The notes under the pieces: generated by a model | The model's input: the letters and a program-made list of their open reading frames with translations, nothing else | Databases searched by the model: none | Told to the model about the DNA's origin: nothing | Position numbers and translations under genes: made by a program | Shown: positions 1 through 46,442 of the stretch, piece after piece | How the letters are laid out: every line of letters starts with the position of its first letter | How positions within the stretch are numbered: the first letter of the stretch is position 1 | NCBI GenBank assembly: GCA_020444505.1 | Contig: JAHLKU010000018.1 | Span: 1-46,442 of the forward strand | Length of the DNA stretch: 46,442 bases | Source of the DNA: Actinomycetota bacterium | GTDB lineage: Bacteria; Actinomycetota; Acidimicrobiia; Spongiisociales; UBA11373 | Reading direction: 5' to 3'

Positions 1-225
1 GGCGGCGGCGCCGAGGGCGGCGGCGCCGAGGCCCTTGAGGAGGTCGCCGATCAGCACGACGGCGGCCCAGCCCTTGCCGACGCTGCGGAGGACGTTGGTG
101 GTGCCGGGGTTGCCGCTGCCGACGCCGTAGATGTCCACGCCGAGCAGCCGCGGCACGACCACGCCGAAATCGACGCTTCCGATGAGGTAGCCGGCCACCA
201 CGGCCGCGACGGCCCAAGGGTCCAC
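1..225 (-). CDS. plsY: Glycerol-3-phosphate acyltransferase PlsY (5' part, cut by window edge)
   Basis: The 75 visible codons begin VDPWAVAAVVAGYLIGSVDF and continue with a GSGNPGTTNVLRSVGKG stretch. This is the acyl-phosphate:glycerol-3-phosphate acyltransferase signature of PlsY, an inner-membrane enzyme that makes lysophosphatidic acid from acyl-phosphate supplied by PlsX. The first transmembrane helix and the GSGNPG loop are visible; the rest lies beyond base 1. The GTG start is chosen because a TAGACT hexamer sits 7 bases upstream with no Shine-Dalgarno, the arrangement seen at many genes here. A PlsB-type enzyme for the same step is encoded at 14953-17325, so two routes to lysophosphatidate may coexist. 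Confidence 0.9.
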   Translation of the reverse strand, partial: MDPWAVAAVVAGYLIGSVDFGVVVPRLLGVDIYGVGSGNPGTTNVLRSVGKGWAAVVLIGDLLKGLGAAALGAAA

Positions 226-232
226 GACGGCG

Positions 233-238
233 AGTCTA
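233..238 (-). promoter_or_regulatory. -10 element TAGACT, leaderless promoter of plsY
   Basis: TAGACT on the minus strand, 7 bases before the GTG start of plsY. No ribosome binding site lies between them, so transcription should begin at or next to the start codon. Confidence 0.6.
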
Positions 239-322
239 GGCCCGGGCGCCCGCCGGCCTCCCGCCCGGCCGGGCCCGACACGGCGGGAATAGACGACATG
301 GCTTTCGGGTTTCTGAGTTCGT

Positions 323-625
323 ATGACGAGCCCCGACTCCCACTGGACCTTCCTCACCAACCACGCCCGGGCGCTGCTGGGCATCGCCGCCGATCCCGAC
401 GTGCGCCTCCGCGACCTGGCCGAGGGCATCGGCGTCACCGAGCGCGCCGCCCAGCGCATCGTGGCCGACCTCGTCGCCGACGGCTACGTGGAACGGGCCC
501 GGGTCGGACGGCGCAACCACTACCGCATCCATCCCGAGGTGCGGCTGCGCCACCCCGCCGACCGCCGCCTCGAGATCGGTTCCCTGATCGCCCTCTTCGA
601 GGACGACCCCGGCCCCGTCCGCTGA
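323..625 (+). CDS. Winged-helix (MarR/ArsR-like) transcriptional regulator
   Basis: A 100-residue protein that is almost entirely a winged helix-turn-helix. Residues about 15-65 form the helices (LRDLAEGIGVTERAAQRIVADL is the HTH) and YVERARVGRRNHYRI is the wing. This type binds DNA as a dimer; no ligand domain is present. It ends 14 bases before the Mrp operon on the same strand and may be cotranscribed with it, so a role in controlling ion-antiporter expression is a reasonable guess from position only. No clear promoter or ribosome binding site was seen upstream of the ATG. Confidence 0.8.
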   Translation: MTSPDSHWTFLTNHARALLGIAADPDVRLRDLAEGIGVTERAAQRIVADLVADGYVERARVGRRNHYRIHPEVRLRHPADRRLEIGSLIALFEDDPGPVR

Positions 626-639
626 CCTCCCCCGGCCCG

Positions 640-2871
640 ATGATCCCCTCCCTCGCCCTCTCCTTCTTCGCCGCCGCCGCCCTCCTGGCCGGCTTCGGGA
701 GGCGCCTGCGCCGTACCGCCGTCTGGCTGGCGCTGGCCCCCTCGGTGGCGGCCGCCGCCACCCTGCTCGCACACGCCCCCCGGGTGCTCGACGGCGAGCC
801 GGTACGCGAGTCGATCTCGTGGGTGCCGTCGCTGGGGGTGTCGCTGGAGTTCTCCCTGGACGGGGCGGCCCTGGCGATGGGTCTCGTGGTCTCCCTCGTC
901 GGCGCCGCCATCCTGGCCTACACCGTCTGGTACCAGCGCGACCCCATCCCCCTCCTGGGCCGCCTCAACCTGTTCGCAGGGGCCATGTTCGGCCTGACCG
1001 TGTCCGACAACCTCTTCGGGCTGTTCGTGTTCTGGGAGCTGACCACCATCGTCTCCTACTCCCTGATCGCCTACGACGACCGGAGCCCCGACGCCCGCAA
1101 GGCGGGGGTCCACGCCCTGTTCGTCACGGCCCTCGGCGGCCTGGTGATGCTCGTGGGGTTCGTGGTGCTGGGCACCGAGGCCGGCACCTACCGCATCTCG
1201 GAGATCGCCGCCGCTCCTCCATCCGGACCGGCGGTGACGGCGGCCCTCGCGCTCGTCCTGGCCGGCGTGCTCACCAAATCGGCGCAGGTGCCGTTCCACG
1301 GCTGGCTGCCGGCCGCCATGGCCGCCCCCACCCCGGCGAGCGCCTTCCTCCACGCCGCCACGATGGTCAAGGCCGGGGTGTTCCTGGCGATCCGCCTCGC
1401 CCCGGTGGCGATGGGCAACGACGTGTGGCAAGGGGTGCTCCTGACCGCCGGGATCGCGACGATGGCGGTGGGAGGATGGGCGGCCCTGCGGGAGCGGGAC
1501 CTGAAGCGCATCCTGGCGTACGGCACGGTCGCGCAACTGGGCCTGCTCACGGTGCTGGCGGCCTCCGAGGCCACCGTGGCTGCGTCGGTGGCGCTGCTGC
1601 TGGCCCACGCCGGGTTCAAGGCCGCCCTGTTCATGGTCGTCGGCTCCATCGACAAGGCGACCGGCACCCGCGACATCCGGGAGTTGGGCGGGTTGCGGCG
1701 CACTCTCCCCGGCACCTGGGTGGTCGCCGTCGCCGCCGCCGCATCCATGGCAGGGATACCACTCACCCTGGGGTTCGTGGCCAAGGAGGCGGCGCTCGAC
1801 GCCCTGCTGGCTGCATCGCCGGCCATCGCTGCCGCGGTGGCGGCCGGGGCCGTGCTCACCGTCGCCTACACCACCAGGATCCTCGGCGTCTTCTGGGGCC
1901 CGGAGCGCACCGCTCCCTCATCCTCTCCCGCACCGGGCATGACCGCCGCCGCGGCCCTGCTGGCCGCGGCGGGCGTCGCCTTCGGGATCGCACCGGGGCC
2001 GGTCGAGGCCCTGTCCGGGTCGGCCGCCCGTGCGGCCGGCGCCGCCGCGGTGGCGCTGCCTGCCTGGCCGGGTCCGAAGCCGGCGCTGTGGCTGTCTCTG
2101 GGGTCGCTGGCCGCCGGGTGGCTGGCCGCGCTCCTCCCCATCGGGCCCCGCCGCGGGACGGCCGCCGCCTCGGCCGCGTTCGACGCCACCGTGGACGGCG
2201 TCCTCGGCTTCGCCCGGAGGGCCACCGCCGTGCTCCAGAACGGCTCGCTGCCGGTGTACCTCGCCGTCATCCTGGCGACCGTGGTCGCCGTGCCGGGTGC
2301 CGCGCTGGTGACGGCGGCGGCATCGCCCGCCGGCCTCGTCCCCGCCGAGTCGTGGCTCCAGGCGGCGGTGGGAGCCGCCGCCGCAGCCGCCGCCGTCGGC
2401 CTCCTCGCCCTCCGCAACCGGCTCGGGGCGATCCTGCTGCTGGGCGTCGTCGGGTACGGCATGGCGGGCCTCTTCGCCCTGCAGGGCGCCCCCGACCTCG
2501 CGCTCACCCAGGTCCTCGTGGAGACGGTGACGCTGGTGGTGTTCGCGCTCGTGCTCGGCAGGCTCCCGGAGCGGTTCGACCGCCCGGCGCGGCCGGCCGT
2601 CGGGGCGCCGATCAGGGTCGCGCTGGCCCTGGCCGTCGGCGTGTTCGTGACCGGGGCCATGCTCAGCGCCGCCGCCGGTCGCGCGGACGCGCCGGTATCC
2701 GAGGCCTACCTGGAGCGCTCCCTGGACGAGGGCTACGGGCGCAACGTGGTCAACGTGATCCTGACGGACTTCCGCGCCCTCGACACCTTCGGTGAGATCG
2801 CCGTGGTCGCCACGGCTGCCATCGGCGTCGCCGGCCTCGCCGCCGGCATCAGAGGCCGGAGCGAGCGATGA
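640..2871 (+). CDS. mnhA: Na+/H+ antiporter subunit A (MrpA/MnhA)
   Basis: A 743-residue multi-pass membrane protein, homologous to NuoL-type proton channels. The proton-antiporter core carries the family's FWELTTIVSYSLI and HAATMVKAGVFLA stretches. The C-terminal part has the MrpA-specific extension: a DUF4040-like segment (GAPDLALTQVLVETVTLVVF) and the end motif NVVNVILTDFRALDTFGE. It is the largest subunit of the Mrp complex, which exchanges cytoplasmic Na+ (or K+) for protons. The reading frame is open further upstream, but the ATG at 640 fits the family N-terminus (MIPSLALSFFAAA) and clears the preceding gene. It overlaps subunit B by 4 bases. Confidence 0.95.
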   Translation: MIPSLALSFFAAAALLAGFGRRLRRTAVWLALAPSVAAAATLLAHAPRVLDGEPVRESISWVPSLGVSLEFSLDGAALAMGLVVSLVGAAILAYTVWYQRDPIPLLGRLNLFAGAMFGLTVSDNLFGLFVFWELTTIVSYSLIAYDDRSPDARKAGVHALFVTALGGLVMLVGFVVLGTEAGTYRISEIAAAPPSGPAVTAALALVLAGVLTKSAQVPFHGWLPAAMAAPTPASAFLHAATMVKAGVFLAIRLAPVAMGNDVWQGVLLTAGIATMAVGGWAALRERDLKRILAYGTVAQLGLLTVLAASEATVAASVALLLAHAGFKAALFMVVGSIDKATGTRDIRELGGLRRTLPGTWVVAVAAAASMAGIPLTLGFVAKEAALDALLAASPAIAAAVAAGAVLTVAYTTRILGVFWGPERTAPSSSPAPGMTAAAALLAAAGVAFGIAPGPVEALSGSAARAAGAAAVALPAWPGPKPALWLSLGSLAAGWLAALLPIGPRRGTAAASAAFDATVDGVLGFARRATAVLQNGSLPVYLAVILATVVAVPGAALVTAAASPAGLVPAESWLQAAVGAAAAAAAVGLLALRNRLGAILLLGVVGYGMAGLFALQGAPDLALTQVLVETVTLVVFALVLGRLPERFDRPARPAVGAPIRVALALAVGVFVTGAMLSAAAGRADAPVSEAYLERSLDEGYGRNVVNVILTDFRALDTFGEIAVVATAAIGVAGLAAGIRGRSER

Positions 2872-3299
2872 GTGCGCCGTCGCTGCCGATCCGCCGCCGC
2901 AGCACTGCGCTGCTGGTGCCCCCGATCCTCGTGGTCGCCGCGTACCTGCTCTTCGCGGGCCACAACCGGCCCGGCGGGGGGTTCGTGGGCGGCCTCGTCG
3001 CCGGGTTGGCGCTGGCGCTCGCCCATGCCTCGGACGGCCCTGGCGCGGTCCGGAGGATCACCCGGGTGGCCCCGACCACCCTGCTGGGGGCCGGCCTGGT
3101 GATCGCCGGGATCGCCGGGGCCGGGGGTTGGCTCGGCGGCGGGTTCCTCGACGGCGGCGCCGTCGAACTCACCCTCCCCGTCTTCGGGACCGTCAAGGCC
3201 GCTTCGGCGACGCTCTTCGACACCGGGGTCTTCGCCGTGGTCGCCGGGATGGTGGGCCTCGTGCTGGAGAGCCTCTCCGGCGAGGAGACGCCATCGTGA
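2868..3299 (+). CDS. mnhB: Na+/H+ antiporter subunit B (MrpB/MnhB)
   Basis: A 143-residue membrane protein with about four transmembrane helices and the MnhB hallmark GHNRPGGGFVGGLVAGLAL near residues 30-50. It is a structural part of the Mrp Na+/H+ antiporter. ATG overlaps the MrpA stop as ATGA; the GTGA at its end starts subunit C. Translational coupling along the operon is therefore likely. Length matches the family. Confidence 0.93.
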   Translation: MSAPSLPIRRRSTALLVPPILVVAAYLLFAGHNRPGGGFVGGLVAGLALALAHASDGPGAVRRITRVAPTTLLGAGLVIAGIAGAGGWLGGGFLDGGAVELTLPVFGTVKAASATLFDTGVFAVVAGMVGLVLESLSGEETPS

Positions 3300-3664
3300 C
3301 GCTGCTGCTCCCCGTCCTCGCCGGCGTGCTCTTCGCCGGGGGCACCTACCTGGTGCTGACCAGGGCCCTGGCGCGCATCCTGGTGGGCCTCGCCCTCCTG
3401 GCGCACGGCGCCAACCTGCTGCTCCTGTCGGCGGGCGGCCGCGCCGGGGCGCCGGCGTTCATCGGCGAGGCCGGCGCCCCCGAGACCGCCGCCGACCCGC
3501 TCCCGCAGGCGCTCGCCCTCACCGCCATCGTGATCACCTTCGCCGTCACCGCGTTCCTCGCCGCCCTCGCCGCCCGCGCCCACCACCTCACCGGGTCCGA
3601 TGCCGTCGAGGACGACGTCGAGGATCGCAGGGTCGCCCGCAGCACACCGGAGGGCACGTCATGA
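3296..3664 (+). CDS. mnhC: Na+/H+ antiporter subunit C (MrpC/MnhC)
   Basis: A 122-residue, three-helix protein of the NuoK-like fold. The characteristic second-helix sequence ILVGLALLAHGANLLLLSAG is present, followed by the DPLPQALALTAIVI segment that is near-diagnostic for MrpC. The start is a GTG inside the MrpB stop (GTGA). The tail after the third helix (HHLTGSDAVEDDVEDRRVA) is charged and probably cytoplasmic. It overlaps mnhD by 4 bases. Confidence 0.93.
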   Translation: MTLLLPVLAGVLFAGGTYLVLTRALARILVGLALLAHGANLLLLSAGGRAGAPAFIGEAGAPETAADPLPQALALTAIVITFAVTAFLAALAARAHHLTGSDAVEDDVEDRRVARSTPEGTS

Positions 3665-5127
3665 GCGTGGCCGCGCTGCTTCCCATTGCGGTGCCGCTGG
3701 TGGCCGCCGGCCTGTCGATGGCGCTCCTGGGCCGGCTGAGGGCCCAGCGTGCGATCGGCATCGCCGCGTCGGCCGCCACGCTCACGGCCGCCGTGTGGCT
3801 CCTGATCGGCGTGCACCACGGCGGGCCCGTCACCGTGGTGGTCGGCGCCTGGGAGGCTCCGATCGGCATCTCTCTGGTGGCCGACCGGCTCTCGGCCGTG
3901 CTGCTGGTGGTCGCCGAGGTGATGCTGGCCGGCGTGCTCGCGTTCGCCATGGGGCGCCGTGGCGACGAGCGATCGATGAGGTTCTTCCATCCCGTGTACC
4001 ACGTGCTCGCAGCCGGGGTCGCGATCTCGTTCCTGACCGGCGACCTGTTCACGCTCTTCGTCGGCTTCGAGGTCATGCTGATGGCGTCGTACGTGCTGCT
4101 CACCCACCGTGCCGACGCAGCGCGGGTTCGCTCCACCATCACCTACGTGGTCGTCGGGCTGGTGGCGTCGGTGTTCTTCCTGGTGGCGATCGCCCTCACC
4201 TACGCCGCCACCGGGACCGTGGATCTCGCCGAACTGGCGTCCCGCCTCGACACCGTGCCCTCGAGCGTGCGCTCGCTGCTGGCGCTGACGACCCTGGTGG
4301 TGTTCGGGATCAAGGCGGCGGTGTTCCCGCTGTTCTTCTGGCTCCCCGACTCCTACCCGGCGGCACCGGCCCCGGTGACGGCGATCTTCGCCGGCCTCCT
4401 CACCAAGGTCGGGGTCTACGCCATCCTCCGCACCCGCACGCTCCTGTTCGCCGAGGACGGGCCCTCCGAGCTGCTGCTGGTGGTCGCCGGCGCGACGATG
4501 GTCGCCGGCGTGCTCGGGGCGATCGCCCAGGACGACATCAAGCGCATCCTCTCGTTCCACATCGTCAGCCAGATCGGCTACATGATCATGGGCATCGCCC
4601 TGTTCACGGCCGCCAGCCTGGCGGCCACCGTCTTCTACGTGGTGCACCACATCGCGGTGAAGACCTCGCTGTTCCTCATCGGCGGGCTGATCGAGGACGT
4701 CGAGGGCACCGGGTCGCTGCGCCGCATCGGGGGCCTGGCGCGATCCCGGCCGCTGCTCGCGGCCCTGTTCCTGCCGGCGGCGCTGAGCCTCGCCGGGCTC
4801 CCCCCGTTCTCGGGGTTCGTCGCCAAGCTGGCGCTGGTCGAGGCCGGGGTGTCCGCCGGGTCGTGGGCCATCGTCGGCGTCAGCGTCACCGTGAGCCTGC
4901 TCACGCTGGTCTCGATGACGAAGATCTGGAACGGGGCGTTCCTGGGCGAGCCCGAAGGGCCCCCTGCGGTCGCCGAGCGGCGCAAGCTGCCCGTGCTCTC
5001 CACCGCAGCGGCCGCGGCCGTCGTGGCCGTGGGCCTGGCCGTCGCCGCCGTCGCCGGCCCGCTCCTCGACTACGCAGGCGACACCGCCGCCGGCCTCGGG
5101 GCGGCCGTCGTCGAGGAGGCACCGTGA
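3661..5127 (+). CDS. mnhD: Na+/H+ antiporter subunit D (MrpD/MnhD)
   Basis: A 488-residue proton-conducting subunit of the NuoN/NuoM type. Recognisable segments are GDLFTLFVGFEVMLMASYVL, the lysine-bearing FGIKAAVFPLFFWLPDSYPA, the APVTAIFAGLLTKVGVYA helix and the QDDIKRILSFHIVSQIGYM segment. With MrpA it forms the ion pathway of the antiporter. ATG overlaps the mnhC stop, and its TGA overlaps the GTG of the next subunit. Canonical operons place E next; here F follows directly. Confidence 0.95.
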   Translation: MSVAALLPIAVPLVAAGLSMALLGRLRAQRAIGIAASAATLTAAVWLLIGVHHGGPVTVVVGAWEAPIGISLVADRLSAVLLVVAEVMLAGVLAFAMGRRGDERSMRFFHPVYHVLAAGVAISFLTGDLFTLFVGFEVMLMASYVLLTHRADAARVRSTITYVVVGLVASVFFLVAIALTYAATGTVDLAELASRLDTVPSSVRSLLALTTLVVFGIKAAVFPLFFWLPDSYPAAPAPVTAIFAGLLTKVGVYAILRTRTLLFAEDGPSELLLVVAGATMVAGVLGAIAQDDIKRILSFHIVSQIGYMIMGIALFTAASLAATVFYVVHHIAVKTSLFLIGGLIEDVEGTGSLRRIGGLARSRPLLAALFLPAALSLAGLPPFSGFVAKLALVEAGVSAGSWAIVGVSVTVSLLTLVSMTKIWNGAFLGEPEGPPAVAERRKLPVLSTAAAAAVVAVGLAVAAVAGPLLDYAGDTAAGLGAAVVEEAP

Positions 5128-5387
5128 CCATCGCCTTCACCGTCGCACTGGCGATGCTCGCCGCCGCAGCCGGCATCACCGTCGGAGCCGCCCTCCGCGG
5201 CCCGACGTCGGCCGACCGGGTGCTGGCGGTCGATCTCCTGCTGGTGATCCTCGCCGGCGGGCTGGCGGTCGGCGCGGCGGCCGGGGGGCGCCCCGATCTG
5301 CTCGTGATCGTCGTGGTCGTGGCGCTGGTGGCGTTCGTCGGGACCGTCGCGGTGGGCCGCGCCCTGGAGAGGAGCGGCCGGCGATGA
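5124..5387 (+). CDS. mnhF: Na+/H+ antiporter subunit F (MrpF/MnhF)
   Basis: An 87-residue, three-helix protein. The motif LRGPTSADRVLAVDLL at about residues 22-37 is the conserved MrpF loop. The GTG start lies in the MrpD stop. It is a small accessory subunit required for Mrp assembly. The ATG of the next gene overlaps its stop. Confidence 0.92.
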   Translation: MTIAFTVALAMLAAAAGITVGAALRGPTSADRVLAVDLLLVILAGGLAVGAAAGGRPDLLVIVVVVALVAFVGTVAVGRALERSGRR

Positions 5388-6169
5388 CCGTGGCCGCCGC
5401 GATCCTGGCGCTGGGGGGTGCGGCGCTGGCGCTCGTCGCCGCCGTCGGCGTCGCCAGGTTCCCCGACGCGCCGACCCGCCTCCACGCCGCGACCAAGGCC
5501 GCGTCCGCCGGGTTCGTGCTGATGGTGCTGGCGGCCGGGGCGGCGCTCGGCGGCAGCGCCTGGGGCCTGGCGGCGCTCATGGCGGTCTTCCAGTTCATGA
5601 CCGCCCCCGTCGCCGCCTTCGCCATCGGCCGCACCGTCCGCGCCGTCCACGCCGAGCCCCGGCTCGCACCGCAGCCCCCGGCTTCCCTGCCGGGGTGGAT
5701 GCGGATCGGCGCCCTGGTGCTGGTGTGGCTGGCGCTCTGGGGCGAGGCCACCGTGGCCACCGCCGTGACCGGCATCGCCGCCGCCGCGGCCGTCACCATG
5801 GTGGTCTCCCGGGAGCCCGGCGCCGCGACCCGGCTCAGGGCCGTGCCGGCGGCCCGCTTCGCAGCGGCATTCGCCGTGCTGCTGGTGCGCTCGACCATCG
5901 GCGTGGCGGTCGCCGCCCTGGGACCGCGGCGGCTCGTGGACCCGGTCGTCGTCCGCATCCCGCTGCGCGGGGGCTCCCTGCCTGCGCTGGTGCTGACCGC
6001 AGACGCCGTCTCCCTTACCCCCGGGACGCTCACCATGGGCATCGACCCGGGAGCGCGCGCGCTCGACGTGCATCTCATCCGGCCCGACGAGGGAGCGGTC
6101 GCCGCCGTGCAGCGCCTCCATGCGCTCGCCGCCGCCGCGCTGCCGTCCCGCACCGCCCGGGCGACCTAG
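5384..6169 (+). CDS. Fused Na+/H+ antiporter subunits G and E (MrpG-MrpE)
   Basis: This 261-residue protein joins two Mrp subunits that are normally separate. Residues 1 to about 90 are MrpG-like, with GVARFPDAPTRLHAATKAAS and three helices. Residues about 100-250 are MrpE-like: hydrophobic helices followed by the cytoplasmic part, with VVRIPLRGGSLPALVLTADA and AVSLTPGTLTMGID, then a DVHLI strand. The E domain thus sits after G instead of between D and F. The operon holds all seven domains in six genes. The G assignment is firm and the E assignment nearly so; a sequencing frameshift is unlikely because the whole frame is open and coding-like. Confidence 0.88.
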   Translation: MTVAAAILALGGAALALVAAVGVARFPDAPTRLHAATKAASAGFVLMVLAAGAALGGSAWGLAALMAVFQFMTAPVAAFAIGRTVRAVHAEPRLAPQPPASLPGWMRIGALVLVWLALWGEATVATAVTGIAAAAAVTMVVSREPGAATRLRAVPAARFAAAFAVLLVRSTIGVAVAALGPRRLVDPVVVRIPLRGGSLPALVLTADAVSLTPGTLTMGIDPGARALDVHLIRPDEGAVAAVQRLHALAAAALPSRTARAT

Positions 6170-6172
6170 GCT
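6167..6172 (+). promoter_or_regulatory. -10 element TAGGCT, leaderless promoter
   Basis: TAGGCT 6 bases before the ATG at 6179, overlapping the stop of the Mrp operon. No ribosome binding site precedes the start. Confidence 0.6.
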
Positions 6173-6178
6173 GCCCCG

Positions 6179-6826
6179 ATGACCGGGATCCCCATCCCGC
6201 CCACCGAGGTCCGCCGCCACCCGGACCGGGCCCGCTACGACCGCAGCGCGATCGACGCGGTGCTCGACGAGGCGTGGATCTGCCACCTCGGGTTCCTCGA
6301 CGACGGCCACCCGGTGGTGATCCCGACCATCCACGTCAGGGTGGGCGACCGCCTGGTCTTCCACGGCTCGCCCGCCAGCCGCATGATGCGGTGGCTGAGG
6401 GCAGGCGGGCCGGTGTCGGTGGCCGTGACCATCCTCGACGGCCTGGTGCTGGCGAGGGCGGTGTTCGACCACTCGATGAACTACCGCTCCGTGGTGCTGT
6501 TCGGGAAGGGGGAGGTGATCGAGGACCCCGCCGAGAAGCTGGAGGCCATGCGGGTGTTCACCGACAAGATCCTCCCCGGCCGCTGGGACGAGGCCCGCCG
6601 CCCCACCGACAAGGAGTTCCGGGCCACCACGATGGTGGCGGTGCCCATCGACGCCGCCTCGGCCAAGATCCGCACCGGGCCCCCGATGGACGCGCCCGAG
6701 GACACCGCCCTGCCGGTGTGGGCCGGCCAGATCCCGCTCCGCCTGGCCGCCGGCGAGCCGATCCCCGCCGACGACCTCCCCGACGGGGTGCCCCTGCCCG
6801 ACTCCGTCCGCCGCCTGCTCGGCTGA
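6179..6826 (+). CDS. Pyridoxamine-5'-phosphate-oxidase-like FMN-binding protein
   Basis: A 215-residue protein of the FMN-binding split-barrel (NimA/Pyridox_ox_2) group. The N-terminal HPDRARYDRSAIDAVLDEA helix, the WICHLGFLDDGHPVVIPT strand and LVFHGSPASRMMRWL are typical. The middle NYRSVVLFGKGEVIEDPAEK strand completes the barrel. Members bind flavin or F420 and reduce diverse substrates; the physiological substrate cannot be told from sequence. The gene stands alone under its own leaderless-type promoter. Confidence 0.85.
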   Translation: MTGIPIPPTEVRRHPDRARYDRSAIDAVLDEAWICHLGFLDDGHPVVIPTIHVRVGDRLVFHGSPASRMMRWLRAGGPVSVAVTILDGLVLARAVFDHSMNYRSVVLFGKGEVIEDPAEKLEAMRVFTDKILPGRWDEARRPTDKEFRATTMVAVPIDAASAKIRTGPPMDAPEDTALPVWAGQIPLRLAAGEPIPADDLPDGVPLPDSVRRLLG

Positions 6827-6867
6827 GCGGCCCCGCCGCACCCCTTCCCCCGCCGCGCTCCCGTCGA

Positions 6868-6873
6868 TACGGT
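6868..6873 (+). promoter_or_regulatory. -10 element TACGGT, leaderless promoter
   Basis: TACGGT 5 bases before the GTG at 6879; no ribosome binding site. Confidence 0.5.
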
Positions 6874-6878
6874 GCAGC

Positions 6879-7418
6879 GTGTACTGGCTGCAGCGACCCC
6901 CCTACGTCCGCTGGGCGGCCGCCGCGTTGCTGGTGGCGGGCGCCGCCGCCTGGGACCTCCGCCCCGAGCCCACGGCGTCCCATCCGTTCCTCACCTCAGC
7001 CGTCCCCGCCGGGACCGAAATCACGCCCGCCCACCTGGAGTGGCGCCGCGTGCCCGACGGGCTGCTGCCCCCGGTGGACGGCGCCGGCGCGGTGGCGGCG
7101 GCCGACCTGGAGGAGGGCGATCCCCTGGTCCCGTCGATGCTCACCCGCACCGTCGCCGCGCCGGAAGGATGGTGGGAGGTGCCGGTGGAGGCAGGCACCC
7201 GGGCTCGCCCCGGAGACCGGGTGATGCTGGTGGTCGTGGACCCCCCTGCGGCCGTGGTGGGCATCGTGCTGGCCGCCCAGGAAGGCGACCCGTACTCGCT
7301 GGGGTACCGCCCCGCTGCGGTCGCCGTCCCCGCCGAGGACGCCCCGCTGATCGCCGCAGCATCGGCACAGGGCGCCCTGGTCGCCGCCGTGCAGCCCGCA
7401 ACGCCCCCACCGGGGTAA
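6879..7418 (+). CDS. SAF-domain membrane-anchored protein (CpaB/FlgA-like)
   Basis: A 179-residue protein with one N-terminal membrane anchor (about residues 12-26) and a SAF domain from about residue 38. AVPAGTEITPAHLEWRRVP and the later LEEGDPLVPSML are the typical beta-clip sequences. SAF domains of this layout occur in CpaB/RcpC of Tad pili and in FlgA-like chaperones. No other Tad genes flank it, but a lone Flp pilin lies at 40682. Function is assigned only at domain level. The GTG start follows a TACGGT hexamer. Confidence 0.7.
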   Translation: MYWLQRPPYVRWAAAALLVAGAAAWDLRPEPTASHPFLTSAVPAGTEITPAHLEWRRVPDGLLPPVDGAGAVAAADLEEGDPLVPSMLTRTVAAPEGWWEVPVEAGTRARPGDRVMLVVVDPPAAVVGIVLAAQEGDPYSLGYRPAAVAVPAEDAPLIAAASAQGALVAAVQPATPPPG

Positions 7419-7421
7419 GGT
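7416..7421 (+). promoter_or_regulatory. -10 element TAAGGT, leaderless promoter of uppP
   Basis: TAAGGT 8 bases before the ATG at 7430. The TAA of the hexamer is also the stop codon of the preceding gene. No ribosome binding site. Confidence 0.6.
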
Positions 7422-7429
7422 TCCCGCCG

Positions 7430-8191
7430 ATGCTCACCGCCGCCTTCTGGGGCCTCGTACAGGGCCTCACCGAATTCCTCCCCGTCTCCTCCAGCGGGCA
7501 CCTCGTCCTGGTGCCGGCGCTGCTGGGGATGGAGGAGCCCGACCTGGCCACGTCCGCCGTGCTGCACCTGGGGACGCTGGCCGCGGTGCTGTGGTACTAC
7601 CGGCACGATCTGGCCCGCCTCGCCCGGGTCCGCACCGACCCCGACGCCCGGCGCATCCTGTGGCTGCTCGCCGTGGGGACCGTCCCCGCCGCGGTGATCG
7701 GCATCGTGTTCGACCGCAAGATCGAGATCATCTTCTCCGAGCCCTGGCTGGCGGCGGCGCTGCTCATCGGCACCGGGGCCGTCCTGGCGCTGGGGCTGCT
7801 GATCCCCCGTGGCGCCCGCCACCTGGAGTCGGGCAGGACCGGCGATGCCCTGGTGGTCGGGTGGGCGCAGGCCCTGGCGCTGCTGCCGGGCGTGTCCCGC
7901 TCCGGGATGACGATGACGGCCGCCATGGCCCAGGGGTTCGAGCGGGTGCAGGCGGCCCGCTTCGCCTTCCTGCTCGCGGTGCCCGCCATCGCCGGGGCCG
8001 GCAGCCTGAAGGCGGCCGACCTGGTGCGCCAGGGCGGGTTCGAACCGGCGATGCTGGCCGGCGTGGCGACCGCCGCCGTGTCGGGCTACTTCGCCATCGA
8101 CGTGCTCATCCGCCTGCTGGGCCGCTACGGCCTGGCCCCCTACGCCGTGTACTGCATCGTCTTCGGGTCGCTCGCCTGGTGGCTGGTCTGA
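7430..8191 (+). CDS. uppP: Undecaprenyl-diphosphatase (UppP/BacA)
   Basis: A 253-residue polytopic membrane protein. It begins with the family hallmark GLVQGLTEFLPVSSSGHLVL and later has LPGVSRSGMTMTAAMAQG, the two halves of the active site with the catalytic Glu, Ser and Arg residues. It dephosphorylates undecaprenyl pyrophosphate to recycle the lipid carrier for cell-wall synthesis, and confers basal bacitracin tolerance. Length is normal. The ATG at 7430 is chosen because the family starts at this point and a TAAGGT hexamer lies just upstream. Confidence 0.95.
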   Translation: MLTAAFWGLVQGLTEFLPVSSSGHLVLVPALLGMEEPDLATSAVLHLGTLAAVLWYYRHDLARLARVRTDPDARRILWLLAVGTVPAAVIGIVFDRKIEIIFSEPWLAAALLIGTGAVLALGLLIPRGARHLESGRTGDALVVGWAQALALLPGVSRSGMTMTAAMAQGFERVQAARFAFLLAVPAIAGAGSLKAADLVRQGGFEPAMLAGVATAAVSGYFAIDVLIRLLGRYGLAPYAVYCIVFGSLAWWLV

Positions 8192-8194
8192 GGG

Positions 8195-8222
8195 GGGCGG
8201 CCCACCACGGCCGGTGCCGCCC
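8195..8222 (+). terminator. Candidate hairpin terminator after uppP
   Basis: GGGCGGC (8195-8201) and GCCGCCC (8216-8222) form a perfect 7-bp stem with a 14-base loop, just after the uppP stop. No T-run follows, as is common in GC-rich actinobacteria. Confidence 0.4.
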
Positions 8223-8226
8223 GCTC

Positions 8227-8232
8227 TAACCT
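8227..8232 (+). promoter_or_regulatory. -10 element TAACCT, leaderless promoter
   Basis: TAACCT 7 bases before the GTG at 8240; no ribosome binding site. Confidence 0.6.
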
Positions 8233-8239
8233 CCGGTCC

Positions 8240-8650
8240 GTGCACCGGACCACCATCCACGTCCGCTGGGGCGAACTGGACCCCTACCACCACGTCAACC
8301 ACGCGACGTACCTCTCCTACCTGGAGCACGCCCGCATCGCCGCGCTGGAGTCGATCGGGTGGGGCATGGACGAGATCGCCGCCACCGGCCACCAGGTGGT
8401 GGTGGTGCGAGTCGACGTGCGCTTCGTCGCCCCGGCGGTCGGCGGGGACGAACTGGTGGTGGAGACCGCCATCGAACGGCTGCGCGGCGCCAGCAGCACC
8501 TGGCGGCAGCGCATCCTCCGGGGCGGCGAGGTCGTCCTCGACGCCGAGGTGACCGCCGCCTGCACCGACCTGGAGGGGCGCCCGTCGCGCACGCCGGCCG
8601 AGTTCCAGGAAGCGCTCCGGGCGCTGCTGGACGCCGGGGAGGGCCGGTGA
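8240..8650 (+). CDS. Acyl-CoA thioesterase, 4HBT/YbgC-like hotdog fold
   Basis: A 136-residue single hotdog-fold domain. The N-terminal VRWGELDPYHHVNHATYLSY contains the catalytic Asp and the HVNH signature of the 4-hydroxybenzoyl-CoA thioesterase group. Such enzymes hydrolyse acyl-CoA thioesters; chain-length preference is not predictable. Its TGA overlaps the GTG of the next gene (GTGA), so the two are probably cotranscribed and translationally coupled. Confidence 0.88.
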   Translation: MHRTTIHVRWGELDPYHHVNHATYLSYLEHARIAALESIGWGMDEIAATGHQVVVVRVDVRFVAPAVGGDELVVETAIERLRGASSTWRQRILRGGEVVLDAEVTAACTDLEGRPSRTPAEFQEALRALLDAGEGR

Positions 8651-9459
8651 GGAGCCGTCTCGCCGCCCTCGCCGTGGTCCTGGCCGCCGCCGCGGCAACG
8701 GCGGCGTGCGGCGGGGAAGCGGTGGACACCGGCGCCTACGACTACCTGTTCGGCGACCCGGCCGGGGCCACCGGGCTCGGCGATTCCGCCTGCCGCCCCG
8801 AACTGGTCGTCGACGGCGTGGTCGAGTTCCGCGCCACCGAGGGGACGCCGGCCCTGCTGGACGACCTCCGCTCCCGCGTCCTGGAGAACCCGCCGGCCCT
8901 GCCCGACGGCGACCCCTACGAGGATCCGTCGCTGGTGCCGGCCGACACCAGCGGGGTGTGCGCCGCCACGTTCGGCGCGTCGTCGTACCGCCTCGACACC
9001 TTCGCCGACACGGCGGAAGCGGACGCGGCGGGCGCGGTGGTCACCCACACCGGGGCGTGCGGAGCCTGCTCCGGCTTCGGGGACCTCGCCGTGTACCTGG
9101 AGCACCGGGACCTGGGAGACGCGGTCCGGGCCTGCGCGCTGCTGGCGCTGGGCAGCGACCCCGAGGCCACCCGGTCCTGCCTGCTCGACATCGGCTTCAG
9201 CGAGCCGTGCGCCCAGGCGTGGTGGTACAACAGCCTGCACACCCGCGACGCCTGCCTGGTGGTCTGCCTCGACGCCCTGAACGACCCCAACCACCTGCCG
9301 GATGGTTCGCTGAACCCGTGCCTCGCCTGCGACGAGGCCGAGAGCGGGCCGGTGTTCAAGGCCGTCGCAGGGCGCACCCGGCGCAACTCGGGCATCCCCA
9401 CCGCCATCTGCCGTCCCGGCGAGTCGGTGTCGCCGGTGCCCCACGACGCCTACCCGTAG
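8647..9459 (+). CDS. Cysteine-rich lipoprotein of unknown function
   Basis: A 270-residue predicted lipoprotein. The signal peptide ends in ATAAC with the acylated Cys at about residue 21. The mature part contains 12 further cysteines, several in close pairs (GACGAC, DACLVVC, NPCLAC), which suggests disulfides in an exported domain. GFGDLAVYLEHRDLG and SEPCAQAWWYNSLHTRDACL are distinctive segments but I do not recognise a family. The GTG start lies in the stop of the thioesterase gene and gives the right lipobox distance. The calculation that the even cysteine number reflects disulfides is inference. Confidence 0.7.
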   Translation: MRSRLAALAVVLAAAAATAACGGEAVDTGAYDYLFGDPAGATGLGDSACRPELVVDGVVEFRATEGTPALLDDLRSRVLENPPALPDGDPYEDPSLVPADTSGVCAATFGASSYRLDTFADTAEADAAGAVVTHTGACGACSGFGDLAVYLEHRDLGDAVRACALLALGSDPEATRSCLLDIGFSEPCAQAWWYNSLHTRDACLVVCLDALNDPNHLPDGSLNPCLACDEAESGPVFKAVAGRTRRNSGIPTAICRPGESVSPVPHDAYP

Positions 9460-9468
9460 GCGCCCGCC

Positions 9469-9474
9469 TACCCT
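9469..9474 (+). promoter_or_regulatory. -10 element TACCCT, leaderless promoter
   Basis: TACCCT 7 bases before the ATG at 9482; no ribosome binding site. Confidence 0.6.
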
Positions 9475-9481
9475 GCCGGGC

Positions 9482-9898
9482 ATGCTCGACACCTCCACCC
9501 CCGGCGGGGAGCGCGCCGCCGCCCGCCTCGCAGACGATCCGGTGATCTGGATGACGACGGTCCGACCCAACGGCCAGCCGCAGGCCTCGCCGGTGTGGTT
9601 CCTCTACGACGGCGGCGAGTTCCTGGTGTACAGCAAGGCGGGGACGGCCAGGACCGCCAACCTGGGAGCCAACCCCCGGGTGTCGCTGAACCTGGACGGA
9701 AACGGCACGGGCGGCGACATCGTCACCATCGAGGGGATCGCCACCATCGACCCGTCCGCTCCTCCCTCCACCGAGGTGGCCGCCTACCAGGACAAGTACC
9801 GAGTGATGATCGCCCGGAACGGGTGGACGCCCGCCTCGTTCGCAGCCGACTACCCGGTCGCCATCAGGATCCGCCCGGTGCGGACCAGAGCGTGGTGA
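9482..9898 (+). CDS. PPOX-class F420-dependent oxidoreductase (Rv3369-like)
   Basis: A 138-residue split-barrel protein. VIWMTTVRPNGQPQASPVWF and LVYSKAGTARTANLGANPRV match the Rv3369/TIGR03667 group, which binds coenzyme F420 in actinobacteria. These enzymes transfer hydride from F420H2 to poorly defined substrates. The presence of this class suggests the host makes F420, which fits an actinobacterium. Assignment to F420 instead of FMN rests on resemblance only. Confidence 0.82.
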   Translation: MLDTSTPGGERAAARLADDPVIWMTTVRPNGQPQASPVWFLYDGGEFLVYSKAGTARTANLGANPRVSLNLDGNGTGGDIVTIEGIATIDPSAPPSTEVAAYQDKYRVMIARNGWTPASFAADYPVAIRIRPVRTRAW

Positions 9899-9937
9899 CC
9901 GTGGGACAATGGGTCCCCGCGACCCGGTGAGAGCAAC

Positions 9938-10354
9938 GTGTTTCGCAGACGACCCAAGCCGATCAATCTGGAGCATCTCGACGACCTCGAGGAGATGAAG
10001 GCCGACGGCAAGCCAATCCTGTTGGACTTCTGGAACATGGGCTGCCAGGCGTGCCGGCTCATGGACGGCGTCGTCAAGGAACTGGCCGAGGAGTACCACG
10101 GCGGTGCCCACGTGGTCAAGGTGGACGTCGGCGCCGTGCCCGGTGCCATCCAGGCCTACAAGATCCAGGCGACCCCCACGTTCATCGTGCTCGCCAAGAG
10201 CCGGAAGAAGCCGTCGAAGAAGGCCCGCCAACGCGGCGCCCCCGACCCCGCAGACGCCCCGATGACCGCCCGGTTCCGGGTGAGCGGCATGACCCGCAAG
10301 GACGTGTTGGCCGGAGCCCTCGAATCGAACGGCGCCCGCCGGGCCGAGCGGTAG
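9938..10354 (+). CDS. Thioredoxin-family protein with CQAC active site
   Basis: A 138-residue cytoplasmic thioredoxin fold with no signal peptide. FWNMGCQACRLMDGVV holds a CxxC with the unusual CQAC spacing sequence, and IQATPTFIVL gives the cis-proline. After residue about 90 a basic insert (KSRKKPSKKARQRG) precedes a final helix. It should act in thiol-disulfide exchange or redox sensing. The GTG start has a GGTGAGAG ribosome binding site 6-7 bases upstream. The next gene follows in 14 bases, so the two may form an operon. Confidence 0.82.
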   Translation: MFRRRPKPINLEHLDDLEEMKADGKPILLDFWNMGCQACRLMDGVVKELAEEYHGGAHVVKVDVGAVPGAIQAYKIQATPTFIVLAKSRKKPSKKARQRGAPDPADAPMTARFRVSGMTRKDVLAGALESNGARRAER

Positions 10355-10368
10355 ACAGGAGGACCACC

Positions 10369-10755
10369 GTGACACCCCCCTGGCGCACGAAGTCGTCCCG
10401 CATGCCCCACCCGGTGTTCTTCGGGTTGGCGCTCATCACCGTCGGCCTGCTGTGGCTGCTGCGGGAGATGGGCGTCCTGCCCGACATCCGCTTCTGGACC
10501 CTGCTGTGGCTGGGGATCGGCGGCTGGCTGTTCGTGGGCACCGTGGCCGGACGGCGGCGGGGGTGGTTCTGGCCCCTCACGCTGCTGGGCATCGGCACCC
10601 TGATGCTGCTCCAGGACCTGGACACCATCCGGACCTTCAGCCTGGTGCCGGTGATCATCATCGGCCTGGGCGCGGCGATGGTGATCGAGGCGGTGGACTT
10701 CCGCAACCGGCGGGACGGGTCTCCCGACACGACCGCCGAGTGGCGGGACCTCTGA
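10369..10755 (+). CDS. LiaF/LiaI-like transmembrane protein
   Basis: A 128-residue membrane protein with four short hydrophobic helices in the pattern of the LiaI-LiaF transmembrane region (DUF5668 type): HPVFFGLALITVGLLWLL, FWTLLWLGIGGWLF, GWFWPLTLLGIGTLML and VPVIIIGLGAAMVI. Relatives in Firmicutes modulate cell-envelope stress signalling, but no LiaRS-type genes adjoin it here. The GTG start is fixed by a strong AGGAGG 7 bases upstream. The reading frame is open further upstream into the thioredoxin gene, which is not real coding. Confidence 0.75.
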   Translation: MTPPWRTKSSRMPHPVFFGLALITVGLLWLLREMGVLPDIRFWTLLWLGIGGWLFVGTVAGRRRGWFWPLTLLGIGTLMLLQDLDTIRTFSLVPVIIIGLGAAMVIEAVDFRNRRDGSPDTTAEWRDL

Positions 10756-10789
10756 GCGGACCCGCTCTCTCGCCGGCCGACCCCCTGGC

Positions 10790-10795
10790 TACCAT
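10790..10795 (+). promoter_or_regulatory. -10 element TACCAT, leaderless promoter of P-type ATPase
   Basis: TACCAT 9 bases before the ATG at 10805; no ribosome binding site. The second codon is GTG, so the start could also be at 10808. Confidence 0.5.
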
Positions 10796-10804
10796 CGGCG
10801 GCCG

Positions 10805-13336
10805 ATGGTGACGGGAGCCGAACCCAGGGCACAGGCGGGCACGCTGCACGGCCTCGGCGACGCCGACGTGGCGGCGCGGGTCGCCGCCGGCGCCGTCAAC
10901 GTCGTCCCCTCCGGCCCCACCCGCACCGTCGGCGAGATCGTCAAGGCGAACGTCGTCACCCTGTTCAACATCCTGCTCGGGGTGATGCTGGTGGTGGTGC
11001 TGATCGTGGCGCCCTTCCAGGACGCCATGTTCGGGCTGGTGCTGGTCGGGAACGCTGCGATCGGGATCATCCAGGAGCTGCGGGCGAAACGCACTCTCGA
11101 CCGACTGGCGCTGCTCAGCGCGCCGCGCGCCGCCGTCATCCGGAACGGGCGCGAGGCGGAGGTGCCGGTGGACCGCGTGGTCCTCGACGACCTGCTCACC
11201 CTGAAGGCCGGCGACCAGGTGGTGGTGGACGGCGTCGTCGTGGTCTCCGACAGCCTGGAGGTGAACGAGTCGCTGCTCACCGGGGAGTCGGACCCCATCC
11301 TCAAGGACCGCGGCGACGAGGTGCTGTCCGGCTCGTTCGTGTCGTCCGGCTCCGGCGTGTACAAGGCCCGCCGGGTGGGCGCCGACGCCTATGCGGCCCG
11401 CCTCGCAGAGGAGGCCCGCAAGTTCACCCTCGTCCGGTCCGAGCTGCGGGCGGGCATCGACAAGATCCTCCGGGGCATCACCTGGGTGCTCGTCCCCACC
11501 GCGCTGCTGCTCATCTGGAGCCAGTTCACCACGCTCACCGGGTGGCCCGACAGCCAGGGATGGGGCTGGGCCGACGTCAAGGAGGCCATCCGCCTCTCCA
11601 TCGCGGGGCTGGTGGCGATGATCCCCCAGGGGCTGGTGCTGCTGACCTCGGTCGCCTTCGCCGTCGGGGTGATCCGGCTGGGGCGGCGCCAGGTGCTGGT
11701 GCAGGAGTTGCCGGCCGTGGAGGGCCTGGCGCGGGTGGACACCGTCTGCTTCGACAAGACCGGCACCCTCACCGAGGGCCGGCTGGTGGTGGATCAGGTG
11801 GACCTGCTCACCGACCGCTACGACGTGCGGGCCGCGCTCGGGGCGCTGGGCGCCGCAGACCCCAACCCCAACGCCACCCTGCAGGCGATCACCGAGCAGT
11901 TCCCCGAGCCGTCGGGGTGGTGGCCGGTGGCCACCGTCCCGTTCTCGTCGGCCCGCAAGTGGAGCGGCGCCTCGTTCGGCAGCCTCGGCTCGTGGATCCT
12001 GGGAGCGCCCGAGATGATCCTGCCCGACCACCCCGCGGTCGCCGACCGGGTGGCTGCAGCGGCCGACCAGGGCAAGCGGGTGCTGCTGCTGGCCCACAGC
12101 GCCGCGGAGCTCACCGACGACCGGCTCCCGGCCGGCGTCGAGCCGGTGGCCCTGCTCTCCTTGAGCGACCGGGTGCGGCCCGATGCCGTGGACACCCTCC
12201 GCTACTTCGCCCGCCAGGGCGTCACCGCCAAGGTCATCTCCGGCGACCACCCCCAGACCGTGGCGGCCATCGCCCGGGAGGTGGGCATCGAGGGCGCCGA
12301 CCGGGTGGTCGATGCCCGCACCCTCCCCGAGGATCCCGCCGAGCTCGCCGAGGCGGTGGATCGGGGCACCGTGTTCGGCCGGGTCACCCCGCACCAGAAG
12401 CGCGCCATGGTCGGCGCGCTCCAGTCGCGCGGGCACGTGGTGGCGATGACCGGCGACGGCGTCAACGACGTGCTGGCCCTCAAGGACGCCGACATCGGCA
12501 TCGCGATGGGCTCGGGCTCGTCGGCGTCGCGGGCCGTCGCCCAGCTGGTGCTGCTCGACGGGTCGTTCGCCACCCTCCCCTCGGTGGTCGGCGAGGGCCG
12601 CCGGGTGATCGCCAACATCGAGCGGGTCGCCAACCTCTTCGTGGTCAAGACCGTCTACGCCTTCTTGCTGGCGGTGCTGGTGGGCCTGTTCTCCCGGCCG
12701 TTCCCCTTCGTCCCCCGCCACCTGACCCTGGTCGGCACGCTCACCATCGGCGCCCCCGCCTTCTTCATCGCCCTGGCTCCCACGGCCGACCGGGCCAGAT
12801 CGGGGTTCGTGGCGCGGGTGCTCCGCTTCGCCTTCCCGGTGGGGGCGCTCGCCGCCGCGTCCTCCTACATCGCCTACGAGCTGGCCATCTCGGAGAAGGT
12901 CTCGCTGATCGAGTCGCGGACCACGGCCACGCTGGTGCTCTTCGCCGTGGGCCTGTTCGCCCTGGTCATCAATGCCCGGCCGCTCACCACGCCCCGCAAG
13001 TGGCTGATCGGGGTGATGACGGCCGGGTTCCTGCTCGTGCTGTTCCTGCCATTCGGCCGGGAGTTCTTCGAGCTCGACCTGCCGCGGGCGGTGGTGATGC
13101 TGGCCGGGGTGGGCATCGTCGGCCTGGCCGGGTCCGTGATGTACGGGTCGCTCCGCAGCCTGGGCGTCATCCAGCGGGTGCCGCAGCTGCTGCGGGACCC
13201 GCAGTTGAGCCGGAGCGCGCTGGGTGCGCTCCGCTCCGGGATGGAGCGGATGCGGGAACGGGCCCGCAAGGTGGGCCAGCCCATGGACCCCGCCGACCTC
13301 CCCGATCCGCCTCCCCCTCCGGCCGAGCGGCGCTGA
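10805..13336 (+). CDS. Cation-transporting P-type ATPase (CtpE-like)
   Basis: An 843-residue ion pump. The actuator motif TGES is at 159-162, the phosphorylation motif DKTGTLTEG has Asp317, and the hinge TGDGVNDVLALKDADIGIAMG follows in the HAD domain. Transmembrane helices cluster at about 45-90, 220-245, 265-295 and from about 620 to 780. The membrane motif MIPQGLVLL before the phosphorylation domain and FQDAMFGLVLVGNAAIGIIQELRAKRTLDRL resemble mycobacterial CtpE, reported as a Ca2+ transporter. Ca2+ specificity here is inference. The C-terminal tail is basic and proline-rich. Confidence 0.9.
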   Translation: MVTGAEPRAQAGTLHGLGDADVAARVAAGAVNVVPSGPTRTVGEIVKANVVTLFNILLGVMLVVVLIVAPFQDAMFGLVLVGNAAIGIIQELRAKRTLDRLALLSAPRAAVIRNGREAEVPVDRVVLDDLLTLKAGDQVVVDGVVVVSDSLEVNESLLTGESDPILKDRGDEVLSGSFVSSGSGVYKARRVGADAYAARLAEEARKFTLVRSELRAGIDKILRGITWVLVPTALLLIWSQFTTLTGWPDSQGWGWADVKEAIRLSIAGLVAMIPQGLVLLTSVAFAVGVIRLGRRQVLVQELPAVEGLARVDTVCFDKTGTLTEGRLVVDQVDLLTDRYDVRAALGALGAADPNPNATLQAITEQFPEPSGWWPVATVPFSSARKWSGASFGSLGSWILGAPEMILPDHPAVADRVAAAADQGKRVLLLAHSAAELTDDRLPAGVEPVALLSLSDRVRPDAVDTLRYFARQGVTAKVISGDHPQTVAAIAREVGIEGADRVVDARTLPEDPAELAEAVDRGTVFGRVTPHQKRAMVGALQSRGHVVAMTGDGVNDVLALKDADIGIAMGSGSSASRAVAQLVLLDGSFATLPSVVGEGRRVIANIERVANLFVVKTVYAFLLAVLVGLFSRPFPFVPRHLTLVGTLTIGAPAFFIALAPTADRARSGFVARVLRFAFPVGALAAASSYIAYELAISEKVSLIESRTTATLVLFAVGLFALVINARPLTTPRKWLIGVMTAGFLLVLFLPFGREFFELDLPRAVVMLAGVGIVGLAGSVMYGSLRSLGVIQRVPQLLRDPQLSRSALGALRSGMERMRERARKVGQPMDPADLPDPPPPPAERR

Positions 13337-13381
13337 GCCCGCCCGCGCCGCGGAGCCCTGGGGCTACGCCGCCGGGGCCGG

Positions 13382-13387
13382 TACGAT
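13382..13387 (+). promoter_or_regulatory. -10 element TACGAT, leaderless promoter of nfuA-like gene
   Basis: TACGAT 8 bases before the ATG at 13396; no ribosome binding site. Confidence 0.6.
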
Positions 13388-13395
13388 CCCACCTC

Positions 13396-13998
13396 ATGCC
13401 GACCGATCAGACCGTCCTCACCGTCAGCGACGACGCCGCCGAGGCCATCCTCGGCATCCGCGAGCGCGAGCCCGACGCGCCCGACCTGGCCCTCTCGATC
13501 GCCGTGACCGGCGTCCAGGGCGTCGACTTCACCTACGAGCTGAGTTTCATCCCGGCCGAGGACGCCGGTGCCGAGGACTCGCTGACCACCCATGCAGGCC
13601 TGCCGGTGGTGGTGGCGGCCGGGAGCATCGCCAACCTGGACGGCGCCGCCATCGTGGTGCGGGACGGCGCCCTGGCCATCGACAACCCCAACAGCCCGCT
13701 CCCGGCGTTCGACCTCGACGCCGCGGTCGTGGACGGCGACCTGGCCACCCGGGTGCAGGCGGTGCTGGAGCACCAGATCAACCCGGCGATCGCGTCCCAC
13801 GGCGGCTACGCCGAACTGGCGGGCGTCGACGAGGACACGGTGTTCCTGAACCTCGGCGGCGGCTGCGCCGGTTGCGGCATGGCCCAGGCGACCCTGACCC
13901 AGGGCATCGAGGTGGCCATCAAGAACGCCATCCCCGAGATCACCCGCGTCGTGGACGTGACCGACCACGCCGCCGGCACCAACCCCTACTACCACTAG
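13396..13998 (+). CDS. nfuA: NfuA-type Fe-S cluster carrier protein
   Basis: A 200-residue two-domain protein. Residues about 1-100 resemble a degenerate A-type (IscA-like) scaffold domain that lacks its cysteines. Residues about 115-190 are a NifU C-terminal domain with GGGCAGCGMAQ, in which Cys157 and Cys160 would bridge a [4Fe-4S] cluster in a dimer. It delivers clusters to client enzymes, possibly including the dehydratase at 34882 and the NuoF-like protein at 43677. The upstream frame is open but the ATG at 13396 matches the family N-terminus. Confidence 0.9.
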   Translation: MPTDQTVLTVSDDAAEAILGIREREPDAPDLALSIAVTGVQGVDFTYELSFIPAEDAGAEDSLTTHAGLPVVVAAGSIANLDGAAIVVRDGALAIDNPNSPLPAFDLDAAVVDGDLATRVQAVLEHQINPAIASHGGYAELAGVDEDTVFLNLGGGCAGCGMAQATLTQGIEVAIKNAIPEITRVVDVTDHAAGTNPYYH

Positions 13999-14036
13999 GG
14001 CCGGCGGGCGGCGGAGGGGAAGCCGCCGGGCGGTGG

Positions 14037-14042
14037 CATACT
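14037..14042 (+). promoter_or_regulatory. Possible -10 element CATACT of dps
   Basis: CATACT lies 33 bases before the dps GTG, which has its own strong ribosome binding site (GAGGAGG). A leadered transcript starting near 14049 is plausible. Confidence 0.35.
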
Positions 14043-14075
14043 CAGAGGAGCACACCACCTCGTGAGGAGGCCCCC

Positions 14076-14543
14076 GTGGAGATCGACATCGGCATCGACG
14101 ACGAAGCCCGCACCCGGATCAACGGCACGCTCGAGCGGCTGCTGGCCGACACCTACACGCTGTACCTGAAGACCCAGAACTACCACTGGAACGTGACCGG
14201 GCCGATGTTCCGGGCGCTCCACCTGATGTTCGAGGAGCAGTACATCGAGTTGAGGGACGCGGTGGACGAGATCGCCGAGCGCATCCGCTCGCTCGGGTTC
14301 GTCTCCCCGGGCTCGTTCGCGGAGTTCTCCGGCCTCACCCAGATCGCCGAGGGCAAGGGCACCGAGGACGCCATGCAGATGGTCCGCAACCTGGCCGAAG
14401 GCCACGAGGCGGCGGCCCGCCGCGCCCGCGCCGTGGTCGAGGAAGCCGAACCGGCGGGCGACGTCGCCACCGCCGACCTCGCCACCGTGCGCATCGAGAC
14501 GCACGAGAAGACCGCCTGGATGCTGCGGGCGACGGCCTCCTAG
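14076..14543 (+). CDS. dps: Dps-family DNA-protecting ferritin
   Basis: A 155-residue mini-ferritin. YHWNVTGPMFRALHLMFEEQY is the Dps signature. The ferroxidase ligands His37, His49, Asp64 and Glu68 all appear with the usual spacings of 12, 15 and 4. Dps forms a dodecamer that oxidises Fe2+ with H2O2, stores iron and may bind DNA. The GTG start is fixed by GAGGAGG 5 bases upstream. A candidate hairpin lies directly after the stop, facing the convergent plsB cluster. Confidence 0.93.
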   Translation: MEIDIGIDDEARTRINGTLERLLADTYTLYLKTQNYHWNVTGPMFRALHLMFEEQYIELRDAVDEIAERIRSLGFVSPGSFAEFSGLTQIAEGKGTEDAMQMVRNLAEGHEAAARRARAVVEEAEPAGDVATADLATVRIETHEKTAWMLRATAS

Positions 14544-14560
14544 CCGGGCCCGGAGCCCGG
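14544..14560. terminator. Hairpin between convergent dps and plsB clusters
   Basis: CCGGGC (14544-14549) and GCCCGG (14555-14560) form a perfect 6-bp stem with a 5-base loop in a 23-base gap between convergent genes. It could stop transcription from both sides; no T-run is present. Confidence 0.4.
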
Positions 14561-14566
14561 ACCGCC

Positions 14567-14950
14567 TCAACCGACCCGGTCCGCCCATCCCCGCAGCGCC
14601 GCCGCGCCCTGCACGGCGGCGAAGCCGAGCACCTGGACGGCCGCCAGCCCCAGCACCGCGCCGCCGGGGCCGCTGGTCGCCGACGCCCACACCGCCAGGG
14701 CCACGGCGGCGGCCAGGTTGATCCCGGCCACGAGGGCGGTCGGGCCCCACCAGCCGTCGGCGCGGGCCATCCCCCAGACGATCCCCGCCCACGCGATCAC
14801 TCCGAACCCGGAGAGCGCCAGCAGCCAGACCGGGACCGCCAGGTGGCTCGCCAGCGGCCCGGCGAAGGCCACCGCCGCCGACCCCGCGGTGGCGCAGTAG
14901 GCGGCGTCCCAGCGGAGGGCGCTGCGGGCCACCGCCCGTGGAGAGGGCAC
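14567..14950 (-). CDS. Small integral membrane protein
   Basis: A 127-residue protein with four likely transmembrane helices and a short basic N-terminus (VPSPRAVARSALRWDA). Hydrophobic runs such as LAVPVWLLALSGFGVIAWAG and GPGGAVLGLAAVQVLGFAAV dominate. I do not recognise a family. The GTG start lies 2 bases past the plsB stop, so it is almost surely translated from the plsB mRNA, which hints at a membrane-lipid or envelope role. Confidence 0.6.
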   Translation of the reverse strand: MPSPRAVARSALRWDAAYCATAGSAAVAFAGPLASHLAVPVWLLALSGFGVIAWAGIVWGMARADGWWGPTALVAGINLAAAVALAVWASATSGPGGAVLGLAAVQVLGFAAVQGAAALRGWADRVG

Positions 14951-14952
14951 GC

Positions 14953-17325
14953 TCAGCGCTCCAGGCCGGCCCGGCGGGCGGCCGCCAGCGCCTCGACGGC
15001 GTCGATGGACCGGATCGTCCGCTCGATCTCGGCGGCGAAGGCACGGCGGCGCCGATGCTGCTCCGGGCCGCCGCCCTCCAGCAGGCCCCGGTTGGCTGCC
15101 AGGCGCAGCGCCGTGGAGAACAGCACGGTGGACACCGACTCGGGGTCGGCGATGCGGCGCTGCAGGCGGTACTGCCTGCCCAGCGCCATGCACTCGGCGA
15201 GGAAGGGCTTCTCCTCCACGTCCAGGCGGTAGTCGGCGGCCTCGAGGACGTCGGCCACCACCCGGTAGGCCTCCAGGAACGGACGGAGCACCCGGTGGGC
15301 GGCGAAGGGGTGGAACCCCCTGACCACCTCCAGCACATCGCCCCTGCCCCCCTCCAGCGCCGCCTCCCACCCGGCGTGGTGGTAGTCCAGCTCGGCGCGG
15401 ATCTCGCCCAGGAACTCGTCCTTCTCGGGGAAGAAGAACTCGAACTTCAGCAGGTCCCGCAGCGCCATAACCTCGCCCCAGAACGCATCCTCCCGGGCGC
15501 CGTCGGCGGCGTCGGCGGCGGCCACCAGGGCGAGCTCGGTGATGGCTCCCGCCACGAAGAAGTGGATGATCGTGTTCCGGTAGTAGGCCGCGGCGAGGTG
15601 CTGGTCGGGCTCGATCGAGTACACGGTCTCGGGCCCGCCGCTGAAACGGGACACCACCCCGTGCTCCCGCAGCGCCTCCAGGGCGCCCTCCACCATCCCG
15701 GGGTCGCCCAGCACCAGCGGCTCGGTCACCGGCAGGCCGCGATCGTGCACGTAGGCGGCGAAGTGCTCCAGCGCCGCCACCGTCTCGCCCACCGTGAGCG
15801 CCCGGTCCCGGACGCCGAGCAGTGCCAGCGTCACCAGCGAGATCGGCGTGATCGGGGTGGCACGGTTGATGCGCACCGCCACCTCGAACGCCAGCTTCTG
15901 CACCTCGATGCCCTCCTCGGGGGTCCCGTCGTCTCCCGCCCCGGCACCGACCGCCTCGGCCAGCGACAGCGTCTCTCCGAAGCGCACGTGGATGCGCCCG
16001 TAGCGGCGCCGCAGGGTGCGGATGGCCTTGAGCATCCACGAGAACGACTCGCGCTCCTTGGCCCCGCCCCGCGCCTCGGCGGTGTACGACCCGAGGTCCT
16101 GGATCTGGTCGTAGGCGATCGACACGGGGATCAGCACGGCATCGTCCGCCGAGCCCCGCCGGATCGAGTCGGTCACGTAGGCGAGCAGGCCCAGCATGGG
16201 CGGCCGCAGCTTGCCCGACCGGGACCGCCCGCCCTCGATGAACCACTCCAGCGGGAAGCGCTTGGCCAGCAGGTAGTCCAGGTACCGCTTCAGCACGTAC
16301 TTGTAGGCCTCGTTGTCCTTGAACGAGCGCCGGATGAAGAACACCCCTGCTCTCCGCAGCAGCGGGCCCGCCGGGAAGAAGTTCATGTTGATGCCGCCCG
16401 CGGTGTGGTTGGGCGGCAGGCCGTTCTCGTACAGCACGTGCATGAGCACCAGGTGGTCCAGGTTCGACTTGTGGCTCGGCAGGAACACCAGCGAGTGCTG
16501 CTGGCCCAGTTCGGCGAGTGCCCGCAACTCGGCGCGGTCGTAGAGGATCCTGCGGTGGTAGCCCTGCGTGTACAGCAGCCGGATCAACGCCGCCGTCAGG
16601 TCGATGACGAAGGTGCTGTGGGTGGCGGCGATCTCCTTCAGGTATCCGGCAGCGTCCGCCATCGCCTCCTCGGGCGACCCGCCGGTCCGCTCCCTCACCC
16701 GCATCAGGCCGGCCCGGAACGACGTGCGCGTCAGCAGGTCCTCGGCCACGAACCGGGGCACCTTGTAGCGGTTGCCCCGCAGGCGCCGCTCGGACCGCTC
16801 CAGGGCGAGGCCTGCCTGAACGGCGACGAACTCGGCGAACCCGGCATCGTCGTCGGCGCTGCGGGCCCTGGCGTCCAGCCACCGGTCCCGCACCTCTGCG
16901 ACGGTGGCCGTGTCGCCGGCGATCATCGTCACCCGGTCGGGGTGGCGCCGCACGATCCAGTGCTGCCGCAGCCACAGCGGATCGCGCGGGTCGCCGTGGA
17001 GCAGCAGGTCGAGGAGGCCGGCGACCCGCCTGCCGTCCTTCTCCGGCGCCAGCCACGCCACCCGCAACGGGGCGAGCACGGCCTCGGGATCGTCCTGCAG
17101 CGCCACCGCCAGCCCGGCGCCGGACCAGCGGCGCAGGCGGTTGCGACGCGACGGCCGCAACCGCACCACCCGGTACCCGGCTCCCGGAGGGCGCTCCCTC
17201 GCGATCCAGCCGCGGATCAGCGACCACTCGAGCGACGAGGAGGCATCGACGAGGAACAGCACCGGGCGCCCGTCGTCGGCGGGCCACCGGGGGGCGCCGG
17301 GCGCGGTGACGAGTTCCAGGGCCAT
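14953..17325 (-). CDS. plsB: Glycerol-3-phosphate 1-O-acyltransferase PlsB
   Basis: A 790-residue membrane-associated acyltransferase. The catalytic HX4D motif is HKSNLD (His285, Asp290), followed by GGINMNFFPAGPLLRRAGVFFIRR and the substrate-binding block FIEGGRSRSGKLRPP at about 362-376. It acylates sn-glycerol-3-phosphate from acyl-CoA or acyl-ACP, the first step of phospholipid synthesis. The long N-terminal region before residue 230 and the helical C-terminal third match the E. coli-type enzyme in layout. A leaderless-type hexamer TACACT lies 6 bases before the ATG. Confidence 0.93.
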   Translation of the reverse strand: MALELVTAPGAPRWPADDGRPVLFLVDASSSLEWSLIRGWIARERPPGAGYRVVRLRPSRRNRLRRWSGAGLAVALQDDPEAVLAPLRVAWLAPEKDGRRVAGLLDLLLHGDPRDPLWLRQHWIVRRHPDRVTMIAGDTATVAEVRDRWLDARARSADDDAGFAEFVAVQAGLALERSERRLRGNRYKVPRFVAEDLLTRTSFRAGLMRVRERTGGSPEEAMADAAGYLKEIAATHSTFVIDLTAALIRLLYTQGYHRRILYDRAELRALAELGQQHSLVFLPSHKSNLDHLVLMHVLYENGLPPNHTAGGINMNFFPAGPLLRRAGVFFIRRSFKDNEAYKYVLKRYLDYLLAKRFPLEWFIEGGRSRSGKLRPPMLGLLAYVTDSIRRGSADDAVLIPVSIAYDQIQDLGSYTAEARGGAKERESFSWMLKAIRTLRRRYGRIHVRFGETLSLAEAVGAGAGDDGTPEEGIEVQKLAFEVAVRINRATPITPISLVTLALLGVRDRALTVGETVAALEHFAAYVHDRGLPVTEPLVLGDPGMVEGALEALREHGVVSRFSGGPETVYSIEPDQHLAAAYYRNTIIHFFVAGAITELALVAAADAADGAREDAFWGEVMALRDLLKFEFFFPEKDEFLGEIRAELDYHHAGWEAALEGGRGDVLEVVRGFHPFAAHRVLRPFLEAYRVVADVLEAADYRLDVEEKPFLAECMALGRQYRLQRRIADPESVSTVLFSTALRLAANRGLLEGGGPEQHRRRRAFAAEIERTIRSIDAVEALAAARRAGLER

Positions 17326-17331
17326 TCGGGG

Positions 17332-17337
17332 AGTGTA
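17332..17337 (-). promoter_or_regulatory. -10 element TACACT, leaderless promoter of plsB
   Basis: TACACT on the minus strand, 6 bases before the ATG at 17325; no ribosome binding site. Confidence 0.6.
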
Positions 17338-17365
17338 TCGACCGGACGGTCCGGCGAGCCCCGGC

Positions 17366-19768
17366 TCAGGCGGCGGGGAGCCGCACCTCGAAGAAGGAGT
17401 GGTCCCGGTAGTACACGTAGGTGAGGTCGCCGCCCATCAGCCGGGCCAGGCTGCGGCTCACCGACAGCCCGAGACCCACCGACTCGGAGCGGGCGTCCTC
17501 GCCGACCGCCCGGTAGGGCTCGAACATGGCGGACCGATCCTGCTCGGCGACGCCCGGGCCGTCGTCGATCACGAACAGCGACACCACCTCGGCGGTCTTC
17601 ACCACCCGGACCGTGACGTGGCGGCCGCCGTGGCGCTCGGCGTTGGTGAGCAGGTTCCGGACGATCTGGCGCACCCGCATCGGGTCGCCCATCACCTTGG
17701 CCTCGCCGCCGTGCCGCTCCAGGTTCAGGGCCACGTCGAGGTGGCGGGCGGCGAGGACGGCGTCCACCTCGCCCCACAGGTCGATCGGCTCCGGGTTGAC
17801 CGCCACCGTCCCCTGCTCGGTCCGGCTGGCGACCAGCAGGTCCTCCACCAGATCGCCCACCTCGACGGCCTGGTCCTTGATCATGTCCACGTAGCCGGCG
17901 ATCTCGGCCTGCGAGAGGGTGGCCATGCGGTTGCGCAACTCGTGGGCGAAGCCGACCACGGCCGTCAGCGGCGTCCGCAACTCGTGGCTCACCGTCGCCA
18001 CGAACCTGTCCTTGGAACGGACCGACTCCTCCAGCGCCGCGCTGGCCCTGGCCTGATCGGACACGTCCACGGCCACCCCGATGAGGCCGGTGACCTCGCC
18101 GGCGGCGACCACCGGCGTGTAGCGGATCTCCCAGACGGTGCCTTCGACGGTGTTCCTCGATCGGGAGGGCTCGCCGTGCAGCGCGGCCTCGACGGCCGCC
18201 ACGATCTCGGGCTCGTCCCGGTACATCTCGAAGAGCGAGCGCCCGACGACCTCCCCGGGCTCCAGGCCCAGCGAAGCGAGGCCCTGCCCCTCCGACAGGG
18301 TGAACACCCCGTGGCGGTCCACGGCGAACAGCACGATGGGAGCGGCGTTCAGCACCACCCGCATGTTGCGCTCCACCGACTCGAGGGCGGTCCGGGACCG
18401 CTGGGCCTCGGTCCGGTCGCTGAAGGTCAGCAGCGCCCGCTCCGGCTCCATGCGGCCGTCCACCTCCGGCACGGCGAGGCGGGCGACACCCTCGTGGGCC
18501 CCGCCCGCCAGGTCGGTGAGGGTGGCCTCGATCTCGGTGGTCGGGCGCCGGTCCCACAGCGCCCGGTACACGCCGCGGGTCAGGTCGCAGTACCCGGCGC
18601 CGAAGGCGCCCGACACCGCCGCCTCGGCGAACTCGGCGGGGTCTGCCACCCGCAGCAGCCGACGGGCGGCCTCGTTGAGGGCCAGCAGGTCGATGGCGGC
18701 GGCGCAGCCGTGCAGGTGCTCCTCGTCCTCGAGGTGCGCTTCGAGATCGGTGACGCCCTGGCTGCGGAACATGTCGAGGCGTGCGGCCGCAGCGGCGAGG
18801 TCCAGCTGGAACAGCGGCGCAGGCGCCGCCTCGAACAGGTTGCGGTAGTGGGCCTCGGAGTGCCGCAGCTTCGCTTCGCCGCGCACCCTGGCGGTGATGT
18901 CGGTGACGTGGGCGAGCAGATACCGGGGGCGCCCCGCCACGTCGGTGACGAGCGACATGCCCACCATGCCGTGGTGGGCCCGCCGGTCCCGCAGCACGAA
19001 GCGCGTCTCCTCCTGGAACGACCAGATCTCGCCCCGGAGCAGTTCGTCGGCCTTGCGGGTGTAGTGGGGGCGATCCTGCGGTTCGATGAGCGACCCCCAG
19101 CCGGCCCCGGCCAGCGAGTCGGGCGTCCGGCCCAGGAAGTCGGCGAGCGCCTGGTTGGCCTCGACGATCTCTCCCTCGAGGGTGAGCAGCGCCATGCCCG
19201 CCGACGCGCTCTCGAAGGCGGCGTCGAGCACTCCCTGCACGTCGCGGATCTTGGTCTCGGCGTCGTCGCGGTCGCCGAGGAGGCGGGTGACCGTGAGCCC
19301 GATGCCGAAGCCGGCCATGCCGATGGCCCCGAGGACCCCGGCGCGGAGGGCGGCGTCCTCGATGCTGAAGGCGCTCATGCCCCCGTGCACGGTGACGCCG
19401 TACGACACCGCGACCACCGCCACCGATGCGGCGGCGGAGCGGGCGGGGAGCACCAGCGGGTACACCAGGGCGATCGCCATGAACCACGCCCAGAACTGGC
19501 CGGTCAGCGACCCGGTGGCCTCACCGACGAGCACCGCGGTCGCCACGGCGAGCGCGCCGCGGACGACGGTGACGGCTTCCGAACTGGGCAGCAGGATCCC
19601 GACCAGGCCGACGCCGGCGAGCAGGAGGAGGATGCCGGCGATGGACCACGCCGACAGGCCGGTGTCCACGGTCATCCACAGCAGGGCGGCGTGCCCGGCG
19701 AGGACGAGCGCCACCGCAGCCTCTGCTCGGGCCAGTGCGCCCCGGGTGATGCGGGGTATGCGGACCAT
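17366..19768 (-). CDS. Membrane-anchored PAS sensor histidine kinase
   Basis: An 800-residue kinase. About five or six helices occupy residues 18-165. Three PAS domains follow at about 175-290, 305-450 and 465-575; the first two join through HVTDITARVRGEAKLRHSEAHYRN. The HisKA H-box SHELRTPL places the phosphorylated histidine at 595, and the ATPase has an N-box (QIVRNLLTNAERHG), DDGPGV and GLGLSV. No response regulator gene adjoins it, so it is an orphan kinase. The ATG has GGAGGAGG about 12 bases upstream, a long spacing, or a closer GAGG. Confidence 0.9.
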   Translation of the reverse strand: MVRIPRITRGALARAEAAVALVLAGHAALLWMTVDTGLSAWSIAGILLLLAGVGLVGILLPSSEAVTVVRGALAVATAVLVGEATGSLTGQFWAWFMAIALVYPLVLPARSAAASVAVVAVSYGVTVHGGMSAFSIEDAALRAGVLGAIGMAGFGIGLTVTRLLGDRDDAETKIRDVQGVLDAAFESASAGMALLTLEGEIVEANQALADFLGRTPDSLAGAGWGSLIEPQDRPHYTRKADELLRGEIWSFQEETRFVLRDRRAHHGMVGMSLVTDVAGRPRYLLAHVTDITARVRGEAKLRHSEAHYRNLFEAAPAPLFQLDLAAAAARLDMFRSQGVTDLEAHLEDEEHLHGCAAAIDLLALNEAARRLLRVADPAEFAEAAVSGAFGAGYCDLTRGVYRALWDRRPTTEIEATLTDLAGGAHEGVARLAVPEVDGRMEPERALLTFSDRTEAQRSRTALESVERNMRVVLNAAPIVLFAVDRHGVFTLSEGQGLASLGLEPGEVVGRSLFEMYRDEPEIVAAVEAALHGEPSRSRNTVEGTVWEIRYTPVVAAGEVTGLIGVAVDVSDQARASAALEESVRSKDRFVATVSHELRTPLTAVVGFAHELRNRMATLSQAEIAGYVDMIKDQAVEVGDLVEDLLVASRTEQGTVAVNPEPIDLWGEVDAVLAARHLDVALNLERHGGEAKVMGDPMRVRQIVRNLLTNAERHGGRHVTVRVVKTAEVVSLFVIDDGPGVAEQDRSAMFEPYRAVGEDARSESVGLGLSVSRSLARLMGGDLTYVYYRDHSFFEVRLPAA

Positions 19769-19837
19769 GGGCCTCGGATCCCTCCTCCAACGGCCGTACC
19801 CGTGGGCTATCGGCCGAACAGGCCCCGGCCTGAAGGA

Positions 19838-20608
19838 TCAGCGCGGGCCCATCCGCGCCGCCGCGTCCAGGCGCACGACGGCGCCGTTGATCAAGGCGTT
19901 CTCCACGAGGTGCTGCGCCAGCGCGGCGAAGTCGGAGGCCTTCCCGAGCCGCTTGGGGAACACGTGCACCTCGAGCAGGCTCTCCCGCACGGCCTCGGGC
20001 ATGCCGCCGATCATCGGCGTGTCCATGATGCCGGGCGCGATGCAGTTGACCCGGATGCCCAGCGAGGCGAGGTCACGGGCCAGCGGCAGCGTCATCGCAG
20101 CCACCCCGCCCTTGGAGGCGCTGTAGGCGGCCTGGCCGATCTGCCCCTCGAAGGCGGCGATCGACGCCACGTTCACGACGACGCCCTTCTCGCCGTCGTC
20201 GTTGGGGTCGTTGCCGCCCATGATGCGGGCGGCGCGGCGGGTGACGTCGAAGGTGCCGACGAGGTTCACGTCCAGGACGACCCGGAACAGGTCGAGGGGG
20301 AACACCTCCCCGGCCCGGTTCACCACCCGCGACGCCGGGGCGATGCCGGCGGCGTTCACCAGGACGTGCAGCCCGCCCATGGCGGCGGCTGCGCCCTCGA
20401 CGGCGGACTCCACCTGGGCCTCGTCGGTGACGTCGGCGGCCACGAAGTGGCAGTCGACGCCCAGTTCCTCGGCGACGGCGTCGCCGCGCGACTGCGGCAG
20501 GTCGAGGAGTGCCACCTTCGCCCCGGCCGAGAGCAGGCGCCTCGCGGTGCCCTCCCCCAGCCCCGATCCGCCGCCCGTGATGAGCGCACACGCCCCGCGC
20601 ACCTGCAT
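19838..20608 (-). CDS. SDR-family 3-hydroxyacyl-CoA dehydrogenase (HSD17B10-like)
   Basis: A 256-residue Rossmann-fold short-chain dehydrogenase. The NAD-binding TGGGSGLG is at 11-18, NAAG at 85-88, and the catalytic triad is Ser149, Tyr162 and Lys166 (YSASKGG). FPLDLFRVVLDVNLVGTFDV and the C-terminal FPKRLGKASDFAALAQHLVEN resemble type-II 3-hydroxyacyl-CoA dehydrogenase/HSD10. It would oxidise (S)-3-hydroxyacyl-CoA, consistent with fatty-acid or branched-chain breakdown. AAGAGG lies 6 bases before the ATG, and TAGCCT further up is a likely -10. Confidence 0.88.
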   Translation of the reverse strand: MQVRGACALITGGGSGLGEGTARRLLSAGAKVALLDLPQSRGDAVAEELGVDCHFVAADVTDEAQVESAVEGAAAAMGGLHVLVNAAGIAPASRVVNRAGEVFPLDLFRVVLDVNLVGTFDVTRRAARIMGGNDPNDDGEKGVVVNVASIAAFEGQIGQAAYSASKGGVAAMTLPLARDLASLGIRVNCIAPGIMDTPMIGGMPEAVRESLLEVHVFPKRLGKASDFAALAQHLVENALINGAVVRLDAAARMGPR

Positions 20609-20637
20609 GACACACCTCTTGGAGTCGGTTTGCGGTC

Positions 20638-20643
20638 AGGCTA
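20638..20643 (-). promoter_or_regulatory. -10 element TAGCCT of SDR gene (leadered)
   Basis: TAGCCT on the minus strand, 29 bases before the ATG at 20608. The leader carries the AAGAGG ribosome binding site. Confidence 0.45.
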
Positions 20644-20675
20644 CGCGCAACGGGGAGCGGCGGCGCCGCAGGGGA

Positions 20676-21626
20676 TCAGACGTGGCCGGGAGGGTTGGCG
20701 ACCCTGGCGACCGCGGCCGCCTTCACGTCCACGATCTCGTGGGCGATCTGGTCGAGGCTGTCCATCAGCCAGAGGTAGGCGGCCTTGCCCGGCCGGTAGT
20801 CGGCCTCGGCCATGCCCTGGATGCGGCCCTGCTCCTGCAGCTGCTTCACCTGCCGGAAGTTGTTGCGGGGCTCGGTGGTGTACACCCCGAGCGTCTTGCC
20901 GCCCTTGGTGTTCAGGATCGAGAACGCCGGGACGTCGCTGGGGCCGTCGGCGATGTAGATCATGTGGCGCATCGGCACCCGCCGCTCGTCCTGGCCCATG
21001 AGGGCGTTCACGTCGATGGAGGGGTTCCGGTTGACCCCCTTGTTGACCTCGAAGATCGCCCTGGTCTTGGTGGTGTTGTCGATGCCGTAGCCGATGTGGC
21101 TGATCGGCTCCTCCGACACCGGCATGTCGAGGTGGCCGAGGTACCCGGGCGGCGCCTGCTCCTCGATGAAGGTGTTGGCCCAGATCCCGTCGAGGTGCGG
21201 GGCGAGGCACGAGCCCTCGATCATCGGCAGGATGCCGGTGGACACGGTGTAGTGCTCCACCGTGATGCCGGCTGCGGCGTACTCCGGCACCTCGGCGACG
21301 TGGCGGCGGGTCGCCTCGAAGAACTCGGGGATCCCCGGCGCCGGCTCGATGCCGGCGCCCAACTCGCGCAGCCTGGCGTTGGTGAGCCCCTCGAAGATGC
21401 CCGCCCGCACGTAGGTGAGGATGTGCAGCAGGTAGGCCGAGTCGCGGCCGATCTTGATGCCCCGGGCGGCGTAGAAGCCGGTGAGGCCCTCGACCTCGCG
21501 CCAGAACTCGTCGGGGTCCACGCCGTACGCCTCGAACAGCGGGTCCTGCTGGTTGCTGGGGATCAGCGTCCGGTCGAAATCCCAGATGAAGGCGATCGTC
21601 GGCTGGGTGTACAGGGGTGGTGGCAC
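20676..21626 (-). CDS. HAD-superfamily phosphohydrolase
   Basis: A 316-residue haloacid-dehalogenase-fold protein. Motif I is WDFDRTL (Asp16 nucleophile, Asp18), motif II TVSTG at about 127-131, and motif IV YIADGPSDVPAFS (Asp227, Asp231). An all-helical cap occupies about residues 30-115. It should be a Mg2+-dependent phosphatase of unknown substrate. It starts with GTG, 6 bases after a TACCCT hexamer that overlaps the end of the upstream gene. Confidence 0.85.
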   Translation of the reverse strand: MPPPLYTQPTIAFIWDFDRTLIPSNQQDPLFEAYGVDPDEFWREVEGLTGFYAARGIKIGRDSAYLLHILTYVRAGIFEGLTNARLRELGAGIEPAPGIPEFFEATRRHVAEVPEYAAAGITVEHYTVSTGILPMIEGSCLAPHLDGIWANTFIEEQAPPGYLGHLDMPVSEEPISHIGYGIDNTTKTRAIFEVNKGVNRNPSIDVNALMGQDERRVPMRHMIYIADGPSDVPAFSILNTKGGKTLGVYTTEPRNNFRQVKQLQEQGRIQGMAEADYRPGKAAYLWLMDSLDQIAHEIVDVKAAAVARVANPPGHV

Positions 21627-21630
21627 CCGC

Positions 21631-22011
21631 TCAGGGTACCTGGGGCGCCCCGAACTGGATGGATTCCCGGGGACCGGGCCACCACGCCTGCAACACGGCG
21701 GACACCCCGCGCAGGCCCCAGTGGGCGGCGCCCATGCGGGCGGCGGGGACCAGCACGGTGACGTCCCAGCCGTCGGCCGCCAGCACCTCGATGCCGGCGG
21801 CCATCTCGGCGGGATCCACCCGGTCCTCGAGGACGCACTCGGCGATGCCGGCGTCGGCGACGAGGATGGCGGCGCCGGGGAGGCCGTCCACGCCGACGGC
21901 GGCGGCGAGCGAGGTCTGGACGACGGTGTGCCCGCGGCGGGTGTAGGAGGAGGCGGAGGCGAGCGCGACGGGATCCGTGATCGTCGCCACCGATGCCGCC
22001 GCCGTCACCAT
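21631..22011 (-). CDS. Conserved-looking protein of unknown function (126 aa)
   Basis: A 126-residue soluble protein with alternating hydrophobic strands and helices (GAAILVADAGIAECV, AGIEVLAADGWDVTVLVPAARMG), suggesting a small alpha/beta fold. I do not recognise it. The frame is open upstream, but the ATG at 22011 is chosen because GGGAGGG lies 4 bases before it and a TAAACT -10 just above. A perfect TACAC-CC-GTGTA palindrome sits between the two, so the gene is probably under specific control. Confidence 0.6.
   Translation of the reverse strand: MVTAAASVATITDPVALASASSYTRRGHTVVQTSLAAAVGVDGLPGAAILVADAGIAECVLEDRVDPAEMAAGIEVLAADGWDVTVLVPAARMGAAHWGLRGVSAVLQAWWPGPRESIQFGAPQVP
21633..21638 (-). 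promoter_or_regulatory. -10 element TACCCT, leaderless promoter of HAD gene
   Basis: TACCCT on the minus strand, 6 bases before the GTG at 21626. It overlaps the stop codon of the 126-aa gene. Confidence 0.6.
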
Positions 22012-22025
22012 CGTGCCCTCCCGAT

Positions 22026-22037
22026 TACACCCGTGTA
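22026..22037. promoter_or_regulatory. Palindromic candidate operator TACAC-CC-GTGTA
   Basis: A perfect 5-bp inverted repeat with a 2-base spacer. It abuts the -10 hexamer of the minus-strand gene and covers the predicted transcription start, the usual place for a repressor site. It also lies in the divergent region before the GNAT gene. Confidence 0.45.
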
Positions 22038-22042
22038 GTTTA
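22037..22042 (-). promoter_or_regulatory. -10 element TAAACT of 126-aa gene (leadered)
   Basis: TAAACT on the minus strand, 25 bases before the ATG at 22011, with the ribosome binding site GGGAGGG in the leader. Confidence 0.45.
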
Positions 22043-22125
22043 TGCATGCCGACCCCCCATCGCGCAATTGCCAGATGCTGGGCGGTGTGGGGCGGGGGGC
22101 CCCGCTCGCGAACGCCGCCGCGCGA

Positions 22126-22131
22126 TATCCT
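22126..22131 (+). promoter_or_regulatory. -10 element TATCCT of GNAT gene (leadered)
   Basis: TATCCT 16 bases before the ATG at 22148. AGGAGG lies between them, so the mRNA would have a very short leader that starts at the ribosome binding site. Confidence 0.4.
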
Positions 22132-22147
22132 CCGGCCAGGAGGCGCC

Positions 22148-22591
22148 ATGAGCGAGTTCGAGCTCCGGGCCATCACACCCGGGGAGACCTACGAGTTGCG
22201 GCGCGCCCTGCTCCGCCCCCACCAGCGGGTCCACGAGATGACCTGGGCGGGCGACGACGCCCCCGACACGCTGCACATCGGCGGCTTCCGGGAAGACCGC
22301 CTGGTCGGCATCGGGACCGCCCATCGCCAGCCGATGCCGGGGCTCTCCGAGCCGCAGGCGTGGCGGATCCGCGGCGTCGCCGTGGACCACGGGCATCGCG
22401 GCTACGGCCTCGGAGAGATGCTGCTGCGCCGCCTGCTCGAGCACGCCGCCGCCTCGGGGGGCCGCCTGGTGTGGGCCAACGCCACCGCCGCGTCCTACGG
22501 CTTCTTCGAGCACTACGGCTTCGCGCGGCGGGGCGACCCATTCGAACTGCCCGAGGTGGGCCCGCACTACGTGGTGTACGCCGGCCTGTAG
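22148..22591 (+). CDS. GNAT-family N-acetyltransferase
   Basis: A 147-residue single-domain acetyltransferase. IRGVAVDHGHRGYGLGEMLL is motif A with the pyrophosphate-binding loop, and ASYGFFEHYGFARRGDPFEL gives the final strand-helix. It transfers acetyl from acetyl-CoA to an unknown amine. AGGAGG 4 bases before the ATG fixes the start. The divergent 126-aa gene shares the intergenic region. The FMN reductase gene follows 41 bases later on the same strand. Confidence 0.88.
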   Translation: MSEFELRAITPGETYELRRALLRPHQRVHEMTWAGDDAPDTLHIGGFREDRLVGIGTAHRQPMPGLSEPQAWRIRGVAVDHGHRGYGLGEMLLRRLLEHAAASGGRLVWANATAASYGFFEHYGFARRGDPFELPEVGPHYVVYAGL

Positions 22592-22632
22592 CACCCGGGA
22601 ATGCGGCGGCGCGGCCGGCCGTTGCGGTACCC

Positions 22633-23211
22633 GTGAGCGCCATCACCATCGCCGCCATCGCCGGGAGCCTCCGTGCCGGGTCGCTGAACCGCGCCGCGCT
22701 GCGGGCCGCCGCCGAACTCGCCCCCGACGGCGTGGCCGTGGAGATCCTCGACCTCGACGGGATCCCGCTGTTCAACGCCGACCACGAGCGGGACCACGGC
22801 TTCCCCCCTGCCGTCGCCGCCCTCCGCGAGTCGGTCGCCGCAGCCGACGCCCTCCTGATCGCGACCCCCGAGTACAACTTCTCCATGTCCGGGGTCCTCA
22901 AGAACGCGCTCGACTGGCTCTCCCGGGGCGGCGCCGGGTCCCCGCTGAACGACAAGCCGGCGGCGATCCTCGGCGCCGGGGGCCGCTTCGGCACCCTCCG
23001 GGCACAGTTGCACCTGCGCGAGACGCTGCTGCACAACCGGGTGGACCTGGTGGCGTCGCCGCAGGTGATGATCGATCGCGCCTCCGAGCGGTTCGACGAG
23101 CGTCTCCGCCTCACCGATGAGCGCGCCCGCAGCCAGGTCGCCCGCCTGGTGGCGGAGCTGGCCGCCAAGGCCGGAGACCGCTCCGCGATGGAGGCCCCCG
23201 CCGCCGGGTAG
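22633..23211 (+). CDS. NADPH-dependent FMN reductase
   Basis: A 192-residue flavodoxin-like protein. GSLRAGSLNRAALRAAAEL is the FMN phosphate loop, and TPEYNFSMSGVLKNALDWLSR is the second family signature. It reduces FMN or quinone-like substrates with NAD(P)H. The GTG start gives the family's SAITIAAIAGSLR N-terminus; no convincing ribosome binding site is seen. The treS promoter overlaps its last codons. Confidence 0.88.
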   Translation: MSAITIAAIAGSLRAGSLNRAALRAAAELAPDGVAVEILDLDGIPLFNADHERDHGFPPAVAALRESVAAADALLIATPEYNFSMSGVLKNALDWLSRGGAGSPLNDKPAAILGAGGRFGTLRAQLHLRETLLHNRVDLVASPQVMIDRASERFDERLRLTDERARSQVARLVAELAAKAGDRSAMEAPAAG

Positions 23212-23214
23212 CCT
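23209..23214 (+). promoter_or_regulatory. -10 element TAGCCT of treS (leadered)
   Basis: TAGCCT 24 bases before the treS GTG; GGGAGG lies in the predicted leader. Confidence 0.45.
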
Positions 23215-23238
23215 CGGCGCCGTCGACCGGGAGGCTCC

Positions 23239-24786
<1,548 letters not shown>

Positions 24787-24810
24787 GGGGGCCGCGGGCC
24801 GGGCGCCCCC
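24787..24810 (+). terminator. Candidate hairpin terminator after treS
   Basis: GGGGGC (24787-24792) and GCCCCC (24805-24810) give a 6-bp stem with a 12-base GC-rich loop directly after the treS stop. No T-run follows. Confidence 0.4.
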
Positions 24811-24843
24811 GGGGTGTGAGAGACAGGCGGGGCCGTCGACGCG

Positions 24844-24849
24844 TAGCCT
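24844..24849 (+). promoter_or_regulatory. -10 element TAGCCT of zinc-ribbon/ALPSS operon
   Basis: TAGCCT 34 bases before the ATG at 24884, with a GGGGGGAGG ribosome binding site in the leader. It could serve the three genes up to 30009. Confidence 0.4.
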
Positions 24850-24883
24850 CGGGGCCAGGTGGCACACCGGGGGGAGGTGTCGA

Positions 24884-25687
24884 ATGGCCATCGGCCGCTG
24901 TTCGGAATGCGGGGGACAGGTCTCTGATCGAGCCGAGGCGTGCCCTCACTGCGGGATACGACTGGCTGGGCCTCCCGTCGTCGCCCCTGCGCCGGTGCCG
25001 GCCGTCCCGGCGATCGGCCGGGCCCCCCGGCCGGCCCGGGGCGCGGGCGAGCGATGGCCGTCCACGCTCGGCGGGCTGCTGCTGATCGTCTCGGCGGTGC
25101 TGCCGTGGCTCGGCGACGTGTACTCGTCGACGTTCGGCTTCCGGGTCCCGGTGGCGGTGGCGTGGGACCTGGAGGCTCCCGAGAGCCTGCTGTCGGTGGG
25201 CATCGTGCTCGCCGTCCTCGGCCTGACCGGCCTGGCGGCGGCCTCGGTCCGCTGGGGGTGGCCGCTCCGCCAGATCGCCGCCTCCCTCGCCGTGGTCCTG
25301 ACGGCGGCGGTGATGGTGCAGGCGGCCCGGTTCACACTCGACGTGGGCGGATCGTGGACCAGCATGCTCAACGGCATGTCCATCGGCCCGTACGCCGCGC
25401 TGGCCGGCGCGCTGGTGCTGCTGCTGGCGCCGGTGCCGCCGCCGCTGAAGGTGCGCCTGCCGAGGTGGGGTGCGGACACCGCAGCGACGGCGACGCCGCA
25501 ACCCGCCGTCGCGGCGCCGCCTGAACAGGAAGCGGTGGCACCGGCGACCGAGGAAGCACCGGAAGGGCCAGAGCAGACCGGCGCACCCGGGCCCGGCACC
25601 GGTGAAGAGCACGCGGCCGGCACCGACCCGGAGGAGCCGGTCCCGGAGGCCCAGGGGGGCGACGATGACGGCGAGACCATCCCGTAG
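24884..25687 (+). CDS. Zinc-ribbon membrane protein
   Basis: A 267-residue protein. The N-terminal CSECGGQVSDRAEACPHCG is a zinc ribbon with Cys6, Cys9, Cys20 and Cys23. Four hydrophobic helices follow at about 60-80, 100-125, 132-150 and 170-190. The last 70 residues are a Pro/Ala/Glu-rich, acidic, probably disordered tail. Zinc-ribbon membrane proteins of this kind are common in actinobacteria and have no general function. GGGGGGAGG fixes the ATG. Its 3' end overlaps the ALPSS gene by 23 bases, so the two are likely coexpressed. Confidence 0.75.
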   Translation: MAIGRCSECGGQVSDRAEACPHCGIRLAGPPVVAPAPVPAVPAIGRAPRPARGAGERWPSTLGGLLLIVSAVLPWLGDVYSSTFGFRVPVAVAWDLEAPESLLSVGIVLAVLGLTGLAAASVRWGWPLRQIAASLAVVLTAAVMVQAARFTLDVGGSWTSMLNGMSIGPYAALAGALVLLLAPVPPPLKVRLPRWGADTAATATPQPAVAAPPEQEAVAPATEEAPEGPEQTGAPGPGTGEEHAAGTDPEEPVPEAQGGDDDGETIP

Positions 25688-28600
25688 CAGCGGCCGGATC
25701 CGCAGGTCGGCGGGCGCCGGCCTCGCGATCGCGCTCCTCGCCGCCTCGTTCGCCGCCGCACCGGAGGTCTCGGCCCAGGACCGGTCGGGGATCGAGACCG
25801 TCAGCCTCTCCTCCCCCCGCTGCCCCGACACGGTGGAACGCGTGGAGCCCACCGGTTCCACGCACGTCACCAACACCATCGTGTCCACGCAGGAGTTCAC
25901 CGACGCCGTGTCGTCGGGGCTCGTCGACCGGCTCGGAGGCGACGAGGCCGCCCGGCTGGTCGTGGGGGAGGCCGTCTCGGCGGCGGTCACCCGCTACCGC
26001 CAGGCACACGAGAACACCGGGAACACGCTCTCCATGGAGACGGTGGACATGGCCGAGTTCACCGAACTGGTCGTCGGCGAGCTCGTGGCGATGCACGCGC
26101 TCCCCTCCAGCGCGCTCCCCTCCAGCGCGCTCCCCTCCAGCGCACGCCCGGCGAGCGCCCTGCCGGAAGGCATCACCATCGAGGAGGTGCGGACCGAGGT
26201 CCAGGGGGCCGTCGTCGAATCGGTGTTCGAGGCGCTGCCGTCGAGCGGCTTCCCGGCCGGGCAGGTGGACCTGTTCACCAACCAGTTGCTCGGCAACGTG
26301 CTCTCGGCGCTGCCGTCGAGCGGGTTCCCGGCAGCAGAGAGGATCGTCTCCAGCGTGGTGGCTGCGCACACGGTGGACGGTGCGCTGCCGTCGAGCGCCA
26401 TGCCGGCCCTGGTGGCGGAGCTCCAGACGAGGCTCGACGCCCTCCCGGCGAGCGCCCTCCCCTCCAGCGCCCTGCCTTCGAGCTTCGCCGTCGACTGCGT
26501 CAACGCCTCGGCGGCGCTCCCCTCCAGCCTCGCCTTCGACTTCTCCCAGGAGATGGGGGCCCTCCCGTCCAGCGCGCTGCCCTCGAGCGCACTCCCCTCC
26601 AGCGCGCTCCCCTCCAGCGCCCTGCCCTCCAGCGCCCTGCCCTCCAGCGCCCTCCCCTCCAGCATCACGCAGACCGATGCGACGTCGGAGGCGATGGGGA
26701 AGGCCTTCTTCGACCCGGCGAACGCGCTGCCATCGAGCGCACTCCCCTCCAGCGCCCTGCCGTCCAGCGCCGTGCCGTGGGCAGACCTGATGACGGAGAT
26801 CGGCTCGGGCTTCGCCCGCGCACTGCCGTCCAGCGCCCTGCCGTCCAGTGCGCTCCCGTCCAGCGCCCTGCCCTCCAGCGCCCTGCCCTCCAGCGCCCTG
26901 CCCTCCAGTGCGCTCCCCTCCAGCGCACTGCCGTCGAGCATCTACAGCCGGGCGCTCTTCCAGTCGCTCGCCAATCTCAACCAGCGCAACGCGCTCCCCT
27001 CCAGCGCACTGCCCTCCAGTGCGCTGCCTTCCAGTGCGCTGCCCTCCAGTGCGCTGCCCTCCAGCGCACTCCCCTCCAGCGCGCTGCCCTCCAGCGCCGT
27101 CACCGAACTCGTCGAGCCGCTGGCGAACGAGATGCGGGCCGTCCTCGCCGAGTGGGGCGCAGACGCCTCTGCCCTCCCCTCCAGCGCCGCCATCACCGAA
27201 CTCATCTACGGCGCCGCCTTCCGGGCGCTGCCGTCGAGCCTCTCCCTCGAGGAGGCCCTGCCGTCGAGCATGACGGCCGAGATGCCCGAGATCCTCTCGG
27301 CAGGCATCGCCGACTCGATGGCGATGCGCGGCCTGGGCGTCGAGCCGTCCGAGATCCTCGGCGCCCTCCCCTCCAGCCTCGTCCTGGAACCGGTGGCCGA
27401 CATCCCCTCCGTCGTGTTCGGCCGGGCCGACCTGGCCGCCGCAGCGGCGCGGCCCGCGCTCGGCGGCATGTTCGACGACCAGTCGGCCATCCTCCCCTCC
27501 GACCTGGCCCAGGTGGCGCGCACCGGCTTCCAGCAGGGCATGGCGGTCGTGGCACTCGGCAGCGGCCTCTCCTTCGCGGCAGCGGACCTCACCGAGCCGT
27601 GCGTCCTGACGACGCGGCACACCGGCGAGGTCGGGGCGTCCACCTCCTTCACGGTGGGGGCGATGGTCGGCACACCGGACCCCTGGGACGTCATCGAGGG
27701 CGATCTCACCGTGTTCGACAGGTGGCGGGGCGAGGACATGGGATGGGAGATCGACGTCAACGACTGCGGCTACACGATGACCCACCCCGACCGGGCGGCG
27801 TACGACGTGCAGATCCACATCCCCGACGATGCCGTCGACGGCTACCTCGCCGGCCTGTCGAGCCCGGCGCAGGTCCAGGTGCTGCGGTGCAACGGGTACG
27901 ACACCGAGTTCTCCGAGCACTCGTACTCCTGGTACGACCCGTCGACCGGCAACCGGGGCGGAGGGGTCTTCGTGCCGTCGGAGTGGACCAGCGGCACGAA
28001 GATCTTCGTGCCGGTGCTGGCAGGGAGCCGCACCATCACCGGAGGGGTGACGGTGCCCCCCTGGATCCCCGAGGCCCTGCGGGTCGAGGAGCCGGAGATC
28101 CCTTCGGCGCTCGACGACCAGTACCGGTCCCTCGTCGAAGCCTGGGCGGACGAGCCGTGCCAGGTCCCCGGCACCGATCTCTACGAGGTCCCGAACCTGC
28201 GAGGGAAGACCGAGGAGCAGGCGATCGATGCCATCGAGCACTGCGGATTCCTCGCCCTCGGCGGCAGCACCGAGGTCGAAGAGGACGATCCTCTGGTCGC
28301 GCTGGTAGCCGGCCAGACCCCGGAAGCCGGCGAGCAGAAGCCCAAGGGCTCGTTCGTCACCTACTTGATCGGCATGCCGAGGTCCGGTCCCACCACGTCG
28401 CCGCCCGAGACCAGCACGCCCGGGACCAGCCCGACCACGACGTCCGGGACGATCACGTTCAAGGACTACAAGAACACCGCCTGCGCATGGGCCCGGGCCG
28501 ACATCATCAACGAGGGCCTCAATGTGGGCGCATGCCAGTTCGCCTGGTACGCCACCATCGAGTCGGGGCTGATCGGCAAGGTCGACAGCCAGGAGCCGGC

Positions 28601-28733
28601 CGCCGGCACCCACCTGGCGCCCGGCACCACGGTCGAGTTGTGGCAGTGGGAGGCGGCGACCAGCGAGCACCAATGTGGCCAGATCCCCGGCTACTGGTGG
28701 GACAACGGGTGCCACTCGAACCCGGAGCCATGA
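25665..28733 (+). CDS. Secreted ALPSS-pentapeptide repeat protein with PASTA-like domains
   Basis: A 1022-residue exported protein. A twin-basic N-terminus and hydrophobic core end in APEVSAQD, a plausible signal-peptidase site near residue 38. Between about 145 and 571 the pentapeptide ALPSS occurs about 38 times: tandem runs of 3, 7, 3, 8 and 7 units plus single copies before short helices (for example EALPSSGFPAGQ). Residues about 575-835 form an unidentified domain with cysteines. A PASTA-like domain follows from about 842 (VPNLRGKTEEQAIDAIEHCGF), then a Thr/Pro linker and a second PASTA-like unit from about 930. PASTA units bind peptidoglycan or muropeptides in other proteins, so a cell-wall-associated role is inferred. 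The ATG at 25665 has AGGGGGG upstream; the open frame before it is shadow. Confidence 0.8.
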   Translation: MTARPSRSSGRIRRSAGAGLAIALLAASFAAAPEVSAQDRSGIETVSLSSPRCPDTVERVEPTGSTHVTNTIVSTQEFTDAVSSGLVDRLGGDEAARLVVGEAVSAAVTRYRQAHENTGNTLSMETVDMAEFTELVVGELVAMHALPSSALPSSALPSSARPASALPEGITIEEVRTEVQGAVVESVFEALPSSGFPAGQVDLFTNQLLGNVLSALPSSGFPAAERIVSSVVAAHTVDGALPSSAMPALVAELQTRLDALPASALPSSALPSSFAVDCVNASAALPSSLAFDFSQEMGALPSSALPSSALPSSALPSSALPSSALPSSALPSSITQTDATSEAMGKAFFDPANALPSSALPSSALPSSAVPWADLMTEIGSGFARALPSSALPSSALPSSALPSSALPSSALPSSALPSSALPSSIYSRALFQSLANLNQRNALPSSALPSSALPSSALPSSALPSSALPSSALPSSAVTELVEPLANEMRAVLAEWGADASALPSSAAITELIYGAAFRALPSSLSLEEALPSSMTAEMPEILSAGIADSMAMRGLGVEPSEILGALPSSLVLEPVADIPSVVFGRADLAAAAARPALGGMFDDQSAILPSDLAQVARTGFQQGMAVVALGSGLSFAAADLTEPCVLTTRHTGEVGASTSFTVGAMVGTPDPWDVIEGDLTVFDRWRGEDMGWEIDVNDCGYTMTHPDRAAYDVQIHIPDDAVDGYLAGLSSPAQVQVLRCNGYDTEFSEHSYSWYDPSTGNRGGGVFVPSEWTSGTKIFVPVLAGSRTITGGVTVPPWIPEALRVEEPEIPSALDDQYRSLVEAWADEPCQVPGTDLYEVPNLRGKTEEQAIDAIEHCGFLALGGSTEVEEDDPLVALVAGQTPEAGEQKPKGSFVTYLIGMPRSGPTTSPPETSTPGTSPTTTSGTITFKDYKNTACAWARADIINEGLNVGACQFAWYATIESGLIGKVDSQEPAAGTHLAPGTTVELWQWEAATSEHQCGQIPGYWWDNGCHSNPEP
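26097..27377 (+). repeat. 15-bp imperfect tandem repeat array coding ALPSS
   Basis: Units read gcN-ctS-ccN-tcS-agY and vary at almost every third position, yet the encoded Ala-Leu-Pro-Ser-Ser is unchanged in about 38 units. The longest uninterrupted runs are 8, 7 and 7 units. A few units are altered at protein level (ARPAS, ALPAS, AVPWA). Confidence 0.9.
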
Positions 28734-28749
28734 TGAGAGAGGGGCGACG

Positions 28750-30009
28750 ATGATGCGCTGGCGCCGCTGGGTGATCCCGCTGGCCACGCTGGTGGCGGTG
28801 ATCGTCGTCGCCATCGTGATCCCGACGATCGATGCCGAGCCGGCCGCCGAGCCGGCCGACGCCACGACGACGACCGAAGCGCCGGACCCGGGCCCCGGCC
28901 CGGGGGTGACCGACGGCGAGATCGTGCTCGGGGTGCTGGCCGCCACCAGCGGTGACGCACAGGCGGCCGGTCTCCGGGCCCTCGCCGGCCACGAGGCGTA
29001 CTGGGACGCCCACCCCCTGGTCGGGGACCGCCGCATCACCCTCGACGTGCAAGACGGAGCGCTCGACCGAGCCACGTCGGCGACGGCGTTCCGGATCATG
29101 GAGGACGACGTCGCCATGATCTCCTCGTCGGTCGGCACGTCGTACGTCGCCGCGGACGCCGCCCTGATCGGGTTGCTCGTCGTGGCCGACTCGACCGTCG
29201 AGCAGTGGTCCGGCGTGGCCACCGTGCTCCCCAATGCCGGCCTCGCCGCCCCCGGCGACGAGGTGGAAGCCGGCGTGCTGTGGGCGTTCGGGGGCGGATC
29301 GCTCGCCCGGTCGGATGCCGATGCGATCGGCATCGTCGTCGGCGACGGTGTGGCCGGTGGCGAATGCCTCGCCGGCCTCGACGACGCCGCGCTCCTGCTG
29401 GGAGCCACCGTGGCAACGGTCGAGGTGGCCGATCCGGCCGCTCCGGATGTGGGCGGCGACGTCGAGAGCCTGCAGGATGCCGGAGCGTCGGTCGCCGTGA
29501 TCTGCGTGTCGCCCTCCTACCTGCTGGCGTTCGATGCGGCCGCCGACGCCGCCGGGTACGCCCCGACGGTCATCGCCACCTCGGAGAGCTACGAGGCGTC
29601 GCTTGGGGCCCGGCTCAGCGGCGACGTCTACGTGGTCACCGCCATGCCGCCGTGGGAGAGCGACGAGCCCGGCGTCGCCGAGATGCGGCGGGCGGCGATC
29701 GCCGCCGGGGTCGGCGACGACGTGGTCGACGGGGCCTTCTACGTCGGCTACACGCAGGCAGCCACCGCCCACGCCGTGCTGCTGGCCGCCGAGGCGGACG
29801 GCGGCATGGGGCGGGAGGCGTTCCTCGCGGCGCTCGCCCGTGGCGTGGAGGTGGACCTGCAGATGGGCGGGATACCGGTGACGATCGGCCTCGCCTCAGA
29901 GGAGCGGGTCCCGGCGATCGCCACCGGCATCTACCGCCCGGCCCCCACCACCGAGTGGCGATTCGGCCTGGAGCCGGTGGCCGATCCGTTCGTGGTCCCC
30001 TCCGGCTGA
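28750..30009 (+). CDS. Type-1 periplasmic-binding-like protein (branched-chain amino-acid receptor family)
   Basis: A 419-residue protein with one N-terminal membrane anchor (about 8-25) and a Thr/Glu/Pro linker. The ligand-binding fold then begins with VTDGEIVLGVLAATSGDAQAAG. Paired lobes are marked by DDVAMISSSVGTSYVAADAA, DAIGIVVGDGVAGG and DVYVVTAMPPWESDEPG, as in LivJ-type receptors. No ABC permease or ATPase genes are nearby, and the anchor is a plain helix without a lipobox Cys, so it may be a sensor or orphan receptor. GAGAGGGG precedes the ATG; the ALPSS gene ends 16 bases upstream. ATG at 28753 is an alternative start. Confidence 0.78.
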   Translation: MMRWRRWVIPLATLVAVIVVAIVIPTIDAEPAAEPADATTTTEAPDPGPGPGVTDGEIVLGVLAATSGDAQAAGLRALAGHEAYWDAHPLVGDRRITLDVQDGALDRATSATAFRIMEDDVAMISSSVGTSYVAADAALIGLLVVADSTVEQWSGVATVLPNAGLAAPGDEVEAGVLWAFGGGSLARSDADAIGIVVGDGVAGGECLAGLDDAALLLGATVATVEVADPAAPDVGGDVESLQDAGASVAVICVSPSYLLAFDAAADAAGYAPTVIATSESYEASLGARLSGDVYVVTAMPPWESDEPGVAEMRRAAIAAGVGDDVVDGAFYVGYTQAATAHAVLLAAEADGGMGREAFLAALARGVEVDLQMGGIPVTIGLASEERVPAIATGIYRPAPTTEWRFGLEPVADPFVVPSG

Positions 30010-30296
30010 GCCGCTGCGGGCGCGGAAGAGCCCGGAGACACTTCGGCGTCGCCGCCGCCGCAGGAGGACCAGCCCGCGGGTCTCCAGGCTCCGGTGGTCC
30101 AGGTTGGAGTCGCTACCGGCCGGGGCGTCGCCCCGGCGAGGCAGCCACCCCAGACATGGGGGGCCGCCTAGCGCCCGACCACCTCCGGGGTCCTAGAACT
30201 TCTGCCTGATATCGGGACCACCTCCTTTCTCCAGTGAGGGCATGTTGCCACACCGGAGCGGGGTGTGCTCGCGGTTCCGGTCACGAGCGGCCCCGG
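30010..30296. other. Intergenic region with interleaved inverted repeats
   Basis: No convincing gene was found in these 287 bases. GGAGAC (30034-30039) pairs with GTCTCC (30080-30085) and GGACCA (30066-30071) with TGGTCC (30095-30100); the pairs interleave as in an H-type pseudoknot. A perfect GCCGGGGC-GTC-GCCCCGGC hairpin lies at about 30118-30136. On the minus strand AAAGGAGGTGGTC near 30220-30232 is a consensus ribosome binding site, and its GGAGGTGGTC recurs near 30176. Only tiny frames follow (14-17 codons). An untranslated structured RNA or a leader peptide is possible; nothing identifies the family or strand. Confidence 0.4.
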
Positions 30297-31118
30297 CTAC
30301 CCCCAGGGCTCCAGCAACTCGTAGGCGGACCCGTTCAACTCCACCACGAGCAGGCCAACGTCTTCGTTGAAGAAGCAGGCGACGGGCACGTCCCCACCCA
30401 TGAACGGGCCGCTGAGCACCAGGTCGAAGGCGAACACGTCGTCGAAGGTCCCGGCCCCGACGGTGATCGGGCCGGCGTTGCCCTCCCGCCACGTGAGGTC
30501 GGCGGTGATGTCGTCGGTGATGGTCATCGAGCCGAACCTGGCCTGCACCGTCCCCTCGGCATGGACGGTCTCGCCCGGCCCGGCGGAGAGGTCGAACACC
30601 GACGGCTCGGCGTACACCTCGGACGTGTCTGGGCCGTTGGTGGCTGCGGCCGTGTACACCTCGAGGCCCGCATACCCGGCCACCCACGGCTCGCTCAGGT
30701 CCACGTAGATGGCGATCCCCACCGACCCCGGCTCCGCCTCTCCGAAGACGAAGCGGTCGTAGACGCCGCCGCCGAACTCCACACCGCGCTCCACGCGCAG
30801 TTCGAGGTCGGCGCTGACCCCCAGATCCTCGACGCGGTAGAGGGCGCGGGCGTCGCCGTCGGGGAACATCGCCGCCCAGGAGATGCCGAAGTACGGGTGC
30901 GCATCCGCCGGCAGCGTCGTGGTCGTGGTGGTGGGCGCTGCGGTGGTCGTCGTGGCCGGCGCGGCCGTGGTCGTGGCCGCCGCCGTCGTGGTCGTGGCCG
31001 CGGAGGTGGTCGTGGTGACGGGGGTGGTGGGCCCGGTGGTGGAGCCCGCATCGTCACCGCAGGCGGCGGCCACCATCACCAGGAGCACGGCGAAGAGCAG
31101 GGCACGCGGGAATCTCAC
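30297..31118 (-). CDS. Lipoprotein of unknown function, paralogue A
   Basis: A 273-residue predicted lipoprotein: signal peptide ending VAAAC, then GDDAGS and a long Thr/Ala/Pro linker to about residue 75. The folded domain begins LPADAHPYFGISWAA and ends with GPFMGGDVPVACFF and YELLEPWG, all shared with the protein at 32332. It includes YVDLSEPWVAGYAGLEVY. The family is not recognised. The GTG at 31118 is chosen over upstream ATGs because AAGGAGG lies 4 bases before it and the signal peptide then starts MRFPRALL. Confidence 0.7.
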   Translation of the reverse strand: MRFPRALLFAVLLVMVAAACGDDAGSTTGPTTPVTTTTSAATTTTAAATTTAAPATTTTAAPTTTTTTLPADAHPYFGISWAAMFPDGDARALYRVEDLGVSADLELRVERGVEFGGGVYDRFVFGEAEPGSVGIAIYVDLSEPWVAGYAGLEVYTAAATNGPDTSEVYAEPSVFDLSAGPGETVHAEGTVQARFGSMTITDDITADLTWREGNAGPITVGAGTFDDVFAFDLVLSGPFMGGDVPVACFFNEDVGLLVVELNGSAYELLEPWG

Positions 31119-31186
31119 GACACCTCCTTGGTCCGTCCCCTTCATCATCGCACAGCGCGCCCCCGGCCCGACGGGCCGCCTCCCGG

Positions 31187-31192
31187 TAGGCT
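31187..31192 (+). promoter_or_regulatory. -10 element TAGGCT, leaderless promoter
   Basis: TAGGCT 6 bases before the ATG at 31199; no ribosome binding site. Confidence 0.6.
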
Positions 31193-31198
31193 CGCCGG

Positions 31199-32335
31199 AT
31201 GCGCGTCAGGGCCATCGACCCCGCCAATCGCCGTGATCTGCGCGCCTTCCTCGGCCTGCCGCACCGCCTGTACCGGGACAGCCCGCAGTGGGTGCCCCCG
31301 ATGCTGGTGGAGGAGCGAGCCGAGTTGAGCCCGCGCCGCAACCCGTTCTACGCCCACAGCGAGGCCCGCCTCCTGGTGGCCGAGGACGGCGGCGAGGTGG
31401 CCGGCCGCCTGGTGGTGATGGACCACCGCCCCTACAACCGCCACACCGGGTTCTCCGACGCCCTGCTGGACCGCTTCGAGTGCGTGGACGACCAGGCGGT
31501 TGCGGGCGCCCTGTTCGACGAGGCCGCCGCCTGGGCCCGGGACCGCGGCCTCACCCGCCTCAGCGGCCCTCGGCGGTTCATGATCGGCGCGCCGAGCGGC
31601 GTGCTGGTGGAGGGCTTCGAGCACCCTCCCGCCCCGTCGTGCTCGTACCACCTCCCCTACTACGGGGCCCTGTTCGAGCGCCACGGCTTCGAAACCGAGG
31701 CCGATCTGCTGTCCGGCTACGTCGACCGCTCCTACGACGTCGACCCGCAGGTGTTCGAGGCGGCCGACGCGGCGGCGGAGGCCAACGGGTACCGGCCGTG
31801 GAAGTACCCCTCCAGGTGGGCGCTGTGGCGAGACCGCATGACCATCGCCCGCCTGTTCAACACCGCCTTCGCCGAGATGGACGACTTCTGCCCACTCGAC
31901 GAGGCGGAGATGCGGCTGATGGCGCGCCAGATGGCGGTGGTGGCCGACCGCAACCTGATCCACTACGTGCGGGCCGGCGGCGACATCACCGCCTTCCTGG
32001 TGATGCTCCCCGACATCTCCGACGGCATGCGGCGCGCCCGGGGGCGGGTGCTGCCGTTCGGCTGGTGGCACGTGCTACGGGCGGCCCGGCGCACCCGCCG
32101 GGCCAGCATGGTGCTGGCGGGCGTCCTCCCCGAGCACCGCAGCCGGGGCGCCAACCTGGTGCTGTACGCCAACCTGGCCCGGCGGGCGCCGGGGTCCCGC
32201 TACACCGAGGCGGAGATCGTCTACGTGGATGCCGACAACGGGCGGATGCAGCGCAACCTGGCGCTGCTGGGGGGCGTCGACTGGGTGAAGCGGCACCGGG
32301 TGTACCGGCTGCCGCTGGGACCGGCCGGCTCCTAG
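31199..32335 (+). CDS. YghO-like GNAT-superfamily acetyltransferase
   Basis: A 378-residue protein similar in layout to E. coli YghO. The N-terminal DSPQWVPPMLVEERAELSPRRNPFYAHSEA and GPRRFMIGAPSGVLVEGFEHPP are characteristic of this group. The C-terminal GNAT-like segment contains VLPEHRSRGANLVLYANL and ends YVDADNGRMQRNLALLGG. The biochemical function of this family is unknown to me. It is bracketed by two paralogous lipoprotein genes on the opposite strand. Its TAG shares the palindrome CTAG with the stop of the convergent gene. Confidence 0.75.
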   Translation: MRVRAIDPANRRDLRAFLGLPHRLYRDSPQWVPPMLVEERAELSPRRNPFYAHSEARLLVAEDGGEVAGRLVVMDHRPYNRHTGFSDALLDRFECVDDQAVAGALFDEAAAWARDRGLTRLSGPRRFMIGAPSGVLVEGFEHPPAPSCSYHLPYYGALFERHGFETEADLLSGYVDRSYDVDPQVFEAADAAAEANGYRPWKYPSRWALWRDRMTIARLFNTAFAEMDDFCPLDEAEMRLMARQMAVVADRNLIHYVRAGGDITAFLVMLPDISDGMRRARGRVLPFGWWHVLRAARRTRRASMVLAGVLPEHRSRGANLVLYANLARRAPGSRYTEAEIVYVDADNGRMQRNLALLGGVDWVKRHRVYRLPLGPAGS

Positions 32336-33132
32336 CCCCAGGGCTCCAGCAACTCCACCGAGGCCCCTCCCAGGTCGACCTTCAGCACCAGGTTGTCGGC
32401 ACTCAGGGTGTAGGCGATCGGGAAGTCGCCGCCCATGAACGGGCCGCTCACCACGATGTCGTAGACGACGCCGGTGAACGTGCCGGCCGGCACCGTGACC
32501 TCCTCGGGGCCGGTGTCGCGCAGCGTCACGTCGACCACGATGTCGTTGCTGAACGAACCGGAGCCGAACTCCGAAGTGACCGTGCCCTCCAGGTGGAACG
32601 TCTCGCCGGGGCCCCCGGAGAGGTCGAACGGCGCCGGGGCATCGAAGGTCTCCACCGCTTCGGGTCCCTTCCCCTGCCCGGTGCCCGCCGGCCACACCTC
32701 GAGGCCGACGAACGTGACCACCCAGGGCTCGCTCAGGTCGAAGTAGAACACCAGGCCCGGGGAGTCGGGGGTCTCCAACCCCAGCACGAAGCGGTCGAAG
32801 GTGCCCTCGTGGCCGCCCCACGACACGCCGTACTCCATGCGCGCCTCCATGTCGCCCTGGATGCCGAAGTCGTCCACCCGGTAGACGGCGCGGGCGGCGG
32901 GATCGGGCAGCACGGCCGCCCACGACACCCCGAGGGTGGGGTGGGCATCGGCCGGGAGCGTGGTGGCCGTGGTCGTCGGGGCCGCCGTCGTCGTGGGCGC
33001 CTCCGTCGTCGTCGTCGTGACGGCCGCCGTCGTGGTGGGAGCCGCCGTCGTGGCGCCGGTGTCGTCGTCGCCGCAGGCTGCGGCCACCAGGGACAGCAGG
33101 ACGGCCAGGATCAAGGGACGGATTGCGCGCAT
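32332..33132 (-). CDS. Lipoprotein of unknown function, paralogue B
   Basis: A 266-residue lipoprotein: signal peptide with lipobox VAAAC, then GDDDTG and a Thr/Ala/Pro linker. The domain starts LPADAHPTLGVSWAAVLPD and ends SGPFMGGDFPIAYTL and VELLEPWG, matching the protein at 30297 along its whole length. Shared core segments include FYFDLSEPWVVTFVGLEVW and DLSGGPGETFHLEGTV. The ATG at 33132 is preferred because GGAGG lies 5 bases before it. Confidence 0.7.
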   Translation of the reverse strand: MRAIRPLILAVLLSLVAAACGDDDTGATTAAPTTTAAVTTTTTEAPTTTAAPTTTATTLPADAHPTLGVSWAAVLPDPAARAVYRVDDFGIQGDMEARMEYGVSWGGHEGTFDRFVLGLETPDSPGLVFYFDLSEPWVVTFVGLEVWPAGTGQGKGPEAVETFDAPAPFDLSGGPGETFHLEGTVTSEFGSGSFSNDIVVDVTLRDTGPEEVTVPAGTFTGVVYDIVVSGPFMGGDFPIAYTLSADNLVLKVDLGGASVELLEPWG

Positions 33133-33154
33133 GTCCACCTCCGGGTGCGCGCGC

Positions 33155-33160
33155 AGTCTA
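33155..33160 (-). promoter_or_regulatory. -10 element TAGACT of lipoprotein B (leadered)
   Basis: TAGACT on the minus strand, 22 bases before the ATG at 33132, with GGAGGTGG in the leader. Confidence 0.45.
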
Positions 33161-33204
33161 CGCGCGGGCGGCCCCGTCGAGAGGCTCGTGCGGGCCGGGC
33201 TCCG

Positions 33205-33393
33205 TCAGGACTTGGGCGGCGGCCCGGGGATGCGGGCAGGCCGGGGAACCGGCTGGAAATGCTGCCAGCAGAACTTGTTCTTGTTGTACTGGGAGAGGAC
33301 GGTCCTGCAGCCGGGCTCGGCGCAGACACGGCCGTCCTCATACGTCTTGGCAGGCCGCCTGCCGGCGACCTGGTTCAGGCTCGTACCACTCAC
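33205..33393 (-). CDS. Small Cys/His zinc-binding-like protein (62 aa)
   Basis: A 62-residue protein with RVCAEPGCRTVLSQYNKNKF and then CWQHF. The spacing C-x4-C-x12-C-x2-H would form one zinc site. Similar short modules occur in actinobacterial proteins, sometimes linked to helix-turn-helix domains, but here it stands alone with a Pro-rich tail. The GTG start follows a weak GACCCT hexamer by 6 bases and no ribosome binding site, so it may be leaderless. It is divergent from the MBL hydrolase gene. Role unknown. Confidence 0.6.
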   Translation of the reverse strand: MSGTSLNQVAGRRPAKTYEDGRVCAEPGCRTVLSQYNKNKFCWQHFQPVPRPARIPGPPPKS

Positions 33394-33456
33394 GGGAGAA
33401 GGGTCCCACAGTGCGTGCGCTTGTTCAACTCGGGCCCGACGCTCCCGGGCGGGGGG

Positions 33457-33462
33457 TAGCGT
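33457..33462 (+). promoter_or_regulatory. -10 element TAGCGT, leaderless promoter of MBL gene
   Basis: TAGCGT 6 bases before the ATG at 33469; no good ribosome binding site. Confidence 0.55.
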
Positions 33463-33468
33463 GAGGCC

Positions 33469-34404
33469 ATGAGCCTCCCCGAGTACCCCCATTTCACCCT
33501 GACCGAGGTGGCCCCCGGCGTGTGGGCCGCCCTCGCCGGCGACACGGGCGCCTGCATCAGCAACGCCGCCGTCATCGACCTCGGCGACCGCACCCTGGTC
33601 TTCGACACGTTCCAGACGGTCCGCGCCGCCGGGGACCTCCGCCACGCCGCGGAGGCACTCACCGGCCGCGGCGCCGCCCTGACGGTGATCAGCCACTGGC
33701 ACGGCGACCACACCGGCGGCGCGCAGGTGTTCGACGACGCCCCGATCGTGGCGACGGCGCGCACCTGCGAACTGGTGGCGGGTGAGGACCCGGGCGACCT
33801 GGACGCCTACACGGCCGAGCTCGACGGGTACCTGGAGACCGTGCGGAACCAGCGCGACGGGGCCGAGGACGACGCGCAGCGGGAACGGGCGGAGCGCAAC
33901 CTGCAGGTGCTCACGCTGCTGCGCGAGGAGGCCCCCGGGTTCCGCTTCACGGTGCCGGCCCCCATCGACGGCGACGGCATGAGCTTCGAGGGATCGGAGC
34001 GGCGGGTGGAGATGGTGTCCTACGGGGTGGGCCACACCGAGAGCGACCTGTTCGCCCACGTCCCCGACGCGGGGGTGATCGTGGCCGGCGACCTGCTGTG
34101 GGTGGGCCACCATCCCCGTGTGAACGACGGCGACGCTCTGGCATGGGCGGCCGTGCTGGACCGCATCGGCGGCCTGGGCCCCTCGGCGTACGTGCCGGGC
34201 CACGGCCCGGTCGGCGGGAAGGCCGACGCCGACTACCTCGGCGGGTACCTGCGGACCGTGCACGAACTGGTGGACGAAGCGATCACCCTCGGCCTCGACG
34301 CCGAGGCCATCGGCGCCATCCCGGTCCCGGCGGGGTCGGAGGCGTGGGGCAGCGTCGGCCGGTTCCACGGGAGCCTGGCCTCCCTGGCCGGCACCGACTC
34401 CTGA
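33469..34404 (+). CDS. MBL-fold metallo-hydrolase
   Basis: A 311-residue metallo-beta-lactamase-fold enzyme. The metal motif is SHWHGDHTGG (His76, His78, Asp80, His81). Further ligands are expected in YGVGHTESDLF, VAGDLLWVGHH and VPGHGPVGG. An extra helical insert rich in Glu and Arg (about 105-150) lies between the first and second metal motifs. It probably uses two zinc ions to hydrolyse an ester, thioester or similar bond; the substrate is unknown. The rhodanese lipoprotein gene follows on the same strand after 58 bases. Confidence 0.87.
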   Translation: MSLPEYPHFTLTEVAPGVWAALAGDTGACISNAAVIDLGDRTLVFDTFQTVRAAGDLRHAAEALTGRGAALTVISHWHGDHTGGAQVFDDAPIVATARTCELVAGEDPGDLDAYTAELDGYLETVRNQRDGAEDDAQRERAERNLQVLTLLREEAPGFRFTVPAPIDGDGMSFEGSERRVEMVSYGVGHTESDLFAHVPDAGVIVAGDLLWVGHHPRVNDGDALAWAAVLDRIGGLGPSAYVPGHGPVGGKADADYLGGYLRTVHELVDEAITLGLDAEAIGAIPVPAGSEAWGSVGRFHGSLASLAGTDS

Positions 34405-34421
34405 TTCCCGGCGCAGCGCCC

Positions 34422-34427
34422 TACGCT
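34422..34427 (+). promoter_or_regulatory. -10 element TACGCT of rhodanese gene (leadered)
   Basis: TACGCT 35 bases before the ATG at 34463; GGAGA lies 8 bases before the start. Confidence 0.4.
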
Positions 34428-34462
34428 GGCCGTCCGCAGCCGAAACCACGGAGACAGCCGCC

Positions 34463-34870
34463 ATGACCCGCCGCCTTCTCGCCCTGACGCTCGCCGCCGC
34501 CCTGCTCGCCACCGCGTGCGGCGGCTCCGACACGGCCGTCGAGCCCCGGCTCAGGTCGCTCCCCGCCGCCGACTTCCACGAGTTCGTCACCGACGGGCCG
34601 GCCGGCCTGGTGGTGCTCGATATCCGCACCCCCGCCGAGTACGACGAGGTGCACATCGCCGGTGCCGTGAACATCGACTACTACGAGCCGTCGTTCAGCG
34701 CCGACCTGGACGCCCTCGACAAGGACGCCCCCTACGCCATCTACTGCCGGAGCGGCAACCGCAGCGGCGACACGATGCAGATCATGGAGGGCCTCGGCTT
34801 CACCGACGTCACCGAGCTCGCGGGCGGTGTGATCACCTGGTACGACGCCGGGTACCCGCTGGAGGGCTGA
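34463..34870 (+). CDS. Rhodanese-like lipoprotein
   Basis: A 135-residue lipoprotein with lipobox LATAC (Cys19) and one rhodanese domain. VVLDIRTPAEYDEVHIAGAVNI is the CH2A region, and the active loop is YCRSGNRSGD with Cys95. Such domains carry a persulfide and move sulfur between thiols, here outside the cytoplasmic membrane. The CRSGNRS loop is typical of single-domain sulfurtransferases. MBL hydrolase and rhodanese genes are often neighbours in sulfur-handling clusters, but this MBL protein lacks persulfide-dioxygenase features that I can recognise. Confidence 0.88.
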   Translation: MTRRLLALTLAAALLATACGGSDTAVEPRLRSLPAADFHEFVTDGPAGLVVLDIRTPAEYDEVHIAGAVNIDYYEPSFSADLDALDKDAPYAIYCRSGNRSGDTMQIMEGLGFTDVTELAGGVITWYDAGYPLEG

Positions 34871-34881
34871 GCCCCGGACCC

Positions 34882-36366
34882 TCAGGCCTCGCCCGGTGAG
34901 GCCTCCTCGATGCCGGCGAGGCGGCGCGCCATGGCCTTCTTCGCGTCGAGATCGGCCTTGCGGCCGATGACGATCTGCTGTGCCTGCGGCGACCCGGCGC
35001 CGTGCAGCGACTCCGTGAGATAGCCGACGGCATTGCGGCCCATCGTCATGTTCTCGATGAGCCGCAGGATCCGGACCCGCCGCTCGGTGGGCACGTCGCT
35101 GCGGGCCCGCAGGTACTTGTCGAGCAGCGGGCCGATCTCGGCGTGCTCCATGTCCTGCTGCGACGGCAGGGTCACGACCGCGCCGCCGGCCAGGTCCTGG
35201 GCGAGGCGGCCGATCTCGTAGGGGAACCGGGTGACGTTCTGCTTGCACACGTTGGCCAGCAGGGCGTCGGGCTCCCAGTTGCCCGACGACGTCCTGAACG
35301 ACTGGTGGGAGGCGGCCACGCCGGTGGCGTAGATGGTCTCGTTCAGGTGCACCATCTCGGACAGCTTGGCGCGGATGTGGGACGCCTTCGCCACACCGTG
35401 GTATTCGGCCGCCAGGGCGGCGGCGCCGATCAGCACGTCGCCCACACCCGACTTGCAGACGTACGAGCGCCGGTGGTACGAGGTGAACCGCTCGACCAGA
35501 GGGGCGGCGTACTCGTGCTCGCCGTCCATGAACACGTGCTCCCACGGGATGAACACGTCGTCGAGGACCACCAGCGCCTCCTGCCCGGCGTACCCGGCGT
35601 TCCCGACGTCCAGGTCGCCCTCCAGGCTGCGGGTGTCGCACGCCTGGCGGCCGTAGACGAACGACAGGCCGGGCGCCTCGACGGGGACCGCCCCGACGAT
35701 CGCCCAGTCCCGGTCGTCCGGCCCGAGGCGGGTGGTGGGCATCACCAGCAGCCAGTGGCTGTTGATGGCGCCGGTCTGATGCGCCTTGGCGCCCCGGACG
35801 ACCACGCCGTCGTCGCGCCGCTCCACCACGTGGACGTACATGTCGGGGTCGTCCTGCCGGGAGGGGACCCGGCTGCGGTCGCCTTTCACGTCGGTCATGG
35901 CGCCCCCGATCACCAGGTTGAGGCGCTGCATCTCTGCGAGCCACGCCAGGAACCGCTCGTGGTACCCGGTGCCGTGGTCGGCGTCGATGTCGAAGGTGAT
36001 CGAGTGCAGGGCGTTGATGGCGTCCATGCCTACGCACCGCTGGAAGCAGGTGCCGGTGATCTGGCCCAGGCGGCGCTGCATGTGGCCCTGGGCGACCACG
36101 TCGGCGGCACTGGTGGTGACGTGCAGGAAGCGATTGACCGGCCCGTCGATGAGGTCGGAGTGGGCGGTGGCCAGGTCGCGGTCGGACCCGGCGGCGTCGT
36201 AGGTGGCCGCCATCGCGTTGATCGACGGCCGGATGATGGGGTGGTCGGCGGGTTCGGGGACCCGCTCCCCGAACAGGTACACGGCCAGATCGCGGCCCCG
36301 GATGCTCTGCAGGTAGTCGGCGCCGGTGCGGATCGGCTCGCCGGGCGCCCAGGTGGGTGCAGCCAT
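34882..36366 (-). CDS. 4-Hydroxybutyryl-CoA dehydratase-like flavo-Fe-S enzyme
   Basis: A 494-residue protein of the 4-hydroxyphenylacetate 3-hydroxylase fold, most like 4-hydroxybutyryl-CoA dehydratase/vinylacetyl-CoA isomerase (AbfD). Shared segments include ADHPIIRPSIN, GTCFQRCVGMDA, GAMTDVKGDRS, RGAKAHQTGAINSH, YGRQACDTR, VCKQNVTRFPYEI and LHGAGSPQAQQI. The [4Fe-4S] ligands correspond to Cys107, Cys111, His298 and Cys304. Hydroxylase relatives lack these. The enzyme dehydrates 4-hydroxybutyryl-CoA to crotonyl-CoA through a radical mechanism. No other pathway genes adjoin it. H-x5-C is one residue shorter than the clostridial spacing I recall. Confidence 0.82.
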   Translation of the reverse strand: MAAPTWAPGEPIRTGADYLQSIRGRDLAVYLFGERVPEPADHPIIRPSINAMAATYDAAGSDRDLATAHSDLIDGPVNRFLHVTTSAADVVAQGHMQRRLGQITGTCFQRCVGMDAINALHSITFDIDADHGTGYHERFLAWLAEMQRLNLVIGGAMTDVKGDRSRVPSRQDDPDMYVHVVERRDDGVVVRGAKAHQTGAINSHWLLVMPTTRLGPDDRDWAIVGAVPVEAPGLSFVYGRQACDTRSLEGDLDVGNAGYAGQEALVVLDDVFIPWEHVFMDGEHEYAAPLVERFTSYHRRSYVCKSGVGDVLIGAAALAAEYHGVAKASHIRAKLSEMVHLNETIYATGVAASHQSFRTSSGNWEPDALLANVCKQNVTRFPYEIGRLAQDLAGGAVVTLPSQQDMEHAEIGPLLDKYLRARSDVPTERRVRILRLIENMTMGRNAVGYLTESLHGAGSPQAQQIVIGRKADLDAKKAMARRLAGIEEASPGEA

Positions 36367-36372
36367 GCCCCG

Positions 36373-36378
36373 ACGCTA
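36373..36378 (-). promoter_or_regulatory. -10 element TAGCGT, leaderless promoter of dehydratase gene
   Basis: TAGCGT on the minus strand, 6 bases before the ATG at 36366; no ribosome binding site. Confidence 0.6.
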
Positions 36379-36432
36379 CCCGCGGGGTGCGGCGGCGGCA
36401 TGATCAACCCGCGGGGCCGGACCCGTGCCGCA

Positions 36433-37956
36433 TCACCCCACGACCGCCCCGTTGTAGTCGGCCAGATGCCCGTCGACCATCTCGAAGAGCGCCCGGAATG
36501 CCCCAATCGCGGAGTCGTAGTCGCTCACGGCATCGGCCAGGGAGTCGTTGATCCGTGCCAGGGCTTCCGGATCGCATTCGTCCAGGGTCAGATTCCGGAG
36601 GTGGGCGGCGTAGCTCGGGTCCATCAGGTGGCTGAAGTCGGTGGTCTCGTCGAATCCGAGGATGTCGTCGTGCGCCGCCAGGAGCGCCGCCCGGGCGTCG
36701 CCCCCGACGTCTGCCGAGCGCGTCACGATTGCCTGCGCCACGGCGTCGAGCGCAACGGCCATCTGCCGGACCCTCCGATCGCTCTCGACGATCGTTGCGA
36801 GGCTCTGCTCCGCCTGGAGGCGGGCAACCCGCACCTCCTCGTCGAGCTCACAAGGTCCCGGCGGGGGCCTGGAGGCGAGGTAGTGGCCACCCGATGGGCC
36901 GAGTTCGTACATCACGGAGCCGGCATCGCCGTCGCCCGGTGTCAGCACCGCTACCGAGGTCGCGCTGCCGTCGTCGCTGAGCACCGCCACCGCCGGATCG
37001 CCCCCGGAAGCGGTACCCGCCGCGTCGACCGGGTCGGGGCCGGTGAATTCGTCCACCTCGCCATCCCGGGTGTCGATGGTGTAGAACCGGCCGCCGGGGC
37101 CCCACGAAAAGAACCAGCGAGCCGCCCGAACGAAGACGTTCGCGTCCCCGATGGAGGGGTCGTAGGAGTCGAGCATCGTCCCGTCGGCCAGGTTCATCTT
37201 GACCAAGAAGGCGTTGCCGTGGTCGGGTTGTACGAGCGCCGACACGAAGCCCCCCCGCTCGTCGACGTCCGCCGCGACCACGCGACCGGCCCAGTGGGCG
37301 GCCCACTTGGGATCGACGGTCCCGCCGGCATGCACATCCAGCAGGGCGATCCCGCCGCTGGACGTTCCCACCACGGCCGGTGACCCGGCGTCGAGCACCG
37401 TCATCCCCTGGCTCTCGTAGATCGTGGCCACGGTTCCATCGGAGGGGTCGAGCATCACCACCGCGCCGTCGTCCGCCAGCAGCGCGAGCACGAAGCCCTC
37501 GGTGAAGGCCAGTTGCGACGCACACCCTCCAAGGTCCCAGGTCCCCTCGATCTCGAGGCTCTCCGCGCCGACCCTCGTGACGGTGCCGTCGTCGCACGAG
37601 GCGAGCCAGACGGCGTCCAGGCCGTAGGCCATCGCCGAGGCGGGCACGGTCGTGGCCTCCCCCGTGACCTCGGCCGTCTGCGGATCGAATCGGCGGAGGG
37701 TGCCATCCGAGAAGTAGACGAACAGGCTCCACGGGTCGGGCGGCAGCGCCACCGGTTCGACCTCGACGTCCAGATCCACCGGTTCGAAGAGGAAGGGGGG
37801 TTCGGCCGACGTGCTCGTCGGCGCACCCGCCATCGTGGTGGCGACGGATGTCACCACCGCCGTCGACGATGCCTCGCCATCTGCCGCGCCGCTTCCACAC
37901 CCGGCGGCCACGATCGTCAGGGCGGCGGCAACTGCCGCTGCACGACCCGAGCGCAT
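36433..37956 (-). CDS. Lipoprotein with propeller-like repeats and helical tail
   Basis: A 507-residue lipoprotein: signal peptide with lipobox IVAAGC, a Ser/Thr linker, then repeated strand blades of the type VYFSDGTLRRFDPQTAEVTG, VWLASCDDGTVTRVGAESLEI and LADDGAVVMLDPSDGTVAT, suggesting a beta-propeller over about residues 65-350. The last 150 residues are helical (ARLQAEQSLATIVESDRRVR). Function unknown; ligand or cell-wall binding is a guess. The ATG at 37956 is fixed by GGGGAGG. The open frame extends upstream across the tRNA antisense strand, which is not coding. Confidence 0.7.
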   Translation of the reverse strand: MRSGRAAAVAAALTIVAAGCGSGAADGEASSTAVVTSVATTMAGAPTSTSAEPPFLFEPVDLDVEVEPVALPPDPWSLFVYFSDGTLRRFDPQTAEVTGEATTVPASAMAYGLDAVWLASCDDGTVTRVGAESLEIEGTWDLGGCASQLAFTEGFVLALLADDGAVVMLDPSDGTVATIYESQGMTVLDAGSPAVVGTSSGGIALLDVHAGGTVDPKWAAHWAGRVVAADVDERGGFVSALVQPDHGNAFLVKMNLADGTMLDSYDPSIGDANVFVRAARWFFSWGPGGRFYTIDTRDGEVDEFTGPDPVDAAGTASGGDPAVAVLSDDGSATSVAVLTPGDGDAGSVMYELGPSGGHYLASRPPPGPCELDEEVRVARLQAEQSLATIVESDRRVRQMAVALDAVAQAIVTRSADVGGDARAALLAAHDDILGFDETTDFSHLMDPSYAAHLRNLTLDECDPEALARINDSLADAVSDYDSAIGAFRALFEMVDGHLADYNGAVVG

Positions 37957-37983
37957 CTCGCCTCCCCTTGTTCGCGCCATCCG

Positions 37984-37989
37984 ATGGTA
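37984..37989 (-). promoter_or_regulatory. Possible -10 element TACCAT of propeller lipoprotein
   Basis: TACCAT on the minus strand, 27 bases before the ATG at 37956, with the ribosome binding site GGGGAGG in the leader. Confidence 0.4.
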
Positions 37990-38048
37990 TTCCAACGACC
38001 GTCGCGCTGAGGCCCGACCCCGGCCACCCCGGCCACTGCAGGGCGCCC

Positions 38049-38054
38049 TACCAT
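38049..38054 (+). promoter_or_regulatory. -10 element TACCAT of tRNA-Arg
   Basis: TACCAT 10 bases before the 5' end of the tRNA. Confidence 0.4.
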
Positions 38055-38064
38055 GCCCCTCAAC

Positions 38065-38137
38065 GCCCCCGTAGCTCAGGGGATAGAGCAACGGTTTCCT
38101 AAACCGTGTGTCGCAGGTTCGATTCCTGCCGGGGGCG
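38065..38137 (+). tRNA. tRNA-Arg (anticodon CCT)
   Basis: A complete 73-base cloverleaf. The acceptor stem GCCCCCG pairs with CGGGGGC, followed by discriminator G. The D-arm is AGCTCAGGGGATAGAGC. The anticodon arm is ACGGT-TTCCTAA-ACCGT with anticodon CCT, which reads AGG. The T-arm is GCAGG-TTCGATT-CCTGC. The 3' CCA is not encoded. AGG is a rare codon in such GC-rich genomes. Confidence 0.97.
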
Positions 38138-38217
38138 CTCGATCGCCCGACGCCGATGCCTGCAGCGGCCCACATCACCGGCCCTGTGCCGAACCCCGGG
38201 GTGCCCGGACGGCACGC

Positions 38218-38245
38218 GTCGACGGTTCCACTCCCGGCGGCGCTC
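38218..38245 (+). repeat. Degenerate copy of the tRNA-Arg 3' end
   Basis: This stretch aligns with 38110-38140 of the tRNA region (GTCG..GGTTC.A.TCC.G.CGG...CGCTC) with about 23 matches and one 3-base gap. It ends exactly at the stop codon of the convergent permease gene. It could be a remnant of a tRNA-targeted attachment site or a chance similarity. Confidence 0.3.
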
Positions 38246-40585
38246 CTACCGCGCCGCCGTCCCCTTGCGCGTGCCGTTGCGGGCCCACAGCCAGTTGCGG
38301 AGGCGGAACCTCACCGGGTCGTGACGCTTGGCCATGATCACGTTGGCCGTCGCCGCCTCGGCCACCTGCTGGGGGATGGAGCCGAACAGCGACTGCTCCA
38401 GCAAACCCTCGTTGGAGGCGCCGATCACCACCTGGTCGAAACCCTCTGCCTGCGCCAGGATGCCGGCCACCACCTCGTCGGTGGGGACGATCTGCAGGTC
38501 GAGTGGGATCGCCCCGATGTCGAGCGTGTGGAGCAGTTCCTGCCTCCGCTGGTCGTGGTCGATCCCGTGGTCGGAGGGCAGCAGCAGGTGGAGGCCCACC
38601 ACGTCGGGGCGGTCGCCGGTCTCCTCCTCGGCGGCGTCGGCCTGGGCGACGGCCAGTTCCAGCGCCAGCCGGGCGTTGGGCCCGCCGCCCACCGGCACCA
38701 GGATGCGCCGGAGCGGCCCGGTCCGGTTGAACCGCACCACCGCCAGGTCGCACGGCGGGTTCTGGGCGAGCACCCACGTCAGCGAGCCGAAGGCGTGCTC
38801 CCGCCGGCTCATGTACCCGGGCCAGCCCATCAGCAGGAGATCGGCCTTGCGCTCGGCGGCGGCGGTGAGGATGGAGCGGGCGGCGTCGCGCCCGAGGCGC
38901 ACCATGGTCCGCACCGGCACGTCGTGCTCGGCGGCCACGCCGACCGCCTCGTCCACCACCACCCTCCCCTGGGCCAGGAACGCCCGGCCGTCGGACAGGT
39001 CGATCTGGCGGGGCACCGTGATCACGTGCAGGGCGAACACCTCACCCCGGTTGGCCCTCGCCAGGGTGGCGCCCAGGTGGCTGAGGCGGCGGGCGCTGGC
39101 GTTGTTGGCCACCGGCACCAGCACCGAGTAGTCGGTGCTCGCCGTGGCCTCCTCCAGCAGCACCGTGTCGCCGGTGGTGCGGGCCTCCATGGCCCCGCCG
39201 TGCCGCCGGTACACGAAGATGCCCAGCAGCAGCCAGACGATGGTCACCAGCCACGCGATGCCGCTGAGCCGGGCCAGTTCCACCGCCAGCACCAGCATGA
39301 TGCCGATGGTGAGCAACTGCAGCCACGGCACGAAGGGCGCCCGGAACGGGCGGGGCAGGTCGGGGTGGGTCTTCCGCAGCCGGATCAGCGCCGCGTTCAC
39401 CATCAGGAACAGCAGCAGGAAGGTGATCGACGCCCCCGAAGCCACGTCCACCACCGGCAGCAGCACCGCCATGGCGATCACCACCAGCCCGCTCAGCCAG
39501 ATGGCCCAGTGCGGGGTCTTGTTGCGGAAGTGGATACGGCCGAACACGGAGGGCAGGTCGCCGTCGCGGCCCATGGCGAACGACACCCGGCTGCTCGAGT
39601 AGATGGTGGCGTTGAGGGCCGACATCGTCGAGGCGAGGCCGCCCAGGATCATCACCAGCGCCCCGGCCGGCATGATGATGCGGGCCGTCTCGATCATCGC
39701 CCGCTCGCCGTTCTCACCGAGGTACATCCAGTTGGGGAGGCCGCTGTCCTGCTGCACCGCCCCCACCGCGACGAACGCCACCGCCAGGTAGATGACCACG
39801 ACGATGGCGATGGCGGTGAAGATGGCCCTGGGCAGGTTCCGCTCCGGGTCCACCACCTCCTCGCCGCTCTGGGCGATGATCTCGTACCCCTCGAACGCCA
39901 CGAAGGTGAGGCCCATCGCCAGGATGACGCCGCCCGCCCCCTCGGGGAACGGGCCCGGGTCCCGCAGGAAGTGGTCGGTCCATCCCGGCTGGTCGATCAG
40001 GGCGGCGATGCCGAAGCCCACCACGGTCAGCAGCACCACGATCTTGAACAGTGTGATCACGTTGCCGACCAGGCCGGTCTCCGACGAGCCCCGCACGTTC
40101 ACCATGAGGAAGGCGATGGCGGCCACGACGGCCAGCGCCTTCACCAGCAACTCCTCGGCGCTCAGGCCCAGAGCGAGGTCGGTGTCGCTGATCTCCAGCC
40201 CCGCCAGTTCGATCAACTCGGCGAAGAACGTGCCGAACAGCACCGCGTACAGGGCGCAGGCCACCGAGTGCGAGAACCACGACAGCCACCCGGCGTAGAA
40301 GCCGAACACCCGGGGCAGGGCCTCCCGCACCCAGGCGTAGCCGCCCCCGGCCTGGGGGAAGGCGGCGCCCAGTTCGGCGTAGGTGAGCCCGGTGAGCGTG
40401 GTGGCCAGACCGTTCAGCAGGAACGCCACCAGCACCCCGACCGCCCCGGCGACACCGGCGGCGATGCCGGTCAGGCCGAAGATGCCGGCGCCGATCATCG
40501 CCCCGATGCCGATCATGGTGACGTCGAAGAGGCCGAGGTCCCGGCTCAGCGACACCTTGAAGCGATCTGCGGTCCGTCCGGTCAA
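38246..40585 (-). CDS. APC-family amino-acid permease fused to two UspA domains
   Basis: A 779-residue protein. Residues about 15-450 form an amino-acid/polyamine permease with 12 helices; the first carries GIGAMIGAGIFGLTG, which unwinds to bind substrate. FEGYEIIAQSGEEVVDPERNLPRA is another family mark. Two cytoplasmic universal-stress domains follow; the second runs from RRILVPVGGGPNARL to VVIGASNEGLLEQSLFGSI, whose G-x2-G-like pattern may bind ATP. Substrate unknown. The TTG start at 40585 is chosen because GGGAG lies just before it and TAGACT above; GTG at 40555 is the alternative. Confidence 0.85.
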   Translation of the reverse strand: MTGRTADRFKVSLSRDLGLFDVTMIGIGAMIGAGIFGLTGIAAGVAGAVGVLVAFLLNGLATTLTGLTYAELGAAFPQAGGGYAWVREALPRVFGFYAGWLSWFSHSVACALYAVLFGTFFAELIELAGLEISDTDLALGLSAEELLVKALAVVAAIAFLMVNVRGSSETGLVGNVITLFKIVVLLTVVGFGIAALIDQPGWTDHFLRDPGPFPEGAGGVILAMGLTFVAFEGYEIIAQSGEEVVDPERNLPRAIFTAIAIVVVIYLAVAFVAVGAVQQDSGLPNWMYLGENGERAMIETARIIMPAGALVMILGGLASTMSALNATIYSSSRVSFAMGRDGDLPSVFGRIHFRNKTPHWAIWLSGLVVIAMAVLLPVVDVASGASITFLLLFLMVNAALIRLRKTHPDLPRPFRAPFVPWLQLLTIGIMLVLAVELARLSGIAWLVTIVWLLLGIFVYRRHGGAMEARTTGDTVLLEEATASTDYSVLVPVANNASARRLSHLGATLARANRGEVFALHVITVPRQIDLSDGRAFLAQGRVVVDEAVGVAAEHDVPVRTMVRLGRDAARSILTAAAERKADLLLMGWPGYMSRREHAFGSLTWVLAQNPPCDLAVVRFNRTGPLRRILVPVGGGPNARLALELAVAQADAAEEETGDRPDVVGLHLLLPSDHGIDHDQRRQELLHTLDIGAIPLDLQIVPTDEVVAGILAQAEGFDQVVIGASNEGLLEQSLFGSIPQQVAEAATANVIMAKRHDPVRFRLRNWLWARNGTRKGTAAR

Positions 40586-40607
40586 AGGGCTCCCGCTCGA
40601 CCGGGAC

Positions 40608-40613
40608 AGTCTA
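40608..40613 (-). promoter_or_regulatory. -10 element TAGACT of APC-UspA gene (leadered)
   Basis: TAGACT on the minus strand, 22 bases before the proposed TTG start at 40585. Confidence 0.4.
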
Positions 40614-40681
40614 TGTCGCGCCGGAGGGGCGCGGTCCGGCGGGCGTTCAAGTTCCGGTGTGCGCCGGGCCGATGCTCTCGG

Positions 40682-40840
40682 ATGGGTCCCATCGCGAGCA
40701 TGCGCAGCGAGACCGGCGCCACGATGGTGGAGTACGCCATGATGATCGGCTTCGTGGTGATCGTGGCCTTCCTGGCCGTCGAGGTGTTCGGCGACGCGGT
40801 CCGCAGCCTGTTCCAGTCGTCCGTGGACGTCATGCCCTGA
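40682..40840 (+). CDS. Flp-type (Tad) pilin
   Basis: A 52-residue pilin precursor. SETG|ATMVEYAMMIGFVVIVA has the type IVb prepilin cleavage site after Gly, with Glu at +5 and Tyr at +6 of the mature chain, as in Flp pilins. One hydrophobic helix and a short tail (GDAVRSLFQSSVDVMP) follow. Assembly needs a prepilin peptidase and Tad machinery, none of which is in this window except possibly the SAF protein at 6879. The start may be the ATG at 40682 or 40700; neither has a good ribosome binding site. Confidence 0.8.
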   Translation: MGPIASMRSETGATMVEYAMMIGFVVIVAFLAVEVFGDAVRSLFQSSVDVMP

Positions 40841-40851
40841 GCGGCCCGGCC

Positions 40852-40857
40852 TAGATT
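40852..40857 (+). promoter_or_regulatory. -10 element TAGATT, leaderless promoter
   Basis: TAGATT 6 bases before the GTG at 40864; no ribosome binding site. Confidence 0.6.
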
Positions 40858-40863
40858 GCGCCC

Positions 40864-41304
40864 GTGAAGGTGTTCGCCGTCGGAGTGGAGCCGGTCGGGG
40901 TGGTCGCCGTGGGCGTCGCGCCGCGCGGGGTGCTGGCCGTCGGGCCGCTCGCCACCGGGGTGGTCGCGATCGGGCAGCTGGCCCGGGGGTTCCTCGCCGT
41001 CGGGCAGCTCGCCGTCGGAGTGCTGGCCGTCGGGCAGCTCGCCGCCGGGATGTGGTGGGCGTCGGGCCAGCTGGCCCTCGCCCCCACCGGGGGGCCCGCC
41101 ATGCTCCGCCTGGCCCCCTACGGCACCGCCCGGCCGATCCGGTGGCTGCGCGGGTACGAGGATTGGCGCACCCCCGGCCCCGAGCTCCACGGATGGAAGT
41201 CCGCCGCCGCCCTCGCCTACGTCGCCGCGCTCGCGGTGCTGGTGTGGTTCGTGGCCGTGCTCCCGGCCCGGGATGCCCTGTTCGGCCCGGGCGGCGTCTT
41301 CTGA
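40864..41304 (+). CDS. Glycine-pentad repeat membrane protein
   Basis: A 146-residue protein. Residues about 4-63 consist of twelve pentads of the form A-V-G-x-L (AVGVE, PVGVV, AVGVA, PRGVL, AVGPL, ATGVV, AIGQL and so on) with glycine at every third position of the unit. A polar stretch (TARPIRWLRGYEDWRTPGPELHGW) and a C-terminal transmembrane helix (LAYVAALAVLVWFVAVLP) follow. Such five-residue periodicity suggests a small solenoid, or tightly packed glycine-rich helices. I know of similar uncharacterised proteins but no function. The GTG start has TAGATT 6 bases upstream. Confidence 0.7.
   Translation: MKVFAVGVEPVGVVAVGVAPRGVLAVGPLATGVVAIGQLARGFLAVGQLAVGVLAVGQLAAGMWWASGQLALAPTGGPAMLRLAPYGTARPIRWLRGYEDWRTPGPELHGWKSAAALAYVAALAVLVWFVAVLPARDALFGPGGVF
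40870..41049 (+). repeat. 15-bp repeats coding the glycine pentads
   Basis: Units such as gccgtcgggcagctc recur with substitutions about every 15 bases; the third codon of each unit is glycine throughout. Confidence 0.75.
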
Positions 41305-41319
41305 CCACCGGCGCGGCCG

Positions 41320-41346
41320 GGCCCCGGGCGGTCGTCGCCCGGGGCC
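41320..41346. terminator. Strong hairpin between convergent genes
   Basis: GGCCCCGGGC (41320-41329) and GCCCGGGGCC (41337-41346) form a perfect 10-bp stem with a 7-base loop, 15 bases after the pentad gene and 19 bases after the stop of the convergent 745-aa gene. It could terminate both transcripts. Confidence 0.55.
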
Positions 41347-41365
41347 GCGGCGCCGGCGGGAGCCT

Positions 41366-43603
41366 CTAGCGGCAGAAGGCCGAGATCGACTCGTCCTCGC
41401 GCACCAGGCGCCGGTACTGGGTGCGGGCCTGCCCGATCATCTGGGCCACCCGCGCCGAGTCGGTCTTGCCGCTCTCCTCGATCACCAGCGGCGTGAGGTC
41501 CTCACGCTCCACCTGCCGGCGCTCGCGGTGGGCCTTCACCCACCGGCCGCCCCGGCACACCCAGTGCTGGATGCACGCGTAGGTGACCCTGCGGCGGGGG
41601 ATCTCGATGCGCACGGTGTGCGACACCGCCATCCCGCTGTCGAGCCCGTCGAGCCGCTCCCGCACGGAGCGGGCGAACCCGGGGTCGTTCAGGTGCGACG
41701 GAGCGAACCAGCCGCCTGCGGCCGCCATCCGCTCGGCCATCCACTCCGCGAACTCCTCCGTCGGCGGGTCGATGGAGATGATCAGGGAGGACGACGTGGC
41801 GGGCACCGTGAACGACTTCCGCTGCAGTTCCTCCTCCCGGGTCTCCCCCTCGGTGCACTCGGGCTCGGGCTCCGGGGTGGGCTCCGGGGTCGAAGCCGGC
41901 CCGGAGGGACCGGCCGTGCCCGGCTCCGGCGGCGGTGTGGTGGCGGCGCCTCCCTCGCCGCCCGCCGTGGCGCCGCCCGGGCCTTCGCCGCCCGACGGCT
42001 CCGGCCCGGCGGTCTTCGCCTTGATGCAGTCCTCGTACGCCTTGCGGGCCGCCTCGGCGGCGGCGCACTTCTCAGCGGCTGCAGCCTCGGCATCGCGCAC
42101 GTGCTGCTCCTGGGTCTGCACCCGCTTCTCCCATTCCTGCACCGACCGGCGCCAGGACGCCATGTTCTCCTCGTGGGAGTCCACCTGCGCCTGGACGGCG
42201 TCGATGATCGACTCCAGGCCATCGGCCGTCACCAGCCCCTCGGGGATGCGGTGGAACCGGGTGCCGCCCGACTCCACGTAGGAGGTGCGGGCCCGTTGCA
42301 GCCGCTCCAACTGCTCTCGAGCGGCGGCGCCTGCGGCGTCCTGCTCCCGCAACGCCTCCTCGGCGTCGCCGAGCCCGTCACGGGCCGTCTGCAGGTTCCG
42401 CCGGGTCGCCTCCACGTGCTTGCGGGCGTCGGCGCACGCCTTGCGGGCCCGGGCCCAGCGGGCCTTCAGCGGGATGCAGGGGTCGTTCCACCTGGCGAAG
42501 AAGGCCACCCCGGCGCCCACCAGCAGCAGGATGCCGCCCCCGACCCACCATCCCACGTAGGAGGTGCCGGTCTCCGGGTCGTCCACCACGATGCTGGTGG
42601 GCGGGGTCTCCTCCACCACGGTCGTCGTGGTGGACGCAGACGTGGTCGTCGTCGTGGTGGGCGGTGCCGGTTCGGACACCTGGAAGGTGATCGCCGGCAG
42701 GCCTCCGAAGTCGAACTCCAGCAGGTCGGTGGCGTCGCCACCGGACCCCTCCGGTGTGTAGTCGTAGCCCTCCCGGGTGCAGAACGAGTAGGCCCGCAGG
42801 TGGGTCCAGTCCGCCACCTCGTCTGCCGGGATGATCCCCGCGACCCGGCTGCCCTCGGCGGCGAAGAACGACCAGGTGGGCGCCTCCACGAACCCGCCGG
42901 TGCCGGGGTGCTCGAGCCCGAACGTGCTCCGCTCCCCGTCGGGGTTCATCCCCAGGCCGACGGCGGCGTTGGTGCCGAGCGCCGGGTCGTACGGGTACGG
43001 GTTGGGGTCGCCCTGCGGCCCGAAGGCCGCGCCGATGCCCGGGTCGTACCCCCACAGGACGAACTCGCAGCGGCCGGCGGTGGCCGGCGGCAGGTCGGCC
43101 TCCAGTTGCCACTCCACGTACAGGGCGTCGCTGAGCGGGTTCACCATCAGCGCCGCAGGGTCCTGGTTCCACGGGCACGACGTGAAGATCATGTCGTTGT
43201 CCCCGAACCCGCTGGGCAGGCACCAGTAGCCGCCGTCGGCGCCGTGCATGACGAACGACTGGTACGGGTCCGATGCCGCCGTCGCGTCGTCCACCGTGAG
43301 GCGGGCCATGGAGAACGACGTGAACTCGTTGTACCCGGGCGTGAACCCGGCGGGGGCGCCGGTCGAGTGCACGGCGTCGCCGGACGGGTCGTCCACCACG
43401 ACGACCCCCGGCGTCGAGGTGATGAGGCTGGCGGCGTCGCGCCCCGAGGAGGGAAGGGCCTCCAGCATGTCGTCGAGCACCGTCGTCGAGAGCGTCTGCG
43501 CCCCCGCCGCGGCCGGCAGAGCCGCCACCAGGAGGGCGATCACCCCCGCGATCCGGCCGATCGTCCGTGCGCGCCCCGGTGCGCGCCTCGTCCAGAGACC
43601 CAT
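41366..43603 (-). CDS. Large one-pass surface/signalling protein of unknown function
   Basis: A 745-residue protein. A signal peptide ends about residue 35 (AAAGAQ). The external part (about 36-310) is rich in Gly, Pro and aromatics and contains paired cysteines; near its start is LEALPSSGRD, sharing ALPSS with the repeat protein at 25665. A Thr-rich linker leads to a single helix at about 350-371. The inside part has a long coiled coil (about 375-530), a Pro/Glu/Gly linker with many PEP units, then a Cys-containing C-terminal domain (VTYACIQHWVCRGGRWVKAH). No family recognised. AGGAGAGGGG precedes the ATG. Confidence 0.7.
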   Translation of the reverse strand: MGLWTRRAPGRARTIGRIAGVIALLVAALPAAAGAQTLSTTVLDDMLEALPSSGRDAASLITSTPGVVVVDDPSGDAVHSTGAPAGFTPGYNEFTSFSMARLTVDDATAASDPYQSFVMHGADGGYWCLPSGFGDNDMIFTSCPWNQDPAALMVNPLSDALYVEWQLEADLPPATAGRCEFVLWGYDPGIGAAFGPQGDPNPYPYDPALGTNAAVGLGMNPDGERSTFGLEHPGTGGFVEAPTWSFFAAEGSRVAGIIPADEVADWTHLRAYSFCTREGYDYTPEGSGGDATDLLEFDFGGLPAITFQVSEPAPPTTTTTTSASTTTTVVEETPPTSIVVDDPETGTSYVGWWVGGGILLLVGAGVAFFARWNDPCIPLKARWARARKACADARKHVEATRRNLQTARDGLGDAEEALREQDAAGAAAREQLERLQRARTSYVESGGTRFHRIPEGLVTADGLESIIDAVQAQVDSHEENMASWRRSVQEWEKRVQTQEQHVRDAEAAAAEKCAAAEAARKAYEDCIKAKTAGPEPSGGEGPGGATAGGEGGAATTPPPEPGTAGPSGPASTPEPTPEPEPECTEGETREEELQRKSFTVPATSSSLIISIDPPTEEFAEWMAERMAAAGGWFAPSHLNDPGFARSVRERLDGLDSGMAVSHTVRIEIPRRRVTYACIQHWVCRGGRWVKAHRERRQVEREDLTPLVIEESGKTDSARVAQMIGQARTQYRRLVREDESISAFCR

Positions 43604-43630
43604 GCTGCACCCCTCTCCTGTGAGGAGCCG

Positions 43631-43636
43631 AGGGTA
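43631..43636 (-). promoter_or_regulatory. -10 element TACCCT of 745-aa gene (leadered)
   Basis: TACCCT on the minus strand, 27 bases before the ATG at 43603, with AGGAGAGGGG in the leader. Confidence 0.45.
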
Positions 43637-43676
43637 GACGGAGGCCCCGCCGTCTGCAGGGAGACGGGGCCGGGGG

Positions 43677-44984
43677 CTACTTGAGAGCGACCGCCCGGTA
43701 GGTGAACCGCCCTGCGGCCGGGTCCCAGTCCTTGATGACCGGTGCGGCGTACTCGCGGTGCGTGCCGCAGGAGCCGCCGGCCACGTGGACGGCCAGGTAC
43801 TCGGCGAAGTGCGACAGGATGCCTGCGGTGAACGCCGAGGTGCCCGAGCCCAGCCCGCACCGGTTCTGATCGGTGACGTGCAGCACCCACGAGCCCAGGT
43901 CCTCGACGGCGCCGGGGCCGTCGATGCCCTCCCGCAACTCGTCGAAGCGGGCCCGGATCTCGGTGGCGCCCATCTTGCACGGCAGGCACTGGCCGCACGA
44001 CCCGTTCATGAGGAAGGCGGTCATGGCCTCGGCGACGCCGGCCACGCAGGCCGTCTCGTCGTAGACGGTGAACCCGCCGGAGCCGAGGCCGGTGCCGAGC
44101 GCCCGCATCGAGCCGTGGTCGAGCGGGGTGACGGCCTCGGCGGCGGTGAGCGGCCGGTTGGAGACGCCGTTCACCACCATCAACAGCCCCCGGCCCTCCT
44201 TGACGCCGCCGGCGGCGTCGAGCAGGGTCGAGAACGGCGTGCCCATGGGCATCTCGACCACGATCTCCCGCTCCACGTCGCCGCCGATGGTGAAGACCCC
44301 GGTCCCCGGCGTGTCGTCGGTCCCGAACCCCCGGAACCATTCCGCGCCGTTGGCCAGGGCGTGCGGCACGTTGGACAGCGTCTCCACGTTGTTCACCAGC
44401 ACCGGGCTCGGCTCGTCGATGGTGGTCTCGAAGAGCCCCTGGATGTACGGCGGGTGCATGCGGGGCAGCGGGTCGCGGCCCTCGATCACCTCGAGCAGGC
44501 CCTTCTCCTCCCCGAACAGGTAGTCGTCGGGACCGGGGACGAGGGTGATCATCAGGTCGCCGATCATGCCGGCGGACCGCATCTCGTCGATCGCCCGCTC
44601 CAGGGCGGCCATCTCCTGCAGGAACAGCTCCTTGATGCCCACGAACACCTGCGGCGCCTGCACCGTCTCGGCGGCGATGACGAGGCCCTCCACCAGTTGG
44701 TAGGGGTTGTTCCTCATCAGCCAGCGGTCCTTGAAGGTGCCCGGCTCCCCCTCGGCGGCGTTGCAGGCGACGAACGCCGGCCTGCCCGCCGAGCGGATGC
44801 CGGACCACTTGATCGCCGTGGGGAACCCCGCCCCGCCGCGGCCCCGCAGCCCCGAGTCGCGCAGGACGGCGATCACACCGTCCGGCCCGAGCTCGCGGGC
44901 CTTCGCCAGCCCGGCGCCGCCGCCGAGGGCGGTGTACTCGTCGAGAGAGGCGACCGGCGCCCCGCGCAGCAGGATCGTGCTCAT
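43677..44984 (-). CDS. NuoF-like NADH-binding flavo-iron-sulfur protein (orphan)
   Basis: A 435-residue homologue of complex I subunit NuoF. The NADH/FMN site is GRGGAGFPTAIKW (48-60) with CNAAEGEPGTFKDR, and the N3-type [4Fe-4S] motif is SCGQCLPCKMG (Cys330, Cys333, Cys336) plus Cys376. A SLBB-like segment follows the flavin domain. In complex I it accepts electrons from NADH beside NuoE and NuoG, neither of which is here. It may serve a formate dehydrogenase, hydrogenase or other NADH-linked complex. It has its own leaderless-type promoter, so it is not the tail of a nuo operon. Confidence 0.85.
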   Translation of the reverse strand: MSTILLRGAPVASLDEYTALGGGAGLAKARELGPDGVIAVLRDSGLRGRGGAGFPTAIKWSGIRSAGRPAFVACNAAEGEPGTFKDRWLMRNNPYQLVEGLVIAAETVQAPQVFVGIKELFLQEMAALERAIDEMRSAGMIGDLMITLVPGPDDYLFGEEKGLLEVIEGRDPLPRMHPPYIQGLFETTIDEPSPVLVNNVETLSNVPHALANGAEWFRGFGTDDTPGTGVFTIGGDVEREIVVEMPMGTPFSTLLDAAGGVKEGRGLLMVVNGVSNRPLTAAEAVTPLDHGSMRALGTGLGSGGFTVYDETACVAGVAEAMTAFLMNGSCGQCLPCKMGATEIRARFDELREGIDGPGAVEDLGSWVLHVTDQNRCGLGSGTSAFTAGILSHFAEYLAVHVAGGSCGTHREYAAPVIKDWDPAAGRFTYRAVALK

Positions 44985-44993
44985 GGCCGCACC

Positions 44994-44999
44994 ACCTTA
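44994..44999 (-). promoter_or_regulatory. -10 element TAAGGT, leaderless promoter of NuoF-like gene
   Basis: TAAGGT on the minus strand, 9 bases before the ATG at 44984; no ribosome binding site. Confidence 0.55.
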
Positions 45000-45016
45000 G
45001 AGCGTGCCGGTGCCCA

Positions 45017-45769
45017 TCACCGCAGCCGGGACAGGTCGCGTTGCAGGTCGGCGAGCCGCCGTTCCAGCACAGCCACCTTCGACGCCGAGGGCGGCGCCCT
45101 GCCCAGCAGCATCCCGAAGCCCCTGCCGAGTTCGGAGGTGATCGGGCGGGCCTGCGCCAGCAGCCAGCCGACCGCTCCCAGCAGCAGCAGGAGCAGCACC
45201 GCCTTGAGCCAGCCGGACATGGTGGAGCGGACCTCACCGACGTAGGTGGCCGTGTCCTCGGCGGCCTGCTCCAGGTGGGGCGGCACCTCGGCGAGGGCCG
45301 CCACCTTCACGATGGGGTCCACCAGGGTCTGGCCGGCATCGGCCAGGCCGCCGGCCAGGTCCTGCAGCGCCTCGACGCCCGGGATCGGGATGTGCAACTG
45401 GCCGGCGCCGAGGGAGAAGTCGGGCAGGTCGATGTCCACGTCGATCACCGGGATGGTGAACGGCGGCACCTCCACCTCGGGGAGCGGGATGACCACCTCG
45501 GCGGCCAGCCCGGCGATCCTCCCCAGCATGGTGTCGGCGGCGTCGGCGGTGGCCACCACGAACCCGGCGATGGCCTGCAGGCCGTCGTCGGCCTCGTCCA
45601 CGGCCCGGCCGATCTCCTCCAGTTGCTCGCCCACCCGGTCCCCGTAGCGGCGGGTGGCCTCCACCACCTGGTCGGCCATCCACCAGGTGGCGAGCGCCAA
45701 GCCGGCCACCAGGAGGATCGGTGACAGCACCCGCAGGATGATGAGCAGTCCGCGCAGGCGGCGGATCAC
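45017..45769 (-). CDS. Two-transmembrane protein with extracytoplasmic helical/beta domain
   Basis: A 250-residue protein. One helix lies at about 10-32 and another at about 187-206. Between them is a domain that is helical at first ([20 protein letters not shown]) and then has alternating Ile/Pro/Asp strands ([20 protein letters not shown]). The C-terminus is a short cytoplasmic coiled coil ([20 protein letters not shown]). Family unknown. The GTG start follows AAGGAG; TAGCGT lies further upstream. It is divergent from the fasciclin gene. Confidence 0.65.
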
Positions 45770-45796
45770 GGTGTCTCCTTCGTCGCAGCGCCCGGA

Positions 45797-45802
45797 ACGC
45801 TA
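45797..45802 (-). promoter_or_regulatory. -10 element TAGCGT of two-TM gene (leadered)
   Basis: TAGCGT on the minus strand, 27 bases before the GTG at 45769, with AAGGAG in the leader. Confidence 0.4.
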
Positions 45803-45834
45803 CCCGCAGGAACCGTGCAGAAACCGGGAAGAGG

Positions 45835-45848
45835 ATTTAGTGCTAAAT
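45835..45848. promoter_or_regulatory. Palindromic candidate operator ATTTAG-TG-CTAAAT
   Basis: A perfect 6-bp inverted repeat with a 2-base spacer, and the most AT-rich patch of the surrounding kilobase. It lies between the divergent two-TM gene and the fasciclin gene, about 39 bases before the latter's ATG, where it could overlap its promoter. Confidence 0.45.
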
Positions 45849-45886
45849 GGTTGGACCCTGCAAGCGCAACGAAAGGACACCTTCAG

Positions 45887-46442
45887 ATGAGGTTCCCGAT
45901 CCGGTTCACCGCCGCCGTGCTGGCCTTCGGCCTGGTCGCCGCCGCCTGTGGCGACGACGACGCCGAGACCACCACCACGGCCGCCCCGACCACCACCGAG
46001 GCTGCCCCGACGACGGAGGCCATGGAGATGGGCGACATCGTGGACACCGCCGTCGCCGACGGCCGGTTCACCACCCTGGTCGCCGCCGTCCAGGCCGCCG
46101 GCTTGGTCGACACGCTCAAGGGAGAAGGCCCCTTCACGGTCTTCGCACCCACCGACGAGGCGTTCACCGCCGCCCTCGACGCCCTCGGCCTCACCGCCGA
46201 GGAACTGCTGGCCGACACCGACACCCTCACCGACGTGCTCCTGTACCACGTCGTGCCCGGCAAGGTGATGGCCGCCGACGTCGCCGGCCTGAACTCGGCC
46301 ACCACGGCCCAGGGCAGCGACCTCACCATCACCGTCGACGGCGACACCGTCATGATCGACGGCGCCACCGTCATCATCCCCGACATCGAGACCAGCAACG
46401 GCGTCATCCACGTCATCGACACCGTCCTCCTCCCGCCCGCCG
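45887..46442 (+). CDS. Fasciclin (FAS1) domain lipoprotein, cut by window edge
   Basis: The visible 185 residues start with a signal peptide and lipobox VAAAC followed by GDDDAETT and a Thr/Pro/Ala linker. One FAS1 domain then begins: [30 protein letters not shown] and [10 protein letters not shown] are the H1 and central motifs, and [13 protein letters not shown] is the H2 motif at the end. FAS1 proteins act in adhesion or matrix interactions at the cell surface. The domain is nearly complete; only its last residues and any extension are outside the window. AAAGGA precedes the ATG. Confidence 0.9.

Follow-up and report, generated by a model that had tools for sequence, protein, structure and literature searches.

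An exported Acidimicrobiia protein with a long ALPSS array, its upstream neighbour and the distribution of related pentapeptide words

Organization of the array locus

The window (the whole stretch of 46,442 nucleotides that was analysed) contains a forward-strand open reading frame at 25665-28733 that translates without an internal stop into a 1022-residue protein with an extended array of ALPSS pentapeptides, flanked by genes on the same strand (Table 1). An antisense ORF of 1346 aa overlaps it. Third-position GC is 0.69 in that ORF but 0.93-0.94 in each of the three parts of the sense frame (N-terminal, array, and C-terminal), similar to the neighbouring genes, and the sense frame is thus taken to be the coding one.

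Table 1. Features of the array gene and the two adjacent genes (window coordinates; residues are those of the array protein).
Feature	Coordinates	Strand	Evidence
Upstream gene: N-terminal zinc ribbon and ~4 membrane helices	24884..25687	+	Pfam Zn_ribbon_3, 5.8e-6; helices by eye
Signal-peptide-like N-terminus, residues 1-38	25665..25778	+	Translation, by eye
N-terminal region, residues 40-144, helical from ~residue 75	25782..26096	+	AlphaFold helices 75-144, pLDDT mostly 40-72
ALPSS region, residues 145-571: 38 ALPSS, tandem and single, spacers of 5-31 residues	26097..27377	+	Translation; TRF rows 26096-27097
Seven ALPSS in tandem, residues 299-333	26559..26663	+	TRF, word count
Eight ALPSS in tandem, residues 386-425	26820..26939	+	TRF, word count
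Seven ALPSS in tandem, residues 443-477	26991..27095	+	TRF, word count
Orphan Cys-containing domain, residues 572-839	27378..28181	+	No homologue among 344 other genomes in the class
PASTA domain, residues 840-899	28182..28361	+	Pfam PF03793, E 1.6e-10
Pro/Thr/Ser-rich linker (approximate)	28376..28451	+	Translation
Second PASTA-like unit (weaker), then Cys-containing tail	28452..28652	+	Two stretches at E<=1; boundaries by eye
Downstream gene, periplasmic-binding-protein-like	28750..30009	+	PDB 4n03, E 5e-7

An earlier note on this DNA had proposed a signal peptide, about 38 ALPSS units, a Cys-containing domain that it could not assign, and two PASTA-like units, and this layout is confirmed. 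The N-terminus is signal-like as judged by eye (MTARPSRSSGRIRRSAGAGLAIALLAASFAAAPEVSA), and exactly 38 ALPSS are present, in runs of up to eight plus single units, together with one ALPAS (residue 259) and the degenerate units ARPAS and ALPEG. Among 344 other genomes from the class, none encodes a homologue of the Cys-containing domain. The two PASTA units are of different standing, as the first exceeds the curated Pfam cut-off (41.2 bits versus 23.2, best at residues 840-899), whereas the second is weaker and is seen only when stretches at a lenient E<=1 are admitted. The NCBIfam model for PASTA-containing Ser/Thr kinases (NF033483) matches in the PASTA part only, with 23.3 bits versus the 450 required of a whole protein; the window protein has no kinase or penicillin-binding domain, and its PASTA units follow the array and the orphan domain. 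No solved structure matching it by sequence was found.

The upstream gene runs 23 bases into the array gene, and its Zn_ribbon_3 match lies just under the Pfam cut-off. The downstream gene starts 16 bases past the array gene and its product resembles a branched-chain amino-acid binding protein; a search of 13 other genomes from the family gave no match to it.

Array units and the wider word set

The 39 ALPSS and ALPAS units of the window protein are encoded by 21 different 15-mers, and the 33 units in tandem blocks differ from the consensus at 59 synonymous versus 6 nonsynonymous positions, a crude omega of 0.046 (about 0.05) that serves as a guide rather than a formal test, the unit pattern having been chosen by eye. 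Because the DNA of the units is this varied, yet amino-acid change among them is rare, we conclude that selection keeps the array peptide. The serine codon classes are fixed within the array, Ser4 being TCN in 38/38 cases and Ser5 AGY in 39/39, which indicates growth by local duplication. They differ in other arrays, with mostly AGY at both positions in the Acidimicrobiia MAG OFTM344 (G011, same family) and TCN at both in an Ilumatobacter MAG (L146), such that arrays with the same words are built on different codons. Replication slippage of 15-base units without any role for the protein would account for local duplication and for the fixed codon classes of the window array, but not for the different classes in G011 and L146, the strong synonymous bias, or the presence of the words in unrelated exported proteins, and we consider it very improbable.

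ALPSS is not confined to the window protein but belongs to a wider repeat set, A-[I/L]-P-[S/A]-[S/N/E], which the earlier note had missed, as it had the recurring upstream gene described below. A whole-genome search identified a second array protein in the same genome (G000, contig C29) with AIPAE units (10 of 16) and AIPSN units, and the G011 protein contains AIPSN, AIPAE, ALPSS, and ALPAS together. A DNA pattern scan of named genomes gave, among the matches listed, the L146 array, a Chloroflexota MAG array (L087), and the arrays of a deltaproteobacterial MAG (G396); most of the matches listed proved on translation to be unrelated or wrong-frame repeats, and few were array proteins. A further Acidimicrobiia locus (L289, genome G385) encodes ALPAS/AIPSN/AIPAE-type units. 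The arrays differ in length, with 38 ALPSS in the window protein, ~28 units in L146, ~22 in each of L087 and L289, and 16 in the C29 paralogue.

These proteins have the appearance of exported proteins with differing backgrounds. An N-terminal membrane segment is evident by eye in the array proteins of C29, G011, L146, and G385, and PASTA is present in only two of the six array proteins outside G396 (the window protein and L146, the latter with 3e-15). The C-termini of the C29 and G011 proteins remain similar when the units are masked (5.75e-17), so that the six loci outside G396 partly share ancestry and are not six independent events. In G396 itself, at least 21 proteins encoded on 20 contigs contain arrays. 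With the units masked and the remainders compared by BLAST, these proteins form eight groups between which no similarity is detectable; 18 of the 21 have a lipobox-like start, although the pattern used is permissive and some of these are insecure.

The word set is rare. A four-unit pattern found arrays only in G000 and G011 among 395 Acidimicrobiia (L289 escapes it, its runs being too short), and only in the seed genomes themselves among 301 Chloroflexota genomes and among 98 genomes around G396. A three-unit pattern applied to 219 relatives of the Ilumatobacter MAG returned that MAG and the L289 genome again, the few remaining matches looking unlike the word set; the G849 match is the G385 locus again. 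Pattern matches in G292 and G262 (Acidimicrobiia) and in G655 and G616 (Chloroflexota) were discounted as lying in short or wrong-frame ORFs or in no ORF, and the G866 match has no array ORF on checking. No match turned up when viruses were scanned with a pattern of the Ile type (AIPxx). A match of an array profile to a reaction-centre cytochrome (E 0.0022) was judged to reflect low complexity and set aside.

The commonest units in 27 proteins are ALPSS (77), ALPAS (71), AIPSN (63), AIPAE (20), ALPAA (18), ALPSN (17), and AIPAN (13). Positions 2 and 5 are coupled: of 100 units with Ile at position 2, 97 have Asn or Glu at position 5, as against 31 of 210 with Leu, where Ser or Ala mostly follows and the exceptions are mainly ALPSN and ALPAN of G396 (Fisher 2e-48, indicative only as the units are not independent). 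Of the 73 spacers that separate units in the 27 proteins, 38 have a length divisible by five (p 1e-9), and the window protein contributes 8 such spacers out of 13 (p 0.0012), which fits either decayed units or a five-residue structure.

This composition bears on the O-glycosylation that the earlier note had suggested for the Pro-Ser-Ser rhythm. If the Ser-rich arrays were mucin-like substrates for O-mannosylation, the serines adjoining proline would be suitable sites, and the genome does encode a PMT-family protein (32.4 bits, over the cut-off). However, AIPAE and ALPAA units have neither Ser nor Thr, which argues against glycosylation as a function shared by the arrays, and the PMT-family gene is weak evidence since PF02366 also matches control genomes such as E. 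coli. We regard O-mannosylation as distinctly unlikely, although with a PMT-family gene in the genome the window protein by itself might still be glycosylated.

The arrays are not covered by any model in Pfam or NCBIfam, and no paper describing the ALPSS repeat or the word set was found in the literature searched, in agreement with the earlier note, which knew of no such family. Two known repeat types invite comparison. In the register L-P-S-S-A or I-P-A-E-A the units have the hydrophobic-Pro-x-x-small order of elastin-like VPGXG, and the strictly conserved hydrophobic-Pro step could suit an elastomeric spring or multivalent binding sites; but the units lack glycine and with it the Pro-Gly step, the protein is a bacterial exported one, and no ligand is known, and we give this explanation little credence.

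The other comparison is with pentapeptide-repeat proteins (PF00805, PF13599; Rfr beta-helix), with which the arrays share a five-residue period, an Ala in each unit, and the trend to multiple-of-five spacers. A[IL]Pxx units could accordingly fold into an ordered repeat such as a related beta-solenoid, and the strict Ala, Ile/Leu, and Pro, the coupling of positions 2 and 5, and the spacer lengths are all consistent with this; a look-alike AIPFS array in G025 also matches Pentapeptide_4 weakly (5.7e-5, under the cut-off). However, the units have a Pro in every repeat and lack the A(D/N)LXX or [STAV][DN][LF]XX pattern with its central Leu/Phe, no Pentapeptide Pfam model matches the window protein at E<=1 or its ALPSS/AIPSN/AIPAE relatives, and a spacer of 5 or 10 residues could be nothing more than units that have decayed. 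AlphaFold predictions for the window protein alone (mean pLDDT 37; helices at 75-144 and in most spacers, with the long arrays as coil) and for a three-sequence alignment led by L146 (mean pLDDT 33) show no solenoid or right-handed quadrilateral beta-helix, both being of too low a confidence to decide the fold. An ordered fold of this kind seems unlikely, though it is not negligible.

The gene upstream of the arrays

At all six loci outside the deltaproteobacterium, the array gene is immediately preceded by one whose product is a membrane protein with a zinc ribbon, four helices, or both. Searches of the array loci by tblastn place a homologue of the window upstream protein directly 5′ of the array in L146 (6e-11) and L027 (3e-5), and ORF reading identifies a zinc-ribbon/four-helix gene at the same position in L026; the arrangement is thus common to the window, C29, G011, and L146. 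In an alignment of four upstream proteins (window, L027, L026, and L146), both the Cys pairs of the zinc ribbon and the membrane part are common to all. Upstream of its array, L087 has a zinc-ribbon match (3e-4, tblastn) and two zinc-ribbon membrane proteins. L289 was found by a class-wide search with an upstream-protein profile that is blind to arrays; its array gene comes after a four-helix gene that lacks the zinc ribbon.

The pairing is not exclusive. Of 13 loci followed up after the class-wide search, 12 have no array in the stretch examined, showing that the four-helix family extends beyond the array loci, and no zinc-ribbon gene was found near the G396 arrays in the stretches examined.

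A possible envelope stalk

We favour, at even confidence for and against, a reading in which the array is the Pro-punctuated stalk of a cell-envelope protein docked to the wall by PASTA and expressed with a membrane partner. The exported protein would have four parts, with a helical N-terminal part, a long stalk made up of Pro-punctuated runs of ALPSS and the short segments between them, the orphan Cys domain, and PASTA units at the C-terminus, for which peptidoglycan is the probable docking site. The array gene is probably co-expressed with the overlapping zinc-ribbon, four-helix gene, and the two products probably belong to one envelope complex, the membrane protein acting as an anchor or assembly partner. 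The signal-like start and PASTA, the varied DNA encoding a hardly varied peptide, the exported relatives, and the recurring upstream gene are what recommend the stalk, and they bring us about halfway to accepting it. Bacterial short-repeat surface proteins such as stalks and Pro-rich linkers are similar in being exported and in having repeat numbers that differ among relatives, whereas A[IL]P[SA][SNE], the coupling of positions 2 and 5, and the zinc-ribbon/four-helix neighbour are undescribed in the libraries and papers searched.

Several observations stand against this reading. Generic linkers drift, but these units are strictly kept and internally coupled, which hints at order. Most four-helix homologues are in loci without arrays, which counts against a dedicated partnership; the G396 arrays have no zinc-ribbon gene in the stretches examined, the sixth locus, L289, rests on a homologue lacking the zinc ribbon, and only two of the six proteins have PASTA. 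The coil arrays and mostly helical spacers modelled for the window protein would fit a stalk, but both AlphaFold models have a mean pLDDT below 40.

A broader alternative is that the arrays are an undescribed ordered extracellular repeat module, portable among unrelated exported proteins of at least three phyla, with a five-residue fold in which residues 2 and 5 would pack together and which the zinc-ribbon partner would assemble or anchor in Acidimicrobiia; we rate this as doubtful. Either way, the window protein is an exported short-repeat protein with a conserved neighbour, and its word set is rare, undescribed, and present in exported proteins of at least three phyla.

If the module is real, it would add a repeat class absent from Pfam and NCBIfam, Acidimicrobiia would provide a gene pair open to testing, and its structure could be measured at once on simple synthetic peptides (ALPSS, AIPSN, AIPAE). 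The spread of arrays over at least 21 G396 proteins in eight unrelated backgrounds suggests a repeat able to move through a whole exported proteome.

Array proteins beyond the window gene

The source genome carries a second array gene, comprising ten AIPAE and five AIPSN units, whose product appears by eye to be membrane-anchored and which has a zinc-ribbon/four-helix gene of its own upstream. At least 21 proteins in the deltaproteobacterial genome G396 bear arrays, on eight mutually dissimilar backgrounds; most have a lipobox-like start, assigned in part by a permissive pattern, and some have an FGE-sulfatase-like C-terminus.

Locations of array and other repeat or Thr/Ala-rich features
Feature	Location	Strand	Remark
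Second array gene, window's genome	L027 (G000:C29:9000-25000), 6861-9173	-	AIPAE and AIPSN units
G396 array proteins (MAG RIFOXYA12_FULL_61_11)	L232-L251		A[IL]P[SA][SNA] arrays
LAVGQ/LAVGV pentapeptide ORF, 146 aa	window 40864-41304	+	
Lipoprotein-like ORF	window 30297-31148	-	adjoins array operon
PFSAI-array open frame, 2550 aa	L030 (G025:C302), 2034-9683	-	

Other repeat and Thr/Ala-rich proteins

The LAVGQ/LAVGV pentapeptides are encoded by a 15-base repeat unlike that of ALPSS, and are followed by a membrane helix, as judged by eye. The lipoprotein-like ORF has a long Thr/Ala-rich stretch and matches Pfam New_glue at 1.2e-6, under the cut-off for that family.

Elsewhere, WSGNT pentapeptide repeats form the end of a protein that by eye is subtilisin-like and whose sequence is broken by a stretch of N (L005/L028, G016:C8). 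The PFSAI frame contains OmpL47-type domains and a weak Pentapeptide_4 match. Very long proteins at L031, L062, L063, and L064 (G020, G027, G122, and G125) alternate PLGAI arrays with I-D-L-x-x units, in a register resembling that of canonical pentapeptide repeats; the L031 protein additionally has a legume-lectin domain and, by eye, a C25 peptidase-like stretch.
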